A DNA stretch of 64,000 nt from Parerythrobacter lutipelagi. GTDB taxonomy: Bacteria; Pseudomonadota; Alphaproteobacteria; Sphingomonadales; Sphingomonadaceae. Of the stretch, positions 1 through 64,000 are shown piece after piece. The notes beneath the pieces were generated by a model, which saw only the letters and a list, made by a program, of their open reading frames with translations, was not told the origin of the DNA and searched no databases. The DNA is taken from positions 496,001 to 560,000 of the forward strand of contig NZ_SKCJ01000002.1 in NCBI RefSeq assembly GCF_005434975.1, given 5' to 3'. Made by a program: the position numbers and the translations under genes. Each line of letters starts with the position of its first letter. Position 1 is the stretch's first letter.

Positions 1-458
1 TGCTGCTGCAGGGCGGTGCGCAGCATGTGATCGCGGTCGACAGCGGCACCAACCAGCTGGCGTGGAAATTGCGGCAGGATGAGCGGGTGACCGTGCTCGA
101 ACAGACCAGCGCGCGCATCCTGACGCCGGAATTGATCGGGCGCAGTTATGGCTGGGTGGTGTGCGATGCGTCTTTCATCGGCATGGCCAAAGTGCTCGAA
201 GTGCCGCTGCGGCTGGCCGAACCCGATTGCCGCCTGATTGCGCTGATCAAGCCGCAGTTCGAAGTCGGCCGCGAAGAGGTCGGCAAGGGCGGGGTGGTGC
301 GCGACCCTGCGCTGCACGAGCGGGTTTGCAGCGAAGTGCGCGAATGGCTCGAAGCGGATGGGTGGCAGGTCGACGGCATTGTGGAAAGCCCGATCACCGG
401 GCCGGAAGGCAATGTGGAATTCCTGATTGCGGCGCACCGGGGGACCGTTTCACCGTGA
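1..458 (+). CDS. tlyA: TlyA-family rRNA 2'-O-methyltransferase, C-terminal part
   Basis: This is the 3' part of a gene that begins before the window; the reading frame is already open at base 3 (LLQGGAQHVIAVDSGTNQLA), so the GTG at 27 is an internal valine. TlyA enzymes methylate cytidine 2'-OH groups in 16S/23S rRNA using S-adenosylmethionine. The Rossmann methyltransferase core is visible: GTNQLAWKLR after the first strand, VVCDASFI with the catalytic-type Asp, KPQFEVG with the Lys, and a terminal GPEGNVEF with the Glu. The N-terminal S4 RNA-binding domain would lie outside the window. The family call is secure; whether it also acts as a hemolysin-like protein, as some TlyA are named, is not shown. 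Confidence 0.9.
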   Translation, partial: LLQGGAQHVIAVDSGTNQLAWKLRQDERVTVLEQTSARILTPELIGRSYGWVVCDASFIGMAKVLEVPLRLAEPDCRLIALIKPQFEVGREEVGKGGVVRDPALHERVCSEVREWLEADGWQVDGIVESPITGPEGNVEFLIAAHRGTVSP

Positions 459-555
459 CAGGCTTTCCCGCGACGGCACAGCTTGTCTTGCACCATTGCG
501 GGTTGGACCGGCTGCGGCCACTATCTGCTGTCTACGAATCGGACCGGGAGAAGTC

Positions 556-1104
556 ATGAACGTCCTCGCCTCCAAAGGGCAATTGCGCGCCAGTTTCATT
601 CGATGGGCGCTATTCACCGTGCCCACCTGCGTGCTGCTCGGTTTTCTGTCGGGCATGTTTGGCAGCCCCGACACGCTGTGGTTTCAAAGCCTGGAGAAAC
701 CGGCGATCTTCCCCGACCCGATGTGGTTCGGGATCGTCTGGTCGATTCTTTACGTGATGATGGGGCTGGCGCTGGCGCTGGTGTGTGCAGCCTGGGGCGC
801 ACGCGGGCGGACGCTCGCGATCGTGCTGTTCGTGGTGCAGTTCATCATCAATCTGTCGTGGACGCCGGTGTTCTTCGGCAGTTACCAGATGACCGGCGGG
901 CTCATCGTGCTTGGCGCACTCGCCGTGACGCTGCTGGCCACGATCGCCGCTTTCTGGCGCGTGCGGATGCTGGCCGGCTTGCTGCTGCTTCCCTATCTCG
1001 CGTGGGTGCTGTTCGCATCGGTGCTCAACTACCAGTTCCTGCAATTGAATCCCGGGGCCGACGGAGTCGATCCGACGCAGCCGGTGCAGCGGATTGAGTT
1101 TTGA
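556..1104 (+). CDS. TspO/MBR family protein
   Basis: This 182-residue membrane protein is of the TspO/peripheral benzodiazepine receptor family (tryptophan-rich sensory protein), which binds porphyrins and, in alphaproteobacteria, has been linked to control of pigment genes. Five hydrophobic segments and the family's aromatic motifs are visible (MWFGIVWSILYVMMG, INLSWTPVFFG, LAWVLFASVLN). The ATG at 556 is preferred because GGGAG at 546-550 is a well-spaced ribosome binding site; the frame is open further upstream but that part overlaps the end of tlyA. It is followed within 40 bases by ubiK on the same strand. The ligand and physiological role are not visible. Confidence 0.88.
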   Translation: MNVLASKGQLRASFIRWALFTVPTCVLLGFLSGMFGSPDTLWFQSLEKPAIFPDPMWFGIVWSILYVMMGLALALVCAAWGARGRTLAIVLFVVQFIINLSWTPVFFGSYQMTGGLIVLGALAVTLLATIAAFWRVRMLAGLLLLPYLAWVLFASVLNYQFLQLNPGADGVDPTQPVQRIEF

Positions 1105-1141
1105 TGTTGCGCAAGCGGCCTCGCATAGCCAAATAGCTGGG

Positions 1142-1393
1142 ATGCAAAGCCAGAACCCCCTTATCGCCGACTTCGTCAAACTCGCCAACAGCGCAGCAGG
1201 CACCGTTGCCGGGATGACCCGCGAAGCCCGCGAGAGTGCCCGAGACCGGATGAAAGAAGTGATGGGCGGAATGGATTTCGTCAGCCGCGAAGAATTCGAC
1301 GCGGTGAAGGAAATGGCTTCCAGAGCGCGCGAAGAAAACGAGAAGCTGGCCGAGCGGCTGGCGGCGCTGGAGGCGAAGCTCGCTTCGAAGTAA
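1142..1393 (+). CDS. ubiK: UbiK-like accessory factor (BMFP family)
   Basis: This short 83-residue protein belongs to the UbiK/BMFP (YqiC-like) family, an accessory factor of aerobic ubiquinone biosynthesis that also shows membrane-fusogenic activity in vitro. The family start, NPLIADFVKLANSAAGTV, is followed by an amphipathic helix and a C-terminal coiled coil of heptads rich in Glu, Ala and Leu (EENEKLAERLAALEAKLASK). The ATG at 1142 gives the normal family length; a longer frame from 1094 would overlap the TspO gene. It lies 12 bases before recO and is probably co-transcribed with it. The gene name is by family resemblance only. Confidence 0.82.
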   Translation: MQSQNPLIADFVKLANSAAGTVAGMTREARESARDRMKEVMGGMDFVSREEFDAVKEMASRAREENEKLAERLAALEAKLASK

Positions 1394-1405
1394 GATCGGC
1401 GCGCG

Positions 1406-2005
1406 ATGAACCTGCGCGCCCCTGCCATCCTGGTTGCTGCCCGCTCGCATGGCGAGACGGCAGTCGTCGCGCGCATGCTGACCGAGGAATACGGACTCGT
1501 CGCGGCCTATGTTGCGGGCGGCCGTGGCCGTAACCTGCGCCCCGTGCTCATCCCGGGCAATCGTGTCGAGGCTGAATTGCGCGCCAAATCCGATAGCCAG
1601 CTGCCTTTCGCGCGGCTGGAGCTGGTGGAAAGCCGCGGGCCGTGGCTGGGTGAACCGCTGGCGGCGGCGGCGATTTCCTGGGCGACCGCGCTGACCGCAG
1701 CGACCTTGCCGGAACGCAATGCCTATCCCTCGCTCTATTCGGCGCTGGGCGGACTGCTCGATGCGGTATGCAACGCGGGATCGGCGCGCGAATGGCTGCG
1801 CGGCATGATTGCCTATGAGGCGCTGATGCTGCGCGAGCTTGGCTATGGCGGCGCAGTACCGGCGGCTGAAGCGGAGCTTGCGCCGCTGCTGGAAATCTTT
1901 GGCCGTCAGGGGGCGCTGATCGAACGGTACCTGCTTGCCGACCGCAAAGCCGATGTTATGGCCGCTCGAAACAGGCTGCGCGAGCGACTGGGGCGGATGG
2001 TTTGA
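1406..2005 (+). CDS. recO: DNA repair protein RecO
   Basis: RecO (199 residues) mediates RecA loading on gapped DNA together with RecR in the RecF pathway. The N-terminal OB-fold is recognisable (HGETAVVARMLTEEYGLVA, then VAGGRGRN and IPGNRVEAELRAKSD), followed by the helical domain. It is shorter than the roughly 240-residue RecO of Escherichia coli, and no four-cysteine zinc motif is seen, as in many alphaproteobacterial RecO. It begins with ATG just after the UbiK stop codon and is followed by a palindromic repeat, not by another RecF-pathway gene. The family call is good; the shortened C-terminus is real in this sequence. Confidence 0.88.
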   Translation: MNLRAPAILVAARSHGETAVVARMLTEEYGLVAAYVAGGRGRNLRPVLIPGNRVEAELRAKSDSQLPFARLELVESRGPWLGEPLAAAAISWATALTAATLPERNAYPSLYSALGGLLDAVCNAGSAREWLRGMIAYEALMLRELGYGGAVPAAEAELAPLLEIFGRQGALIERYLLADRKADVMAARNRLRERLGRMV

Positions 2006-2015
2006 GGTTGTACTC

Positions 2016-2101
2016 CGTCATTGCGAGCCGCCGACAGGCGGTGCGGTAATCCAGCGAGGTGCCGTGCCGCACTGGATTGCTTCGCTTCGCTCGCAATGAC
2101 G
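2016..2101. repeat. Palindromic repeat (REP-like) between recO and leuB
   Basis: The element is bounded by perfect 13-base inverted arms (CGTCATTGCGAGC at 2016-2028, GCTCGCAATGACG at 2089-2101) with a second inner pair (AATCCAG near 2048-2054, CTGGATT at 2072-2078). This sequence type resembles short interspersed palindromes I recall from many alphaproteobacterial genomes. The right end directly abuts the leuB ribosome binding site. It could fold into a long hairpin in the recO-leuB transcript. No coding potential is apparent. Confidence 0.75.
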
Positions 2102-2117
2102 AAGAAGGTGAACGGGT

Positions 2118-3176
2118 GTGAAAATTGCAATTTTTGCAGGTGACGGGATCGGTCCCGAGATCATGGCACAGGCGCTGCGGGTGCTCGATGCGCTGCGGCT
2201 GCCGGGCGCGGTCTATCTCGAAGGCGATGTGGGCGGGATTGCCTACAAACGCCACGGGCATCCGCTGCCCGAAGAAACGCTGATCAATGCGCGCGGCAGC
2301 GACGCGGTGCTGTTCGGCGCGGTGGGTGATCCCGAGTGTGACAATCTGGAACGGCACTTGCGGCCCGAACAGGCGATCCTCGGCCTGCGTTCGCAGCTCG
2401 GCCTGTTCGCCAATCTGCGACCGGCAACGATGTTTGCCGGGCTGGAGGACATGTCCAGCCTCAAGCCAGAGATCGCGCGGCAGATCGACCTTTTGATCGT
2501 GCGCGAGCTCAACGGCGATGTCTATTTCGGCGAGAAGGGCACGCGCACGCGGGACGATGGCCAGCGCGAGGGGTGGGACATGATGTCTTACGCCGAAGAT
2601 GAAGTCCGCCGCATCGCGCACACTGCATTCCGCGCGGCGCAGGGGCGGCAGAAGCGGCTGACCAGTGTGGACAAGGCCAATGTGCTGGAGACCAGCCAGC
2701 TGTGGCGCGACGTGGTGGTCGAAACCGCTGCAGATTATCCCGATGTGGCGCTCGACCATATGTATGTCGACAACGCGGCGATGCAGCTGGTGCGCGATCC
2801 GGGCCGGTTCGATGTGATTGTAACCGGTAATCTGTTCGGCGATATTCTGTCCGATCAGGCGAGCATGTGCGTCGGCTCGATCGGCCTTCTCGCCAGCGCC
2901 TCGCTGGGGGAGCGGCAAACCGCGCATGGCACCTTCGGCATGTATGAGCCGATCCACGGCACCGCGCCCGACATCGCAGGGCAAGGCAAAGCCAATCCGA
3001 TGGCAATGATCCTGTCTGCCGCAATGATGCTGCGCCACAGCTTCGGTCGCGGAGAGGATGCCGCGCGGATCGAAGCGGCTGTGGCAAGCGCGCTGGCCGC
3101 CGGAGTGCACGGCGCCGATCTGGGCGGCAGAGCCTCGACGCAGGAAATCGGTGACGCGGTGCTCGAACGGCTCTAA
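2118..3176 (+). CDS. leuB: 3-isopropylmalate dehydrogenase
   Basis: LeuB (352 residues) oxidises and decarboxylates 3-isopropylmalate to 2-oxoisocaproate with NAD in leucine biosynthesis. The N-terminal GDGIGPEIM motif, the substrate-binding [13 protein letters not shown] segment, the Lys/Asp region ([25 protein letters not shown]) and the C-terminal NAD-binding [19 protein letters not shown] are all present and the length is normal. Translation most likely starts at GTG 2118, nine bases after GAAGAAGG at 2101-2108, which itself touches the upstream palindromic repeat. leuC and leuD are not nearby, so leucine genes are dispersed here. Confidence 0.95.
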
Positions 3177-3185
3177 GTCTGCGGC

Positions 3186-4277
3186 GTGCTTCAGCTCGCC
3201 ATCATCCTGCCAACCCTCGAAGAACGCGAGAATATTGCCCCGCTGGTGCAGCGCATCGAAGCGGCGCTGGGGGCCGATGGCTGGGAAGTCGTGGTGGTCG
3301 ATGACGACAGCGCAGACGGCACCGCAGAGGAAGCGCGCAAGCTTGCGCTGACCGATCCGCGCATGCGGGTGATCCAGCGCATCGGGCGGCGCGGTCTGGC
3401 CTCAGCCGCGATCGAAGGCATGTGTGCAACTGCCGCGCCCTTCGTTGCGGTGATGGATGCCGATCACCAGCATGATCCGGCCTTGCTGCCACGGATGCTG
3501 GAGGCGGTGCAATCCAACCAGGCCGATATCGCGGTCGCCAGCCGCTTCGTCGAAGGCGGCAACGCGGCCGGGCTGGCGAGCGAACGGCGGGAGAAAGCTT
3601 CGGGCTGGGCCAATCGCATCGCGCGGCGCATCACCGGAGTTGAGCTGACCGACCCGATGAGCGGTTATTTCCTGATGCAATCCTCGCGCGCGAGGGCGCT
3701 CGCCCCGCGACTATCGGGTGTGGGGTTCAAGATCCTGCTCGATATTCTGGCGACCTCGTCTGAAAAGTTGCGGGTGAAAGAGCTACCGCTGCAATTCGCC
3801 GCGCGGCGCAGCGGCACAAGCAAGCTGGACCGTGCGGTTGCCTTCGAATTCCTGATCGGGCTGTATGAACGCATTTTCGGACGCATCATTCCGACGCGCT
3901 TTGCTTTGTTCGGCACGGTCGGCGGGTTCGGAGTCGGCGTGCACATGGCGGTGCTCGCCGTATTGTTCCGCTGGCTCGATATTGCTTTCCTTCCTGCGCA
4001 GGCGGCGGCGACATTTGCCGCGATGACATTCAACTTCTGGCTCAACAACTGGCTGACTTATCGGGACAAGCGCCTGAGAGGATTGGGGCCGGTGTTGCGC
4101 GGCTGGATTGGTTTCTGCGCGACTTGTGCGGTGGGCGCGCTGGCCAATGTCGCGATGGCGGGGTTCCTTGCGGGGCAGGGCGTTTTCTGGGCGCTTGCGG
4201 CACTCGGCGGGATCGTGATCGGCGCGGTGTGGAATTACGCCTTGTCGAGCAATTTCGTGTGGGGACGGTACAAGTGA
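3186..4277 (+). CDS. GT2 glycosyltransferase fused to GtrA membrane domain (polyprenol-phosphate sugar synthase-like)
   Basis: A 363-residue two-domain protein. Residues about 1-230 are a family 2 glycosyltransferase close to dolichol-phosphate mannose synthases, with the nucleotide-sugar motif DDDSADGT near residue 40, DADHQHDP near residue 91 and the conserved DPMSGYFLM. Residues about 235-363 form a GtrA-like domain with four membrane segments. Such fusions make a polyprenyl-phosphate sugar and may help translocate it. It starts at GTG 3186, nine bases after leuB. The polytopic PMT-type transferase encoded convergently at 4917-6191 is a plausible user of its product; that link is inference from proximity. 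Confidence 0.85.
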   Translation: MLQLAIILPTLEERENIAPLVQRIEAALGADGWEVVVVDDDSADGTAEEARKLALTDPRMRVIQRIGRRGLASAAIEGMCATAAPFVAVMDADHQHDPALLPRMLEAVQSNQADIAVASRFVEGGNAAGLASERREKASGWANRIARRITGVELTDPMSGYFLMQSSRARALAPRLSGVGFKILLDILATSSEKLRVKELPLQFAARRSGTSKLDRAVAFEFLIGLYERIFGRIIPTRFALFGTVGGFGVGVHMAVLAVLFRWLDIAFLPAQAAATFAAMTFNFWLNNWLTYRDKRLRGLGPVLRGWIGFCATCAVGALANVAMAGFLAGQGVFWALAALGGIVIGAVWNYALSSNFVWGRYK

Positions 4278-4287
4278 TCCAGGACCA

Positions 4288-4920
4288 ATGACGCGCGGCA
4301 GGCTGACTGCCGGACAGATCCGGATATTGATAGCAGCGGCCTTGTTCGCCGCCGCGAGCATATGGAACTCGCCTTATCCGGCGCTCACTCCGCTCCAGAC
4401 GATACCAACGTTCGTCACACTCGCGATGCTTGCTTTTGCCGGGCACCGGTGGGGCGTCTCCACCGCATCGCTCGCCTGCCTGTGCCTGTTCCTTGCACTG
4501 CACACAATCGGCGGACGCTATATCTATTCGTTCGTGCCCTATGACGCGTGGATCGCATCGCTGGGACTGACCACGCCGAGCGAATTGTTCGGCTGGGAGC
4601 GCAACCATTACGACCGGCTGGTCCACTTTGCCTTCGGCCTGCTGTGGTTTCCGGTGCTGAGAGAACTGCTGAACCGCATAGGGGGATTGTCGCCGCGCTG
4701 GTCGATCTACGTCGCGGTCGAAGCGGTGCTGGCGGCCAGCGCGGCGTATGAAATCTTCGAATGGTGGCTGACGCTGGTCATGGCACCGGGCAATGCCGAT
4801 GCCTACAATGGGCAGCAGGGCGACATGTGGGATGCGCAAAGGGATATGGCGCTGGCGTTCGGCGGCGCGCTGATCGCTGCGGCCATCGCAGTGCTCGCCG
4901 GCAAACGCGCGCGCACTTAG
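4288..4920 (+). CDS. DUF2238 (YjdF-like) membrane protein
   Basis: This 210-residue integral membrane protein has about five to six hydrophobic segments and the signatures of the DUF2238/YjdF family: HTIGGRYIY, ERNHYDRLVHFAFGLL, YEIFEWW and GDMWDAQRDM. The conserved His, Asp and Glu residues within the membrane region suggest a catalytic or metal-binding site, but the function of the family is unknown to me. It starts ten bases after the GT2-GtrA gene, so co-transcription is likely. Its last four bases overlap the end of the convergent PMT gene (stop codons interleaved at 4917-4920). Confidence 0.82.
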   Translation: MTRGRLTAGQIRILIAAALFAAASIWNSPYPALTPLQTIPTFVTLAMLAFAGHRWGVSTASLACLCLFLALHTIGGRYIYSFVPYDAWIASLGLTTPSELFGWERNHYDRLVHFAFGLLWFPVLRELLNRIGGLSPRWSIYVAVEAVLAASAAYEIFEWWLTLVMAPGNADAYNGQQGDMWDAQRDMALAFGGALIAAAIAVLAGKRART

Positions 4921-6191
4921 CGCCAGCCGTCGATCCAAGCCCAGTTGGTAAAGCTCATTTCGTTTGCCAGCGGCCATGCGCTGAGGATCGGGTAGAAATA
5001 AGCGAACACCAATACCGATCCGGCTAGCGGGGCAAGCACGCTCCACCGCCAGCCGCGCTGCCACAGGGCGTCGCACGCCAGTGCCAGTGCGGCGAGCAGG
5101 AAGCAGCTGGGCAGGAAATAGTGGTAGTAGAACTGGATCGGTTTGTCCGCGAGCGGCCACATGCCGAGAGCGACTGCGAAGAGCAGCACCACTGCCAGTG
5201 CGTCCCACCGGCGCTGCGCCACACCTGCCCACGCGGCCCACAGCATGGCCGGAATGCCGAGCAGCATGGTCAGCGGATTTCCCAGCAGCACCACCCCGCG
5301 CTGCGCCCCGTCGATCGGCTCGTAAAGATACCAGATCGCCCGCAAGTTGAAGAGCCAGTCGGTCCAAACGCTTTGGTACGGATGCGGTTTCACCACCGAC
5401 GCCTGAAGCCGCATGATTTCGCTGTGCAGGGCCACGAAACCGCCCGGTTCAAGCGGATTCTCCGGCGCGAAATAGGCGGGCAGGAAGGTCAGCCAATAGG
5501 CAAACAGCGGCAGAACGCCGAGCAGCAGTGCGGCTTCCCACAAGGCCATGCCGGCGACCGGAATGCCCCGCCTGCTGGTGATGAGGCGGCGGCGCCCGGC
5601 GGTCAGGCGCGCAATGAAGAAGGCCAGTCCGGGCAGCATCGCCAGAAACACGACATTCCATTTGGACGCCATTGCGAGGCCCAGCGCGACGCCTGCAACG
5701 ATCAGCCGCCAGCGCCCGGTCTCCGGCTCGCGCACCGCAGCAGCGCAGTGCCACAGCGCGAGCAGGAAGAACGCGGCCATGAATACGTCGAGCATGGCGA
5801 TCCGCGCATGGACGAAGAGCAGGAAGCCGGTGCCAAGCAGGACCCCGAAGGCAAGCGATGCAAAGCGCGAGAGGTTGGCGAACCACATCGCGCGCATCCC
5901 GGAATACAGCGCAAGTGCGCCGAACAGGGCGGGCAGAACCCGCCAGCCAAACGCATTGTCGCCGAACAGCGCGATACCCAGCGCAATCAGCTCCTTGCCC
6001 AGCATCGGATGTTCGCGGTTCGTCCAGCCGCCGGTTGTCAGCAGTTCGCGCGCTGCCGGCAGATAGTGCACCTCGTCGAACATGGGGATCGAAGGGGTGC
6101 CAATGCGCCATAGGCAAAGGGTGAGGAATCCGGCCGTCAAAAGCAGGTTCCAGCGCCAGGGGTCTACGGGAAGGTCGGCACGTCCGGACAT
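4917..6191 (-). CDS. Phospholipid carrier-dependent (PMT-family) glycosyltransferase
   Basis: A polytopic membrane protein of 424 residues resembling protein O-mannosyltransferases (GT39/GT-C fold), which transfer sugars from polyprenyl-phosphate donors outside the cytoplasmic membrane. The first external loop carries the acidic motif MFDEVHY followed by REHPMLGKELIALG, the conserved catalytic-loop region of the family, and more than ten hydrophobic segments follow. The frame is open for 66 codons upstream, but that stretch is Arg/Ser-rich with no membrane character, so the ATG at 6191 (MSGRADL) is chosen. It converges with the DUF2238 gene and probably works with the GT2-GtrA protein. Acceptor (protein or lipid) unknown. 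Confidence 0.85.
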   Translation of the reverse strand: MSGRADLPVDPWRWNLLLTAGFLTLCLWRIGTPSIPMFDEVHYLPAARELLTTGGWTNREHPMLGKELIALGIALFGDNAFGWRVLPALFGALALYSGMRAMWFANLSRFASLAFGVLLGTGFLLFVHARIAMLDVFMAAFFLLALWHCAAAVREPETGRWRLIVAGVALGLAMASKWNVVFLAMLPGLAFFIARLTAGRRRLITSRRGIPVAGMALWEAALLLGVLPLFAYWLTFLPAYFAPENPLEPGGFVALHSEIMRLQASVVKPHPYQSVWTDWLFNLRAIWYLYEPIDGAQRGVVLLGNPLTMLLGIPAMLWAAWAGVAQRRWDALAVVLLFAVALGMWPLADKPIQFYYHYFLPSCFLLAALALACDALWQRGWRWSVLAPLAGSVLVFAYFYPILSAWPLANEMSFTNWAWIDGWR

Positions 6192-6387
6192 CGGACTGGG
6201 CGTAGTCAAAGCTTCGATATGCGACAAGCCGGTTTGAATGCCGGACGGGGATTGGTTTCTGTCTCGAAATGTAAACAATCCTCTGCTAGAGGACTGCACT
6301 GAAAACAGAAAATGGTGGTCGCGCGAACGGGGGAAACACGATGCAGGTCGCGCGATTGTGCGCGCCCGCGAGGTTTGGAGGCGCGCC

Positions 6388-6591
6388 ATGTTTAGAAAGC
6401 TTGTCTGTTCTGTTTCCGGTCATTCGATCAACCGGAACCGCGTGTGGCATGACGGGCTGAACTTCCGCTGCAAATGCCAGAGCTGCGGCACACCCATGCT
6501 GCGTGACCGCAATGGCTGGCGCGAATTCGATTTCGAACAGGATGCGGCTGAACACCGTGCTAGCCACCCGGTTACAGGCAGAACCGCTTAG
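6388..6591 (+). CDS. Small cysteine-rich hypothetical protein
   Basis: A 67-residue basic protein starting at ATG 6388, with GGAG at 6377-6380 as ribosome binding site; a frame-open extension back to 6238 looks non-coding. It has Cys7, the SGH motif with His12, and a CKCQSCG cluster (Cys28, 30, 33), suggesting a small zinc-binding knuckle. The C-terminus is acidic (WREFDFEQDAAEHRA). I do not recognise a named family, though short proteins of this shape recur in the Sphingomonadales. Its stop overlaps by four bases the stop of the convergent membrane protein at 6588-6986. Confidence 0.65.
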   Translation: MFRKLVCSVSGHSINRNRVWHDGLNFRCKCQSCGTPMLRDRNGWREFDFEQDAAEHRASHPVTGRTA

Positions 6592-6986
6592 GCAGATTGC
6601 GCCGCTGCAGCCTGCCGTTCGAGCCAGAACAGCCGCGCGACCATGGCGAGCAACGCGATACTGGCCGTGAGCCCCACCGCGATGACCCAGAGCGGCACAT
6701 TCATTCCGGCTTTGCGGGCGCGCGGAACCACGAACAGCAGCGCGATCCCGACCGAGATCAGCAGATCGTACCACACCTGTACGCCCCACAGATTGGTCGA
6801 ATGGTTGTCGATCACCGGCATCACGCCTTCGGTTGCGATCGTCACGGCGGTGAAGGCCGCAAAGGCGCCGCTCAATGCTGCGGCAAAGGCGGCGCTGCCC
6901 TTCGGGTTTTTGGCGAAAGCGAGGTAGAGCACGACCGGGCCGACAACCGCAGCACCGGCAAGGAATAGGATCAGATAGGGCGACAT
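6588..6986 (-). CDS. Small membrane protein, likely target of the divergent TetR regulator
   Basis: A 132-residue protein with four hydrophobic segments (residues roughly 3-24, 33-52, 72-87, 98-117) and a conserved-looking polar loop VIDNHSTNLWGVQVWYDL between the second and third. The N-terminal Met at 6986 faces a TetR-type regulator across a 74-base gap holding two identical-type palindromic operators. That arrangement strongly suggests that it is repressed by the neighbour, although its activity is unknown. No transporter signature is visible; the size and polar loop do not match SMR efflux proteins. Confidence 0.75.
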   Translation of the reverse strand: MSPYLILFLAGAAVVGPVVLYLAFAKNPKGSAAFAAALSGAFAAFTAVTIATEGVMPVIDNHSTNLWGVQVWYDLLISVGIALLFVVPRARKAGMNVPLWVIAVGLTASIALLAMVARLFWLERQAAAAQSA

Positions 6987-7009
6987 GGCTGGTTTCTCCG
7001 CGAATCGTT

Positions 7010-7053
7010 TGTAGCAGATGCTACACTTGTAGCGCGATGTAGCACTCGCTACA
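7010..7053. promoter_or_regulatory. Twin TetR-type operators TGTAGC-N4-GCTACA
   Basis: Two copies of the palindrome TGTAGC-N4-GCTACA occur at 7010-7025 and 7038-7053, 28 bases apart, with an extra TGTAGC half-site at 7028-7033. The right copy extends outward as CTTGTAGC (7026-7033) and GCTACAAG (7048-7055). They sit between divergent genes for a membrane protein and a TetR-type regulator, and the right copy ends seven bases before the regulator start codon, overlapping its ribosome binding region (AAGG at 7053-7056). Autorepression is the simplest reading. Confidence 0.8.
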
Positions 7054-7060
7054 AGGCGTC

Positions 7061-7600
7061 ATGGCCAAGACCCGCCTTTCCCGCGAAACGCTCCTGCCCT
7101 TGCTCGCCGCGCATGTGCTCGAGAACGGGCTGAACGATGCCAGCCTGCGCCCGCTGGCCAAGGCGGCAGGGACCAGCGACCGGATGCTGATCTATCACTT
7201 CGGCAACAAGCAGGCGCTGGTTGCCGCGCTGCTCGAATATCTGGCGGCGATGTTTGCTGCCTCACTCGACAGCGCATTTCCGCCGGGACGGGCAGATACG
7301 CGGCGCGCCTGTGTCGAGCAGGTGCTGGAGATCACCGGACAGCCCGCCTTTCAGCAGTTCTTTCGTCTGTGGTGGGACATCGTCGCCGGCTGCGCAGCGG
7401 GCAATCGGGCCTACCTTCAGGCCGCGGGGTCGATCATGGATATGCTGCTGCAATGGGTGACCGACCACTTGCCCGCAGACGATCCGGATCCGCAGACCGG
7501 GGCGCGGCTGGTCCTGACCCAGATCGAAGGCGCGCAGATGCTTGCCGCCATCGGCCGCGAAGACATCGGCAAAGGCGGGCTTTCCGCGCTGGAAACTTAG
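7061..7600 (+). CDS. TetR/AcrR family transcriptional regulator
   Basis: A 179-residue regulator with the N-terminal TetR helix-turn-helix (residues about 24-50: SLRPLAKAAGTSDRMLIYHF, then GNKQALVAALLEYL). The remaining helical part forms the ligand-binding and dimerisation domain, with Trp-rich RLWWDIVAG near residue 105. The ATG at 7061 follows the second operator closely, so binding there would block its own expression. The divergent small membrane protein is the probable regulated partner. The inducer cannot be predicted from sequence. Confidence 0.88.
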   Translation: MAKTRLSRETLLPLLAAHVLENGLNDASLRPLAKAAGTSDRMLIYHFGNKQALVAALLEYLAAMFAASLDSAFPPGRADTRRACVEQVLEITGQPAFQQFFRLWWDIVAGCAAGNRAYLQAAGSIMDMLLQWVTDHLPADDPDPQTGARLVLTQIEGAQMLAAIGREDIGKGGLSALET

Positions 7601-7643
7601 CCCCGCTTGTCGCGCCACGGCTCCCCGCCTAAGCGTATCCGCC

Positions 7644-8852
7644 ATGAAGAAGACGACCGGAACCGACCGCAGTGTAACCCGCAATTGGCGCCCAGCAACG
7701 CAGGCGGTGCGCGGCGGCACCTGGCGCAGCGAACATGGCGAGACGAGCGAGGCGCTGTTCCTCACCTCTGGCTACACGTTCCATTCGGCGGGCGAAGTGG
7801 CGGATCGCTTCGCGGGCGAGGCCGAGGGCATGACTTATTCGCGCCTGCAGAACCCGACTGTCGCCATGCTGGAAGAACGCATCGCGCTGCTGGAGGGTGC
7901 GGAGGCGTGCCGCGCACAGGCCAGCGGAATGGCGGCGATGACCACCGCGCTGCTGTGCCAGCTCGAAACCGGCGATCATGTGGTCGCCGCGCGCGCCGCG
8001 TTCGGCTCGTGCCGCTGGCTGGTTGACACCCTGCTGCCCAAGTTCGGCATCGAGACCACCGTCATCGACAGCGCGGTCAACGAAGCATGGGACGCGGCGA
8101 TCCGCCCCAACACCAAGGTGTTCTTCTTCGAGACCCCGGCCAACCCGACGCTGGATATCGTCGACCTCGCGTATGTCTGCGGGCTGGCGAAGTCCCGCGG
8201 CATCACCACTGTGGTCGACAACGCCTTCGCCACCGCCGCATTGCAGCGGCCGATGGAATTCGGTGCGGATGTGATCGCCTATAGCGCGACCAAGCTGATG
8301 GACGGGCAGGGCAGGGTGCTGGCCGGCGCGGTCTGCGGCTCCGAAGAGTTTATCAATGACGTGCTGCTCCCGTTTCAACGCAACACCGGCCCGAACCTCG
8401 CGCCGTTCAACGCGTGGGTGGTTCACAAAGGCCTGGAAACGCTAAGCCTGCGCGCCCACAAACAGAGCGAAAATGCACTGGCGCTGGGCACAATGATCGA
8501 GAGCCGGGTGCCGAAAATCCTTCACCCGGGTCTCGCCAGCCATCCGCGCCACGCCCTTGCGATGCAGCAGATGGACGCCGCCGGACCGATCTTCAGCTTC
8601 GTTGTCGATGGCGGACGCGCGCAGGCCCACGCCATTCTCGATGCGCTGGAGTTGATCGACATTTCCAACAACATCGGCGACGCGCGCAGCCTGATGTGCC
8701 ACCCGGCCAGCACGACACACGCAGGGATGACGGATGAAGCGCGTGAGGAAATGGGCGTCACCGAAGGCATGCTGCGGATCAACGTCGGGCTTGAAGACAT
8801 CGAAGACCTGACCGAAGACATCGACCGCGCGCTAAGCGCAGCAGGCCTGTAG
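7644..8852 (+). CDS. metZ: O-succinylhomoserine sulfhydrylase
   Basis: MetZ (402 residues) is a PLP enzyme that makes homocysteine directly from O-succinylhomoserine and sulfide in methionine biosynthesis. Visible motifs are TYSRLQNPT, the PLP-phosphate region QASGMAAM, the pyridine-N Asp in VVDNAFAT (Asp192), the Schiff-base Lys217 in YSATKLMDGQGR, and the substrate-binding SLMCHPASTTH. The DGQGR sequence after the lysine favours MetZ over cystathionine gamma-synthase or MetY. ATG 7644 is used because the frame upstream overlaps the TetR gene. A DsbA-like isomerase gene follows after eight bases. Confidence 0.93.
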   Translation: MKKTTGTDRSVTRNWRPATQAVRGGTWRSEHGETSEALFLTSGYTFHSAGEVADRFAGEAEGMTYSRLQNPTVAMLEERIALLEGAEACRAQASGMAAMTTALLCQLETGDHVVAARAAFGSCRWLVDTLLPKFGIETTVIDSAVNEAWDAAIRPNTKVFFFETPANPTLDIVDLAYVCGLAKSRGITTVVDNAFATAALQRPMEFGADVIAYSATKLMDGQGRVLAGAVCGSEEFINDVLLPFQRNTGPNLAPFNAWVVHKGLETLSLRAHKQSENALALGTMIESRVPKILHPGLASHPRHALAMQQMDAAGPIFSFVVDGGRAQAHAILDALELIDISNNIGDARSLMCHPASTTHAGMTDEAREEMGVTEGMLRINVGLEDIEDLTEDIDRALSAAGL

Positions 8853-8860
8853 GAGGCAAT

Positions 8861-9472
8861 ATGACCAAAACCGTTGAACTGCTGTTCGATTTCGTCAGCC
8901 CAAACGCATACCTCGCGTGGTATCCGCTGCGCGAGATCATTGCGCGGCATGATGCCGAACTGCGGGTGACCCCGGTGTTCCTTGGCGGTATGCACCGCCT
9001 GACCGGCAATGCGCCGCCGTTTGTTCGCGATGCCGAGGTGAAGGGCAAGAACGATTACGCCATGCTCGAGATGAACCGGTTCATCGCGAAGCACGGGCTT
9101 GGCAAATTTACCATGAACCCGAAATTCCCGTTCAATTCGATTACGCTGCAGCGCATGCTGGTCGCGCTGGAAGGGGGCGACCGGGTGGATTTTGTCGAAG
9201 CGCTGCTGCCCGCGATCTGGGAACGGGGAATGGATGTGACCGATCTTGACGAGGTTGCCGCTGCCATCGGTGCCGCAGGTTTCGATGCGGAAAGCCTTGT
9301 CGCGCAAACACAGGACCCGGCGATCAAGCAAGCCCTGGTCGATGGCACCGACGATGCGGTCGAACGCGGCGCTTTCGGCATCCCGACATTCTTCGTCACA
9401 GGTGATGGGGCCAGTGAAATGTTCTTTGGCAAGGAACGCCTTGGCCAGATCGAGGAAGTACTGGCTGAATAA
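8861..9472 (+). CDS. DsbA-family 2-hydroxychromene-2-carboxylate isomerase-like protein
   Basis: A 203-residue thioredoxin-fold protein of the kappa-class GST/HCCA isomerase family, which isomerises aromatic ring-cleavage products in naphthalene-type degradation but is widespread without such pathways. FDFVSPNAYLAW at the N-terminus carries the catalytic-type serine in place of the DsbA CxxC, and the cis-proline loop GAFGIPTFFV with MFFGKERL follows near the C-terminus. AGGAGG before ATG 8861 is a strong ribosome binding site. It is translationally close to metZ. No other aromatic degradation gene is seen, so the true substrate is open. Confidence 0.85.
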   Translation: MTKTVELLFDFVSPNAYLAWYPLREIIARHDAELRVTPVFLGGMHRLTGNAPPFVRDAEVKGKNDYAMLEMNRFIAKHGLGKFTMNPKFPFNSITLQRMLVALEGGDRVDFVEALLPAIWERGMDVTDLDEVAAAIGAAGFDAESLVAQTQDPAIKQALVDGTDDAVERGAFGIPTFFVTGDGASEMFFGKERLGQIEEVLAE

Positions 9473-9481
9473 CCAGCCGGT

Positions 9482-9820
9482 TCAACGCGGATTGAAGCGC
9501 GAATATTCGCAGGCAAACCCGTCACTATCGCGGTCCAATGCCGGACGATAGCCGGGGTCGCCGCGCCTGAGCGGGGCCTTGCCCGCAGCACGCACGGCAT
9601 CGCAGTTCGCGTAATACACCTGCCCGCCCCTCGATTCCGCCCGCGCCGGAGGGGCGCTTCTTCGAGCTGCGCCGCGGTGGCAATGATAATCGCCGGTCTT
9701 GCGGTTGTTGTGGCAGCCTTCGCTGTTCAGGCCGCCAGGGTGCGCAGCGGCAGGGACAGCGGGCATGGCAAGTGCGCCGATCATGGCCGAGCCGAGCAAT
9801 GCTGCGAGTCGCTTGTGCAT
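9482..9820 (-). CDS. Secreted excalibur-domain (calcium-binding-like) protein
   Basis: A 112-residue exported protein. Residues 1-26 form a signal peptide ending in AVPAAAHP. The middle has a YHYH-like motif ([16 protein letters not shown]) and the C-terminus is an excalibur domain with the EF-hand-like loop [10 protein letters not shown] preceded by [15 protein letters not shown]. Excalibur domains are secreted modules thought to bind calcium. The start at ATG 9820 puts the signal peptide at the N-terminus; the longer open frame is antisense to sulP. It converges on the DsbA-like gene with a ten-base gap. Confidence 0.8.
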
Positions 9821-9950
9821 CGGCCCGGCATAGCACCGAAACGTTAATTCGGGCCAACGCCGGTTGTGCGTTGCAGCATAAATGGCTAGGGGCGCGGCTC
9901 GTCTTTTCCGGCAACCGTAGTGTTGCCATCGCCAATTTTCGGACTTTGCC

Positions 9951-11453
9951 ATGACCAAGACCCGCAGCATCGCGGAGGATTTCCGCCGCGACTGGTTCGC
10001 GCAGCCGCGCGCCGACATTCTTGCCGGTATCGTGGTCGCGCTCGCGCTGATCCCCGAAGCGATCGGCTTCGCCCTGATCGCCGGGGTCGACCCGAGTGTC
10101 GGGCTGTACGCCTCTGTCGCGATTGCGATGGTCATCGCGCTGATCGGCGGACGTCCGGGCATGATCTCCGCTGCTACGGCGGCAGTTGCCGTGGTGGTGA
10201 TACCGCTGGTGCGCGATCACGGGGTGGAATATCTGTTCGCCGCGACGATCCTGATGGGGATATTCCAGGCGATTGCCGCTGTCTTGCGGCTCGATCTGCT
10301 GATGCAGTTTGTCAGCCGCAGCGTGATCACCGGCTTTGTCAACGCGCTTGCGATCCTGATCTTCATGGCGCAGCTGCCGCAACTGATCGGGATGGGCTGG
10401 GAAACCTATGCCATGGTCGCCGCCGGTCTCGCCATCATTTACGGCCTGCCGCGGCTGACCAAGGCCGTGCCGAGCCCGCTGGTGGCTATCGTGCTGCTGA
10501 CGGTCGTTGCGGTGTATTTCATCATTCCGGTCAACACCGTCGGCCAGATGGGCGAACTGCCTGACGGCCTGCCGGTGCTGCATTGGCCCGACGTGCCGCT
10601 GACGTGGGAAACGCTGCGCATCATCGCGCCCTATTCCGCGACCATGGCCGCCGTTGGCCTGCTGGAAAGCCTGCTGACCGCGCAGATCGTCGACGACATG
10701 ACTCATACCGACAGCGACAAGCGCCAGGAATGTGCCGGGCAGGGCGGAGCGAATATCGTTGCTGCGCTGTTCGGCGGGATGGGCGGCTGCGCGATGATTG
10801 GCCAGTCGGTGATCAATGTTGCCAGTGGCGGGCGCGGCAGGCTCTCGACCTTCACCGCCGGTGCCTTCCTGCTGTTCCTGCTTACGCTGCTCGGCCCGTG
10901 GGTCGGGCGGGTGCCGATGCCCGCGCTCGTCGCAGTGATGATCATGGTCTCGATCGCGACCTTCAGCTGGAATTCCATCGCCAACCTGCGCCGCCATCCG
11001 CCGGCAAGTTCCGCCGTGATGCTGGCGACTGTCATCGTCACGGTCTGGACGCACGATCTGGCGATGGGTGTGCTGACCGGCGTGCTGCTGTCAGGCATTT
11101 TCTTCGCCGGCAAGGTGCGCAATATGTTCACGGTCGAACGGATCCGGCGCGAACACAGCGCGGTCTATGTCGTCACCGGCCAGATCTTCTTTGCCAGCGT
11201 CGACCGGTTCAAGGAACGGCTGGGGCCGGAAAGCTTGTATGAAGACGCCGCGCACCATGTCGTGATCGACGTGTCCAAGGCGCATTTCTGGGACATTTCG
11301 GCGATCGAAGCGCTGGAAAAAGTTGTCGAGCGGATGCGCTGCAACGGCCGCCACACGCGCATCGTCGGGCTCAACAAAGCCAGCGCCGATCTGTTCGACC
11401 GCTTCGCGCTGGAAGATCGCACGGGACTGGAAACCGGCCTCGCGCCGCATTGA
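9951..11453 (+). CDS. SulP family anion transporter with STAS domain
   Basis: A 500-residue SLC26/SulP transporter. Ten or more hydrophobic segments fill residues about 25-390; the family motifs [16 protein letters not shown] and [10 protein letters not shown] near the first membrane helices and [16 protein letters not shown] are present. A C-terminal STAS domain (about 395-490) includes [20 protein letters not shown]. Substrates of the family include sulfate, bicarbonate and carboxylates; the motif set does not decide between them, and no carbonic anhydrase or sulfate-assimilation gene is adjacent. There is no clear ribosome binding site before ATG 9951. Confidence 0.92.
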
Positions 11454-11464
11454 GGCACCGCTGA

Positions 11465-11499
11465 CCGGTCGGCCCACCGCAAACGGGCGGACCGACCGG
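11465..11499. terminator. Bidirectional hairpin between convergent genes
   Basis: CCGGTCGG at 11465-11472 pairs perfectly with CCGACCGG at 11492-11499, with inner GCCC/GGGC pairs at 11472-11475 and 11485-11488. It lies in the 52-base gap between the ends of the convergent sulP and lipoprotein genes and could end transcription both ways, though there is no T-run on either side. Confidence 0.5.
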
Positions 11500-11505
11500 C
11501 TGTCG

Positions 11506-11991
11506 TCAGGGCGAGACTATCCAGAGTGCTTCGGAGTTGCACCCGGCGTCCGGAAGCACCGTGAACAGATCCGGATCCATATCCGGTCCGCCGCGCCCTT
11601 CGCTGCCACCCAACGTGATGCTTGATCCGTCGGCGTAGGTCGCACCGCGCCAAGTGAATGTGCTACGCGAAGCATCCCAGCTGACCGATCCGCTCGGGAA
11701 CACCGGCAGCAAGCGGATATCGCCGTCAACAACGTAGACACATCCCTGACTGATACGGACCGTCCCGGCAAATTGGGCGTTGAGCCCGGCCGCACCCGGC
11801 GTGGATTTATATTGCGGGATGCCGCCATATTGCCCCGCGTCGGATGTGGACGGTTCGGCTGCGGCCGAAGTTGCCGCTGTCGGACCGGGTTCCTCGCTGT
11901 CCTCAGTTATGTTCGAGCAGGCCGTTATTGCCAGGCAAGCGCCAGTCAATACGGAGGAGAACGCCAGCTTATGGGATGTAAATCGTCGCAT
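11506..11991 (-). CDS. Lipoprotein overlapping the serine protease gene
   Basis: A 161-residue lipoprotein with a short signal ending in a lipobox (LAITAC, Cys25), followed by an acidic Ser/Thr/Ala-rich linker (EDSEEPGPTAATSAAAEPS) and a compact domain with CVYVVDGD, FTWRGATYADGSSI and a C-terminal CNSEALWIV; the two domain cysteines may pair. Its ATG at 11991 lies inside the last codons of the upstream protease gene (23-base overlap, different frame), so translation is probably coupled to the protease. No family name is recognised. An inhibitor, chaperone or surface partner of the protease would fit the arrangement but is only inference. Confidence 0.72.
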   Translation of the reverse strand: MRRFTSHKLAFSSVLTGACLAITACSNITEDSEEPGPTAATSAAAEPSTSDAGQYGGIPQYKSTPGAAGLNAQFAGTVRISQGCVYVVDGDIRLLPVFPSGSVSWDASRSTFTWRGATYADGSSITLGGSEGRGGPDMDPDLFTVLPDAGCNSEALWIVSP

Positions 11992-13423
11992 TGATGTTCG
12001 CCGCCTTTTCGATGGGGGTGTAGAATGCCTTTGTGCATCGCCCGGGAGCTGAGCTCGTCGGTGCGCCGCCCGAGTGAATGCCGAAGGCAACGCCATATGC
12101 GAACCATGGTCCGCCGCTATCGCCATCCCAGCAAGCCAGCTGGGCCTCTCCGCTCACCACCTTGTTGCGAACCTCCACAAATTCATCGTCGCAAGCAACT
12201 ATGGTAGGGCCCATAGAGCAACCGTAAGGTTGGTAGTCGGGCGCAGCATATTTGTCGTAGACTTCGCCGCAGCTTTGCCCTGTCGTTTTGCCATAATGGC
12301 AGATGAAGGAACCGTCTGCTGTGCCAAAGAAGCCGGTGTCACTGGTGTTCGAGCGGGAGCGGTAGCCCGTCACGGTGCGCACGGACGAGGAGTTTGTCGC
12401 GTAAAACTTCCCTTCAGCGACGTGACTTGCCGTCATCCACTGCATGTCCATCCCTGCGTCAAACCGATCGCGGCTGGCAGTCGGAACACTGATGGCGTAG
12501 TTCGATCCGTCGTACGGGTTCTTGAAATAAGCACTGTTCCGGCAATGGCCAGCGGTGAGAAGGCCGAGCTTTGTCCGGTCCGAGCCTTCATAACCGACAA
12601 ACCCGCCGGTGCAGCTATGACTTGAAGACGTGCTGGATGCATTGAGCGCGGTCCCGCCACGCGTGTGGTTAAGCACCGTCGGCACCGCACTGATCTCCAG
12701 ATCGACCGGCCCGCCGAGCAAGGCCTCCAGCGCGTTCTTCTTGCTAGCAAGCCGTTCGGCTTCTGTGCCTTCGGCGGTCACCATAACGCGGTAACTGCCG
12801 TCGCGGACATTGTAGCCGTAGCCGAAATTGTTCTGGCCCAGAACGTTCGCGATTGCCGTACGATTTTGCCTGATGTTGCTGCGCGCGGCTTTCTCCGTTT
12901 TAGGAGCGCCGGTGCGATAGCTGATCGCAGCCGATTGCGGGGAATCGATGATCTCGGCAGCTTTGTCGATCTGCGCTTCGGACAGGCCAACTTCTGCCAG
13001 CCGGGCAGCGCGCTGTTCGCGCCGCTCGGCCATTTCCATCTGACGGATCTCCGCACGCTTTTCGCGGGCTTCAGCGTTGGCGGCACGGCGCTGGAACCGA
13101 GCCGGACCGCGTCCGGCATTGCCGGTAACCCTGACGACCAGTTCAAATTCGCCCGAGTGATCGAAAAATGCCCCGGCGAGCTGGCTCGAATTGGTCTCTT
13201 CCACCTGAGCCACCTGGTCGCCGCTGTCGTGCATCAACAGCATGCGGCGTGCGGCCTCTTCGAAACTGACGCCATAGGCACGCGCATACTGCTGTGCGTC
13301 CATGGCCAGGGCTTCGGCATCGGAGACAAGGACTGGATCACCGCCGTCCGGGCTGGCAAGCGCGGCGGGTGCGGCGAACAACGAAAGACAGGATGCGCTC
13401 AGTAGTAGTTTGCGAATTGACAT
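11969..13423 (-). CDS. Secreted trypsin-like serine protease with long propeptide
   Basis: A 484-residue exported S1-fold protease. Residues 1-24 form a signal peptide (SIRKLLLSASCLSLFAAPAA). A roughly 230-residue charged, helical N-terminal region resembles the pro-regions of alpha-lytic protease/streptogrisin-type enzymes. The catalytic domain starts near residue 250, with His293 in LLTAGHC, an Asp in RFDAGMDMQW and Ser436 in CWDGDSGGPW, and several cysteines placed for disulfides (271/294, 375/385, 402/411, 431/463). GAGGAG before ATG 13423 supports the start. It is preceded by an AT-rich promoter region and followed by an overlapping lipoprotein gene. Confidence 0.88.
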   Translation of the reverse strand: MSIRKLLLSASCLSLFAAPAALASPDGGDPVLVSDAEALAMDAQQYARAYGVSFEEAARRMLLMHDSGDQVAQVEETNSSQLAGAFFDHSGEFELVVRVTGNAGRGPARFQRRAANAEAREKRAEIRQMEMAERREQRAARLAEVGLSEAQIDKAAEIIDSPQSAAISYRTGAPKTEKAARSNIRQNRTAIANVLGQNNFGYGYNVRDGSYRVMVTAEGTEAERLASKKNALEALLGGPVDLEISAVPTVLNHTRGGTALNASSTSSSHSCTGGFVGYEGSDRTKLGLLTAGHCRNSAYFKNPYDGSNYAISVPTASRDRFDAGMDMQWMTASHVAEGKFYATNSSSVRTVTGYRSRSNTSDTGFFGTADGSFICHYGKTTGQSCGEVYDKYAAPDYQPYGCSMGPTIVACDDEFVEVRNKVVSGEAQLACWDGDSGGPWFAYGVAFGIHSGGAPTSSAPGRCTKAFYTPIEKAANINATIYIP

Positions 13424-13561
13424 GGTCAACTCCTCTTGACGGGAGTCCTCACTATGCAATTTACAATTGGGCTAAGTATTGGTTCCAGTAAAACAATAAA
13501 AAACTCAACAACTTAACAATAGTTTGTTTTGTTACTAAACAACGGATGCCGAGCCGCGTGG
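13424..13561 (-). promoter_or_regulatory. AT-rich upstream region of the protease gene
   Basis: The 138 bases before the protease gene are much richer in A and T than their surroundings, especially 13490-13550, which on the minus strand carries repeated TTGTT and TTTTTTATTGTTTT stretches. A promoter for the protease/lipoprotein pair must lie here, as the Tad-type gene upstream ends at 13562. No confident -35/-10 pair or operator could be assigned. Confidence 0.45.
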
Positions 13562-13954
13562 TTATTGCGGCAGCCATACCTGCTTGGTTTCGCTCAGCGT
13601 GATCGGCGGGACCGGCAGCAGCGGGATCAGCGCCTCGACCTTGTATTCGACAGTGACCCTGCCGTAATCGGCGCCGTCGGTGGTGCCGCGCTGAAAAGTC
13701 AGCTTGGTGATATTGTCCGGGTCCATCGTGACAAGTTCGCTCCGCACCCGGTCGAGCACTTCGCTTTCCGTCGCGGTCGGGTCGACCTTGGCCAGCCGCA
13801 CGCCTTCACCGGCGGCGTGGCGCAGCGCGCCTGACGCATGCATCGACACACCCATCTGGACGGTGCCCAGCATCAACGTGACGAGGACCGGCATCGCAAA
13901 AGCGAAATCGACCGTGCTTGAACCCTCACGGCTGCGCAGCAGGCGGCGCAGCAT
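13562..13954 (-). CDS. TadE-like pilus assembly protein
   Basis: A 130-residue protein with a short basic N-terminus, a Glu just before a single hydrophobic helix (STVDFAFAMPVLVTLMLGTV) and a soluble C-terminal domain, the layout of TadE/TadF minor pseudopilins of Tad (Flp) pili. The chosen ATG at 13954 shares one base with the stop codon of the gene before it (TGATG), indicating translational coupling; GTG 13957 is possible. It is the last of three Tad-type genes on this strand. No tadA/B/C or cpaA is in the window, so the pilus machinery lies elsewhere if present. Confidence 0.8.
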   Translation of the reverse strand: MLRRLLRSREGSSTVDFAFAMPVLVTLMLGTVQMGVSMHASGALRHAAGEGVRLAKVDPTATESEVLDRVRSELVTMDPDNITKLTFQRGTTDGADYGRVTVEYKVEALIPLLPVPPITLSETKQVWLPQ

Positions 13955-14433
13955 CACTGGAACCTCACCAGGCTGTCACCCGAAACGGTCACGACTTCGC
14001 TGAAGGCATCCACGCCCAGCACTTTGCCGAAGAAGCTCCAGTCGAATTCTGTCGGTACCTGCTTGGTAATATTGACGCTGACAAACCGTCCCGCGCTCTG
14101 CCCGGAAGGGCAGGTGCTGTCGAAGTTGGTCTGTTTGATCCCGTTGCACTCGAGAAAAATCTGCACTGTGACATCCTGTTCCGAAACCCCGGCTTCACGC
14201 GCGGCTTCGGTCTTGAGATAGGCTCCGTTCGATCCGTTGGGCCGCTTGGCCAGGGCAAAGTCGGTGGTGCGCTGCGCGGCCTGTTCGAAATCGATCTTGG
14301 TGCTGATCATCTGCGAGGCATCGACTGTGCCAAGGCCGAGCAGGATCATGAATGGCATCGACAGTCCCAGCTCCATCGCGCCGAAACCTGACCGGTCGGA
14401 CCGAAGCCTGCGGGCAAGAGAGAGTATGCTCAT
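13954..14433 (-). CDS. TadE/TadG-like pilus assembly protein
   Basis: A 159-residue protein with a TadE-type N-terminus (RSDRSGFGAMELGLSMPFM) including the conserved Gly-x-x-x-x-Glu before a hydrophobic helix, then a soluble domain with two cysteines (LECNGIKQ, TCPSGQS). It starts six bases after the TadG-like gene and overlaps the next TadE-like gene by one base, so the three are almost certainly one operon. It is likely to be an inner-membrane-anchored minor pilin-like component. The exact Tad subunit name cannot be fixed. Confidence 0.78.
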   Translation of the reverse strand: MSILSLARRLRSDRSGFGAMELGLSMPFMILLGLGTVDASQMISTKIDFEQAAQRTTDFALAKRPNGSNGAYLKTEAAREAGVSEQDVTVQIFLECNGIKQTNFDSTCPSGQSAGRFVSVNITKQVPTEFDWSFFGKVLGVDAFSEVVTVSGDSLVRFQ

Positions 14434-14439
14434 GGTGTC

Positions 14440-15687
14440 TTACTCCACTACGCGAATGATGCGGGACCGGGTCGAAACGTCGTCGTAATCGGACGAACAA
14501 TCGTTATCGAGCGAGCTGGTGCCGGAGAAATTGACCCGCTGGGCGACCATCAGCAGGCAGTTCGCGTGCTGACCGGCGTTGCCGTTGAAACGAACATTGC
14601 CGTTGGGGAAATAGACGATCCCTTCGAAGTTCAGGTCCGACCCGCCATTGATGATGTTCTCCACGCCACTACCCATCGGATCCTGGAAGAACAGGATATT
14701 GTACCAGTCGGGATCTTCCAGCTTGGTCGGTGCGCGCAGGTCGAGCTCTGCACCGCCGTTGATCTTGATTTCCGCGACATTGGCCGAAGTGGTGCCCGTC
14801 AGGACGATAGTGACCCCTTCGCCGATCACATTCGCCTGGCTTGACACGTCGAAAGCGCCCCGGTCGATGATGTAGACACCGGGGGACATCGTCACAGTGC
14901 CCTTGAGGCTGAGACCGTTGCAATAACGCCCGGGATAGATCGTCGTGTTCTGGCTCGGCTGGACAGTGTAATTGTTGTACGTGCAGCCGGCCGGGCTGCT
15001 GGGCGGTGCGAGGGTGCGTGATGCGAGCGGATCGACCACCGGCAGGCCGTAAGGCAGCAGCGTGGTGTCGGACGGAATGTTCCGGTCGCCATATTCGATC
15101 CCGCCGACCGCGCTGATCGGATCGGCGTTGAGGATGCTGCTGCCGGTCAGGTCGACCGCGCTGGCAACCTTGGAATTGGCCGCCGCGCCGCAACCCAGGT
15201 TCACATCGGCGGTACCGTGGACATAGATGCCGGTGCCGTTTTCTGCGAGGGCGATGACGCAGTGTTCGGCACCGGCAACCGTTGCCGCGACCGAGCGAAC
15301 GCGGATCGTCGGTGCGCTTTCCAGGAACAGGCTTGAGAACGGCAGCTTGCGGCTGGTCGTGGCGACCACTTCGACCGCAGCGGTATCACCCGCATAGTCG
15401 CCTTGTTGCGGCGGAGTGACGATCCGTTCGACCGTAAAGCCGTCGACAAAATTGCGATCGATCTCGCCGGTTGCAGTGGTGGTCACGTTTGCGCCCTGAT
15501 GCATGCTCAAGGCCCCGGCGAGCGCGCCGGAGTCGACCGCCTGTTGCAGCTGGCGGTTCCACAGATACCACTGGACCGTGTCGACCCCGATGCCGGCTGC
15601 ACCGACCATGGAGGCTGCACCGATTGCAGAAATCATCAGCACATTGGCATCGCGATTGCGCATCAACTTCCGCAAGGTTCTGATCAT
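14440..15687 (-). CDS. TadG-like Flp pilus-assembly protein
   Basis: A 415-residue protein with a hydrophobic segment near the N-terminus (VLMISAIGAASMVGAAGIGV) followed by WNRQLQQAVDSGALAGA, typical of the putative Flp pilus-assembly TadE/G-like family. The long periplasmic part contains beta-helix-like repeats of short strands and Gly/Asn turns (for example SPGVYIIDRGAFDVSSQA, GEGVTIVLTG) near residues 260-370. It heads the three-gene Tad-type operon. There is no von Willebrand A MIDAS motif that I can see, unlike classical TadG. Role in pilus or secretion is inferred from family only. Confidence 0.78.
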   Translation of the reverse strand: MIRTLRKLMRNRDANVLMISAIGAASMVGAAGIGVDTVQWYLWNRQLQQAVDSGALAGALSMHQGANVTTTATGEIDRNFVDGFTVERIVTPPQQGDYAGDTAAVEVVATTSRKLPFSSLFLESAPTIRVRSVAATVAGAEHCVIALAENGTGIYVHGTADVNLGCGAAANSKVASAVDLTGSSILNADPISAVGGIEYGDRNIPSDTTLLPYGLPVVDPLASRTLAPPSSPAGCTYNNYTVQPSQNTTIYPGRYCNGLSLKGTVTMSPGVYIIDRGAFDVSSQANVIGEGVTIVLTGTTSANVAEIKINGGAELDLRAPTKLEDPDWYNILFFQDPMGSGVENIINGGSDLNFEGIVYFPNGNVRFNGNAGQHANCLLMVAQRVNFSGTSSLDNDCSSDYDDVSTRSRIIRVVE

Positions 15688-16005
15688 TTCGCGCTCCCCG
15701 TTTGGTTACGATCGAGTGAATATGCCCCCCAATACGCGCGCCGTTGCCTAAGAATTTCGCAGCAATCGGGGTTCACGCGAATTTAACCATACGCCGATGT
15801 GGTTAGCACCTGTCCAGCGGTCGTCGGGTCGCCCGGTATCGCGCGCCGCGTTGCATGGTTAATTTCCTGGAAAATCAGCGGTAGGAAATAATTCACCGCT
15901 CGATCCGGCGCGATATGCCGAAAGTGCGTCCGGACCGAATCCGGGCTTGCCAATCGGCCAAGGGCGGGTAGTCTTTCGACCGGTTTCAGGAGGGGATTTC
16001 ACGTT
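15688..16005. other. Intergenic region between divergent TadG-like and S9 peptidase genes
   Basis: These 318 bases separate two divergent genes and must hold both promoters. Several TTAA-containing stretches are present (around 15780-15790 and 15857-15865), but none matches a full TTAA-N7-TTAA CtrA box. AGGAGG lies near 15988, well placed for the peptidase start at 16006. No further gene, repeat or RNA was recognised. Confidence 0.6.
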
Positions 16006-17985
16006 ATGCCGGGTCGCACCGTCTTGGCCGCTCTGGCGGCGCTATCGACATTCGTCGTTTCGCCTGTCGCAGCACAGGACAGGCAGCCGTCCGCTTCGGA
16101 CGCACCGCAGCTGGAGCCTGCGCCCCCACTTATAACCACCGCGAACTTTGCGGCGCGTAGCGAGCTGAGCATGGCCCGGGTATCGCCCGACGGAAAGCAA
16201 ATCGCCGGCCTACTCGACCTGGAAGGCATTCCGACGGTGGTACTGTTCGATGCCGCAACCCGGCAACCGACCGGCAAATTCGGCACCGGCGAGAAATACG
16301 ATATCGAATGGCTGCGCTGGGCGGGCAATAGCAAGCTGCTCGTGAGCATATCGGAATCGGGCGATTTCTACGGTGACGAGGTGCTGTACACGCGCCTGCT
16401 GCTGGTCAATCTTGCCACGCTGGAAACGCACTATCTCGAGCCGCGCGGTTCGCGGCGTCGCGCTTCGGTCGTCGACGGGGACAATGTGATCCATGTCGAC
16501 GACGCCGGGCGATACGCGCTGGTCTCGATGCAGAAGGCAGTCAACGAATATCCGTCGGTTTTGCGGTTCGAGCTGAACGAGGACAAGTCGCCATCCACCG
16601 TGCAGCATCCGCGCCCCGGCGTGTGGACGTGGTATGCCGACAACACCGGTGTCGTTCGGGTCGGGACCGGCTGGTATCGCAATCGCCTCAGGGTCTATTA
16701 TCGCGCCAATGGTGATAAGGATCTCGAACTGGTCGCCAAATTCGAGGAAGACGACCCGATCGAACGCTTCTGGGATGTCGCGGCCATCATCGGCGGGTCT
16801 GATCAGGGCTACGTGCTTCGCAGCAACGATAACGGCCGCGTCGGCCTGCACCTGTTCGATTATGCCAAGGGCGAAATCGTCGAGACCATTTACGAGAATC
16901 CCGATTGGGATCTCGACTCCGTATCGATCCGAGATGGCAAACCTTACGCCGCCTATTACACCGACGATCGCGAGCGGGTGGTCTGGTTCGACGAGGATCG
17001 CAAGCGGATGCAGTCGATGCTCGATAGCGCAATGAAGGAAGAGCAGGTATGGATCAGCTCGTCCTCGGAAGACGGCTCGCGCATGCTGGTCTATGGCGGG
17101 GGAGAGAACGATCCGGGCGCGCTATACGTCTTCTCTCCCAACGCAAAGAAGCTCGACCAGTTTGCCGAATTGCGACCCGGGGTCGATTTCCGCCAGCTGG
17201 CGAGACCGATGGGCGTAACCTACCAGTCGCGCGACGGGAAAGACATTCGCGCCTACCTGACCCTGCCGCGCGGCCGCGAGGCAAAGGGCCTGCCGCTCAT
17301 CATCCTGCCGCATGGCGGCCCCTACGGGATCCGCGACAAGCTGGAATACAATGACGAAGTCCAGCTGCTTGCCAATCGCGGCTACGCCGTGTTGCAACCC
17401 AATTATCGCGGGTCGGGCGGCTATGGCGAGGCGTTCATGGAACTTGGCCGCGGGCAGATCGGCCGGCAGATGCAGGACGATCTGGACGATGCGATGGACT
17501 GGGCTATCGAGCAGGGCATCGCCGCAAAGGACAAGGTGTGCGTCGTCGGCGGGTCCTACGGCGGCTATGCCGCGCTATGGGCGGTGATCCGCAATCCGGA
17601 ACGCTATCGCTGCGCAGCGAGCTGGGCCGGGGTGACCGATTTCGACAGCCAGCTGAAATACGACCGGAATTTCTTTACCCGCAAGGCGGGGCGGCGCTGG
17701 CGCGAACGTGTCGAGGGCGGGGCCGATTTCGATCTCGACTCGATCTCGCCGGCAAGCAATGCGGCGCGCTTGACCCGCCCCATCCTTCTTGCCCACGGGG
17801 AAGACGACAGCGTCGTGCCCTTCAGCCAGTTCAAGAAGATGCGCGGCGCGCTGGAAAAGACCGACGCCGACGTCGAATACCTCGTGATCGAGGACGAAGG
17901 CCACAGCTTCACCAAGTGGCAGAACGAAAAGGCGTGGTACGACGCGCTCCTGGCATTCCTCGCTGAGCATAATCCGGCGAAGTAG
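16006..17985 (+). CDS. S9 family peptidase (acylaminoacyl-peptidase-like)
   Basis: A 659-residue exported serine peptidase of the prolyl oligopeptidase clan. A signal peptide (residues 1-24, ending VAAQ) is followed by a beta-propeller-like region (about 40-400) and an alpha/beta-hydrolase domain. The catalytic residues fit Ser517 in GGSYGGYAAL, Asp601 in HGEDDSVVP and His633 in EDEGHSFTK; the oxyanion segment LPHGGPYG is present. Such enzymes remove N-terminal or short peptides in the periplasm. AGGAGG lies about 14 bases upstream of ATG 16006. It stands alone before apaG. Confidence 0.92.
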   Translation: MPGRTVLAALAALSTFVVSPVAAQDRQPSASDAPQLEPAPPLITTANFAARSELSMARVSPDGKQIAGLLDLEGIPTVVLFDAATRQPTGKFGTGEKYDIEWLRWAGNSKLLVSISESGDFYGDEVLYTRLLLVNLATLETHYLEPRGSRRRASVVDGDNVIHVDDAGRYALVSMQKAVNEYPSVLRFELNEDKSPSTVQHPRPGVWTWYADNTGVVRVGTGWYRNRLRVYYRANGDKDLELVAKFEEDDPIERFWDVAAIIGGSDQGYVLRSNDNGRVGLHLFDYAKGEIVETIYENPDWDLDSVSIRDGKPYAAYYTDDRERVVWFDEDRKRMQSMLDSAMKEEQVWISSSSEDGSRMLVYGGGENDPGALYVFSPNAKKLDQFAELRPGVDFRQLARPMGVTYQSRDGKDIRAYLTLPRGREAKGLPLIILPHGGPYGIRDKLEYNDEVQLLANRGYAVLQPNYRGSGGYGEAFMELGRGQIGRQMQDDLDDAMDWAIEQGIAAKDKVCVVGGSYGGYAALWAVIRNPERYRCAASWAGVTDFDSQLKYDRNFFTRKAGRRWRERVEGGADFDLDSISPASNAARLTRPILLAHGEDDSVVPFSQFKKMRGALEKTDADVEYLVIEDEGHSFTKWQNEKAWYDALLAFLAEHNPAK

Positions 17986-18035
17986 GGCGTGCGGCAATTG
18001 CCCATTCAGCCGCGCATCGTTAACTTGTGCGAGTC

Positions 18036-18434
18036 ATGAAGGAACTTTTCCAGCATTCCGCCACCACGGGCGACGTAACTGTCCGGGTCGCCGTCAATTT
18101 TCTGCCCGAGCAGTCGCAGCCGGAATCCGGCAAGTGGTTCTGGGTCTATCACATCCGGATCGAAAATCGGTCGCGTGAAACGCTCAAGCTGCGCACGCGG
18201 CATTGGCGGATCACCGACGGGCGCGGGATGGTCAATCATGTCGATGGCGAAGGCGTGGTCGGCGAACACCCGGTCCTCAAACCGGGCGACAGCCACGACT
18301 ATGTCTCGGGCTGCCCGCTGACGACGCCGCATGGCTCGATGGAAGGCTTCTACACCTTCACCGACGAAGGCGGCGAACCATGGGAAGTGCGCATCCCCTA
18401 TTTCCCGCTCGCGGCACCTGCTGAAGCGGAGTAG
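18036..18434 (+). CDS. apaG: ApaG protein
   Basis: ApaG (132 residues) is a small fibronectin-III-like beta-sandwich protein once linked to Co/Mg efflux and diadenosine tetraphosphate metabolism; its molecular role remains unclear. Family motifs are VRVAVNFLPEQSQPESGKW, FWVYHIRIENRS, LRTRHWRITDG, and PVLKPGDSHDYVSG plus the terminal MEGFYTFTDE. ATG 18036 is used; a GTG nine bases earlier is possible. Its partners apaH and ksgA are not adjacent. Confidence 0.93.
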   Translation: MKELFQHSATTGDVTVRVAVNFLPEQSQPESGKWFWVYHIRIENRSRETLKLRTRHWRITDGRGMVNHVDGEGVVGEHPVLKPGDSHDYVSGCPLTTPHGSMEGFYTFTDEGGEPWEVRIPYFPLAAPAEAE

Positions 18435-18474
18435 GCTTGCTCTTGCTGCAATGCAGCACTAAACCGCCCCTCTC

Positions 18475-19266
18475 ATGAAGCGTACCCATCTGCCTTTGAA
18501 CGCCTTGCGCGTCTATGATGCCGCCGCGCGGCACCTCTCGTTCACCCGGGCGGCGGACGAGCTGGCGGTGACGCCTGCCGCTGTCGGCCAGCAGATTCGC
18601 GCGCTGGAGGATCATCTCGGCACGGTTCTGTTCCGCCGGACGAGCAAGGGGCTGGAGCTGACCGAGGAAGGTCTGGCGGGTCTCGATGCGCTGCGCGAAG
18701 GCTTCCTGAAATTCGAGGAAAGCGTGCAGTCGATGCAGGCCGGTCAAGCGTCCGACCGCTATACCATCGCTGCGCCGCGTGAATTTTATGCGCAATGGCT
18801 CGCGCCGCGTCTGGCCGATTTTCGCGCTGCCAACCCCGGCATCCGGTTCCAGCTGGTGGAGAACGAGAACGCCGACTTTACGGAAGCGAACTTGGATGTC
18901 GCGATCCGGCTGGTCGACGGGCCGGGCGAGCTGGAAGGGGTCGAACTCGCGCCCGCGCGCCGCGTGGTCGTCGCCAAGCAAGGCGCGCCCGACGAATGGA
19001 TCGACTGGCCCGGGGCGCCGCTACCCGAAGGCGCGCAGCCCACGGTGCAGGTCGGCAATGCCGGGCAGGCGCTGTCGAGCGCTGTTGCCGGGATGGGCAA
19101 GGCGATCCTGCCGTACCTGCTGGTCGAGGAATCGATCGAGGCCGGCAAGGTTGCCGTGCTGGAGGGGCCGGACGAAGGCCGCCGCGCCTACTGGCTCGTT
19201 GCCCCGTTGCCGCAATGGCGGCAGAAAAAGGTCAAGGCTCTGGTCGGCTTCCTCACCGAGGCCTGA
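18475..19266 (+). CDS. LysR family transcriptional regulator (GcvA-like)
   Basis: A 263-residue LysR regulator. The winged helix-turn-helix is at residues about 8-60, with the GcvA-type opening LNALRVYDAAARHLSFTRAA and the recognition-helix region VTPAAVGQQIRALEDHLG. The effector-binding domain follows but is shorter than the usual ~300-residue total. LysR genes usually regulate a divergent neighbour; here apaG and the regulator run in the same direction, so no target is evident. GcvA likeness is judged only from the DNA-binding part. Confidence 0.9.
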   Translation: MKRTHLPLNALRVYDAAARHLSFTRAADELAVTPAAVGQQIRALEDHLGTVLFRRTSKGLELTEEGLAGLDALREGFLKFEESVQSMQAGQASDRYTIAAPREFYAQWLAPRLADFRAANPGIRFQLVENENADFTEANLDVAIRLVDGPGELEGVELAPARRVVVAKQGAPDEWIDWPGAPLPEGAQPTVQVGNAGQALSSAVAGMGKAILPYLLVEESIEAGKVAVLEGPDEGRRAYWLVAPLPQWRQKKVKALVGFLTEA

Positions 19267-19295
19267 CGTCCCCCCAATCGCGGGCAATCAAGCCT

Positions 19296-20429
19296 TTATT
19301 CGCCTTCGACGCGGTCCTTGGCCGTGTCCTCCTCGAATTCCTGCATCACCTCGTCGGCGGCTTTCCTGTCGGCGGAATCGGCATCTTCTGCCTCGGCATT
19401 GTTCGTGCGGGCGGTGGCCGGGTCCAGGCACAGGCGGGCGAGGATCGGGCGGTGGTCCGATCCGACCGGGCCGAGCACCTCCATCTCGCGCAGCAGGAAC
19501 TCGTCGGTTACGAACAGATGGTCGAGCGGCCAGCCGAGCCAGGTCATGTCGGCGGGGAAGGTCGCGTAGGTTCCGCGTCCGATCCGCGGGTCGAGGAACT
19601 GGCCGGTCTGCATGAACAGCTCGGTCGTGCTGGACCAGGCGACATCGTTGAAATCGCCGATCGCGATTGCGGGCATCGGCAAATCGCGGGCGTGGCGCGC
19701 GGCAACCACCAGCTCGGCGTCGCGTTCTTCGGTGTCCTGCCCCGGCTGAGGGGGTCGCGGATGCAGCGCGATCATGCGGAAGTCGAGCCCGCCCGCGGTC
19801 ATAGTGCCGAACACCGAGGGGGTGTCCTTCTGCGCCAGATCGCGGATCGCCGCGTCACGCACCGGCATGCTGGTGTAGAACGCGATGCCGTATTTGTTGT
19901 CCAGCGGCCGCTCCAGCGCGGTGTCATACTTCGCGCGCACCGGCGCCATCGCGTCGAGCCACGCCTGATCGGTTTCCATCAGCAGCACCATGTCGGCGTC
20001 GATCCGCTCGATCAGCTCCAGCGTGCGCCCGTATTCGCGATTGTCCTGCAGCACGTTGAGCGAGAGGACGGAGAAACACGCGTCCCCGCCCTCCGTATCG
20101 GCGGCAAATTTGGCGACCGTGGTCGGCGCGAGCGGGGTGTAGGGATAGATGCGGTAGACCTGCCAGACGGTCAGCGCCGCCATCGCCAGCGGCAACGCCA
20201 GCCGCCAGGTTTTCCAGCTGCCCTCTTCCCCGCGATCGAACCGCAGGATCAGCAGCCCGAGAATGACCATCGCCGCGACCAGCTGGACACGGGGGAAATC
20301 CCACATGCGGATCCACCACTGGTTGAACTCTCCGGTCGACAACAGCACGCCCGCGGTCAGCACCAGCGCCAGCAAGCGCATGCCCCACACGGCGGCGGAT
20401 TTCAGCGTGGATTTCGTCTGCGATTGCAT
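19296..20429 (-). CDS. Membrane-anchored endonuclease/exonuclease/phosphatase family protein
   Basis: A 377-residue protein with three N-terminal hydrophobic segments (about residues 14-95) and an EEP-fold catalytic domain carrying the expected metal and catalytic residues: FSVLSLNV, LLMETD, AIGDFNDV and GSDHRPILA. The active site therefore faces the periplasm. Proteins of this type hydrolyse phosphodiesters in nucleic acids, lipids or inositides; the substrate is unknown. An acidic tail of about 35 residues ends the protein. ATG 20429 is chosen over GTG 20435 because AAGGGGAG sits five bases upstream. Its upstream region holds a long inverted repeat. Confidence 0.85.
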   Translation of the reverse strand: MQSQTKSTLKSAAVWGMRLLALVLTAGVLLSTGEFNQWWIRMWDFPRVQLVAAMVILGLLILRFDRGEEGSWKTWRLALPLAMAALTVWQVYRIYPYTPLAPTTVAKFAADTEGGDACFSVLSLNVLQDNREYGRTLELIERIDADMVLLMETDQAWLDAMAPVRAKYDTALERPLDNKYGIAFYTSMPVRDAAIRDLAQKDTPSVFGTMTAGGLDFRMIALHPRPPQPGQDTEERDAELVVAARHARDLPMPAIAIGDFNDVAWSSTTELFMQTGQFLDPRIGRGTYATFPADMTWLGWPLDHLFVTDEFLLREMEVLGPVGSDHRPILARLCLDPATARTNNAEAEDADSADRKAADEVMQEFEEDTAKDRVEGE

Positions 20430-20732
20430 GGTCACTCCCCTTGGGAGAGAGACGCACGAGGCGGCGAAAGGTTGCGTGTGTTGTTTGTTTGGGCCTCAAG
20501 CGCCGGCGTTCGCGTCCGCTCACTTGGCTTTCCTCGCTTTCGCGACCTGAAGGTCGCTTCGCTGCGGGCGGGCGGTCGCCCTTGCACTCGCCTGCGGCTC
20601 GCGTTTTAGCGCTGATCCGCCATCCTCTTGGTCGCGGCAGCCAGAGCGCGACTGCGCGACGGCCGGTAGGCCGAAGCCAAGCGGGCCGGACGGCCCGCGC
20701 CCGGCGCTTGAGGCCAAAACAAACAACCCCCC
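20430..20732. other. Intergenic region holding an inverted-repeat element
   Basis: The 303 bases between the membrane EEP gene and the helix-turn-helix gene (both minus strand) are almost filled by the inverted-repeat element described separately at 20480-20727. The remaining 50 bases next to the EEP gene carry its ribosome binding site (AAGGGGAG near 20435-20442 on the minus strand). No gene is supported. Confidence 0.6.
20480..20727. repeat. 248-bp element with 27-bp terminal inverted repeats
   Basis: The left arm (20480-20506, starting GTTGTTTGTTTGGGCCTC) and right arm (20701-20727, ending GAGGCCAAAACAAACAAC) are inverted copies matching at 26 of 27 positions. Inverted similarity continues inward (CTTGGCTTTC near 20523, GAAGCCAAG near 20673). 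The interior is GC-rich and full of short palindromes and has no convincing gene. It could be a dispersed repeat, a miniature transposable element or a large hairpin. No target duplication is obvious at the ends. Confidence 0.65.
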
Positions 20733-21422
20733 TCAAATCCCCCCGCCATCGCCGAAGTCTTCGGGCGGGGGCGCTTCGTCCCAGTCGTCTTCCAGCCCCT
20801 GCGCGCGGCGGCGGGTGATGACTTTCTGGCGCAGTTCTTCCAGCTTGGCATCGATGATCGCGCGGGCCTGCGCCGGGGTGGGGCGCGTGGCCTTGTACGC
20901 CTCGACCGCCTCGCGCGCGATGCTGTCATACACCGCATTGCCCGGCTGGAGCTTCTGCACCCCGTATTTCTGCGGCAGCCGGTGCTGGAGGAGGAAGCGC
21001 AGCAGATTGTTGTCCGGCTTGTCCCACGTGCCCAGCAGCACGCCCCCGCTGACGATGGGCGTGGCGGTGCCCTGTATCGCGCGTTCGAGCGCACAATCCT
21101 CCAGCCGCTGCACACCCCGCGCCAAAGCCGCATCCCACGCGGCAGCAAACTCCTCCGCCCCGGGTTTGTGGCGGAGCTTGTAAAGCGCCTCCAGACTGCG
21201 CCCGATCGACTTCGCCGCCTGCTTGACGATGCCGGTCGCGGCGAGGGTGGCGATGAACCGGCGCTGGAGATCAGGCGTGATCGAATTCCGCCGCGGCGCG
21301 GTGTGCAGATAGGGCGCAAAGCCGAGCAACGGATCGTCCTCCTCCGGCGGCGCGGAGACGTGGGCAACGGCGGAGGTGGCCTGGCGAGGCGTGGCTCTGG
21401 TGGGGGTGGGGTGGTCCGGCAT
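20733..21422 (-). CDS. Hypothetical helix-turn-helix protein, terminase-small-subunit-like N-terminus
   Basis: A 229-residue protein starting at ATG 21422 with GGGAG seven bases upstream. Residues about 45-100 (DLQRRFIATLAATGIVKQAA, then KSIGRSLEALYKLR and AAWDAALARG) resemble the helix-turn-helix of phage terminase small subunits and related DNA-binding proteins. The middle holds VSGGVLLGTWDKPDNNLLRF and the C-terminal third is charged and probably coiled, ending in an acidic PPPEDFGDGGG tail. No large terminase or other phage gene is near, so a domesticated phage gene or an unrelated regulator are both possible. Function unknown. Confidence 0.65.
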   Translation of the reverse strand: MPDHPTPTRATPRQATSAVAHVSAPPEEDDPLLGFAPYLHTAPRRNSITPDLQRRFIATLAATGIVKQAAKSIGRSLEALYKLRHKPGAEEFAAAWDAALARGVQRLEDCALERAIQGTATPIVSGGVLLGTWDKPDNNLLRFLLQHRLPQKYGVQKLQPGNAVYDSIAREAVEAYKATRPTPAQARAIIDAKLEELRQKVITRRRAQGLEDDWDEAPPPEDFGDGGGI

Positions 21423-21794
21423 GACCACTCCCAGAATGCACAAATCGCGCGTGTAGGAAAATGGTTTGTTACGAGCGCTGATCCGGTCGGCGATTAGCCG
21501 ACCGCAAGCGCGGAGTTCAAACCAAAGTCGCAGACGGACCAAGGCCGTCTGCGAGGTCGCCCGAGCTTCTGTTAAATAGCCAAGGGCCCCTCACGTCCTC
21601 CAATCGGCGATTAGGGGCGTTGATAAAAGAATCGAAAGAAGGCGAAGTCGAATATGGATACGTGCAGGATAAAGATTCTCATCGTATCGGAACGTAGATT
21701 CGGGTGGATGATGATCCTGCGCTCGGTCGAAGGCTACTAGATCGCTGGGGATAGCCAACGTTCAGAGGAGTCGGTTCTTCAGTTTATCTTTCCC
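21423..21794. other. Intergenic region with two tight hairpins
   Basis: This 372-base gap lies between two minus-strand genes. It contains two perfect hairpins: GGTCGGC-GATTA-GCCGACC at 21485-21503, and a ten-base stem with seven-base loop at 21528-21554. The ten bases CGGCGATTAG occur twice (21489-21498 and 21605-21614). The right half (about 21620-21790) is AT-richer, like the OLD-type gene that follows. No gene was recognised. Confidence 0.6.
21528..21554 (-). terminator. Hairpin downstream of the OLD-type gene
   Basis: TCGCAGACGG (21528-21537) pairs perfectly with CCGTCTGCGA (21545-21554) around a seven-base loop. Read on the minus strand it is followed by CTTTGGTTTG. It lies about 240 bases beyond the stop of the OLD-type gene and upstream of the helix-turn-helix gene, so it probably separates the two transcripts. 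The T-run is imperfect. Confidence 0.5.
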
Positions 21795-23531
21795 TCATGT
21801 AGGGAGATCGTTCGACTTGCGGATAAATTTGACGAGTGTTTCCACCCGTTCAGTCAGATCGAGCTCAGTCATGCTGAAGCCTGCGGCGACGCATTCCTTA
21901 GCGATGCGTATCTTATTGAAGCCGCTCGTCACCTCGTCTCCGTTGCGCTTTCGGTAGTTTAATGGCTTTCCAAATCGATTGCGCGATCCCGACAGTTTGA
22001 CTGCGCTGGGGTGCGCTTTCTGGATAGCCAATTCGCGGCTTTCGGCCGGGACGTAATTCTCTATCTCTCTACCCTTTGTAACCCAAGACAGGCCCCCGCT
22101 AGCTTCGATCTGTTCGCGAACTCTGATTTTCGTTCCACGGAGCTCTTGGTGCGCCGCACCCAAATCACTATCCATAACTATAGCGACGTGGCGGTTGATA
22201 GGCAAAAGAGAAATGAATTCTTCGACGTAAGAATCCTCGACGCTCAAATGACTTAGAAGTTTTCCACCGTAAAACATTATACTATAATCAATTCCTTCTT
22301 TTACGGCAGGGTCTAACGAAGATATCCAATAGTTTAAATACAAACGATCAGAAGGGCCTTCGACCCAGATAATGCAATTAGATTGCAGCAAGTCGCTTGC
22401 ACGATAACCTAGTTCGCGACATATCTCATGCCGGCGTTGACTTTTGATAAGGGGCTCGATTGTAGCCGCACCGCCGTCACTCCTTACGCCAAAAACTTTC
22501 GCCTCTGGTGTATCTATAACTGCGGGTGAATGAGTTGTGACGAAAAACTGCCCTTCGATTTCATCCCTCAAAAAAGACATGAGTTTTCTTTGATAAGCAG
22601 GGTGGAGATGAATTTCAGGCTCTTCTAATAGAATAGTCTTTCCTTCATTTAGTACTATAAGTGAAGCTAGCATGAAGAGCTCATGAACTCCCGAGCCTAA
22701 AGTTTCTATCGGTCTTTTGTACCCACCAATTTCCACATTGATGGTTGATCGGTCATGTGGGATGTCAATTGATATATCGTCGATGAGCGTAATATCTGCG
22801 ATGAAATTCTGGAGTTTCTCGAACGACTTCCGCTTTTGCTGTTGACCATACGTCGGGTTTGAAAACTCCACTAACTGATCGATAATGTGCGTGTCGTCGT
22901 TTCCAGCATTTTCATATTCATTTGAGAAAACGCTCAGCCGCGTCTTTATTTGTCGGAACGCAGGAACATAGACGGTCGAGATCTGGTCAACGTTACCAAC
23001 TAGCAGTCTGTTTAGGACGAAGTTCATCGCTTGTTGGGTGTTTAAGTGTCCAGCGCCAGAGATTCTTGCGAGGATCTCAAGATTTCTTGCATCGACATTT
23101 GCGGTGTCTGACATTTCTGCAAATGCGCGCTGGTTAGCATTTGTGGCTTGGCGCCTGACTGGTATCCCTATGTATTGTCCATCGCTTGTTGTTTTCGGGA
23201 AGCCTCTCACGGTGGCTCTGAAGGCCTCTTGTTGCGGGCCACTGGGCGCTGTAAACTTTGAGTCTATTGTCTCGTTGTCAATCGGGACGTAGATAATGAA
23301 CTTGTCAGGGTCGGTTTGACAAAACCGAGATCGGTTCTCCGCCGATAATTGAACCTTATCACCGCGCGTGTCGGCTAGTGATGGAGCGAGATAATCACGG
23401 ATGTAACGAAGTACGTTTGATTTTCCACTGTTGTTGGAGCCTACGAATATATTAATCTTTCCAAGGGGGGCGATAGTTTGCGGCTCTTCGCCGAAATTTC
23501 TAAAATGCGATATTTCAAAGCCATGGATCAT
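21795..23531 (-). CDS. OLD-family ATPase with TOPRIM nuclease domain, orphan
   Basis: A 578-residue protein. Residues 1-340 are an SMC/RecF-like ABC ATPase: Walker A GSNNSGKS (31-38), signature-like LGSGVHE (278-284), Walker B ILLEEPEIHLHP (300-311) and H-loop TTHSP (332-336). Residues about 385-500 form a TOPRIM domain with the acidic motifs VEGPSD (390-395) and MDSD (453-456). This is the architecture of OLD (overcoming lysogenization defect) nucleases, including the phage P2 protein and GajA of Gabija. There is no helicase gene next to it, so it is a stand-alone type by context. Base composition is visibly AT-richer than its neighbours (21 G/C in the 60 bases at 22261-22320), indicating recent acquisition. 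A phage-defence role is inference. Confidence 0.85.
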   Translation of the reverse strand: MIHGFEISHFRNFGEEPQTIAPLGKINIFVGSNNSGKSNVLRYIRDYLAPSLADTRGDKVQLSAENRSRFCQTDPDKFIIYVPIDNETIDSKFTAPSGPQQEAFRATVRGFPKTTSDGQYIGIPVRRQATNANQRAFAEMSDTANVDARNLEILARISGAGHLNTQQAMNFVLNRLLVGNVDQISTVYVPAFRQIKTRLSVFSNEYENAGNDDTHIIDQLVEFSNPTYGQQQKRKSFEKLQNFIADITLIDDISIDIPHDRSTINVEIGGYKRPIETLGSGVHELFMLASLIVLNEGKTILLEEPEIHLHPAYQRKLMSFLRDEIEGQFFVTTHSPAVIDTPEAKVFGVRSDGGAATIEPLIKSQRRHEICRELGYRASDLLQSNCIIWVEGPSDRLYLNYWISSLDPAVKEGIDYSIMFYGGKLLSHLSVEDSYVEEFISLLPINRHVAIVMDSDLGAAHQELRGTKIRVREQIEASGGLSWVTKGREIENYVPAESRELAIQKAHPSAVKLSGSRNRFGKPLNYRKRNGDEVTSGFNKIRIAKECVAAGFSMTELDLTERVETLVKFIRKSNDLPT

Positions 23532-24135
23532 GATCGACGTTATGCAAGCTTACGATCATGAGGGCAATATCATGATCGGTGCTGCATGCCGAAATGAATA
23601 AATATTCAGTCCGGATACTTAACTGTAAATGCAAGAAGGTCTCATGCGCGCAATGTTCACGGGTCGCTATCGAGACAGCGCCATCCGATAGGCGGTTCCG
23701 GAAATTGCGCTTAGTTTTCGCGGTTCCACCTAAATCCTTCCGAAGACATCCTTCCCTTGACCCCCCACCCGAATCCCCCTAAGCGCCCACCAACCGAAAC
23801 GGGGCTCTGTCCCCGCCACGGTCAATAGAGCTGAACATTGCCGGTTATGTCCCGGGGTCCAGTCGCAGTTGCGGCGTGGCTCTTTTCTATTGGGGCGGTT
23901 CCTTCGGGAGGCGCTTTGGGGCTGCCGTCAAAGTAACCCGGTGTTCGTGCCGGGTGGAGTGGGTCAGTTCGCGCATCGCAAGATGTCCGCTTTGCGGGCG
24001 TTCTTGTTTAGCTGGACCCCGGATCAAGTCCGGGGTGACGGCACGGGGCGCGACCAACTCTCTCCATCCGGTATCGTGGCGCCATCAACGCCCTGGTCCA
24101 TTCGGGCCGGGCACACGGTGAAGAGAAAGAATTCT
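23532..24135. other. Intergenic region upstream of the str operon
   Basis: These 604 bases separate the AT-rich nuclease gene from rpsL. The first 150 bases share the low GC of the nuclease gene and carry three copies of ATCATGA-type palindromic sequence (23526-23576), probably its promoter area. From about 23760 the composition returns to the genomic norm. A hairpin ACCCGG/CCGGGT lies at 23936-23955, and a palindromic repeat at 24011-24041 has an inverted partial match CGGGGTCCAG at 23851-23860. The rpsL promoter must be in the right half but no certain -35/-10 was identified. Confidence 0.55.
24011..24041. repeat. Palindromic repeat upstream of rpsL
   Basis: ACCCCGGA at 24015-24022 and TCCGGGGT at 24028-24035 are perfect inverted arms around TCAAG, within CTGGACCCCGGATCAAG and the following TCCGGGGTGACG. 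This resembles a very common short interspersed palindrome that I recall from alphaproteobacterial genomes. The reverse complement of its left end also occurs at 23851-23860, so a second degenerate copy or a 190-base composite element is possible. Confidence 0.6.
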
Positions 24136-24507
24136 ATGCCGACGATCAACCAGCTGGTCCGCAAGGGCCGCACCCCGCAGAAGGCCAAGTCCAAGGTCCC
24201 TGCGATGGAAGCGAACCCGCAGAAGCGCGGCGTTTGCACCCGCGTCTATACGACGACCCCGAAAAAGCCGAACTCGGCGCTGCGTAAGGTTGCCAAGGTT
24301 CGCCTGACCAACCAGCGCGAAGTCATCTCCTACATCCCGGGTGAGGGCCACAACCTGCAAGAGCACAGCGTTGTCCTGATCCGCGGCGGCCGTGTGCGCG
24401 ACCTTCCCGGTGTGCGTTACCACGTGCTGCGCGGCGTGCTCGACACGCAGGGTGTCAAGGACCGCCGCAAGAGCCGTTCGAAGTACGGCGCGAAACGCCC
24501 GAAATAA
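24136..24507 (+). CDS. rpsL: 30S ribosomal protein S12
   Basis: S12 (123 residues) sits at the decoding centre and controls translational accuracy. The sequence is canonical: [11 protein letters not shown] at the start, the loop [18 protein letters not shown] with Lys at the classical streptomycin position, [20 protein letters not shown] with the second resistance-related loop, and [10 protein letters not shown] at the end. The streptomycin-sensitive form appears to be present (KPNS). ATG 24136 gives the universal length; the longer open frame upstream is not coding. First gene of the str operon. Confidence 0.98.
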
Positions 24508-24799
24508 GGAGTCTTTGTTTGGTGCGGTTGTCACGTCCGTGACAACCTCGGTGCCAGCCCGTCTCCCCCTCCCAACCACCCGATCATTGTCCGAACCAGT
24601 ATCGGATGGCCGGGAGGCGGAGCCGGACAGGCCCCACGCCAGAGAAGATTGAGTTTCACGCGGATTTAGCACGTTCCCCCACCCGGCTACCCCCAAGCGG
24701 TAGAATTTGGGTGGCCGGCCAAAAAGCCGGAAACACGGAGCGGGCTGGAGCCGCAAGGCACCACGGAGGTGGTGCCGCACTCCGAAGGAGTTTTGAAAA
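24508..24799 (+). promoter_or_regulatory. Structured rpsL-rpsG intercistronic region
   Basis: A 292-base spacer inside the str operon with no open gene. It contains a perfect ten-base inverted pair GGTTGTCACG/CGTGACAACC (24526-24547) and, just before rpsG, a perfect eight-base stem GGCACCAC/GTGGTGCC with loop GGAG (24757-24776), followed by the rpsG ribosome binding site GAAGGAG at 24784-24790. In Escherichia coli the S12-S7 spacer binds S7 for feedback control; an analogous role here is inference. Confidence 0.55.
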
Positions 24800-25270
24800 A
24801 TGTCACGTCGTCGTCGTCCCGAGAAGCGGGAAATCCTGCCCGATCCCAAGTTTGGTGATCAGGTTCTGTCGAAGTTCATGAACAACCTCATGCTCGACGG
24901 TAAGAAGTCCGTTGCCGAGCGCATCGTCTATGGCGCGCTTGAAACGGTCGAGAACAAGGCCAAGGCCGATCCGATCCAGCTGTTCCATGATGCGCTGAAC
25001 AACATCAAGCCGCAGGTCGAAGTGCGCAGCCGCCGTGTCGGTGGTGCCACGTATCAGGTGCCGGTCGAGGTTCGCCCCGAGCGTGCCCAGGCGCTGGCGA
25101 TCCGCTGGCTGATCTCGGCCGCGCGTGGCCGGGCTGAAACCACCATGGCGGCCCGCCTGTCGGGCGAGCTGATGGATGCGTCGAACAATCGCGGCAACGC
25201 GGTCAAGAAGCGCGAAGACAGCCACCGCATGGCGGAAGCCAACCGCGCGTTCAGCCACTACCGCTGGTAG
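24800..25270 (+). CDS. rpsG: 30S ribosomal protein S7
   Basis: S7 (156 residues) nucleates assembly of the 30S head by binding the 3' domain of 16S rRNA. The sequence is canonical throughout: [58 protein letters not shown] and [12 protein letters not shown]. Length is normal. A strong ribosome binding site precedes ATG 24800 after a structured 292-base spacer that may mediate autoregulation. Second gene of the str operon. Confidence 0.98.
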
Positions 25271-25356
25271 GGTTGGCGCCGGTCTTCTGATCGTCACAAT
25301 CGTAACTATATGGGGGTCGGCCCAGTGCCACCCCCAGACCACACGAGGAATTCCAC

Positions 25357-27453
<2,097 letters not shown>

Positions 27454-27546
27454 GGCGAGCGATGCGTTTAGGGGCGGCGCCTGATTCAGCGGGTGCCGCC
27501 TAACCTCCCGCAGGGATTCAATTTCAACTCAGAGGTTTTTTGAGAA

Positions 27547-28722
27547 ATGGCTAAGGAAAAATTCGAGCGGACAAAGCCGCACTGCAACATCGGCACCATC
27601 GGTCACGTCGACCACGGCAAGACCACGCTGACTGCGGCTATCACCAAGGTGCAGGGTTCGGCTGTCGATTTCGCTAACATCGACAAAGCTCCGGAAGAGC
27701 GCGAGCGTGGCATCACCATTTCAACGGCTCACGTTGAATATGAAACCGACGCACGTCACTATGCGCACGTCGATTGCCCGGGTCACGCCGACTATGTGAA
27801 GAACATGATCACCGGTGCTGCCCAGATGGACGGCGCTATTCTGGTTGTGAACGCAGCTGACGGCCCGATGCCCCAGACTCGTGAGCACATTCTGCTTGCC
27901 CGTCAGGTTGGCGTTCCGCAGCTGGTGGTCTACCTGAACAAGGTTGACCAGGTTGACGACGAGGAACTGCTTGAGCTCGTCGAACTCGAAGTTCGCGAAC
28001 TGTTGAGCGATTATGACTTCGACGGCGACAACATTCCAATCGTCAAGGGTTCGGCTCTGGCCGCTCTCGAGGGTCGCGATCCTGAAATCGGTGAAAACTC
28101 GATCAAGGAACTGATGGACGCTGTCGACAGCTACATCCCGCAGCCTGAGCGTCCGATCGACAGGGACTTCCTGATGCCGATCGAGGACGTGTTCTCGATC
28201 TCCGGTCGCGGTACGGTTGTGACCGGCCGTATTGAAACCGGCGTTGTGAATGTTGGTGACGAAGTCGAAATCGTCGGCATCAAGGACACCAGCAAGACGA
28301 CCGTGACTGGCGTTGAAATGTTCCGCAAGCTGCTCGATCGCGGCGAAGCCGGTGACAATGTCGGTGCCCTGATTCGCGGTGTTGGTCGTGAAGAAGTCGA
28401 GCGTGGCCAGGTTCTCGCCAAGCCGGGTTCGGTTACGCCGCACACTGAATTCAGTGCAGAAGTCTACGTGCTGTCGAAGGACGAAGGGGGCCGTCATACG
28501 CCGTTCTTCGCCAACTACCGCCCGCAGTTCTACTTCCGCACCACCGACGTGACCGGTGAAGTGATCCTCCCCGAGGGCACGGAAATGGTCATGCCGGGCG
28601 ACAACGTGACGATCAACGTTAAGCTGATCGCTCCGATCGCTATGGACGAAGGTCTTCGTTTCGCAATCCGTGAAGGCGGTCGTACCGTCGGTTCAGGGGT
28701 TGTCAGCAAGATCACGAAGTAA
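27547..28722 (+). CDS. tuf: Elongation factor Tu
   Basis: EF-Tu (391 residues) delivers aminoacyl-tRNA to the ribosome. GTPase motifs are [13 protein letters not shown] (G1), [15 protein letters not shown] (G2), [12 protein letters not shown] (G3), NKVDQVDD (G4) and GSALAALEG (G5), followed by the two beta-barrel domains ending in [11 protein letters not shown]. It is the last gene of the str operon; a strong terminator-like hairpin follows. This is the only tuf in the window; whether there is a second copy in the genome cannot be seen. Confidence 0.98.
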
Positions 28723-28787
28723 TATAGAGCCGGCCAAGCAAAGGGGATTCGTCTCCTTGGCCGGACTCGCTTCGGATAAAAATTCGG

Positions 28788-28844
28788 TCAGCAGCCCCGC
28801 TCTCCCTCGGAGACGGGAGGGGGCGGGGCGGCTGATTTTTGTTT
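28788..28844 (+). terminator. Strong terminator-like hairpin between tuf and rpsJ
   Basis: TCAGC at 28788-28792 pairs with GCTGA at 28831-28835, and inside it GCCCCGC and CTCCC pair with GGGAG and GCGGGGC, followed at once by TTTTTGTTT (28836-28844). An additional hairpin CCGGCCAAG/CTTGGCCGG lies just upstream (28730-28764). The structure is typical of Rho-independent termination and marks the border between the str and S10 operons. Confidence 0.8.
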
Positions 28845-28868
28845 GCTCTTTCTCATCGGTACACGGAC

Positions 28869-29180
28869 ATGGAAGCCCAGAACATTCGCATACGCCTCAA
28901 GGCGTTCGACCACCGCGTTCTCGACCAGGCAACTGGCGAAATCGCAGAAACGGCCCGCCGCACTGGCGCGCTCATCCGGGGTCCCATTCCGATGCCGACG
29001 AGGATCGAGAAGTTCACCGTGAACCGCGGTCCGCACATCGACAAGAAGTCGCGCGAGCAGTTCGAAGTGCGCACCTACAAGCGGTTGCTCGACATTGTGC
29101 AGCCGAACGCTCAGACAGTCGACGCTTTGATGAAGCTGGACCTTGCTGCTGGCGTAAACGTTGAAATCAAGCTCGCTTAA
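28869..29180 (+). CDS. rpsJ: 30S ribosomal protein S10
   Basis: S10 (103 residues) is in the 30S head and also partners NusB in transcription antitermination. The sequence is canonical ([57 protein letters not shown]). ATG 28869 gives the family start; the frame is open a little upstream. It is separated from tuf by a terminator-like hairpin and from rplC by a long structured spacer, so it may be expressed in part as a single-gene transcript. Confidence 0.98.
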
Positions 29181-29461
29181 GGCGATTGATTTTCGGTCCG
29201 TGACCCGGACTTTAAACCGGTCGCAAATTTCGGGGCTCCTAGGCCCCGCTGTTCGCCAGAGAAATCCAGCGTTCGGCAAGACATAGGGATACCGCCGGAC
29301 ATCTCTCGCAAGAGATTTGGCCGGGTCTGCGTCCTCCGTCTCGCTCAAGCAGCCATCCTGGCTGTACGAGCACTCAGCCCGGACGGGGCGACGCATCACA
29401 AACTGGGCTGGCAAGCACCTCGGGATGGGCCCGTTGTGCCTCTGTGTTAGGAGTTTTGACG
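29181..29461 (+). promoter_or_regulatory. Long structured spacer between rpsJ and rplC
   Basis: These 281 bases carry no gene. They hold successive hairpins: CGGGGC/GCCCCG at 29231-29248, CATCTCT/AGAGAT near 29300-29316, CAGCCA-TCC-TGGCTG at 29350-29364 and CAGCCC/GGGCTG at 29375-29410. TAGGAG at 29449-29454 is the rplC ribosome binding site. Such a spacer is unusual within an S10 operon, whose genes otherwise abut here, and could hold a promoter, attenuator or ribosomal-protein-binding leader. Confidence 0.5.
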
Positions 29462-30319
29462 ATGCGCACTGGCGTGATCGCGAAAAAAGTCGGGATGACC
29501 CGCCTGTTTCAGGAGGATGGACGTCACGTTCCCGTGACTGTCCTTGCTCTGGAAGATTGTCAGGTCGTGTCACACCGCACCGCAGACCGCGATGGTTACT
29601 TCGCTCTGCAGGTCGGTTCCGGCGTGGCGAAACAGAAAAATGTCAACAAGCCGCAGCGCGAGCATTTCGCGAAAGCGGAAGTGCCGCTTAAGATGCGTGT
29701 GGCGGAATTCCGCCTCGACGACGAAGAAGGTTTTCTTCCCGTCGGCGCGCGCATTTCGGCAGAGCATTTTGTTGCCGGCCAGAAGGTCGATATTACCGGG
29801 CACACCCAGGGTAAGGGTTTTGCCGGTGCGATGAAGCGCTGGGGCTTCGGCGGCTTGCGCGCATCGCACGGCGTTTCGATCAGCCACCGCTCGCACGGTT
29901 CGACTGGTCAGAACCAGGATCCGGGCAAGGTGTTCAAGGGTAAGAAAATGGCCGGTCACATGGGTGACCGCCAGCGTACCCAGCAGAACCTCGAAGTAGT
30001 TCGCACAGATGCGGACCGCGGGCTCATTTTCGTTAAGGGTTCGGTGCCGGGCCATAAGAATGGCTGGTTGGTTGTCCGTGACTCGGTGAAAGTGAAGCAT
30101 GGCGATCTGCCGTTTCCCGGTGCGATGCGCCGCAACGAAGACGAGTTCAAATCGGAAGATGCCGATGCGGGCCTGATCGAAAGCGCAGCAGAGCACGAAG
30201 TCGGCACAGAAGTTTCTGCTGAACAGCAGGAAAAGCTGGCTCAGCAGCAGGACTCGGGTGTGGGTACCGAAAGCGGAACCCCAGAAGCCGGCTCCAATGC
30301 CAAGAACGAGGAGTCCTGA
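29462..30319 (+). CDS. rplC: 50S ribosomal protein L3, with C-terminal extension
   Basis: L3 (285 residues) binds near the peptidyl transferase centre and starts 50S assembly. The conserved core is complete: [55 protein letters not shown] (with the Gln methylated by PrmB in other bacteria) and [10 protein letters not shown]. About 55 to 60 residues beyond the normal end form an acidic, Glu/Gln/Ser-rich tail ([14 protein letters not shown]...). ATG 29462 is the conventional start, seven bases after TAGGAG. Overlong L3 tails occur in relatives; their role is unknown. Confidence 0.97.
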
Positions 30320-30321
30320 TC

Positions 30322-30957
30322 GTGAAGGTCAAGGTCCAGAAAATCGACGGTAAGGCCGTCAGCGGCGCTGGGGGCGAAATCGACCTCAATGATGCTGTGT
30401 TCGGTGTCGAGCCACGCGCAGACATCCTGCACCGTGTTGTCACCTGGCAGCTCGAGAAGCGTCGCGGCACGGCTCGTCCGACCCGTGAGCGTGCCGACGT
30501 CAACCGCACCGGCAAGAAGTTCGGCCGCCAAAAGGGATCGGGTGGCGCACGTCATGGCGACCGCGGCGCTCCGATCTTCATCGGCGGCGGTAAGGCGCAT
30601 GGTGCTCGCAAGCGTGACTTCGAGCCGTCGCTCAACAAGAAGATCCGCACGCTTGGCCTGAAGATGGCTCTGTCGAGCAAGGCGAAAGACGGCCTCGTGG
30701 TTGTCGATAGCCTCGATCTCAAGGACGCCAAGACGAAGGCCCTCAAGGGTCACTTCGACAAAGCGGGCTGGAGCGGCAAGGTTCTCTTCATCGATGGCGA
30801 TGCCGTCAATGAAGGCTTCAAGAATGCATCGAGCAACCTTCCGGGCATCAACGTGATGCCGGCGATGGGTGCCAACGTATACGACATCCTGAAGCACGAC
30901 ACGCTGGTCCTCACCAAGGACGCGGTCGAAAAGCTGGAGGCCCGTTTCAATGGCTAA
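30322..30957 (+). CDS. rplD: 50S ribosomal protein L4
   Basis: L4 (211 residues) lines the peptide exit tunnel with its extended loop; in gammaproteobacteria it also represses the S10 operon. Seen here are the tunnel-loop region [40 protein letters not shown] and the C-terminal [20 protein letters not shown]. Translation starts at GTG 30322, three bases after rplC, with GAGGAG at 30308-30313. The end overlaps rplW by eight bases. Whether L4 autoregulates in this organism is unknown. Confidence 0.97.
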
Positions 30958-31258
30958 AAAGCAGGAAATCGACGCCCGTCATTACGACGTGATCCTCGCA
31001 CCGCACATCACTGAGAAGGCAACATTGGCGTCGGAACACAACGCCGTTGTATTCAAAGTGTCGAACGATGCGACCAAGCCGCAGATCAAGGAAGCGGTCG
31101 AGGCGCTTTTCAGCGTGAAGGTCACCGGCGTGAACACGATCAATGTCAAAGGCAAGACCAAGCGCTGGAAGGGTCGTCCTTACAAGCGGAACGACCTGAA
31201 AAAGGCTGTGGTTACGCTGGCCGAGGGTGACTCCATCGACGTCACCAGCGGTCTCTGA
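30950..31258 (+). CDS. rplW: 50S ribosomal protein L23
   Basis: L23 (102 residues) forms the docking site for trigger factor and SRP at the tunnel exit. The canonical sequence includes [35 protein letters not shown] and [20 protein letters not shown]. It starts inside the last codons of rplD (eight-base overlap), indicating translational coupling, and is followed by rplB after 15 bases. Confidence 0.97.
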
Positions 31259-31273
31259 GGGCAGGAATAGATC

Positions 31274-32110
31274 ATGGCACTCAAGAATTACAAACCGACA
31301 AGCCCGGCGCGCCGCGGCCTCATCCTCGTTGACAAGTCCGGCCTGTACAAAGGCAAGCCGGTCAAGTCGCTGACGGAAGGCAAGCGCAAGACGGGTGGCC
31401 GCAACAATAAGGGCCATATCACTTCGCGTGGTATCGGCGGCGGTCATAAGCAGAAGTATCGCTTTATCGACTTCAAGCGTCGCAAGTGGGACGTCGAAGG
31501 CACAGTCGAGCGGATCGAATATGATCCGAACCGCACCGCTTTCATCGCGCTCATCAAATATGCCGACGATGAAATGGCCTATATCATTGCGCCGCAGCGT
31601 CTTGCGGTTGGTGACAAGGTCATTGCAGGCGAAAAGACCGATACCAAGCCGGGCAACGCGATGTTGCTGGGTCAGATGCCGGTCGGCACGATCTGTCACA
31701 ATGTCGAGATGAAGCCAGGCAAGGGCGGGCAGATTGCCCGTTCGGCAGGTGCCTACGTTCAGCTCGTCGGACGTGACCGCGGAATGGTCATCGTGCGTCT
31801 CAATAGCGGTGAGCAGCGCTATCTGCGCTCTGACTGCATGGGTACGGTCGGTGCGGTGTCGAACCCCGACAACCAGAACCAGAATCTGGGCAAGGCCGGC
31901 CGTCGCCGCTGGATGGGCATCAAGCCGCTCACCCGTGGCGTCGCCAAGAACCCGGTCGATCACCCGCACGGCGGTGGTGAAGGCAAGACCTCGGGCGGCC
32001 GTCATCCGGTTACCCCGTGGGGCAAGCCGACCAAGGGTGCCCGCACTCGCAAGAACAAGCAGACGGACAAGATGATTATCCGTTCGCGTCATTCCAAGAA
32101 GAAGAGGTAA
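31274..32110 (+). CDS. rplB: 50S ribosomal protein L2
   Basis: L2 (278 residues) binds 23S rRNA domain IV and is needed for peptidyl transfer and subunit joining. The conserved [38 protein letters not shown] and the C-terminal [20 protein letters not shown] (with the essential histidine) are intact and the length is standard. It follows rplW closely within the S10 operon. Confidence 0.98.
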
Positions 32111-32116
32111 TCGGAC

Positions 32117-32392
32117 ATGGCACGTTCCGTCTGGAAAGGTCCGTTCGTCGAGCTCAGCCTTCTCAAGAAGGCAGAATCCGCGCAGGAGGCAAGCAGCAGC
32201 AAGCCGATCAAGACCTGGTCGCGTCGTTCGACGATCCTCCCGCAGTTCGTTGGTCTGACGTTCAACGTCTACAACGGGCACAAGTTTATTCCCGTCTCCG
32301 TTTCGGAAGAGATGGTCGGCCACAAGCTCGGTGAATTTGCGCCTACGCGCACGTTCAACGGGCATATCGCCGACAAGAAGGGCAAGCGCTAA
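32117..32392 (+). CDS. rpsS: 30S ribosomal protein S19
   Basis: S19 (91 residues) lies in the 30S head next to S13 and contacts the A-site finger. It is canonical: [55 protein letters not shown]. The stop codon shares one base with the start codon of rplV (TAATG), so the two are translationally coupled. Confidence 0.97.
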
Positions 32393-32769
32393 TGGGCAAG
32401 GCAAAATCCCCCCGCCGTGTTGGCGATAACGAGGCACTGGCTGTCGGCACCACGATCCGTGGTTCGGCCCAGAAGCTGAACCTCGTCGCTGAGCTGATCC
32501 GCGGCAAGAAGGCCGAAGAGGCCTTGAACATCCTCTCCTTCTCCAAGAAGGCGATGGCGCGCGACGCCAGCAAGGTGCTTGCTTCGGCAATCGCCAATGC
32601 GGAAAACAATCACGATCTTGACGTCGATGCGCTGGTGGTTGCCGAGGCATCCGTCGGCAAGGCGATCACCATGAAGCGTTTCCACGTGCGCGGTCGCGGC
32701 AAGTCGACCCGTATCCTCAAGCCGTTTAGCCGGCTGCGGATCGTGGTTCGCGAGCAGGAAGAGGCGTAA
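32392..32769 (+). CDS. rplV: 50S ribosomal protein L22
   Basis: L22 (125 residues) contacts all 23S rRNA domains and lines the exit tunnel with its long hairpin. The helix [20 protein letters not shown] and the tunnel hairpin region with [19 protein letters not shown] are present. It starts on the stop codon of rpsS and ends one base before rpsC, consistent with one polycistronic unit. Confidence 0.97.
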
Positions 32770-32770
32770 G

Positions 32771-33466
32771 ATGGGCCAGAAGAGCAATCCGATCGGTCTG
32801 CGCCTGCAGATCAACCGCACCTGGGATAGCCGGTGGTACGCTGAAGGGCGTAACTACGCCGCGCTGCTCAGCGAAGATATCAAGATCCGCAAGCATATCA
32901 TGGACTCGCTGCCACAGGCCGCGATTTCCAAGGTTGTGATCGAGCGTCCGGCCAAGCTGTGCCGGGTTTCGATCTATGCTGCGCGTCCCGGTGTCATCAT
33001 CGGCAAGAAGGGCGCGGATATCGAGAAGCTTCGCACGAAGCTGGCTTCGATGACCGACAGCGAAGTGAAGCTGAACATCGTTGAAATCCGCAAGCCGGAA
33101 ATCGATGCGAAGCTCGTCGCTCAGGGTATCGCCGATCAGTTGATCCGCCGCGTGGCTTTCCGTCGTGCCATGAAGCGCGCCGTTCAGTCCGCTCTCCGCC
33201 TTGGCGCGGAAGGGATCAAGATCGTTTGTGGTGGCCGTCTCGGCGGTGCTGAAATCGCTCGCGTCGAATGGTATCGCGAAGGCCGCGTTCCACTTCACAC
33301 GCTGCGCGCCAATGTTGACTATGCCGAAGCCGAAGCGCTGACCGCATACGGCATCATCGGTATCAAGTGCTGGATCTTCAAAGGTGAAATCCTCGCTCAC
33401 GACCCGACCGCTCAGGACCGCTTGATGATGGAAGCTCAGACTTCCGGCGTCCGGCCGGCTCGCTGA
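32771..33466 (+). CDS. rpsC: 30S ribosomal protein S3
   Basis: S3 (231 residues) lines the mRNA entry channel and has helicase-like activity on mRNA. Canonical features are [20 protein letters not shown], the KH motif [17 protein letters not shown] and the C-terminal domain with [19 protein letters not shown]. Length is normal. It is packed directly after rplV, with rplP after 20 bases. Confidence 0.98.
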
Positions 33467-33486
33467 TTGCAGGATAGGTAGAGAAA

Positions 33487-33918
33487 ATGCTGCAACCGAA
33501 AAAAACCAAGTACCGCAAGGCTTTCAAAGGCCGGATCAAGGGCGACGCGAAGGGCGGCACCACGCTGAACTTCGGCTCCTACGGTCTCAAGGCTCTTGAG
33601 CCTGAGCGGGTTACCGCGCGCCAGATCGAAGCTGCGCGTCGTGCAATCACGCGTCACATGAAGCGCCAGGGGCGTCTCTGGATCCGCGTGTTCCCCGATG
33701 TTCCAGTGTCGAAGAAGCCTGCCGAAGTCCGTCAGGGTAAAGGCAAAGGCTCGGTCGAATATTGGGCTGCACGGGTCAAGCCCGGCCGCATCCTGTTCGA
33801 ACTGGACGGCGTTCCCGGCCCAGTGGCTGCAGCCGCTTTCGAGCGCGCGGCCATGAAGCTTCCCATCAAGACGAAGGTCGTTGCCCGCTTTGGCGACACC
33901 TCGCACCTGGAGGGTTGA
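33487..33918 (+). CDS. rplP: 50S ribosomal protein L16
   Basis: L16 (143 residues) helps position tRNA at the A site of the 50S subunit. The sequence starts [19 protein letters not shown] and contains [40 protein letters not shown] and [18 protein letters not shown]. Length is standard. It is followed by rpmC after three bases, so translation is probably coupled. Confidence 0.97.
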
Positions 33919-33921
33919 TAG

Positions 33922-34140
33922 ATGTCCAAGATCGAAGACCTTCGTACTAAGAGCGATGATCAGCTCGACGAGCAGCTCACCGAGTTGAAGCGCGAGCAGT
34001 TCAACCTCCGTTTTCAGGCGGCAACCAATCAGTTGGAAGCCCCGGCACGGATCAAGCATGTCCGCCGCATGATTGCGCAGATCAAGACTTTGCAGACCGA
34101 ACGCGCTGCAGCGTCCGCGCCCAAGAACACTGCGGCTTAA
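33922..34140 (+). CDS. rpmC: 50S ribosomal protein L29
   Basis: L29 (72 residues) is a two-helix protein at the exit tunnel beside L23. The helices [19 protein letters not shown] and the family motif [20 protein letters not shown] are clear. It starts at ATG 33922, three bases after the rplP stop, and rpsQ follows ten bases after its own stop. Confidence 0.96.
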
Positions 34141-34150
34141 GGAGCATACG

Positions 34151-34447
34151 ATGCCCAAACGTATCCTGATCGGGACCGTCACCTCCGACAAGACCGACAA
34201 AACCGTGACCGTGAAGGTCGAACGCAAGGTGAAGCACCCGCTCTACGCGAAGATCATCCGTCGTTCGAAGAAGTATCACGCCCACGACGAGAAGAACGAA
34301 TACACGATTGGCGACACCGTCCGCATCGAGGAGACCAAACCGATCTCCAAGACCAAGACATGGGCCGTCATCGACCGGGTTCAGGCATCGAAGGGTGTGG
34401 CTGTCGAAGCCGACCTCGAAGTCGAAGCTGCCACCCCGGGTAACTGA
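34151..34447 (+). CDS. rpsQ: 30S ribosomal protein S17
   Basis: S17 (98 residues) is an OB-fold primary binder of 16S rRNA. It shows [40 protein letters not shown] and [22 protein letters not shown] 34151 follows GGAG at 34141-34144. The C-terminus is about 10-15 residues longer than in Escherichia coli (Val/Glu-rich). It is the last gene of the S10 block; a hairpin precedes rplN. Confidence 0.97.
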
Positions 34448-34462
34448 ATTAGACGTAGGAAC

Positions 34463-34494
34463 TGCCGGGCCCCTGAGAGTGGGGCGTCCCGGCA
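34463..34494 (+). terminator. Hairpin at the S10/spc operon border
   Basis: TGCCGGG (34463-34469) pairs with CCCGGCA (34488-34494), with further pairing of CCCC (34470-34473) to GGGG (34481-34484). It lies in the 71-base gap between rpsQ and rplN, where Escherichia coli divides the S10 and spc operons. There is no T-run, so it may be a pause or processing site rather than a full terminator. Confidence 0.5.
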
Positions 34495-34518
34495 AGCCAA
34501 TGAGAAGGAACCGGATCT

Positions 34519-34887
34519 ATGATCCAGATGCAATCCAATCTCGACGTCGCGGACAACAGCGGCGCAAAGCGCGTCCAGTGCATTAAAGTACTGGGTGGCT
34601 CAAAGCGCCGTACTGCGTCCGTCGGCGACGTGATCGTGGTTTCCGTCAAGGAAGCCCAGCCGCGTGCGCGCGTCAAAAAAGGCGACGTTCACCGTGCAGT
34701 GATCGTGCGCACCAAGAAGGACGTTCGCCGTCCCGATGGCAGCGTGATCCGTTTCGACAGCAACGCAGCCGTGCTGGTCAACAAGAGCGAAGAGCCGATC
34801 GGCACTCGTATCTTTGGCCCAGTGGTTCGTGAACTGCGTGGCCGCGGCTTCATGAAAATCATTTCGCTTGCTCCGGAGGTGCTGTGA
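34519..34887 (+). CDS. rplN: 50S ribosomal protein L14
   Basis: L14 (122 residues) forms an intersubunit bridge and is the target of the silencing factor RsfS. Canonical motifs: [60 protein letters not shown]. The start follows GAAGG at 34504-34508, and the stop codon shares a base with the rplX start (TGATG). Confidence 0.98.
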
Positions 34888-35207
34888 TGGCGTCCGCAAA
34901 GATCAAGAAGGGTGACAGCGTTGTTGTCCTGTCCGGCAAGGACAAGGGCAAGACCGGTACCGTGACCAAGGTTCTTCCGAAAGAAGGCAAGGTCGTGGTT
35001 GAAGGCATGAATGTTGCAACCCGTCACCGCAAGCCGAGCCAGGCCGACCCGCAAGGTGGTATCGATCGCTTCGAAGCGCCGATGCATCTCGCGAAAGTCG
35101 CTGTGGCCGATCCCAAGGACGGAAAGCCGACCCGGGTCCGTTTCGAGGACAAGGACGGCAAGAAGGTCCGTATCGCCGTGAAGAGTGGGGAGACCATTGA
35201 TGGCTGA
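34887..35207 (+). CDS. rplX: 50S ribosomal protein L24
   Basis: L24 (106 residues) is one of two assembly-initiator proteins of the 50S subunit. The KOW motif [20 protein letters not shown] and the segment [20 protein letters not shown] are present. ATG 34887 is chosen because it overlaps the rplN stop by one base; a GTG one codon earlier is possible. The gene end overlaps rplE by eight bases. Confidence 0.97.
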
Positions 35208-35778
35208 TTACACGCCCCGCATGAAGCAGCGCTATGACGATCAGGTCGTCAAGGCGATGACAGAGAAGTTCGGCTACAAGAACCGTCTTGAAGTCCCGAA
35301 GCTGGAAAAGATCACGCTCAACATGGGTGTTGGTGAAGCCAGCCAGGACAAGAAAAAGGTTCAGGTTGCCGCTGAAGAAATGGCGCTGATCGCCGGCCAG
35401 AAGCCGGTTGTCACCAAAGCGAAGAAGTCGATCGCTCAGTTCAAGCTGCGCGAAGGCATGCCGATTGGTTGCAAGGTTACCTTGCGCCGTGATCGCATGT
35501 TCGAATTTCTCGATCGTCTGGTGACCGTCGCTATGCCGCGTATCCGTGACTTTCGTGGTGTGAACCCGAAATCGTTCGACGGTCGTGGCAATTACGCAAT
35601 GGGTCTTAAAGAGCAGATCATCTTTCCAGAGATCAGCTACGACAAGATCGACCAGGTGCGTGGCATGGACATCATCGTCACCACCACCGCGAAGACCGAT
35701 GAGGAAGCACGCGAATTGCTGCGCCTGTTCGGTTTCCCGTTCCCGGCTGAAGAAGCCGCAGAAAAGGAAGCGGCGTGA
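35200..35778 (+). CDS. rplE: 50S ribosomal protein L5
   Basis: L5 (192 residues) binds 5S rRNA and contacts the P-site tRNA. Canonical motifs: [60 protein letters not shown] and [21 protein letters not shown] short charged C-terminal tail ([10 protein letters not shown]) is slightly longer than usual. ATG 35200 overlaps the rplX end. Confidence 0.98.
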
Positions 35779-35806
35779 GCCGCTGCAGGAAGAGAGCTTA
35801 AGTCCA

Positions 35807-36112
35807 ATGGCGAAACTGAGTTCCATCAACAAGAACGAGAAGCGCAAAGCTCTCGTCAAGAAATATGCGGCGAAATACGCCAAGCTGAAGGCAATTGCCG
35901 ATGACACTTCGCTCGACGAAAGCGAACGTCTCATCGCCCGCCTGAAGATGGCTGAAATCCCGCGCAACGCGAACCCGACCCGGGTGCGCAACCGTTGCTC
36001 GACCACCGGCCGCCCGCGCGGCTACTATCGCAAGTTCGGTATCAACCGCATCGAACTGCGCAACCTTGGCAACAAGGGCCTGATTCCGGGCCTGACCAAG
36101 TCGAGCTGGTGA
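35807..36112 (+). CDS. rpsN: 30S ribosomal protein S14 (zinc-independent form)
   Basis: S14 (101 residues) is a late 30S head assembly protein. This is the long, zinc-free C- form: [20 protein letters not shown] at the start, [18 protein letters not shown] in place of the four-cysteine zinc ribbon, and [11 protein letters not shown] at the end. Length and start are standard. It lies in the usual place between rplE and rpsH. Confidence 0.98.
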
Positions 36113-36123
36113 GGAATCGATAG

Positions 36124-36519
36124 ATGGCTATGACTGATCCCGTGGGTGATATGCTCACCCGCATCCGCAACGGTCAGCGTGCGAAGAAGGATTCCGTCCT
36201 TTCTCCCGCTTCCAAACTGCGTGCCAATGTTCTCGAAGTGCTTCAGCGCGAAGGCTACATCCGTGGCTATAGCGAAGACGCTTCAGGCAAACATGCTGCG
36301 CTGCGGATCGAACTGAAATATTTCGAGGGCGAACCTGCTATCAAGCATGTCGCTCGCGTCTCCAAGCCTGGCCGGCGCGTCTATTCGGGTTCGAAAGAAC
36401 TGCCGATCGTGCGCAACGGCCTTGGCATCACCATCGTCTCGACGCCCAAGGGTGTGCTTTCGGATGCCGAAGCGCGCATTGAGAATGTCGGCGGCGAAGT
36501 GCTCGCGGAGGTTTTCTGA
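36124..36519 (+). CDS. rpsH: 30S ribosomal protein S8
   Basis: S8 (131 residues) binds helix 21 of 16S rRNA and, in Escherichia coli, represses the spc operon. Canonical: [60 protein letters not shown] and GEVLAEVF. The stop codon shares one base with the rplF start (TGATG). Confidence 0.98.
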
Positions 36520-37052
36520 TGAGCCGCATTGGCAAAAAGCCGGTAGCGATCCCTAGCGGGGTAACTGCCGACATCGAAGACGGTGTGCTGACTGTAAAGG
36601 GCCCCAAGGGCACTCTTACAATGGGCCTCGTCGACGAGATCGAATATTCGGTTGAAGGTGAGGAAATCACCGTCAAGCCGGCCAACGACACCCGTCGCAG
36701 CCGCGATTTCTGGGGCATGCAGCGTACGCTGGTGTCCAACCTCGTGGAAGGCGTAACCGAAGGCTATTCCAAGGTCCTCGAGATTACCGGTGTGGGTTAT
36801 CGTGCGCAGGCACAGGGCAAGAAGCTCAAGCTTCAGCTCGGTTTCAGCCATGACGTCGACCTCGATGTTCCAGAAGGTCTCGAAGTGAAAACTCCGGACC
36901 AGACGACTGTCGAAATTTCGGGCATCGACAAGCAGGCCGTTGGCCAGTTTGCCGCAGAAGTCCGCCGCTGGCGCAAGCCTGAGCCTTACAAGGGCAAGGG
37001 TATCAAGTATCGCGGCGAGTATGTCTTCCGCAAGGAAGGGAAGAAGAAGTAA
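36519..37052 (+). CDS. rplF: 50S ribosomal protein L6
   Basis: L6 (177 residues) lies near the tRNA-binding and factor-binding region of the 50S subunit. Motifs: [50 protein letters not shown] and the end [20 protein letters not shown]. It begins on the rpsH stop and rplR follows one base after its stop. Confidence 0.98.
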
Positions 37053-37053
37053 G

Positions 37054-37398
37054 ATGGCAAAGCTTTCTCTCTTTGAACGTCGCCGACGCCGTGTGCGCAC
37101 GGCACTGCGCGCTCGTGCCGGTGGCAAACCGCGTCTGTCGGTGCATCGCACCGGCCAGCACATCTATGCTCAGATCATCGACGACAAGGCAGGCCGTACG
37201 CTGGCCGCTGCGTCGACCCTGGGTGGCAAAAGCACCGGCGGAAACGTCGATGCCGCTGCCAAGGTGGGCAAGGATATCGCAGCCGCAGCCAAGAAGGCCG
37301 GCGTAACCACTGTCGTGTTCGATCGCGGCGGGTTCCTGTTCCATGGCCGCGTCAAGGCGCTGGCCGATGCCGCCCGCGAAGGCGGGCTGGAGTTCTGA
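37054..37398 (+). CDS. rplR: 50S ribosomal protein L18
   Basis: L18 (114 residues) binds 5S rRNA in the central protuberance. The basic N-terminus [20 protein letters not shown], then [19 protein letters not shown] and the final [20 protein letters not shown] are typical. ATG 37054 gives the standard family length. GGAG near its end (37388-37391) serves the following rpsE. Confidence 0.97.
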
Positions 37399-37401
37399 TC
37401 G

Positions 37402-38349
37402 ATGGCTGACAAAAAAACCGAAACGACGCCTGAAGACGCCAAGGTAGAAGACGCGAAGGTCGAAGAGACCAAGGCGGAAGAAACCAAGGCCGAGGCGAAG
37501 GCCGAAGAAAAGCCGGCTGAAGAAGCACCGGCCGTGGCTGAGACGCCGGAAGTTGCAAAGGCTAAGGCCGATGCAGGCGTTGTCGAAGCGGAAACCGAGC
37601 ATGCGGTGACCAAGGAAGAGCCTGCTATCGCCGACACACCGTCGGAAGCTGCAGCCAACCAGTCGCCTGCGCAGGGTGCCGAAGGCAAGCCGCGCGAACA
37701 GCAGAATGCGCGCGGTGGCCGTGGCGGCCGCGACAACAACCGTGGCGGTGGCGGCGGTGGCCGTGGTCGTGGCGGACGTGACAATAACCGCCGCGGTGGT
37801 CGCCAGGAAGAAGATGATGGCATCATCGAGAAGCTGGTCCACATCAACCGCGTTTCGAAAACGGTGAAGGGCGGTAAGCGATTCGGTTTCGCAGCGCTGG
37901 TCGTCGTGGGTGACGGCTCGGGCCGCGTCGGTTTCGGCAAGGGCAAGGCACGCGAAGTGCCGGAAGCCATTACCAAGGCAACCGCTGCTGCACGCAAGAA
38001 AATGGTTCGCGTTCCGCTCAAGGAAGGCCGCACATTGCATCACGATGCCAAGGGCCGTTTCGGCGCTGGCAAGGTCACCATCCGCACCGCGCCTCCGGGT
38101 ACCGGTATCATCGCCGGTGGTCCGATGCGTGCTGTGTTTGAAAGCCTCGGCGTGGCCGATGTGGTGACCAAGTCGGTCGGCACTTCGAACCCCTACAACA
38201 TGATCCGCGCCACTTTCGACGCGCTAGTGAACCAGACTTCGCCGAAGTCGGTCGCTCAGCGTCGCGGCAAGAAGGTCGCAGACCTGCTTGGTCGCGGTGG
38301 CGCAAGCGAGGCAGAGGCTCAAGCCGACGCCGCAGCTGTAACGGAGTAA
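37402..38349 (+). CDS. rpsE: 30S ribosomal protein S5 with long low-complexity RG-rich N-terminal extension
   Basis: S5 lines the mRNA entry channel and affects accuracy. Here it is 315 residues against about 165 in Escherichia coli. The normal core starts near residue 141 ([20 protein letters not shown]) and is complete. Before it lie about 100 residues rich in Glu, Lys, Ala and Pro with imperfect short repeats, then residues 103-134 rich in Gly, Arg and Asn with several RGG motifs. RG-rich N-termini are, as I recall, typical of Sphingomonadales S5, but the acidic/lysine part makes this one very long. The start ATG follows GGAG by ten bases. A function in RNA binding is plausible but unproven. 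Confidence 0.96.
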
Positions 38350-38355
38350 GGCACG

Positions 38356-38541
38356 ATGGCCGACAAGAAGACCGTCAAGATCAAGCAGATCGGTTCGCCG
38401 ATCCGCCGTCCGGAGAGCCAGCGCAAGATCCTCATCGGTCTTGGGCTCAACAAGATGCACAAAGTTGTCGAGCGTCAGGATACCCCTGAAGTTCGCGGCG
38501 CGATCGCCAAGATCCCGCATCTCGTTACGGTGGTCGACTGA
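38356..38541 (+). CDS. rpmD: 50S ribosomal protein L30
   Basis: L30 (61 residues) is a small, non-universal 50S protein. The family core is [19 protein letters not shown], then [20 protein letters not shown] and a terminal IPHLVTVVD. It follows rpsE after six bases. A terminator-like hairpin stands between it and rplO. Confidence 0.96.
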
Positions 38542-38564
38542 TCATTCTCAATCATTGAATTGGG

Positions 38565-38590
38565 TGGCCCGGTCCTGTACCGGGCCATTT
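38565..38590 (+). terminator. Terminator-like hairpin between rpmD and rplO
   Basis: TGGCCCGGT (38565-38573) pairs perfectly with ACCGGGCCA (38579-38587) around a five-base loop and is followed by TTTCC. The T-run is short, so it probably attenuates rather than ends the spc transcript before rplO-secY-adk. Confidence 0.6.
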
Positions 38591-38628
38591 CCTATTCAGC
38601 GCGAACAAAAGCGAAAGCGAGTGCAGAC

Positions 38629-39153
38629 ATGAAACTCAACGAAATCAAAGACAACGAAGGCGCCCGCAAAGAGCGCATGCGCGTGGGCCGTGGTATCGGC
38701 TCGGGCAAGGGCAAGACTGCCGCGCGTGGTCAGAAGGGCCAGAAGAGCCGCGAAGGCGTCGCCATCAAGGGCTTCGAAGGCGGCCAGATGCCGCTTCACA
38801 TGCGCCTGCCGAAGCGCGGCTTCAACAATCCGTTTGGCAAGGACTATGCTGAAGTGAACCTGGGCATGGTCCAGAAGTTCATCGACGCCAAGAAGCTCGA
38901 TGCCAAGAAGGACATCGATCACGCTGCGCTGAAGGCAGCCGGTCTTGCCAAAGGCGGCAAGGACGGCGTCCGTCTCCTCGGCAAGGGCGAGATCAAGGCA
39001 AAGGCCAAATTCGTCGTTGCTGGTGCCTCCAAGGGCGCTGTTGCAGCAGTCGAAAAGGCTGGCGGTTCGGTCGAAGTGATCGATCGCGGTGCTCCTGAGC
39101 ACGAGAAGAAAGCCAAGCGCGCCGAAGCAAACAAGGCTGCCAAGGCAAACTAA
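38629..39153 (+). CDS. rplO: 50S ribosomal protein L15
   Basis: L15 (174 residues) is a late-assembly 50S protein. The Gly-rich N-terminus ([20 protein letters not shown]), [20 protein letters not shown] and [20 protein letters not shown] are characteristic. It has a basic C-terminal tail of about 25 residues ([15 protein letters not shown]) beyond the usual end. ATG 38629 is the conventional start. It sits between two hairpins. Confidence 0.97.
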
Positions 39154-39165
39154 TCGACATAATCG

Positions 39166-39200
39166 GGGAGCGGGGGTTCGACATCGGACGATCCGCTCCC
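39166..39200 (+). promoter_or_regulatory. Hairpin between rplO and secY
   Basis: GGGAGCGG (39166-39173) is a perfect inverted match to CCGCTCCC (39193-39200) with a 19-base loop, followed by a pyrimidine-rich TATCTATCCTTCC. It lies in the 105-base rplO-secY gap and may be an attenuator or mRNA-processing signal. Confidence 0.5.
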
Positions 39201-39258
39201 TATCTATCCTTCCTGAGCCGGGAGGGTCCGGCGCAAAAGCAGGATTCAAGACGCTCTC

Positions 39259-40623
39259 ATGGCAACACGCGCCGATAACATTGCAAGCAATCTGAGCTTT
39301 GCAAACTTCTCGAAAGCGACCGAGCTCAAGAACCGGATCTGGTTCACGATCGGTGCGCTGGTCGTATTCCGCTTTCTCAGCTTCATTCCGCTCCCCGGCG
39401 TCGATGCGCGGGCGCTTCAGGCGCTGAGTGCTCAGACGAGCGGCACTATTCTCGATATGTTCAACACGTTCACCGGCGGCAGCCTGGAGCGTATGAGCCT
39501 GATCGCGCTTGGCGTGATGCCATATATTACGGCATCGATTGTCATTCAGCTCGCCGCGTCGCTTCACCCGACGCTGGCCGCGCTGAAGAAAGAAGGGGCA
39601 AGCGGGCGCCAGAAGCTTAATCAGTATACCCGCTACGGCACTGTGTTTCTGTGCGCGATTCAGGGCTGGTTCCTGGCCGCAGGTCTGGAAAGCTTTGCAG
39701 CATCGAACGGTCTCCAGGCGGTGGTCGATCCGGGCTATATGTTCCGCATCGGCGTAGTTATCAGCCTCATCGGCGGTACGATGTTCCTGCTGTGGCTCGG
39801 TGAACAGATCACCAGCCGCGGTATCGGCAATGGCGTATCGCTTATCATTATGGCCGGTATTGTTGCGCAATTCCCGACTTTCGCTGCGAACATTTTTGGC
39901 CAGTCCCGCGGCGGCGAACTGGGTGGCGGCATCGTCGCGCTGTTTGTGCTGATGGTTATCGCGCTGATTCTGGTGATCTGCTTCTTCGAACGCGCACAGC
40001 GGCGACTGCTGATCCAGTATCCCAAGCGCGCCAGTGCACGGGGCATGATGCAGGCCGACCGGTCGCATCTGCCGCTCAAACTGAACACCGCGGGCGTCAT
40101 CCCGCCGATTTTCGCCAGCTCGTTGCTGTTGCTGCCGCTGACCATTACCCAGTTTGCCGGCAATTCGATCGATACGGAAAGCGGCGGCGGCGCGTTCCTG
40201 CAGCAGACGCTGCAGTATCTCGGTCAGGGCCAGCCGCTTTATCTCGCGCTGTATGCGGCAGGGATCATCTTCTTCTGCTTCTTCTACACCGCGGTTGTGT
40301 TCAATCCAGAAGACACGGCCGAGAACCTGAAAAAGAACGGCGGCTTCATCCCGGGCATCCGTCCGGGTAACCGGACTGCCGAGTACCTGGATTATGTCCT
40401 GACTCGCATCACTGTTGTCGGCGCAATTTACCTGACAGTCGTTTGTATCCTGCCCGAATACATGATCGGCCAGATGAACATTCCGATCTTCCTTGGCGGC
40501 ACCAGCTTGCTGATTGTGGTGAATGTGACTGTTGACACGATCAGCCAGATCCAGTCGCATTTGCTGGCACATCAGTATGGTGACCTGATCAAGAAAGCGA
40601 AGCTGAAAGGCCGGATGCGCTAA
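39259..40623 (+). CDS. secY: Preprotein translocase subunit SecY
   Basis: SecY (454 residues) is the channel subunit of the SecYEG translocon in the cytoplasmic membrane. Ten hydrophobic segments are visible, with RIWFTIGALVVFRFLSFIPL at the start, the plug-region LDMFNTFTGGSLERMSL, GIGNGVSLIIMAGIVA, and the C-terminal GTSLLIVVNVTVDTISQIQS. Length is normal. It precedes adk after 32 bases, the usual alphaproteobacterial order. Confidence 0.98.
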   Translation: MATRADNIASNLSFANFSKATELKNRIWFTIGALVVFRFLSFIPLPGVDARALQALSAQTSGTILDMFNTFTGGSLERMSLIALGVMPYITASIVIQLAASLHPTLAALKKEGASGRQKLNQYTRYGTVFLCAIQGWFLAAGLESFAASNGLQAVVDPGYMFRIGVVISLIGGTMFLLWLGEQITSRGIGNGVSLIIMAGIVAQFPTFAANIFGQSRGGELGGGIVALFVLMVIALILVICFFERAQRRLLIQYPKRASARGMMQADRSHLPLKLNTAGVIPPIFASSLLLLPLTITQFAGNSIDTESGGGAFLQQTLQYLGQGQPLYLALYAAGIIFFCFFYTAVVFNPEDTAENLKKNGGFIPGIRPGNRTAEYLDYVLTRITVVGAIYLTVVCILPEYMIGQMNIPIFLGGTSLLIVVNVTVDTISQIQSHLLAHQYGDLIKKAKLKGRMR

Positions 40624-40655
40624 GCGCGCAACGCCGTTCCAAGGGGGCAAAGCTT

Positions 40656-41303
40656 GTGAATATCATCCTGTTGGGTCCGCCGGGTGCCGGGAAAGGCACA
40701 CAATCGGCAAACCTCGTCGAAAATCACAAGATGCGACAGCTTTCAACCGGCGACATGCTGCGCGCGGCGGTCAAGGCGCAGACTCCTGTCGGGCTTGAAG
40801 CCAAGGCGGTGATGGAGCGCGGCGATCTGGTTTCCGACGAGATCGTTTCGAGCCTGATCAGCGATGAACTCGCTGCCATGAGCGACGATACCGGCGTGAT
40901 CTTCGATGGCTATCCGCGGACCGAGGCGCAAGCCACCTCGCTCGATGAAATTCTCGAACAGCATGGTCGCAAGCTGGACCATGTGATCGAGCTGGAAGTT
41001 AACGAAGACGCGCTGGTCGAACGGATCACCGGGCGTTTTTCCTGTGCCAGTTGTGGCGCGCTGTATCATGATACGGCCAACCCGCCCAAGGTTGAGGGCG
41101 TCTGCGATGCCTGCGGTTCGACCGAATTCAAGCGCCGGCCTGATGACAATGAAGACACGGTGCGCAACCGGATGGCAGAATACCGTGCCAAGACGGCGCC
41201 GATCCTGCCGATCTACGATGCCCGGGGCATTGTCACCCGGGTCGACGGAATGGCATCGATCAGCCAGGTCACGCAGGCGCTCAACGCAATCCTCGCGTCC
41301 TGA
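40656..41303 (+). CDS. adk: Adenylate kinase (zinc-type LID)
   Basis: Adk (215 residues) converts AMP and ATP to two ADP. The P-loop GPPGAGKGTQ, the AMP-binding STGDMLRA and FDGYPRTEAQA, and the LID domain are clear. The LID carries four cysteines (CASC near residue 129, CDAC near 151), the zinc-binding form. Translation starts at GTG 40656 after AAGGGGG. In most alphaproteobacteria rpsM follows directly; here two unrelated genes intervene. Confidence 0.96.
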   Translation: MNIILLGPPGAGKGTQSANLVENHKMRQLSTGDMLRAAVKAQTPVGLEAKAVMERGDLVSDEIVSSLISDELAAMSDDTGVIFDGYPRTEAQATSLDEILEQHGRKLDHVIELEVNEDALVERITGRFSCASCGALYHDTANPPKVEGVCDACGSTEFKRRPDDNEDTVRNRMAEYRAKTAPILPIYDARGIVTRVDGMASISQVTQALNAILAS

Positions 41304-41350
41304 GTGCTGACCCTTTTCAAGCGCTCCGGTCCATGGGATAGGAGCGCGAT

Positions 41351-42073
41351 ATGAAAGGGTACTCCATGAAAAAATTCGCCTTTGGTGCGTCACTTGCGGC
41401 CGCTGCTTTTGCCATGCCTGTGCAGGCGGAGGTCGTCAGCCAGGGCAACGGCGCGTTCGTAACGCGCGACAGCGCCGTGGTTGAAGCAGATGTTCGCACG
41501 GCATGGCTCAAACTGATCGCACCAGGGGAATGGTGGGATTCGGCACACACCTGGTCGGGCGAATCCGAAAACATGATGCTGACCCCGCAAGGGGGTGGAT
41601 GCTTCTGCGAACGTATTCCCGGTGAAGACGGTGACAAGCGCATCGGACTTGATGGCAGTGTGCAGCACATGGTTGTGCTGAATGCCGCGCCGGACCGGGT
41701 GCTGCGGATGCGGGGCGGGCTCGGCCCGCTGCAGAGCGAGCCGGTCGATGGCGTGCTGACGATTGCGTTGTCCGAGACTGACGAAGGCACGCTGATCGTT
41801 TTCGAATATGTCGTGGGCGGGTTCATGCGGTTCGAGACTCCGGTCATTGCCAAGGCGGTGGACGGAGTGATGACCCAGCAGCTCGACAATTTGGCGGAAA
41901 CTCTTGGCCGCGTTGATGCGCCTGCGCCTGACGAAGACCCCGCTGAAGACGAGGCATCTGAGGAAAGCGATGCGGGTGATGCCTCCGACGGGGACGCTTC
42001 CGATGGGGAAACGGCCGTTGAGGAAGCGCCGGAACGTATATCGGTTGACGAGGCCTTCGGCGAAATCGAGTAA
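41351..42073 (+). CDS. Exported SRPBCC (START-like) protein with acidic tail
   Basis: A 240-residue protein with a signal peptide (KKFAFGASLAAAAFAMPVQA) and a single SRPBCC/START-like ligand-binding domain (about residues 35-190; AWLKLIAPGEWWDSAHTWSG, LDGSVQHMVVLNAAPDRVLR). The last 45 residues are strongly acidic and Asp/Glu/Ser/Ala-rich. AGGAG six bases before ATG 41351 supports that start; ATG 41366 is an alternative that still keeps the signal peptide. It probably binds a hydrophobic ligand in the periplasm, which is inference. It lies between adk and gdhA, inside what is normally a ribosomal gene run. Confidence 0.72.
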   Translation: MKGYSMKKFAFGASLAAAAFAMPVQAEVVSQGNGAFVTRDSAVVEADVRTAWLKLIAPGEWWDSAHTWSGESENMMLTPQGGGCFCERIPGEDGDKRIGLDGSVQHMVVLNAAPDRVLRMRGGLGPLQSEPVDGVLTIALSETDEGTLIVFEYVVGGFMRFETPVIAKAVDGVMTQQLDNLAETLGRVDAPAPDEDPAEDEASEESDAGDASDGDASDGETAVEEAPERISVDEAFGEIE

Positions 42074-42244
42074 CCGACCCGCCGCAGAAACAAGGGTTTG
42101 GCAGCTGGCGATTCGTCGCTAGGGTGCCGCTCAAGCAAAGAGCGTGAGTCGGGCCTTCGGTCCAGATAACTGCGCCGCAAAGTGGTCGCCGAATATTCAG
42201 CAGCACTGCACACTGGGTGCAACTGCATGCGAAAGGGGGAGGCC

Positions 42245-43606
42245 ATGGCTTCAATTTACGAACGGCACGTCGATTTTCCGACCTTTATGGAGGGCGTGAA
42301 AAAGCGCAATGCAGGGCAGACTGAATTCATCCAGGCGGTGCAGGAAGTCGCGCAGGACATCTTCGATTTCATCGAAGACAAGGAAGAATATCACGAAGCC
42401 CAGATCCTGCGGCGAATAGCCGAGCCGGATCGTGTCGTTTCATTCCGCGTGTGCTGGGAAGACGACAACCACAACGTCCGCGTCCAGCGCGGATGGCGGG
42501 TCCAGAACAACAATGCGATTGGCCCCTACAAGGGCGGCATCCGCTTCCACCCGAGCGTGAATGAAAGCGTGCTCAAGTTCCTCGCCTTCGAACAGACCTT
42601 CAAGAATTCGCTGACCGGCTTGCCGATGGGCGGCGGCAAGGGCGGTTCGAACTTCAATCCGAAGGGCAAGAGCGACAGCGAAGTGATGCGTTTTTGCCAG
42701 AGCTTCATGACGGAACTCTATCGTCACATCGGCCCCGATACCGACGTGCCGGCGGGCGATATTGGCGTGGGCGGGCGCGAAATCGGCTATATGTTCGGCC
42801 AGTACAAGCGCATCACTAATCGCTGGGAAGGCGTGCTGACCGGCAAGGGCATCGAATATGGCGGTTCGCAGATGCGGCCCGAAGCCACCGGTTATGGTGC
42901 AGTCTACTTCCTCCAGAACATGCTCGAGCACAAAGGCGATAGTGTGGACGGCAAAACCGCAGTCATTTCCGGGTCCGGGAATGTCGCGACCCATGCTGCG
43001 GAGAAGATCACCCAGCTTGGCGGCAAGGTGCTGACGCTGTCTGACAGTGGCGGATTCATCCACGATCCCGATGGCATCGACCAGGAGAAGATCGACTGGA
43101 TCAAGCATCTCAAGAATGTGAAGCGGGGCCGGATAAGCGAATATTGCGATCACTATACCGGCTCGACTTTCCACGAAGGCAAACGGCCCTGGTCGGTCGA
43201 CTGCGACCTCGCGCTGCCCTGCGCAACGCAGAACGAGCTGAATGAAGACGAAGCCAAAGAACTGGTTTCGAACGGTGTGAAGGCCGTTTCCGAAGGCGCG
43301 AACATGCCGACCACGCTCGAAGGCGTGCATGTCTTTCACGATGCCAAGGTGATGTATGCGCCGGGCAAAGCGGCAAACGCCGGTGGTGTGGCGGTTTCAG
43401 GCCTGGAGATGAGCCAGAACGCAGAACGCATCAGCTGGAACCACGAGCGCCTGGGCGACATGCTGACCGAACTGATGCAAGGCATCCACGAAAAATGCGT
43501 GGAATATGGCGACCAGGGCGATGGCCACGTCGACTATGTGAAAGGCGCGAACATTGCCGGCTTCAAGAAAGTCGCTGATGCCATGCTGGCCTTCGGCGTC
43601 GTCTGA
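42245..43606 (+). CDS. gdhA: NADP-specific glutamate dehydrogenase
   Basis: GdhA (453 residues) aminates 2-oxoglutarate to glutamate. The 450-residue class is typical of biosynthetic, NADP-dependent enzymes. Seen are RVCWEDDNHNVRVQRGWRVQ, the substrate loop GPYKGGIRFHPSVNESVLKF, the catalytic-lysine region GLPMGGGKGGSNFNPKG, DVPAGDIGVGGREIGYMFGQ and the nucleotide-binding ISGSGNVATHAAEKI. ATG 42245 follows AAGGGGGAGG closely; ATG 42227 is possible. It stands alone between the START-like gene and the rpsM leader. Confidence 0.95.
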   Translation: MASIYERHVDFPTFMEGVKKRNAGQTEFIQAVQEVAQDIFDFIEDKEEYHEAQILRRIAEPDRVVSFRVCWEDDNHNVRVQRGWRVQNNNAIGPYKGGIRFHPSVNESVLKFLAFEQTFKNSLTGLPMGGGKGGSNFNPKGKSDSEVMRFCQSFMTELYRHIGPDTDVPAGDIGVGGREIGYMFGQYKRITNRWEGVLTGKGIEYGGSQMRPEATGYGAVYFLQNMLEHKGDSVDGKTAVISGSGNVATHAAEKITQLGGKVLTLSDSGGFIHDPDGIDQEKIDWIKHLKNVKRGRISEYCDHYTGSTFHEGKRPWSVDCDLALPCATQNELNEDEAKELVSNGVKAVSEGANMPTTLEGVHVFHDAKVMYAPGKAANAGGVAVSGLEMSQNAERISWNHERLGDMLTELMQGIHEKCVEYGDQGDGHVDYVKGANIAGFKKVADAMLAFGVV

Positions 43607-43930
43607 GCTGTCATAGAACTGGGCTGGGCGAGCCGGTTGTCGGCCAAGGATTTTGACAAGCTGCAAAGCTGGTGTAGAACCCTTGGCAAATACCGGCTCG
43701 CCTCCCATATGGACGGCGTCGCTGGTTGTGCGTGCTTACACGGTTGACGCAGCAAGCGAATCGCCGTAAGCGCGCCCCTCATTCGACAGTTTCGAAAGAG
43801 TCCGGCAGGCGGCAGCCATTGATGCATGCCATCCGGGCTTTTTGCCGTAGGGCACGAAAGTGTCGATGAATTGAGCGATGAGATAGGGAAGGGCGTAGCG
43901 CCTTGGTCCCTGTGGAGCATGGAGAAGTAA
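43607..43930. other. Intergenic region before rpsM (324 bases)
   Basis: No gene is present. The left part holds a long nested hairpin (43627-43702, listed separately). The right part contains a T-run after GGGC (GGGCTTTTT at 43836-43844), possibly the end of a hairpin near 43810-43836, and GGAGAA at 43921-43926 as the rpsM ribosome binding site. A promoter for the alpha operon is expected here, since the upstream gene gdhA is unrelated. Confidence 0.55.
43627..43702 (+). promoter_or_regulatory. Nested stem-loop, candidate structured leader RNA of the alpha operon
   Basis: GGCGAGCCGGT (43627-43637) pairs perfectly with ACCGGCTCGCC (43692-43702). Inside it, after a small internal loop, GCCAAGG (43643-43649) pairs with CCTTGGC (43681-43687), and an inner AGCT/AGCT pair can form near 43659-43669. 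The whole 76-base segment folds as one rod. It lies between gdhA and rpsM with no T-run directly after it. It could be the 3' end of the gdhA transcript or a leader RNA for rpsM-rpsK-rpoA-rplQ. Confidence 0.5.
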
Positions 43931-44299
43931 GTGGCTCGTATTGCCGGGGTAAACCTCCCCACCAACAAACGCGTTATTATTGCGCTGACATATATTCACG
44001 GTATCGGCCGGACCAAGGCTGTCGAGATCGCCGACAAGGTCGGAATTGATCACGCCACTCGTGTGCAGGACCTGTCCGACACTGAAGTCGTTCAGATCCG
44101 CGAGGCGATTGACACCGATCACATGGTCGAGGGCGATCTTCGTCGCGAAACATCGATGAACATCAAGCGGCTGATGGACCTCAGGTCCTATCGCGGTTTG
44201 CGTCACCGTAACGGCCTGCCCGTTCGCGGCCAGCGCACTCACACCAACGCCCGCACCCGCAAGGGCAAGGCGAAGCCGATCGCCGGCAAGAAGAAGTAA
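43931..44299 (+). CDS. rpsM: 30S ribosomal protein S13
   Basis: S13 (122 residues) is in the 30S head and contacts P-site tRNA and the 50S subunit. Canonical: [59 protein letters not shown] and a basic [12 protein letters not shown] tail. It starts at GTG 43931 with GGAGAA upstream. First gene of the alpha operon. Confidence 0.98.
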
Positions 44300-44354
44300 G
44301 CGAACTCTCGCAGCTTCGCTTTCAACCACTTCTTAAGAACAGGATACCGACACC

Positions 44355-44744
44355 ATGGCACGCGAACCCGGCCGAGTAAGGCGGCGCGACAAGAAGAACA
44401 TCACGAGCGGCGTCGCGCACGTAAACGCCAGCTTCAACAACACCATGATCACCATCACGGATGCACAGGGCAATGCGATCAGCTGGTCCAGCGCCGGGAT
44501 GATGGGCTTCAAGGGCAGTCGCAAATCGACTCCCTATGCCGCCCAGGTCGCAGCAGACGATGCTGGCAAGAAGGCCGCCGAACATGGCGTCCGGACGCTG
44601 GAAGTCGAAGTGAAGGGTCCCGGATCGGGCCGTGAGAGCGCTCTTCGCGCTTTGCAGGCTGTCGGGTTCACGATCACTTCGATCCGTGACGTTACGCCGA
44701 TCCCGCACAACGGGGTCCGGCCTTCCAAGCGTCGCCGCGTCTGA
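44355..44744 (+). CDS. rpsK: 30S ribosomal protein S11
   Basis: S11 (129 residues) lies on the 30S platform near the exit site. Motifs: [59 protein letters not shown] and [16 protein letters not shown]. It follows rpsM; rpsD does not follow, consistent with alphaproteobacteria. Confidence 0.98.
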
Positions 44745-44757
44745 TCCGTACCTGCCT

Positions 44758-44819
44758 GGCGGCTTTCGGGCCGCCGACATTTTCACGGACCGGACGCGCT
44801 TTATCAGCGCTGCCGGTCC
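44758..44819 (+). promoter_or_regulatory. Two hairpins between rpsK and rpoA
   Basis: GGCGGC/GCCGCC (44758-44775, loop of six) is followed by ACATTTT, and a second hairpin GGACCGG-AC-GCGC pairs with GCGC-TG-CCGGTCC (44787-44819). Both lie in the 118-base rpsK-rpoA gap. They could act as an attenuator or processing site lowering rpoA expression relative to ribosomal proteins. Confidence 0.5.
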
Positions 44820-44862
44820 TGCCCATATCTGAACACGCTTCCAAGCGAATTAGGGGAAATCC

Positions 44863-45918
44863 ATGTCCGTCAATACCAAGAACTGGCAGGAACTGAAGAA
44901 ACCCAACACCCTCGAACTGAAGGAAGGTGCTGACAAAGCGCGTAAGACAACCTTCGTCGCTGAACCGCTGGAACGCGGCTACGGCTTGACGTTGGGCAAC
45001 GCGCTGCGCCGGGTGCTGCTTTCTTCGCTGCAGGGTGCTGCGATCACCTCGATCAAGATCGAGAACGTACTGCACGAATTCTCGTCGCTCGCCGGCGTGC
45101 GCGAAGACGTGACCGACATCGTGCTCAACGTGAAGCAGATTGCTCTCAAGATGGAAGGTGAAGGGCCCAAGCGCCTGCAGCTTTCCGCGACCGGCCCGGC
45201 TGAAGTCAAAGCCGGCGACATCGCCGTTTCGGGCGACATCGAAGTGATGAACAAGGATCTTGTGATCTGTCACCTCGATGAAGGCGCGAACCTGAACATG
45301 GAACTGACCGCCGATGTCGGCAAAGGTTACGTGCCTGCCGTCCAGAACCGTCCGGTCGATGCGCCGATCGGCCTGATCCCGGTGGATTCGCTGTACTCGC
45401 CGATCCAGCAGGTCAGCTACAAGGTCGACAACGCCCGCGTTGGTCAGGAACTGGATTACGACAAATTGTCGCTGACAGTCGAAACCGACGGCACTGTCTC
45501 GCCGGAAGACGCTGTCGCCTACGCGGCCCGCATTTTGCAGGACCAGCTGACCTTGTTCGTCCACTTCGAAGACGGCATCCCGCAGCCACAAGCCGCTATG
45601 ATCGGTCAGGCCGCGCAGCCACAGGAAGACGACGCCAACCAGCTCAACCGTTACCTTCTCAAGAAGGTCGACGAGCTGGAACTGTCGGTCCGCTCGGCCA
45701 ACTGCCTCAAGAACGACAACATCATCTACATCGGTGATCTCGTCCAGAAGACCGAAGCCGAGATGCTGCGTACGCCGAACTTCGGCCGCAAGTCGCTCAA
45801 CGAGATCAAGGAAGTGCTTTCCAGCATGGGTCTGCGTCTCGGCATGGACATCCCCGGATGGCCACCTGAGAACATCGAAGAAATGGCCAAGAAGCTCGAG
45901 CAAGAGCTGCTCGGCTAA
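44863..45918 (+). CDS. rpoA: DNA-directed RNA polymerase subunit alpha
   Basis: The alpha subunit (351 residues) dimerises to start RNA polymerase assembly and its C-terminal domain contacts UP elements and activators. The N-terminal domain shows [20 protein letters not shown] and [20 protein letters not shown]; the C-terminal domain (about residues 265-345) contains [20 protein letters not shown] and [20 protein letters not shown]. Length is normal. It precedes rplQ. Confidence 0.98.
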
Positions 45919-46021
45919 CCAATTGGCTACAGGTTGAGGCGGCGCACCTCCCAGTTACGGGAAAGCGTCGCCAGCTACGGGCTACCTCACACGGGCCCTT
46001 AACGAACGAAGGAAATGAACT

Positions 46022-46441
46022 ATGCGTCACGGAATTTCACAGCGTAAGCTGAGCCGCAAGTCGGGCCACCGCAAGGCCCTGTTCCGCAACATGTCTGCCT
46101 CGCTGATCAAGCACGAGCAGATCATGACGACGGTCGCGAAGGCCAAGGAACTGCGCCCCTATGTCGAGAAGCTGATCACGCTGGCCAAGCGTGGCGGCCT
46201 GTCGAACCGCCGCCTTGCCATGTCGAAGCTGCAGGACGAAACCCAGCTCAAGAAGCTGTTCGATGTTCTGGCTGATCGTTACGCGGATCGTGAAGGCGGC
46301 TACACCCGCATTATCAAGGCCGGCTATCGCGGTAGCGATGCAGCACCGATGGCGATTATCGAGTTCGTCGATCGCGATGTAGATGCCAAAGGCCAGGATA
46401 GCGGCCCGGTTGCTGAAGAAGTAGAATTCGAAGACGCATAA
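46022..46441 (+). CDS. rplQ: 50S ribosomal protein L17
   Basis: L17 (139 residues) lies near the exit tunnel. It starts [20 protein letters not shown] and continues [20 protein letters not shown], with [20 protein letters not shown] toward the end and an acidic tail of about 18 residues. It is the last gene of the long translation-gene run and is followed by a clear terminator. Confidence 0.98.
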
Positions 46442-46465
46442 GCGCCTCACCGAGAGACACGGGAA

Positions 46466-46496
46466 GGGCCGCAGGGGAAACCTTGCGGCCCTTTTT
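46466..46496 (+). terminator. Rho-independent terminator after rplQ
   Basis: GGGCCGCAGGG (46466-46476) and CCTTGCGGCCC (46481-46491) form an 11-base-pair stem with one G-T wobble around a GAAA tetraloop, followed directly by TTTTT (46492-46496). This is the cleanest terminator in the window and closes the alpha operon. Confidence 0.92.
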
Positions 46497-46590
46497 GCTT
46501 GACTGCAGCATGGTTTAACGTAATTTCTGTTTTGACAGAAATAAAAGTCTGTCACCCAAATCCAAGCCGCCGAGGGGAAAGGAGCGGATC

Positions 46591-47259
46591 ATGGGTGAGA
46601 ACGCCAGAAAAGCCTGTGCGGAGGTTTTCGAGCGGCCGCAGGGCAAGGCCTCGAAGCCGGTGGATCTCCGGTTCCGTTCCTTGGTTGGCCGCGCAGCCTG
46701 GTCGAATTTGCCCAAGGCGGTGCAGCTTCGCTTCTCCAGCCGCATCGGCCCCATGGAAAGCGCTGTCTATCGCGGCAAGGTCCTTGTTACCCGCCATTCG
46801 CGCCTTGGGTGGCTCCTCGCACGACTTCTGCGTCCGGTCGGCGCTCCTTTGCCGCTTGAAAGCGGCGGCGCGCGGTCCGCGCTGGTCAGTGTCAGTGAAC
46901 ATGCACCAAGCGGCGGGCAATGCTGGACGCGGGTCTATGCCCGTGACAGCGGATTTCCCCAAACCATCAACAGCGCGAAGCAGTTCTCCGGGCCGACCGG
47001 GCTGGAGGAATATCTCGGCTGCGGCATCGGCATGGCGCTGACGGTAGAGGCCGACGAACAGGGTCTGGTGTTTCGCAGCGATCACTATTTCCTGCGCATC
47101 GGCAAACGGCGGCTGCGTATACCCCACTGGATGGGTCCGGGGAGCACGACCGTGACCCATCGCGATCTGGGTGACAGCCGATTCGCCTTTGACCTCAGGC
47201 TCGACCATCCGCTGTTCGGCGCGCTGGTCGTGCAACAGGCGGAATTTCGCGATGAATAA
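46591..47259 (+). CDS. DUF4166 domain protein
   Basis: A 222-residue cytoplasmic protein of the DUF4166 family. Recognisable parts are VYRGKVLVTRHSRLGWLLAR, LLRPVGAPLPLESGG, TRVYARDSGFPQTINSAKQF and the C-terminal FDLRLDHPLFGALVVQQAEF. In many bacteria DUF4166 is fused to, or next to, a saccharopine-dehydrogenase-like reductase; here the two are separate genes overlapping by eight bases, so the products probably act together. The biochemical role is unknown to me. It begins 95 bases after the rplQ terminator. Confidence 0.85.
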   Translation: MGENARKACAEVFERPQGKASKPVDLRFRSLVGRAAWSNLPKAVQLRFSSRIGPMESAVYRGKVLVTRHSRLGWLLARLLRPVGAPLPLESGGARSALVSVSEHAPSGGQCWTRVYARDSGFPQTINSAKQFSGPTGLEEYLGCGIGMALTVEADEQGLVFRSDHYFLRIGKRRLRIPHWMGPGSTTVTHRDLGDSRFAFDLRLDHPLFGALVVQQAEFRDE

Positions 47260-48400
47260 TCCGTTTCGCGTCCTGATCATCGGCGGGAGCGGGGTTTTCG
47301 GCAGCCGTCTGGCACGGCTTGCGAGCAAGGAGCCGGGCGTTGCACTTACACTGGCGGGCCGGACCAGATTGAAACTCGATGCGGTCGCCGACGACCTTGT
47401 CCCGCGACCGGCGGTTTTGCCTCTCGACCGCAATTCAATCGAACCAAAGCACCTCGAGCCGTTCGACCTTGTGATCGATGCGGCGGGACCGTTTCAGGCC
47501 AGCGCAGCGCAAGTCATCGTTGCTGCCCTTGGTTCGGGGACAGCCTATGTCGATTTGGCCGATGGGCGGCAGTTCATTCGCGATTTTCCGGCCTTTGACG
47601 ATGCCGCGAGGCGCTGCGGAGTTCCGCTCATCACCGGCGCCAGCTCGATCCCTGCATTGAGCCATGCTGTGCTCGACCGATCGACGGCAGGCTGGCGCGC
47701 GATCGACGATATTCACATCGGCATCTACCCCGGCAACCGCGCGCCGCGCGGACTATCGGTGGTCGAGGCGATCCTGTCTTACGTCGGCCAGCCGGTTCGG
47801 GTGTTCCGGGCAGGCGAATGGCAGCGGGTACCGGGATGGGGAATGACCCACCGCGAGACCATACCCGGCGTCGGTAAGCGCTGGTCCAGCGTGTGCGATA
47901 CGCCAGAGCAGGATCTGCTGGTCGAGCGGTACAGACCGCGCCGCTCGGCAGAGTTTTTCGCCGGGCTCGAGCTTGGCATCCTCCACTGCGGTCTGGCATT
48001 GTGTTCACAACCTGTCCGTTGGGGCTGGCTGCAGAGCCTGCGTCCCTTCAGCAAAGCAATGCTCGGGCTATCGCAGCTGTTCCTGCCGTTCGGCTCCGAC
48101 CGCGGTGCAATGACGGTTGTCGCTCGCGGTGAGGACGGGACCGGACGTCCAATCGAATCGCGCTGGACGCTGGTGGCCGATGCGAATCGCGGCCCCTATG
48201 TCCCGACACTGGCCGCACTGGCGATGATCCGCCTGTTCCGCGATGGCCGGGGGCCGTCAGCTGGCGCGCATGTTTGCGCGGGCATTCTGGGCCTGCAGGA
48301 CTTCGAAGCCGACATGGCCAAGCTGGGCATCACACATTCGCTGGTGGAGGTGCATGGGTGCGCGAACAAGGGCTTGTCTTCCATGGTAGAGCCTGCCTAA
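47252..48400 (+). CDS. Saccharopine dehydrogenase-like NAD(P)-binding protein
   Basis: A 382-residue protein with an N-terminal Rossmann fold (RVLIIGGSGVFGSRLARLA, then LAGRTRLKLDAVADDL and DLVIDAAGPFQ) typical of the saccharopine dehydrogenase NADP-binding family. The C-terminal part (about 125-382) lacks a known catalytic signature I can name. It overlaps the DUF4166 gene by eight bases and probably forms one functional unit with it. True lysine-pathway activity is unlikely; the family covers many uncharacterised reductases. Confidence 0.82.
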   Translation: MNNPFRVLIIGGSGVFGSRLARLASKEPGVALTLAGRTRLKLDAVADDLVPRPAVLPLDRNSIEPKHLEPFDLVIDAAGPFQASAAQVIVAALGSGTAYVDLADGRQFIRDFPAFDDAARRCGVPLITGASSIPALSHAVLDRSTAGWRAIDDIHIGIYPGNRAPRGLSVVEAILSYVGQPVRVFRAGEWQRVPGWGMTHRETIPGVGKRWSSVCDTPEQDLLVERYRPRRSAEFFAGLELGILHCGLALCSQPVRWGWLQSLRPFSKAMLGLSQLFLPFGSDRGAMTVVARGEDGTGRPIESRWTLVADANRGPYVPTLAALAMIRLFRDGRGPSAGAHVCAGILGLQDFEADMAKLGITHSLVEVHGCANKGLSSMVEPA

Positions 48401-48409
48401 CCTGCGCGC

Positions 48410-49861
48410 ATGATTTTCCGCATTGCCTCAGCCACTGCGCTGCTTCTCGCCCCTGTTCCTGCCTTCGCGCAAAGCCAGCAGGACGAACTCGACGCGCGCT
48501 ACGACCGTGCCCTCGCGGCAGGCTACAAGGCGCTGTTCCTGTGCGGCGCCATCGCCAATGCAGAGCGAAACGGGGTGAACCGGCCGGTCACCAGTGTGAC
48601 CGCGTGGGAGCTGACCGGTGTATATCCGGCGATCGATCCGATTGTCCGGACGCTCGACCATCGCATTGTGCGGGCGGAGAATGGCCCGATCAGTCATGTC
48701 GAAGTCGACTGGGCCGAAGACATGCCGCCGCGCTTCGCCAAGGCATCCTACAAGGATGGCTGCCGGCTTGCGCCGATCGGGCTGGCGCCGGGGCCTGCGG
48801 AAACCGATTTGCCGCCGAACGCGGGCATACCAGAAAACTTCCCGCGACTGCCTGATGGCGCTCCGGCCTTCCCGCCCAAGATTTCGTTGGCCACGCATCG
48901 GCGCATTTTCGCTGGACCGGTCGAACAGGCGTTTGACGGAACCTATGGCGAAGGCGCGCGAACAACCGCAGTCGTGATCCGTCATGAAGACGGCGGTTTC
49001 TCGCGGTATGCCGGGTGCTGCATGGAAAATGCGAAGGAATATGTGGACCGGCTCCAGGGCTTCAGCAAGCAAACGCCGCAGCGCACCTGGTCTGTCGCCA
49101 AAAGTATCGCGGCGACCCTGGTCGGTGTTGCCGTTCACAAAGGGCAGGTCGCTGTGAGCGATCCGGCGGTGCGTGATGCGTGGTCTGACGATGCGCGCAA
49201 GCAAATCACTATCGATCAGCTGCTGCGGATGGCGTCAGGGCGATACAGCGACACGCCGGGAAACCGAACCGATCCCCTGTATGCGGGCGGTTCGACGATT
49301 GAAGAAACCGCGACGGACTGGCCGCTATTGTACCCGCCGGGGACCACCTATCGTTATGCAAACAACGATACGCTGATGGCGATCAAGGCGATTTCAGACC
49401 GGCACGAGGACTTCGATCCGGAGGCTTTTTTCCAGCAGATCGGGATGAAAGGCACAGTCGCGGAAACCGACTGGTCGGGCGACTATATTCTCTCCAGCCA
49501 GGTCTGGGCCACGGCGGAGGATCTCGCCAATCTCGGCCAGCTCTATCTGAATGACGGGGTGTGGGAAGGCGAGCGTATCCTGCCCGAAGGCTGGACTGAG
49601 TATGTCTCCAGCCCATCGGGACCGCAGCCGGACGGTGCGTTCGGCTATGGTGCGGGCTTCTGGCTGTTCAACAAGAGCGATGGCATCCCGCCCGATACTT
49701 TTGCTGCCATGGGCAATCGCGGGCAATATCTTGTCATTGTGCCGAGCCGCGATGTCGTGATTGTCAGGCGCGGAGAAGACCCGGTCGGCAGCCGGTTCGA
49801 TATCGTCAGTTTCACGCGGGATGTGTTGGCTGCCCTTGCTGGAGATACCGCTGAAGAGTAG
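48410..49861 (+). CDS. Exported serine hydrolase of the beta-lactamase (class C) fold
   Basis: A 483-residue protein with a signal peptide (residues 1-20, ending PAFA). The beta-lactamase-type domain begins near residue 165; the active-site SxxK motif is SVAK (228-231) and a YAN motif lies in TTYRYANNDT. The third motif is probably GNRGQ near the end instead of KTG or HxG. The N-terminal 150 residues before the domain contain cysteines and are not assigned. Members include esterases, amidases and peptidases, so beta-lactam resistance should not be assumed. It starts nine bases after the reductase gene. Confidence 0.84.
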   Translation: MIFRIASATALLLAPVPAFAQSQQDELDARYDRALAAGYKALFLCGAIANAERNGVNRPVTSVTAWELTGVYPAIDPIVRTLDHRIVRAENGPISHVEVDWAEDMPPRFAKASYKDGCRLAPIGLAPGPAETDLPPNAGIPENFPRLPDGAPAFPPKISLATHRRIFAGPVEQAFDGTYGEGARTTAVVIRHEDGGFSRYAGCCMENAKEYVDRLQGFSKQTPQRTWSVAKSIAATLVGVAVHKGQVAVSDPAVRDAWSDDARKQITIDQLLRMASGRYSDTPGNRTDPLYAGGSTIEETATDWPLLYPPGTTYRYANNDTLMAIKAISDRHEDFDPEAFFQQIGMKGTVAETDWSGDYILSSQVWATAEDLANLGQLYLNDGVWEGERILPEGWTEYVSSPSGPQPDGAFGYGAGFWLFNKSDGIPPDTFAAMGNRGQYLVIVPSRDVVIVRRGEDPVGSRFDIVSFTRDVLAALAGDTAEE

Positions 49862-50042
49862 CGGGATCGGCGCTCTAACTTTCATATTTACTCGAATAAT
49901 CAACCATTTGAGGTCGTTCACAAAAAGCGGCACTTTTATGAACGTTCGCTGTCGCAGCAATTCAGCCTGACCTCATGGATACTCCGGTAGAACACACTTG
50001 AAATCGGGGCACATTGCTTCGGTCGCAAGCAAGGAATGATCC

Positions 50043-50591
50043 ATGAAGACCATCCAAAAAGCTCTTGTCGGAACCGTCGCCGCAGGTGCGATGGCTCTGG
50101 CTTCTGCAACCCCCGCCGTGGCACGTGATCGTGACGGTATCGACGCCGGTGATGTGATTGCCGGTGCGGTGATCCTCGGCGGTATCGCTGCAATCCTGTC
50201 TTCGAGCAACAAGCGCGACCGTTACCGCGGTGACTATCGTTACAACGACCGGTCCTACAACCGTGGCTATGGCAATCCGCGCGTTGCGGTCGAACGCTGT
50301 GTCGCAGCTGTCGAGAGAGACGCCCGCCGCGCTGGCTACCGTTATGCCAATGTGACCGAAATCCGTGATGTCGATCGTGAGCGTCGCGGGTTTGAAGTCG
50401 AAGGCCGGATCGTCGTCGAAGGCAACCGTGGCTACGGCCGCTACAACTCGCGCTACGATCGGTATGATCGGTATGACAGGCGCGGTCGATATGACCGCAG
50501 CTACGACCGCGATAGTGGCAAGTTCAAATGCGACTTCGAACGCGGTCGGGTGGTCGACATCGACTACAGCGGCATTCGCGGACTGCGTTAA
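50043..50591 (+). CDS. Secreted hypothetical protein, Arg/Tyr/Asp-rich; paralogue of the next gene
   Basis: A 182-residue protein with a signal peptide (residues 1-28, ending AVAR), then a short hydrophobic element DAGDVIAGAVILGGIAAIL, a linker rich in Arg, Tyr, Asp and Gly with repeated RYDRYDR-type units, and two cysteines (VERCVAAVERDAR, FKCDFERG). The same hydrophobic element and the CxxxxERD plus late cysteine pattern recur in the gene at 50717, so the two are diverged duplicates. AAGGAATG precedes ATG 50043. No named family is recognised; an envelope location is likely. Confidence 0.75.
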   Translation: MKTIQKALVGTVAAGAMALASATPAVARDRDGIDAGDVIAGAVILGGIAAILSSSNKRDRYRGDYRYNDRSYNRGYGNPRVAVERCVAAVERDARRAGYRYANVTEIRDVDRERRGFEVEGRIVVEGNRGYGRYNSRYDRYDRYDRRGRYDRSYDRDSGKFKCDFERGRVVDIDYSGIRGLR

Positions 50592-50629
50592 TTGTCGCTG
50601 ACGCACCACAAGGCGTCGCAACAGGGGCG

Positions 50630-50672
50630 AAGCGGTTCAGGCCATCGAAAGCCTGGGCCGCTTAGCCTTTTT
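50630..50672 (+). terminator. Terminator between the tandem paralogues
   Basis: AAGCGG plus CAGGC (50630-50642) pair with GCCTG plus CCGCTT (50651-50663), with a small internal loop, followed by AGCC and TTTTT at 50668-50672. It would end the transcript of the first paralogue, so the second probably has its own promoter or depends on readthrough. Confidence 0.75.
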
Positions 50673-50716
50673 CAATGAGGGCGCGTTTGGCGCCTCGCTC
50701 CAACGGGGGTCCGGTT

Positions 50717-51496
50717 ATGATCCGTACGAAAACACTTTCTTCCGCCGCAGCATTGGCGGCGGCGCTTTCCATGGCGGCCAGCCCGGTGCTGGCGGCAGAT
50801 ATTCCAGCTCCAACGATCAACGCGCCTGCCTCTACGGCCAATGTGGCGCAATGGGATGGTGATGCAACCAATGTCGAGCGGCATCGACGCTGGCGGCACC
50901 GCAATCGGGTGGATGCCGGTGACGTGATCGCGGGTGTCCTTATACTTGGCGGGATCGCTGCAATCGCCAGCGCAGCGTCGAACAGCGACGACCGTCGTTC
51001 GCGACCGCAAACCGACCGTCGCGGCGACTACCGTGACCGCGACAGCCGCGCCCGTACCGACTATCGCCGAAGCAACAGCGGCGAAGGTCTCGACCGTGCA
51101 GTGGACATGTGTCTGGCGGAAATCGAACGTGACGTGCGGGTTGACGAAGTCAGCAATGTCGCGCGTGATCGCGATGGCTGGGTCGTCTCGGGCCGGATCT
51201 ACAATGGCGACGGGTTCAATTGCCGGATCGACAATCAGGGGCAGATTTCCGAAGTGACCTATTCCGGCCAGCAGGCAACTTACAGCGGAAATGCAGACGA
51301 TAATCAGTGGTCGGATGAAGACTACGCGCAGGCTCGCCTGCGGACCGGCGGTGTTCCGTACCAGGGCAGCGAGAATGTGGATTACCCGCAAGCCGATGCG
51401 CGCGATGATCGTCCGGATTACGACGACAATGCCCGTCCTGCCTATCCCGGAGGGCCGGTTGACGGCGATCTCGCGGAAGACGGGTACGGCGGTTAA
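50717..51496 (+). CDS. Secreted hypothetical protein; paralogue of the preceding gene
   Basis: A 259-residue protein with a signal peptide (IRTKTLSSAAALAAALSMAA..., cleavage near VLAAD), the hydrophobic element DAGDVIAGVLILGGIAAIAS shared with the preceding gene, an Arg/Asp-rich linker and a domain with AVDMCLAEIERDVRVDEVSN and GFNCRIDNQGQISEVTYSGQ, the two cysteines matching those of the paralogue. The last 70 residues are acidic and Gly/Pro/Tyr-rich. ATG 50717 is chosen to place the signal peptide at the N-terminus. Family and function unknown. Confidence 0.75.
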   Translation: MIRTKTLSSAAALAAALSMAASPVLAADIPAPTINAPASTANVAQWDGDATNVERHRRWRHRNRVDAGDVIAGVLILGGIAAIASAASNSDDRRSRPQTDRRGDYRDRDSRARTDYRRSNSGEGLDRAVDMCLAEIERDVRVDEVSNVARDRDGWVVSGRIYNGDGFNCRIDNQGQISEVTYSGQQATYSGNADDNQWSDEDYAQARLRTGGVPYQGSENVDYPQADARDDRPDYDDNARPAYPGGPVDGDLAEDGYGG

Positions 51497-51502
51497 GCTG
51501 CG

Positions 51503-52168
51503 CTAACCCTCGTCGATCTTGAGGCCTTTGCGGCCTTCGCGATAAGACGGCAATGACAGGTTGAAGCGAATGGCCGCGCTGCGCAGGATCAAGCCTGCCA
51601 GGGTCGCTATGCTCCAGACTGCCCAATTGGGCAGCAGCAGGGTTGCGCCTATGACACAGAGGGCCGCGGAACAGGCCGCCGCTGTCACATAAAGTTCCGG
51701 GCGCATGATGATCGACGGACGACCGGCTACGACATCGCGAATGATCCCTCCGACGGTTCCGGTGATGATCCCCATCAGGATGGCCGGCACTGGCGGCACA
51801 CCGTAGCTCATCGCCTTCGCGCTGCCGAGCACCGCGTAGGCCGTCAGTCCGAGGCCATCGGCATAATCCAGCAAACGGCCCTCCCACCAGCGCGTTGGCG
51901 TGAACCAGGCAACCAGGGCAGTTCCCAGGCAGACGGCGGCGATCCACGGGTCGCTGATCCAGAAAACCGGTGCGGCGATCAGCAGGTCGCGCACTGTTCC
52001 CCCGCCAACGCCGGTCACCAGAGCGAAGAACCCCATGGTCACGAAGGTCTGCCGCTCCTTCGCAGCAAGCAAGGCGCCGGATAGCGCAAATATCGCCACT
52101 CCGAGAATGTCCAGCAAGTCGAGAACCGGTGTGAGAATGATCGTTGGGTCGGCAATGGCCGGGGTCAT
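51503..52168 (-). CDS. Trimeric intracellular cation (TRIC/UPF0126) channel family protein
   Basis: A 221-residue membrane protein with seven hydrophobic segments and the tandem glycine-rich repeats of the prokaryotic TRIC family (YicG, UPF0126): GVGGGTVRDLL near residue 60 and GTVGGIIRDVVAGRPSI near residue 145. TRIC channels conduct potassium or other cations. ATG 52168 is used; its first bases overlap the stop of the upstream membrane-protein gene by four (ATGA). The long upstream open frame is not coding. Confidence 0.88.
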   Translation of the reverse strand: MTPAIADPTIILTPVLDLLDILGVAIFALSGALLAAKERQTFVTMGFFALVTGVGGGTVRDLLIAAPVFWISDPWIAAVCLGTALVAWFTPTRWWEGRLLDYADGLGLTAYAVLGSAKAMSYGVPPVPAILMGIITGTVGGIIRDVVAGRPSIIMRPELYVTAAACSAALCVIGATLLLPNWAVWSIATLAGLILRSAAIRFNLSLPSYREGRKGLKIDEG

Positions 52169-52959
52169 GCGGCTTGGCCTCCGTCGTTTTCCGGTTTCAG
52201 GATTGCGAGCGCCAGCGATAGTCCCAGAATCGGTGCGGCACCATAACCAATCAGAGGTACCGGGAACGGTCCGATCAGCGACGCGCAGACGAAGCCAAAC
52301 ATGCACGCGGCGAGCGCGCGCTTCTGCATGGTTGGCGCATTGCCAATGCGCAGAATCAGAATGATGCAGCCGGCGAGGGCGAAAGCCAACAGAGCGGCAA
52401 TTACCGGCTGGCTTGACGCTGCATCCGCAAGGACTCCCTCGACGAAAGGCACCGGCTCCATCGTGTCACGGATGGCGAGGATACTGCCAATGCACAGCAG
52501 GAGGAGCCCTGCGGCGATCGCAACCAGATTGGTCCCGCCAAGCACAAGAATCACGAACGCGAGGGCCATAGCAATCGAAGGATCGCTCTGGAACAGACCG
52601 GCGATGAATATCAGCGCTAGCGGAGCGACAAACCAGCTGCGCCGCGCGCGGGAAAGCAAGACAGACAGGGCAGGCACACACAGCAGGCCAGTGGTAAGAA
52701 TGACTGGTCCCGCGCCAATCCAGCGCTGTTCCCCGCCAACCTCCGGGCCGAGCAAGAGCGGGAGATACAGAAGGACCACCAGCACAACGCCCAATGGCTT
52801 GGGGGGTATGTCAAACCGCGAACCGGCAGCGATCAACAGGGCACCAACCAGCAGTGCCACGCACTGAATAGCGATCCGGTCATGCGGAAACCCGGCAATT
52901 GCCATCCACGCAGCACCTGCCAGCGACGGCACGGTCAGCGCGGCCATCCGGGCGATCAT
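52165..52959 (-). CDS. Polytopic membrane protein of unknown function
   Basis: A 264-residue protein made almost entirely of hydrophobic segments (about eight), with short charged loops, one of which reads GPEVGGEQRWIGAGP and recalls, weakly, the GARRWI loop of SEDS (FtsW/RodA) proteins; it is too short to be a full member. It overlaps both the upstream PepSY gene (52956-52959) and the downstream TRIC gene (52165-52168) by four bases, so the three are co-translated. No function is assigned. Confidence 0.68.
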   Translation of the reverse strand: MIARMAALTVPSLAGAAWMAIAGFPHDRIAIQCVALLVGALLIAAGSRFDIPPKPLGVVLVVLLYLPLLLGPEVGGEQRWIGAGPVILTTGLLCVPALSVLLSRARRSWFVAPLALIFIAGLFQSDPSIAMALAFVILVLGGTNLVAIAAGLLLLCIGSILAIRDTMEPVPFVEGVLADAASSQPVIAALLAFALAGCIILILRIGNAPTMQKRALAACMFGFVCASLIGPFPVPLIGYGAAPILGLSLALAILKPENDGGQAA

Positions 52960-53642
52960 GTTTTTACGCGAGCCTTTCGGCGACGGAACATGAGGATGCA
53001 ACCCAGCAACGCTCCGATTACGCCAAGCGCAGCAAACAGGATCAGGATCGGATGCGAGGTGTCTTCGCGTTCCTGCAAATCCATGATGTGCAGCCCCCAC
53101 ATGAAGTCGAACCCGCGCCACCATTTCGTCCGAACCGTTTCGATTTCTCCGGTGTCGCGCCCGATGTAGACATGCGTCCCGTCTTCCAGCGCGACCTGCC
53201 ACACGGGCATTTCCCGGCGGAAATCAAACGGCACTTCTGACGGATCGAAGTAGGTCACGCTGGCGACCTTGTCGCCGCCCACGATTTCGTTTTCGGCGAG
53301 GGTCCGCGCGGCTGCTGCATCAAGTGGCGCGATCGCTTCTCCGCTTGCAAGGTCGTATCGGCGCACCGAACCGTCCATCATCGTCACCCGGCTGATCGCC
53401 TGGCCGCGCTGCATATACGCGCGCATTTCCTTTACCGGACCAGTGGACGGAGAAGCACCGCCCGGCAGGACCAGAGCCTGCTCCTTGGCTTCTGTACGCA
53501 AATGGTTGCCGCGCACTTCTTCGATCGGCTTGGCGACCATGAACAGGCCGGTCACCAGCCACATCAGGATCGGCACGCCGACCAGCCAGCTGAGCCAGAT
53601 ATGCCATTTGGCGAAGCGCTGCATGAATTGCTTTTTGGCCAT
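52956..53642 (-). CDS. PepSY-type membrane protein
   Basis: A 228-residue protein with an N-terminal membrane helix (WHIWLSWLVGVPILMWLVTG), a periplasmic region with a PepSY-like stretch (ARTLAENEIVGGDKVASVTY, then HVYIGRDTGEIETVRTKWWR) and a C-terminal helix before a basic end (CILMFRRRKARVKT). The layout matches short PepSY-TM proteins, which are often near iron-uptake or reductase genes, though none is seen here. ATG 53642 is used rather than the Arg-rich extension. It heads a three-gene overlapping set. Confidence 0.78.
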   Translation of the reverse strand: MAKKQFMQRFAKWHIWLSWLVGVPILMWLVTGLFMVAKPIEEVRGNHLRTEAKEQALVLPGGASPSTGPVKEMRAYMQRGQAISRVTMMDGSVRRYDLASGEAIAPLDAAAARTLAENEIVGGDKVASVTYFDPSEVPFDFRREMPVWQVALEDGTHVYIGRDTGEIETVRTKWWRGFDFMWGLHIMDLQEREDTSHPILILFAALGVIGALLGCILMFRRRKARVKT

Positions 53643-53652
53643 GCGCGCGCGC

Positions 53653-54990
53653 CTAGCCGTGCGCGAGAAGCTGTGCAATGCCGCGCGCGGCGGCGATGCA
53701 GTCGAGATCGTGCCAGTGCCGCCCGATGACCTGCATCCCGCACGGTAGATGGCCAGTGGCTCCGATCGGCAGGACAGTGGATGGCAAATTCGGGAAAGTG
53801 GCTATTCCGGCCCAGGCCAGGCCATCGCCGGCATTGCGCGAGGTTCCGTTGATAGTGATTTCGCCGCGGAATACGGACCCGTCGCGATGTTCGACTGCAA
53901 GAACCGGGGCAGGCGGCGCGAGCACGAAATCATATTCCGCGAAAAGAGCATCCCATGCGAGCTCGTTCTGCGTCTGCTGATCGAGCAGATTGAACCAGTC
54001 CGTCGCCGTGGCCCGCTCACCATCGGGCCCGGGCATTCCGCGCGCCATCGCGACATTGAGCATGCGCAGATATGATTGGTGTTGCGCTGCGAGGTCGGGC
54101 AGCAGGTCGCTGCTCCGGTCGATGGACAAGCCCCCCTTTTCCAGAATACCAAGTGCCGACTCTATCGGGCCGAGCACGGCTGAATCGACCGGGCATGTCG
54201 GCTGATCCAGCACGGCAAGGAATTTCAGTTCCCTGAGCGGTTTTGCGCTTTCAGCCATCGGAAGTTTGGCAGTCAGTCGCAGCAGTATCTCGATATCGTC
54301 GGCGTTGCGCGCAATCGGTCCGGCAATCGAGAGCACCCCATCATGCGCGTCTTTGCCAGCCATGGCCGGATGATCGTGGCCATGCTTGGAAACCAGTCCC
54401 CAGCTCGTCTTGTGGCCCCACACGCCGCAGAAATGGGCCGGGACACGCACTGAACCGCCGATGTCGGTGCCGTAATCGCACGGGACAAAACCGGCGCTGA
54501 CGGCTGCGGCGGCCCCGCCTGACGATCCGCCGGGGCTGCGGGTGTGATCGTGCGGATTGACCGTGCGGCCGTAAACCGGGTTGCTCGATTGCCAATCGGC
54601 CAGATCAGGCGGGACATTGGTCTTGCCGATCAGGATTGCGCCGCCGGTCTTGAGCTGCCGTACCACTCTGGCGTCGCGTTTCGCGATATTGCCGCTAAAT
54701 TTTTCATGCCCCCAGCAGGTCGGCAGTCCGTCAATGTCGAAGCTTTCCTTGATCGTCATCGGCACACCGAAGAGCGGCTGGTGTGGCATGATGTCGAGCC
54801 CTTCCATCGCCTTGGCTGTATCGCGCGCACGTTCGAAGTCGCGCACGACGACCGCGTTGATCGCGCCATCGCCCGCTTCGATGCGCCCGATTGCGGCATC
54901 GACCGCTTCGAGTGGGGAGAGCGTGCCCTCACGGATGAGTGCCGCGAGTTCGAGCGCACCGGGTTCGCCCGTCAGCTTCGGATAATCCAT
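53653..54990 (-). CDS. Amidase (GatA-like amidase signature family)
   Basis: A 445-residue enzyme of the amidase-signature family. The Lys of the Ser-cisSer-Lys triad is in GVPMTIKESFDIDGLPT, and the two serines are in SPGGSSGGAAAAVSAG; the typical GTDIGGSVRVPAHFCGVWG follows. It hydrolyses a C-N amide bond; the substrate is unknown. It is unlikely to be GatA of the tRNA amidotransferase, since gatB/C are absent and the tail differs. AAGGGGGAAGG precedes ATG 54990. Confidence 0.88.
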   Translation of the reverse strand: MDYPKLTGEPGALELAALIREGTLSPLEAVDAAIGRIEAGDGAINAVVVRDFERARDTAKAMEGLDIMPHQPLFGVPMTIKESFDIDGLPTCWGHEKFSGNIAKRDARVVRQLKTGGAILIGKTNVPPDLADWQSSNPVYGRTVNPHDHTRSPGGSSGGAAAAVSAGFVPCDYGTDIGGSVRVPAHFCGVWGHKTSWGLVSKHGHDHPAMAGKDAHDGVLSIAGPIARNADDIEILLRLTAKLPMAESAKPLRELKFLAVLDQPTCPVDSAVLGPIESALGILEKGGLSIDRSSDLLPDLAAQHQSYLRMLNVAMARGMPGPDGERATATDWFNLLDQQTQNELAWDALFAEYDFVLAPPAPVLAVEHRDGSVFRGEITINGTSRNAGDGLAWAGIATFPNLPSTVLPIGATGHLPCGMQVIGRHWHDLDCIAAARGIAQLLAHG

Positions 54991-55049
54991 CAACCTTCCC
55001 CCTTTGCGCAGAGCCTATAGCGCGCGGGGCCTGGGCGCAATCGAATGCG

Positions 55050-56417
55050 CTATTCGCGCGTGGCGGCGATCTCTGCGCCGTTCTGGAACAGGGTCAGACC
55101 GGTTATCGCCCCGTCTGCGCCGCGATCGAAACGAACCTTCGCGTCGACCACTTTGAGGAAGAACACATCCTCGCTTTCGGCAAACAGCGGGAAGGCGGGC
55201 TGGCCGGTGGCCTGAGCGACGAGCCCGTCGTCGTCTTGCGTGATGGTGATCTTGAATTGCGGGGTCACAGCGTAAGTTGCGAGGTATTCGCCCAGCGTAT
55301 CGGTATCCACGTCAACCGCGACCCGCTCGCTCGTCAGCCGCACTTCGCCGCCGCGCGCCAGTTCCATCAGTGCGGCGCCCAGCTTGTTGGCCGCGCCGCC
55401 GTTGAGATTGGCCAGCACGGCCACGGTGACCTTGCGGTCCGGGTCATAGCCGAGCCACGCGTTGAACCCTTCAATCCCGCCTCCATGGTAGATCGTTGTC
55501 CCGGCCTCTTCCTTGTCGATGACCACGCCGAGCGCGTATTTGTCATCGCCGACGGAATCCAGTTCGGTCGCGGTCAGGAAGGTTTGCAGGCTCGCTGGCG
55601 AAAGGATCTGCCCGCCATACAGTCCCTGCTGCCATTTCAGCAGATCACCGGTCGTAGAGTAAAATGCGCCAGCGCCGCGCGGGATGCCCATATTGACGAA
55701 ATCGGCATTCGCTACGCCACTGGCAGCGGGTGAATAGCCCGATGCCCGCTTCGGCAGAATGTCGGCTGTCTTGTCGATCCCGGTGTTCGACATGCCCAAC
55801 GGGTTGAGAATGCGCGACCGGACAAAATCCTCATAGGGCTCGCCGCTCGCTTTCTCGACGATCGCTGTGGCCAGGAGATAGCCTGAATTGGAATAGGACC
55901 ACTTGGTGCCCGGCTCGAAATCCAGCGGTTCAGCGGCGAAACGCTCGATCATCTCTTCCCGGGTTTTGGGCAGGTATTTTACCGTTGCGAAATCGTCGAA
56001 CGATGTGACGTTGGGAATGCCGGATGTGTGCTGCAGCAAATTGCGCACGGTGATCGCATTCCAGCTTTTCGGGCTTTCCGGCCAATAGGTGCGAACCTGT
56101 TCGTCGAGATCGACCTTGCCTTCCTCGACCAGCAACATGATGGCCGCAGCGGTGAACTGCTTGGTGACTGATCCGATGCGGAACTTTGTGTCGGTGGTGT
56201 TGTCGATATCCCATTCGAGATTGGCATCACCAACAGCCTTGTTGAACAGGATTTTCCCGTCCTGCGCAACCAGCGCGGCACCCATGAAACTTCCGTTGCT
56301 GCTCTCTTCGTTCACCACTTCGTCCATCCGCTCGGTGTCCTGAGCGTGAACTGTCGCACTGCTCAGCAACAGAGCAATCGGTGAAATGGTCAGAACAAAG
56401 CGGTAATCGCGCAGCAT
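55050..56417 (-). CDS. Exported serine hydrolase, beta-lactamase class C fold
   Basis: A 455-residue protein with a signal peptide (MLRDYRFVLTISPIALLLSS..., cleavage near VHAQ), the SxxK motif SVTK (residues 83-86), YSNSGY as the YxN motif, and HGGG as the third motif, followed by a C-terminal beta domain (about 340-455) common in this family. ATG 56417 is chosen because the GAAAGG ribosome binding site is eight bases before it; ATG 56423 is only two bases from it. Members include D-aminopeptidases and esterases, so substrate is open. It is the second such hydrolase in the window. Confidence 0.86.
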   Translation of the reverse strand: MLRDYRFVLTISPIALLLSSATVHAQDTERMDEVVNEESSNGSFMGAALVAQDGKILFNKAVGDANLEWDIDNTTDTKFRIGSVTKQFTAAAIMLLVEEGKVDLDEQVRTYWPESPKSWNAITVRNLLQHTSGIPNVTSFDDFATVKYLPKTREEMIERFAAEPLDFEPGTKWSYSNSGYLLATAIVEKASGEPYEDFVRSRILNPLGMSNTGIDKTADILPKRASGYSPAASGVANADFVNMGIPRGAGAFYSTTGDLLKWQQGLYGGQILSPASLQTFLTATELDSVGDDKYALGVVIDKEEAGTTIYHGGGIEGFNAWLGYDPDRKVTVAVLANLNGGAANKLGAALMELARGGEVRLTSERVAVDVDTDTLGEYLATYAVTPQFKITITQDDDGLVAQATGQPAFPLFAESEDVFFLKVVDAKVRFDRGADGAITGLTLFQNGAEIAATRE

Positions 56418-56488
56418 CGGCATGGCCTTTCAAGGTGAGTTATAGATATAATACACCGTGAAAGCCGAAGCTCAACCCCGCGCGCTCA

Positions 56489-56902
56489 CTATGTCGCGAA
56501 AAGATTGTCCGGATTTGCCATCGCTTTGATTTCCACCGCGTTGCCGCTGGGATCACGGAAGAACATCGTCGCCTGTTCGCCCGGCTCTCCGGCAAATCGG
56601 ATGGTCGGCTCGATAACGAAGTCGGTTCCGACGGCGGTCAATCGCGCTACCAGCGCCTTCCATTCTTTCATCGGCAACACGACGCCGAAATGCGGCACCG
56701 GGACCCCGTGGCCGTCGACGTGATTGCTCGCCGCATCGCTGCTGCGCGCGGGGGCGAGATGCGCGACAATCTGGTGGCCGTAGAAATCGAAGTCGATCCA
56801 CTCGTCGCTGCTGCGCCCTTCCGCGCAGCCCATGACCCCGCCCCAGAATTCGCGCGCGGCGGCGAGGTCGTGGACGGGAAAGGCCAGGTGGAAAGGTGGC
56901 AC
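56489..56902 (-). CDS. VOC (glyoxalase/dioxygenase fold) family protein
   Basis: A 137-residue protein of the vicinal oxygen chelate fold. It starts [20 protein letters not shown] with the first metal-ligand His, has HFGVVLP and ends with [14 protein letters not shown] carrying the final Glu ligand. Translation probably starts at GTG 56902, twelve bases after lpd ends, so it may be the last gene of the 2-oxoglutarate dehydrogenase transcript. Substrate unknown; similar proteins are annotated as glyoxalase-like or extradiol dioxygenase-like. Confidence 0.82.
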
Positions 56903-56913
56903 TAGCGGCTGGC

Positions 56914-58344
56914 TCAGATATGGATCGGCTTGCCCTGTACGCCCATCGCCGCTTCCTTCATCGCTTCGGCGTGCGTCGGGTGAGCGTGGCAGGTGTAGGC
57001 GATGTCCTCGCTGGTCGCGCCAAACTCCATGGCGACACAGGCTTCGGCGATCATCGTGCCGGCGACGCTCGCGATGGCCCACACGCCAAGGACGCGGTCG
57101 CTTTCAGCTTCTGCGATGACCTTCACGAAACCTTCCGGCTCGTGGTTGGTCTTGGCGCGGCTGTTGGCCATCATCGGGAACTTGCCGACTTTGATCTTGG
57201 ACTTGTCGCCGCCCATTTTCTCGATCGCCTGTTCGGTGGTCAGGCCGACACCGGCAATCTCAGGCCAAGTGTAGACCACGTTGGGGATGACATCGTGGTT
57301 CACGATGCCGGTCTCGCCCGCGATGTTTTCCGCGACTGCAATGCCTTCATCCTCGGCCTTGTGCGCCAGCATCGGGCCGCGAACGACATCACCGATGGCC
57401 CACACGCCCCCATTTTCATCGGCAACCTTGGTGCGGAAATCGTGGTCGGTTTCAACCTGCCCGCGCTGATTAATTTCGAGCCCGATGGCGTCGAGGCCGA
57501 GCCCGTCGGTGTTCGGTTTGCGGCCAATCGACACCAGCACGCAATCGGCTTCCATCGTCTCTGCATCGCCGCCTGCAGCAGGTTCGAACGTCAGAGTCGC
57601 CTTCTTGCCTTTGACAACGACGCCGGTGACCTTGGTCGACAGCTTGAATTCGATGCCCTGCTTCTTGAAGATCTTGCGCGACTCCTTGCGGATATCGCCG
57701 TCCATTCCGGGCAGGATCTCGTCGAGGAATTCGATGCAGGTGACTTCGGCACCCAGGCGCCGCCAGACCGAGCCGAGTTCCAGCCCGATCACGCCGCCGC
57801 CGATGACGACCATTTTCTTGGGCACTTTGGCCAGTTCGAGCGCGCCGGTGGAATCGACCACTACGCCCTTGGCATTGTCGACTTCGACACCGGGCAGGGG
57901 CGTAACGGAGGATCCTGTGGCAATCACAATGTCTTTCGCGGTAACGGTTTCGTCACCCACTTTGACCGTGTGCGCATCCTGGAAGCTGGCGTAACCCTTC
58001 TTCCAGTCGACCTTGTTCTTCTTGAACAGGAACTCGATGCCCTTGGTCAGCCCGTCGACCGCGTCGATCCGCTGGGCATGCATCTTGTCGAGATTGAGCT
58101 TCGGGGTCACATCCACGCCCATGTCGGCCATGGTGCCGTTGCTCGCCGCGTCGAAATATTCCGACGCATGCAACATCGCCTTGGACGGAATGCAGCCGAC
58201 ATTGAGGCAGGTGCCGCCGAGCGTTGCGCGACCTTCCGCGCAAGCCGTCTTCAGCCCCAGCTGCGCCGCGCGGATCGCTGCGACATAGCCGCCGGGTCCG
58301 GCACCGATGACAAGGACGTCGTAATCGTAAGAATGCTCAGCCAC
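56914..58344 (-). CDS. lpdA: Dihydrolipoyl dehydrogenase (E3)
   Basis: Lpd (476 residues) is the FAD-dependent E3 component that reoxidises dihydrolipoamide in 2-oxoacid dehydrogenase complexes. Seen are the FAD-binding [20 protein letters not shown], the redox disulfide [13 protein letters not shown], the NAD-binding [16 protein letters not shown] and the C-terminal His/Glu pair in [17 protein letters not shown] 58344 is the likely start; it overlaps the end of the small lipoprotein gene by eight bases. It follows sucA and sucB, so it serves at least the 2-oxoglutarate complex. Confidence 0.95.
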
Positions 58345-58660
58345 CGGTGCTCTCCGTGTTTGTTTCAGGCGTCGCGGCACCAGCTTCACTGGCACAGGCG
58401 CGCACGATCTCCTCGACGCGTGCCTGATCCACCTGAGTGAGCTCGTCTGCGCTCTTCTCCATGAATGTGTCGGCGGTGCATTCGCAGACCGGAGTGACCA
58501 GTTCGTTGGCGATATTGAGGCTTTCGCTCACTGACTGGCATTGTTCGACCACAGTTGTGCGGATCTGCTCGCCAAGCTGGTCTTTTGCCAAATCTGTCGC
58601 AGCATCGCATCCCACCAGTGCGAGGGCTGCTCCGACGGCAAGGAAAGGGGGCAATTTCAT
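58337..58660 (-). CDS. Small lipoprotein between sucB and lpd
   Basis: A 107-residue protein with a lipoprotein signal (MKLPPFLAVGAALALVGC, lipobox LVGC at residues 15-18), a helical domain with two cysteines in a CxC arrangement (VTPVCECTADTF), another in EQCQSV and one in VRACASE, and a Thr/Glu/Gly-rich tail. Its last eight bases overlap the lpd start in another frame, so translation is coupled. No family name is recognised. Why an envelope lipoprotein is encoded inside the 2-oxoglutarate dehydrogenase operon is unclear. Confidence 0.74.
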   Translation of the reverse strand: MKLPPFLAVGAALALVGCDAATDLAKDQLGEQIRTTVVEQCQSVSESLNIANELVTPVCECTADTFMEKSADELTQVDQARVEEIVRACASEAGAATPETNTESTGG

Positions 58661-58681
58661 AACTCGTTCCTCAGACTGGTA

Positions 58682-59956
58682 TCAAAGATCGATCAGCATC
58701 CGGGTCGGATCTTCGATCGCTTCCTTGATGATCTTGAGCGCGGTCACGGCCTCACGGCCGTCGATCAGGCGGTGGTCGTAGCTGAGCGCGATATACATCA
58801 TCGGGCGGATGACGATTTCGCCGTCGACCACCACGGCGCGGTCTTCGATCCGGTGCAAACCGAGCACCGCGCTTTGCGGCGGGTTGATGATCGGGGTCGA
58901 CATCAGCGATCCGAAGACGCCGCCGTTGGAGATCGTGAAAGTGCCGCCCTTCATGTCTTCCATCGTCAGCGTGCCGTCCTTGGCGCGCTTGCCGAAATCG
59001 GCGATGTCTTTCTCGATCCGGGCAAAGCCCTTGTCCTGCGCGTCGCGGATAACCGGAACCACGAGGCCGTTGGGCGCGCTGACCGCCACCGAGATATCGA
59101 CATAGTCGTGGTAAACGATCTCCTGACTACCTTCCGGGCCTTCGATATAAGCGTTGACGCTGGGCACATCCTTCAGCGCCAGGCAGGCTGCCTTGGCGAA
59201 AAAGCCCATGAAGCCGAGCCGGATGTCGTGCTTCTTGGCGAACATGTCCTTGTACTTCGTCCGCGCTTCGATCACCGCCGACATGTCCACATCGTTGAAC
59301 GTCGTCAGCAGCGCAGCATTTTCCTGTGCGCCCTTCAGCCGTTTGGCGATGGTTTGGCGCATCCGCGTCATCTTGACGCGTTCCTCGCGGCGCTCGCCGC
59401 CAGTAGCGGTTGCCGTTGCTGTTGCTAGTGCTGCAGGGGCGCTTTGCGACGGTGCCGGGCTTGCGGTCTTGGCTTTGGCCGCAGCAATCACGTCTTCCTT
59501 GGTCAGGCGGCCGTCCTTGCCGGTCCCTTTGATGGTCGAAGGATCGACACCGTGTTCAAGCACGGCGCGGCGAACAGCGGGGCTGAGTGTCTGTGAGTTG
59601 TCGTTGTTCTCGCTTGCGGCGGGTGCCGGAGCTGGCGAGGGGGCAGGAGAGGAACCGGAAGAAGCGTCTTCCTCCTGCGCTTTGCGGCCAGCCTCTTCGC
59701 CCTTCGCGGCGGGGGCGGCACCTTCCTCTACCAGAGCAAGAACGGCTCCGACTTCGACTGTGTCGCCGACTTCGGCTTTCAATTCCTGCAAGACGCCTGC
59801 AACCGGTGACGGCACTTCGACAGCGACCTTGTCGGTCTCGAGGCTGACGATCGGCTCGTCGACGGCAACCGCATCGCCGGGCTGCTTGAGCCATTCGCCG
59901 ATAGTGCCTTCAGCTACTGATTCGCCGAGTGCTGGGACTGTAATTTCCGTGGCCAT
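58682..59956 (-). CDS. sucB: 2-oxoglutarate dehydrogenase E2, dihydrolipoyl succinyltransferase
   Basis: The E2 core component (424 residues). An N-terminal lipoyl domain (1-75) carries the lipoylated lysine in [12 protein letters not shown], followed by a flexible Ala/Pro/Glu linker, a peripheral-subunit-binding domain (about 118-155, [20 protein letters not shown]) and the catalytic domain with [20 protein letters not shown] and the active site [12 protein letters not shown]. The [15 protein letters not shown] type favours the succinyltransferase over the acetyltransferase. It lies eleven bases after sucA. Confidence 0.96.
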
Positions 59957-59967
59957 AATATGGTTCC

Positions 59968-62814
59968 TCAGGCCTTCTTGTTCTTGGGTTTTGTGTTGCG
60001 TGCTGCCGCGCCGCCATCATTCAGGCCAAGAGCCATCCCGACGAGCGAGCGTTGCTGTTCCGCGTGACGTTTCGCCAGGCCGGTCGCGGGCGATGCCGCG
60101 ACCTCGCGCCCGGCATATCGCGGCCGCATGCCATCGTGGCCGGCATCGCTGAGCGATTGTTCAATCTGGCTTTCGACAAAGAACCAGGCACCGTTGTTCT
60201 TCGGCTCTTCCTGGCACCAGATGACCTCTTCGAGATTGGTCATCCGGCTCAGGCGAACCGAAAGCGGATCGCCCGGGAAGGGGTAAAGCTGTTCGATCCG
60301 CACGATCGACACATCGTCGAGCCCTTCTTCGTCGCGCCGTTCGATCAAGTCGTAAGCCACCTTGCCGGAACACAGCACGAGGCGGCGCACCTTCTTGTCC
60401 GCTATTTCGGTCAGATCGGATTTGATCCGCATGAAATGGTGTTCATTCTGGAATTCGGCTTCCGGGCTTTTCGCCATCGGATGACGCAGCAGCGACTTCG
60501 GCGTCATGATCACCAGCGGCTTGCGGAACGGACGCAGCATCTGGCGGCGAAGCACATGGAAGTAATTCGCCGGGGTGGTGATGTTGCACACCTGGATATT
60601 GTCGTTGGCGCACAGCTGGAGAAAACGTTCGAGCCGCGCAGAGCTGTGTTCGGGACCCTGACCCTCATAACCGTGCGGCAGCAACAGAACGAGCCCGTTG
60701 GCCCGCAGCCATTTCACCTCGCCCGAGGCGATGAACTGATCGATCATGATCTGCGCGCCGTTGGCGAAATCGCCGAACTGCGCTTCCCACAGAACCAGCG
60801 TTTTCGGGTCGGCCATGGCAAAGCCGTATTCGAAACCGAGCACGCCATATTCGCTGAGCGGGCTGTCGTAGACTTCGAATTTGCCGTGCGGGAGCTGGCA
60901 CAGCGGGATGTATTTGCGTTCGTCCGTTTGATCGACCCACACCGCATGCCGCTGGCTGAAGGTGCCGCGGCCCGAATCCTGTCCGGACAGGCGCACACCG
61001 TATCCCTCGGTCACAAGACTGCCATAGGCGAGCGCTTCTGCCGTCGCCCAGTCGAAGCCTTCGCCGCTCTTGAACATCTCTCGCTTGGCATCGATCACGC
61101 GGCTCAGCGTCTTGTGGATGTTCAAATCGTCAGGGACGGTAGTGAGCGTACGCCCAAGGCTGTCGAACAGCTTCTTCGGGATAGCGGTTTCGACATTGCG
61201 CCGGGCGCTTTCCGGATCGGCGGGCTTGTTAAGGCCAGCCCAGCGCCCGCCAAACCAATCGGCATGATTGGGCTTGTAGCTTTTCGCAGCGTCGAATTCG
61301 TCCTGCAGGTGAGCGGCGAATTCGTCGCGCATCTGAGGGGCCGCTCCTGCTTCAATCACGCCTTCTTCAATCAGCGAATCGGCGTAGAGATAGCTGACCT
61401 TCTTGTGCGATCGGATCGCATCATACATCAGCGGCTGCGTGAACTTGGGTTCGTCGCCTTCGTTGTGGCCGAACCGGCGATAGCACCACATGTCGATCAC
61501 GATGTCGCGCTTGAAGGTCTGACGATAGTCGACCGCAAGCTTGCAGGCGAAAGTCACCGCTTCGGGATCGTCGCCATTGACGTGGAGGATCGGTGCCTGA
61601 ACGCCCTTCGCAAGATCCGAGGGGTAGGGCGACCCGCGCGAGAACCTGGGCGCGGTGGTGAAGCCGATCTGGTTGTTGATGATGAAGTGGATGCAGCCGC
61701 CGGTGTTGTATCCGTTGATCCCGGTCAGGCTCATGCTTTCCCACACCACGCCCTGGCCCGCGAAGGCGGCATCGCCATGGATCAGTACCGGCAGGACTTG
61801 CTCGTGATCATCGAGGTCGTCGCGGATGGCCTGTTGCGCGCGTGCCTTGCCGAGGACGACCGGATCGACCGCTTCGAGGTGCGATGGATTGGGCACCAGG
61901 CTCATGTGCACGGAAATACCGTCGAACTCGCGGTCCGTACTGGTACCGAGATGGTATTTCACATCGCCCGAACCGCCGACATCATCGGGGTTGGCGCTGC
62001 CGCCGGAAAATTCGTGGAAGATGACCTTGTACGGTTTGCCCATCACATTCGCGAGGACATTGAGCCGGCCGCGGTGGGCCATGCCGTAAATGATTTCACG
62101 CACGCCGAGCGAACCGCCGTATTTGATGACGGCTTCCAGCGCGGGAATCATCGATTCCCCGCCATCGAGACCGAAACGCTTGGTCCCGACATATTTCTTG
62201 CCGAGGAAATTTTCGTATTCCTCGCCGCGGATCACCGCTTGCAATATCGCCTTTTTGCCTTCGGCTGAAAACTGGATCGTGTCTTCGGGGCTCTCGAACT
62301 GGTCTTGCAGGAACCGGCGTTCCTCGGTGTCCGAGATGTGCATATATTCGAGGCCGACGTGGCCGCAGTAGGTTTCGCGCAGCACCCGGTAAAGCTCGCC
62401 CACCGTGACCCATTCGAAGCCGAACACGCCGCCGACAAAGACCTCGCGGGCTTCCTGTCCGGCAAAGCCGTGCCATTCCAGTTGCAGGTCTTCCGGTTCC
62501 TCGCGGTGGGACAGGCCGAGCGGGTCGAGATTGGCCGCCAGATGTCCGCGCACCCGGTACAGCCGCACGAGCAGCATGGCGCGGATCGAGTCCCCCGCCG
62601 CCGCTTCGATATCGGCGCGGCTCATCGCTTTGCCCGATTTTGCCGCCGCTTGCTCGACCGCGAGCTTCATCGTGGTCGGGTCGAGCGCCTGTGTCAGGTC
62701 GGCGTCGGAATCGACCACCGACGCGAGCCAGCCGGGATTGGCCCAGCTCGGCCCGGGCTGCGGGCCTTCCTGATCGCCCATCTCGGGCAGGAAATCGTGG
62801 TTCTCGTTACCCAT
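59968..62814 (-). CDS. sucA: 2-oxoglutarate dehydrogenase E1 component
   Basis: The thiamine-diphosphate E1 (948 residues) decarboxylates 2-oxoglutarate in the TCA cycle. The body is canonical: [31 protein letters not shown]-like [37 protein letters not shown], the TPP region [15 protein letters not shown] and the C-terminal RIEQLYPFP. The N-terminus before residue 40 ([20 protein letters not shown]) lacks the usual FLSGANAxYIExLY segment thought to bind other subunits. ATG 62814 follows sucD closely, and no upstream start adds the missing part. Confidence 0.95.
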
Positions 62815-62847
62815 GGCGGGCTCCCGGGGAGGCTGGGGGAGGAGGGA

Positions 62848-63738
62848 TCAGGCGAGTTCTTTAAGCATCGCGTCGAGCGTGGTGCCAAGCTCGCTGGGCG
62901 AAGGCGAAACCCGTACACCGGCTTCCTCCATCGCTGCGATCTTGTCATCCGCGCCGCCTTTGCCGCCGGAAACGATTGCACCGGCATGACCCATGCGGCG
63001 GCCCGGAGGCGCGGTGCGGCCTGCGATGAAGCCGACCGTCGGCTTCTTGCGGCCCTTCTTCGCTTCGTTTGCGAGGAATTCTGCTGCTTCTTCTTCCGCG
63101 CTGCCGCCGATCTCGCCGATCATGATCATCGACTGGGTTTCATCGTCGCTCAGGAACATGTCGAGCACGTCGATGAAGTTGGTGCCGTTGACTGGATCGC
63201 CGCCGATGCCGACCGCGGTGGTCTGGCCAAGTCCGACCATGGTGGTCTGGTGCACAGCTTCGTAAGTCAGCGTGCCGGAGCGCGAGACAACGCCGACGCT
63301 GCCCTTCTTGAAGATGGAGCCCGGCATGATGCCGATCTTGCATTCACCGGGGGTCAGCACGCCGGGGCAGTTCGGGCCGATCAGGCGCGATTTGGAGCCT
63401 ACGAGCGCACGCTTGACGCGCACCATGTCCAGCACCGGAATGCCTTCCGTGATCGCAACGATCAGCTCCATCTCCGCATCGATCGCTTCGAGGATCGAAT
63501 CCGCAGCGAAGGGCGGCGGGACATAGATGCAGGTCGCGGTCGCGCCGGTCGCCTTCTTGGCATCGCCGACAGTGTTGTAGACCGGCAGGCCGATATGCGT
63601 CGTGCCGCCTTTGCCCGGCGTCACGCCCGCAACCATCTGCGTCCCGTAATCGAGCGCCTGCTGGGTGTGGAAGGTACCGGTGTCGCCGGTCATCCCCTGG
63701 GTGATGACCTTGGTGTCTTTGTTTACGAGGATGGACAT
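62848..63738 (-). CDS. sucD: Succinate-CoA ligase subunit alpha
   Basis: SucD (296 residues) with SucC converts succinyl-CoA to succinate with nucleotide triphosphate formation. Seen are the CoA-binding [60 protein letters not shown] and the active-site His region [23 protein letters not shown] 63738 shares a base with the stop of the upstream unknown gene (TAATG). sucC is not in the window, though it may lie just beyond it. Confidence 0.96.
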
Positions 63739-64000
63739 TAGTGTTCGCTTAGCTCCCGATATTGCTTGGCGATTGACCGCCAACTTCCTTGCGAGGGAGG
63801 CGCTAGTGCGTCTCCCGGAAAATAGATTTCCTGTTCGTCTTCGTCATTGCTGACGTCGTAGAACCCGACCTGCTTTTCGACGGCAACTGCACGGACCCTG
63901 TCGTAGATTTCTTCGGCCAGGAACCATGGGTAGGTCACATATATGAAGTGCGGGCCGAAGTTGTAGTCGCCCGCCCGGTCGATCTCATGGTCATCGTCAG
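63738..64000 (-). CDS. Unknown protein, C-terminal part, upstream of sucD
   Basis: The frame is open from the right window edge to the TAA at 63738-63740, giving at least 87 residues: a [16 protein letters not shown] part at the edge, then [40 protein letters not shown] and a polar end. The start lies outside the window. I do not recognise a named family; the GFYD(V/P)-type segment recalls small uncharacterised proteins found in many bacteria. The stop overlaps the sucD start by one base, so it is translationally coupled with a TCA-cycle gene. Confidence 0.6.

What the first reader, a model, noticed from the sequence alone, without database searches (positions are those of the whole stretch)
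21795..23531. Orphan OLD-type ATPase/TOPRIM nuclease in an AT-rich island next to the str operon
The sequence shows a 578-residue RecF/SMC-type ATPase (Walker A 31-38, Walker B 300-311, H-loop 332-336) joined to a TOPRIM domain (acidic motifs at 390-395 and 453-456). Known relatives are the phage P2 OLD protein and GajA of the Gabija defence system. The gene is much AT-richer than everything around it and stands alone, with no UvrD-like helicase or methylase. It therefore looks like a recently acquired single-gene nuclease, possibly anti-phage. The defence role is inference.
Basis: partly seen in the sequence, partly recalled or inferred. Interest (0 to 1): 0.62.

Follow-up and report, generated by a model that had tools for sequence, protein, structure and literature searches.

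The report
Anti-phage gene in swap-in defence slot
The gene is a member of a known family of phage-defence nucleases, and it sits in a chromosomal slot that in most related species sampled holds a different small gene cassette, about half of the cassettes tested being recognisable as phage defence, which makes the slot a promising place to look for new immune systems.

Summary
Window 21795-23531 (-) encodes a 578-residue OLD-type protein, an SMC-like ATPase joined to a TOPRIM nuclease domain. Catalytic residues are near invariant in an 81-member alignment. The predicted TOPRIM domain matches solved OLD nucleases best (Z 10.5-11.3). No neighbour family recurs in more than 5 of 80 homologous loci, so by context it is a single-gene (Class 1) OLD.

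The larger finding is the site. Between a conserved flank gene (20733-21542) and the str-operon promoter (23755), 76 of 78 genomes (window included) have a gap over 1 kb; 67 of 78 carry an AT-rich ORF there, and 184 gap ORFs fall into 156 clusters. In 24 of 47 slots scanned, an ORF hits PADLOC at 1e-8 or better (R-M, CBASS, Thoeris, DRTs, retron, PARIS-like, OLD), against 0 of 48 window ORFs. Erythrobacter longus carries a distant OLD of the same subfamily in the same slot, reversed: an independent capture. Paralogues of the flank gene beside lepA and uvrA border a reverse-transcriptase and a SEFIR gene.

The protein is a new member of a known kind; the slot is a new variant of the core defence hotspot. 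Anti-phage function is inferred.

The parts
21795..23531 (-). single-gene OLD-type nuclease, 578 aa: SMC/ABC-type ATPase (about 1-377) joined to TOPRIM (about 384-578)
   Evidence: full model; TOPRIM part
21452..23754 (.). variable slot: from the left motif TGTAGGAAAATGG (21452) to the -35-like CCTTGACC of the str operon (23755)
   Evidence: right-flank alignment, left-flank alignment, coordinates, gap survey
20733..21542 (-). conserved flank gene; real start probably near 21425, where conservation begins. Called TermS in the scripts; the terminase-small-subunit/HTH label is recalled and no call supports it
   Evidence: ortholog in 87 of 397 family genomes at E<=1e-33; no Pfam, PDB or phage match
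23755..24135 (+). promoter-like region and conserved leader of the str operon (GAGCTGAACATTG at 23828), the right edge of the slot; promoter activity is inferred
   Evidence: alignment of 14 slots; motif (1 mismatch allowed) in 77 of 77 other slots and in the window; no Rfam match
24136..24507 (+). rpsL (ribosomal protein S12), first gene of the str operon
   Evidence: named by PDB match
24800..27453 (+). rpsG (24800-25270, name recalled) and fusA (25357-27453, elongation factor G)
   Evidence: fusA named by PDB match
18475..19266 (+). LysR-type regulator, neighbour on the far side of the flank gene

Best explanation
The gene is a single-gene (Class 1 by context) OLD-family defence nuclease. 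It is the present occupant of a single-cassette defence slot between a conserved flank gene and the str-operon promoter, shared across many genera of its family (Sphingomonadales, judged from elongation-factor-G identity to named Erythrobacter, Sphingopyxis and Sphingomonas genomes). Proposed action: the SMC-like ATPase acts as sensor and switch, and on a phage cue it releases the two-metal TOPRIM nuclease, which cuts phage DNA or a host tRNA and stops the infection. Proposed acquisition: foreign AT-rich cassettes enter the slot and are replaced by homologous recombination in the flanks, which include some of the most conserved DNA in the genome. Shown here: protein architecture, catalytic residues, predicted fold, no recurrent partner, slot edges, variable cargo, many PADLOC hits in the cargo, an independent second capture of the same subfamily. 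Inferred: anti-phage activity, substrate, trigger, and the route of exchange.
For: OLD architecture and fold: (TOPRIM Z 11.3 to 6nk8, 11.1 to 6njw, 10.5 to 6p74). Catalytic residues. No neighbour cluster in more than 5 of 80 loci. Kinship: fusA 86%, 84% and 82% identical to the E. longus, Sphingopyxis H050 and Sphingomonas CFBP 8760 genomes (names). Slot: 78 flank-gene/rpsL pairs, gap median 2,825 bp, two near-empty sites of 573 and 694 bp. Cargo different nearly everywhere: 184 ORFs in 156 clusters. Defence cargo: PADLOC hit at 1e-8 or better in 24 of 47 slots scanned (tally) against 0 of 48 window ORFs. Independent capture in Erythrobacter longus: same slot, opposite strand, 33% identity, rank 34 of 80 in tree distance. 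Sharp right edge just upstream of the -35-like box. A second copy of str leader sequence inside 5 of 77 slots, as expected if cassettes arrive with flanking str DNA.
Against: No phage assay exists for this protein. PADLOC and NCBIfam full-length models give only partial matches, and Pfam's OLD-like_TOPRIM reaches E<=0.01 in only 18 of 42 members. Foldseek alone gave no TOPRIM match at E<=0.001. In E. coli YbjD, another Class 1 OLD, the TOPRIM domain was dispensable and a knockout changed nothing in plaque assays (PMC13261556, first part of the text). An archaeal OLD (Cran1) serves the cell cycle and apparently not defence (PMC12796447, start of abstract). 23 of 47 scanned slots gave no PADLOC hit; 11 slots with an AT-rich ORF were not scanned. 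The PADLOC control is not matched for AT content. The repeated str leader is long in only two of the five slots (226-235 nt; 40-86 nt in the others).
Confidence: 0.77

Rival explanations
1. Cassettes enter the slot by a site-specific element (integrase, transposon or satellite) that recognises the left motif or the str leader, and homologous recombination is not the main route.
For: The right edge is sharp, and the left motif TGTAGGAAAATG (2 mismatches allowed) is found in 63 of 77 other slots, about 9 expected by chance by my arithmetic; in L146 and L177 the match is not near the left edge. Some slots hold a second copy (for example L111 and L160).
Against: No terminal direct or inverted repeat spans the slot in the window. 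The window slot has no room for an integrase: its only ORF of 110 aa or more is the OLD gene. Occupancy is near complete, unlike a landing site of one mobile element. The other slots were not searched for recombinases.
Confidence: 0.2
2. The OLD protein has a housekeeping or DNA-repair role and is not a defence gene; it sits in the slot because the slot tolerates any insertion.
For: Some OLD proteins act outside defence (Cran1, PMC12796447, start of abstract). A few slots hold cargo that does not look like defence: L116 (GGDEF/EAL-like by eye) and the LuxR-type cassettes of L113, L117 and L174.
Against: Of 58 other genomes of the genus and family (G001-G058), the two of the same genus have no match; only G027 aligns end to end (45%) and G010 over residues 186-574 (39%), the rest of the matches being short ATPase stretches. 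So it is not a core gene. The slot is rich in defence genes (against 63).
Confidence: 0.12
3. The slot is a general accessory-gene landing site, and the PADLOC enrichment only reflects that AT-rich accessory genes often look like defence genes.
For: The control set (48 ORFs of one window, mostly GC-rich core genes) is not matched for AT content or accessory status. About half of the scanned slots gave no PADLOC hit.
Against: Many hits are full-length and very strong, and of distinct systems (ThsA 8e-183, RT_UG36 7e-168, HEC-01A 9e-149, CBASS cyclase 5e-136, Helicase of Helicase-DUF2290 1011 bits). Two two-gene systems were seen with both genes: cyclase with Cap15 effector in L112, Helicase with DUF2290 in L114.
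Confidence: 0.12

Closest known systems
Class 1 OLD nucleases (P2 Old, Thermus scotoductus OLD, E. coli YbjD/OldB)
   Same: Single gene; N-terminal ABC/SMC-type ATPase joined to a C-terminal TOPRIM; acidic metal-binding residues; the five best TOPRIM fold rows are OLD C-terminal regions
   Different: Own subfamily with near-invariant WVEGPSDR, FYGG, DSD and GREIENY motifs; only partial matches to OLD, GajA and AriA models. I did not test whether P2 Old or YbjD share the GREIENY motif
GajA of Gabija (Class 2 OLD)
   Same: Same two-domain order; GajA is the first full-length Foldseek row, TOPRIM Z 8.5
   Different: No GajB-like helicase beside the gene and no recurrent neighbour in the family
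PARIS (AriA/AriB, AriAB fusions)
   Same: ATPase plus TOPRIM; AriA is the top PADLOC model by E-value
   Different: TOPRIM closer to OLD (Z 11.3) than to the 306-residue chain of the PARIS complex 8ux9, presumably AriB (Z 8.2); no DUF4435 among the 12 Pfam families matched by 42 members
Core defence hotspots cDHS1/cDHS2 of Pseudomonas aeruginosa (PMC10250203; abstract and discussion read)
   Same: Conserved core genes flank variable defence genes; nearly always occupied; no obvious single mobilising mechanism
   Different: cDHS are called additive and are larger (medians 26 and 6 kb); this slot is small (median 2.8 kb), of the replacement kind, found across genera, and bordered by a gene whose paralogues border further such places
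P2 and P4 prophage defence hotspots of E. coli (P4 recalled)
   Same: One defence module swapped at a fixed place; the P2 old locus itself is such a place (PMC10568477, section read)
   Different: Those lie on prophages or satellites; this slot lies between chromosomal genes

Membership tests
OLD family nuclease | N-terminal ABC/SMC-type ATPase with Walker A, Walker B and H-loop | tested here: met
   Pfam AAA_21 3.5e-23, AAA_15 7.7e-19, SMC_N 1.4e-9 (SMC_N just under its cut-off); K37, E303, E304, E306, T333, H334, S335 in 78-81 of 81; SMC and PtuA folds at Z up to 16.9 over residues 1-377
OLD family nuclease | C-terminal TOPRIM with conserved acidic metal-binding residues | tested here: met
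   E391, D395, D454, D456, E491 in 79-81 of 81; predicted domain pLDDT 88.8; five best rows are OLD C-terminal regions, Z 10.5-11.3, rmsd 3.2-3.6, 137-170 aligned. Pfam's OLD-like_TOPRIM is weak: 18 of 42 members at 0.01
OLD family nuclease | nuclease and ATPase activity | not testable with these tools
   needs purified protein
Class 1 OLD | isolated single gene without helicase or retron partner | tested here: met
   only ORF of 110 aa or more in the slot; no neighbour cluster in more than 5 of 80 loci. Class definition from PMC10568477, sections on Class 1 and introduction
Gabija (Class 2) | adjacent GajB, a UvrD-like helicase | tested here: not met
   neighbours are the flank gene (no Pfam match) and rpsL; no other ORF in the slot
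Class 3 OLD (retron) | adjacent reverse transcriptase and ncRNA | tested here: not met
   the only RVT_1 match in the genome is at G000:C2:721312, about 0.2 Mb away; ncRNA sought only in Rfam
PARIS | AriB-type DUF4435 TOPRIM effector | tested here: inconclusive
   no DUF4435 match in 42 members at 0.01, but a PARIS chain is listed at Z 8.2
Core defence hotspot | conserved flanking core genes with variable defence cargo across genomes | tested here: met
   78 flank-gene/rpsL pairs, 184 ORFs in 156 clusters, PADLOC hits in 24 of 47 scanned slots
Core defence hotspot | cargo shown to protect against phage | not testable with these tools
   needs plaque assays

The most novel reading that the evidence does not exclude
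The flank-gene family is not a passive landmark but part of the exchange machinery: a DNA-binding protein, perhaps derived from a terminase small subunit, that marks several single-cassette immunity slots beside core genes (rpsL, lepA, uvrA) and promotes capture, packaging or transfer of neighbouring defence cassettes between species. The chromosome would then have a dedicated multi-slot magazine for immune genes, with the OLD gene as one round in it.
Probability: 0.18. Interest if true: 0.88.

Novelty: new variant of a known kind. Interest (0 to 1): 0.64.

Why it matters
A fixed slot, easy to find by two conserved flanks, holds a different small cassette in most related species sampled, and about half of those scanned are already recognisable as immunity. 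The unrecognised half (23 of 47 scanned slots) is a short list of candidate new defence systems. The discussion of PMC10250203 (read) leaves open whether core defence hotspots are common in other clades; this is one in a different class of bacteria, and its small size lets cassette replacement be studied directly. The flank-gene paralogues give a testable handle on how such slots arise.

Tried and rejected
Gabija, retron and PARIS membership: rejected or left open on partner and fold evidence. Searching the 578-residue model alone was uninformative for the TOPRIM part, because the ATPase domain filled the list; the domain was therefore predicted and searched alone. Foldseek gave no TOPRIM match at E<=0.001; the OLD rows come from the VIA-align second look at Foldseek's own candidates. 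Rfam on window 20000-25500: no match. tRNA attachment site: no tRNA in the window. Terminal repeats at the slot: none spanning it. Literature: I saw titles and starts of abstracts of the listed papers only, 12 of 1,394, 15 of 25 (61), 10 of 132 (71), 15 of 15 (72), 8 of 9 (85), 2 of 2 (109) and 10 of 153 (110); none of those shown describes this slot. The library is open-licence PMC only, so absence from print is not established.

Weak points: the PADLOC control is 48 ORFs of one window (the OLD gene left out; picked, with ORFs that I judged spurious exchanged for the overlapping genes), mostly core and GC-rich, not matched AT-rich accessory genes. The 47 scanned slots are 7 (L110, L112 and L114 with two ORFs; L109, L115, L116, L118 with one; L116 is GC-rich) and 40 by their longest AT-rich ORF only, so second genes there were not scanned. 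Of the 78 slots (tally): the window gene, 47 scanned, 11 with an AT-rich ORF not scanned (L169, L170, L172, L173, L175-L178, L180, L181, L198), 8 left out as similar to another slot at 25-88% identity (L111, L117, L142, L155, L174, L179, L185, L199), L113 searched in Pfam only, and 10 without an ORF of 150 aa at GC 0.58 or less. L130 is counted as a hit but is marginal (8.1e-9). Of the 87 genomes, G155 (very short contig) was not fetched. The 25 paralogue loci are 5 of the 6 paralogues of this genome and mostly the stronger hits, not a random draw; in one of the ten lepA slots (L221) no ORF of 140 aa or more was listed. The neighbour analysis used BLAST clusters and some short contigs, so a diverged or missing partner could escape it. 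Relatedness of the genomes is not corrected for.

Full report
Observation. The gene is real and lies at 21795-23531 on the minus strand: 578 aa, ATG start. Its GC is 0.467 and third-position GC 0.480, against 0.607 for the window. The 500-bp composition profile falls to 0.43-0.55 between about 21.5 and 24.0 kb.

The protein. Pfam gives AAA_21 (3.5e-23), AAA_15 (7.7e-19) and a weak OLD-like_TOPRIM (0.09). PADLOC gives AriA, NsnB, AbiLi and GajA models, mostly over the ATPase half. NCBIfam models match far below their cut-offs. One scan of genome contigs found 98 relatives, best 80 kept, 30-43% identity over the best segment; the record titles include Proteobacteria, Bacteroidota, Cyanobacteria, Planctomycetota and Actinomycetota. 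In an 81-member alignment K37, E303, E304, E306, H334 and S335 of the ATPase and E391, D395, D454, D456 and E491 of the TOPRIM are kept in 78-81 members each. A GREIENY motif (487-493) is near invariant in the subfamily.

Fold. The full-length model (pLDDT 79.6) has a GajA chain as its first Foldseek row, and SMC heads and PtuA over residues 1-377 by VIA-align. The TOPRIM part predicted alone (pLDDT 88.8) gave no Foldseek match at E<=0.001. On the second look the five best rows are all OLD C-terminal regions: 6nk8 Z 11.3 (rmsd 3.5, 170 aligned), 6njw 11.1, 6njv 11.0, 6njx 10.5, 6p74 10.5. GajA follows at 8.5, a PARIS-complex chain (presumably AriB) at 8.2 and retron Eco2 at 8.0. This places it in the OLD family.

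No partner. Within 4 kb on either side of 80 homologous loci (some on short contigs) there are 576 ORFs of 90 aa or more in 533 BLAST clusters; the largest occurs in 5 loci. In the terms of PMC10568477 (sections on Class 1 and introduction read) this is a Class 1 OLD by context. A recent paper on E. coli YbjD reports an anti-phage effect of induced expression of a Class 1 OLD, with a dispensable TOPRIM domain and no phenotype of the knockout, and cites tRNA cutting by P2 Old (PMC13261556, first part of the text read).

The slot. The gene on the far side of the slot (20733-21542, called TermS in the scripts) has orthologues at E<=1e-33 in 87 of 397 family genomes, 26 of 96 genera. I fetched the neighbourhoods of 86 of the 87, the own window included, and of 9 further rpsL loci, and looked for this gene and rpsL together. 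Of 95 loci examined, 78 have the pair, 10 have rpsL without the flank gene (two of these on short or broken contigs), and 7 have the flank gene without rpsL in the stretch. In the 78 the gap has a median of 2,825 bp, range 573-8,936; 76 exceed 1 kb, and two are near empty (L154 573 bp, L195 694 bp); 67 of 78 hold an ORF of 150 aa or more at GC 0.58 or less. A 600-bp stretch at least 0.10 poorer in GC than rpsL-rpsG occurs upstream of rpsL in 62 of 78 loci with the flank gene and in 1 of 8 without. The right edge is sharp in an alignment of 14 slots: conservation starts at a -35-like CCTTGACC (23755 in the window) followed by a leader with GAGCTGAACATTG, present with at most one mismatch in 77 of 77 other slots and in the window. 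The left motif TGTAGGAAAATG (2 mismatches allowed) is in 63 of 77 (about 9 expected by chance by my arithmetic, and in L146 and L177 the match is not at the left edge) and exact in the window at 21452.

Cargo. The 184 gap ORFs of 110 aa or more fall into 156 clusters. By tblastn the window OLD has no close relative in the other 77 slots, only weak ATPase similarity to L193 and L191. The two same-genus genomes carry a 622-aa unknown protein and further ORFs (G001, L109) and a methylase with a second ORF (G002, L110). PADLOC at 1e-8 hits 24 of 47 slots: type II methylases (L110, L145, L163), type I-like methylase-specificity fusion (L133), CBASS cyclase plus Cap15 effector (L112; Cap15 from Pfam), Helicase plus DUF2290 (L114), AAA ATPases (L115, L187), Drt6/Drt4 (L118), UG36 RT (L137), retron VI RT (L134), PD-Lambda-5 (L136), PDC-S20 (L140), PDC-S60 in part (L132), a marginal phospholipase effector (L130), ThsB (L143, L161), ThsA (L149), NsnA (L146), PDC-M66B (L148), PDC-S49 (L159), HEC-01 (L167), AriAB (L191), Old (L193). 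23 of 47 gave none. The control, 48 ORFs of the window, gave none; it is not matched for AT content.

Independent capture. The named genome Erythrobacter longus DSM 6997 (L083) has LysR, flank gene (54% identical over residues 49-214), an OLD of the same subfamily, then rpsL in the same order, but its OLD is on the opposite strand and 33% identical. In a FastTree tree it ranks 34th of 80 in distance from the window protein, whose nearest tip is the G027 homologue (support 0.996). In G027 that homologue lies elsewhere, while its str slot holds Helicase-DUF2290. The same subfamily therefore most likely entered the same slot at least twice.

How cassettes move. Five of 77 slots (L109, L148, L157, L177, L187) hold a second copy of str leader sequence inside the slot, 226-235 nt aligned in L109 and L177 and 40-86 nt in the other three, as if DNA came in with flanking str sequence. 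Related cargo in two genomes can be more alike than the flank gene (L110/L111 methylases 88%, flank gene 70%, though rpsL, rpsG and fusA are 94-100%) or far less alike (25-34% in several pairs). No repeat spans the window slot. I take homologous recombination in the flanks as most likely; this step is inferred.

More slots. The flank gene has six paralogues in this genome by the search. One lies beside lepA (named) with a 1042-aa AT-rich ORF between them, which contains the only RVT_1 match of the genome; another lies beside uvrA (named) with an ORF containing the only SEFIR match. Of 25 paralogue loci (5 of this genome, 20 of relatives, mostly the stronger hits), 22 have a GC dip of 0.10 or more within 4.5 kb on one side (values, counted; L210, L213 and L228 do not), against 1 of 20 loci at round coordinates in four genomes. 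In the 10 loci where lepA is seen beside the paralogue, all 10 have the dip on the lepA side, though in L221 no ORF of 140 aa or more was listed there. Cargo there includes relatives of str-slot cargo: a HEC-01-like pair in L215 (51% and 36% to L167) and a methylase pair in L218 (53% and 40% to L163). One gene pool may feed several slots. The lepA and uvrA cargo was not scanned with PADLOC, the cap being spent.

Judgement. The protein is a new member of a known kind. The site is a new variant of the core defence hotspot: mostly single-cassette, small, shared across genera, nearly always filled, with a flank gene whose paralogues border other such places. The defence function of the OLD protein is inferred, at about 0.75; the slot as a variable, defence-rich site I hold at about 0.9.

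Noticed in passing
L209 (G000:C2:716000-734000), ORF 4734-7862: 1042-aa AT-rich reverse-transcriptase ORF between lepA and a paralogue of the flank gene; holds the only RVT_1 match of the genome.
   Followed up: partly
L211 (G000:C2:575000-592000), ORF 6457-7923: 488-aa SEFIR-domain ORF between uvrA and another flank-gene paralogue; holds the only SEFIR match of the genome.
   Followed up: partly
window 23755-24135: Conserved str-operon leader with a near-invariant GAGCTGAACATTG and a GTCAAAGTAAYCCGG stretch before rpsL; no Rfam match. Could be an RNA leader element.
   Followed up: no
window 19296-20435: Endonuclease/exonuclease/phosphatase gene between LysR and the flank gene; the interval is only about 0.5-0.6 kb in L110 and L111, so it is absent there.
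   Followed up: no
L109, L148, L157, L177, L187: Second copy of str leader sequence inside the slot (long in L109 and L177, short in the others), as if cassettes were stacked.
   Followed up: partly
L176: Unusually long slot of 8.9 kb with a 2009-aa ORF of normal GC.
   Followed up: no
L109:2329-4194 (-): 622-aa AT-rich protein, multi-pass membrane-like by eye, in the slot of a same-genus genome, with no Pfam or PADLOC match: a candidate new defence gene.
   Followed up: no
L113, L117, L174: A recurrent cassette of three to four small genes with a LuxR-type regulator (Pfam GerE in L113) in the slot of three genomes, not recognised as defence.
   Followed up: no
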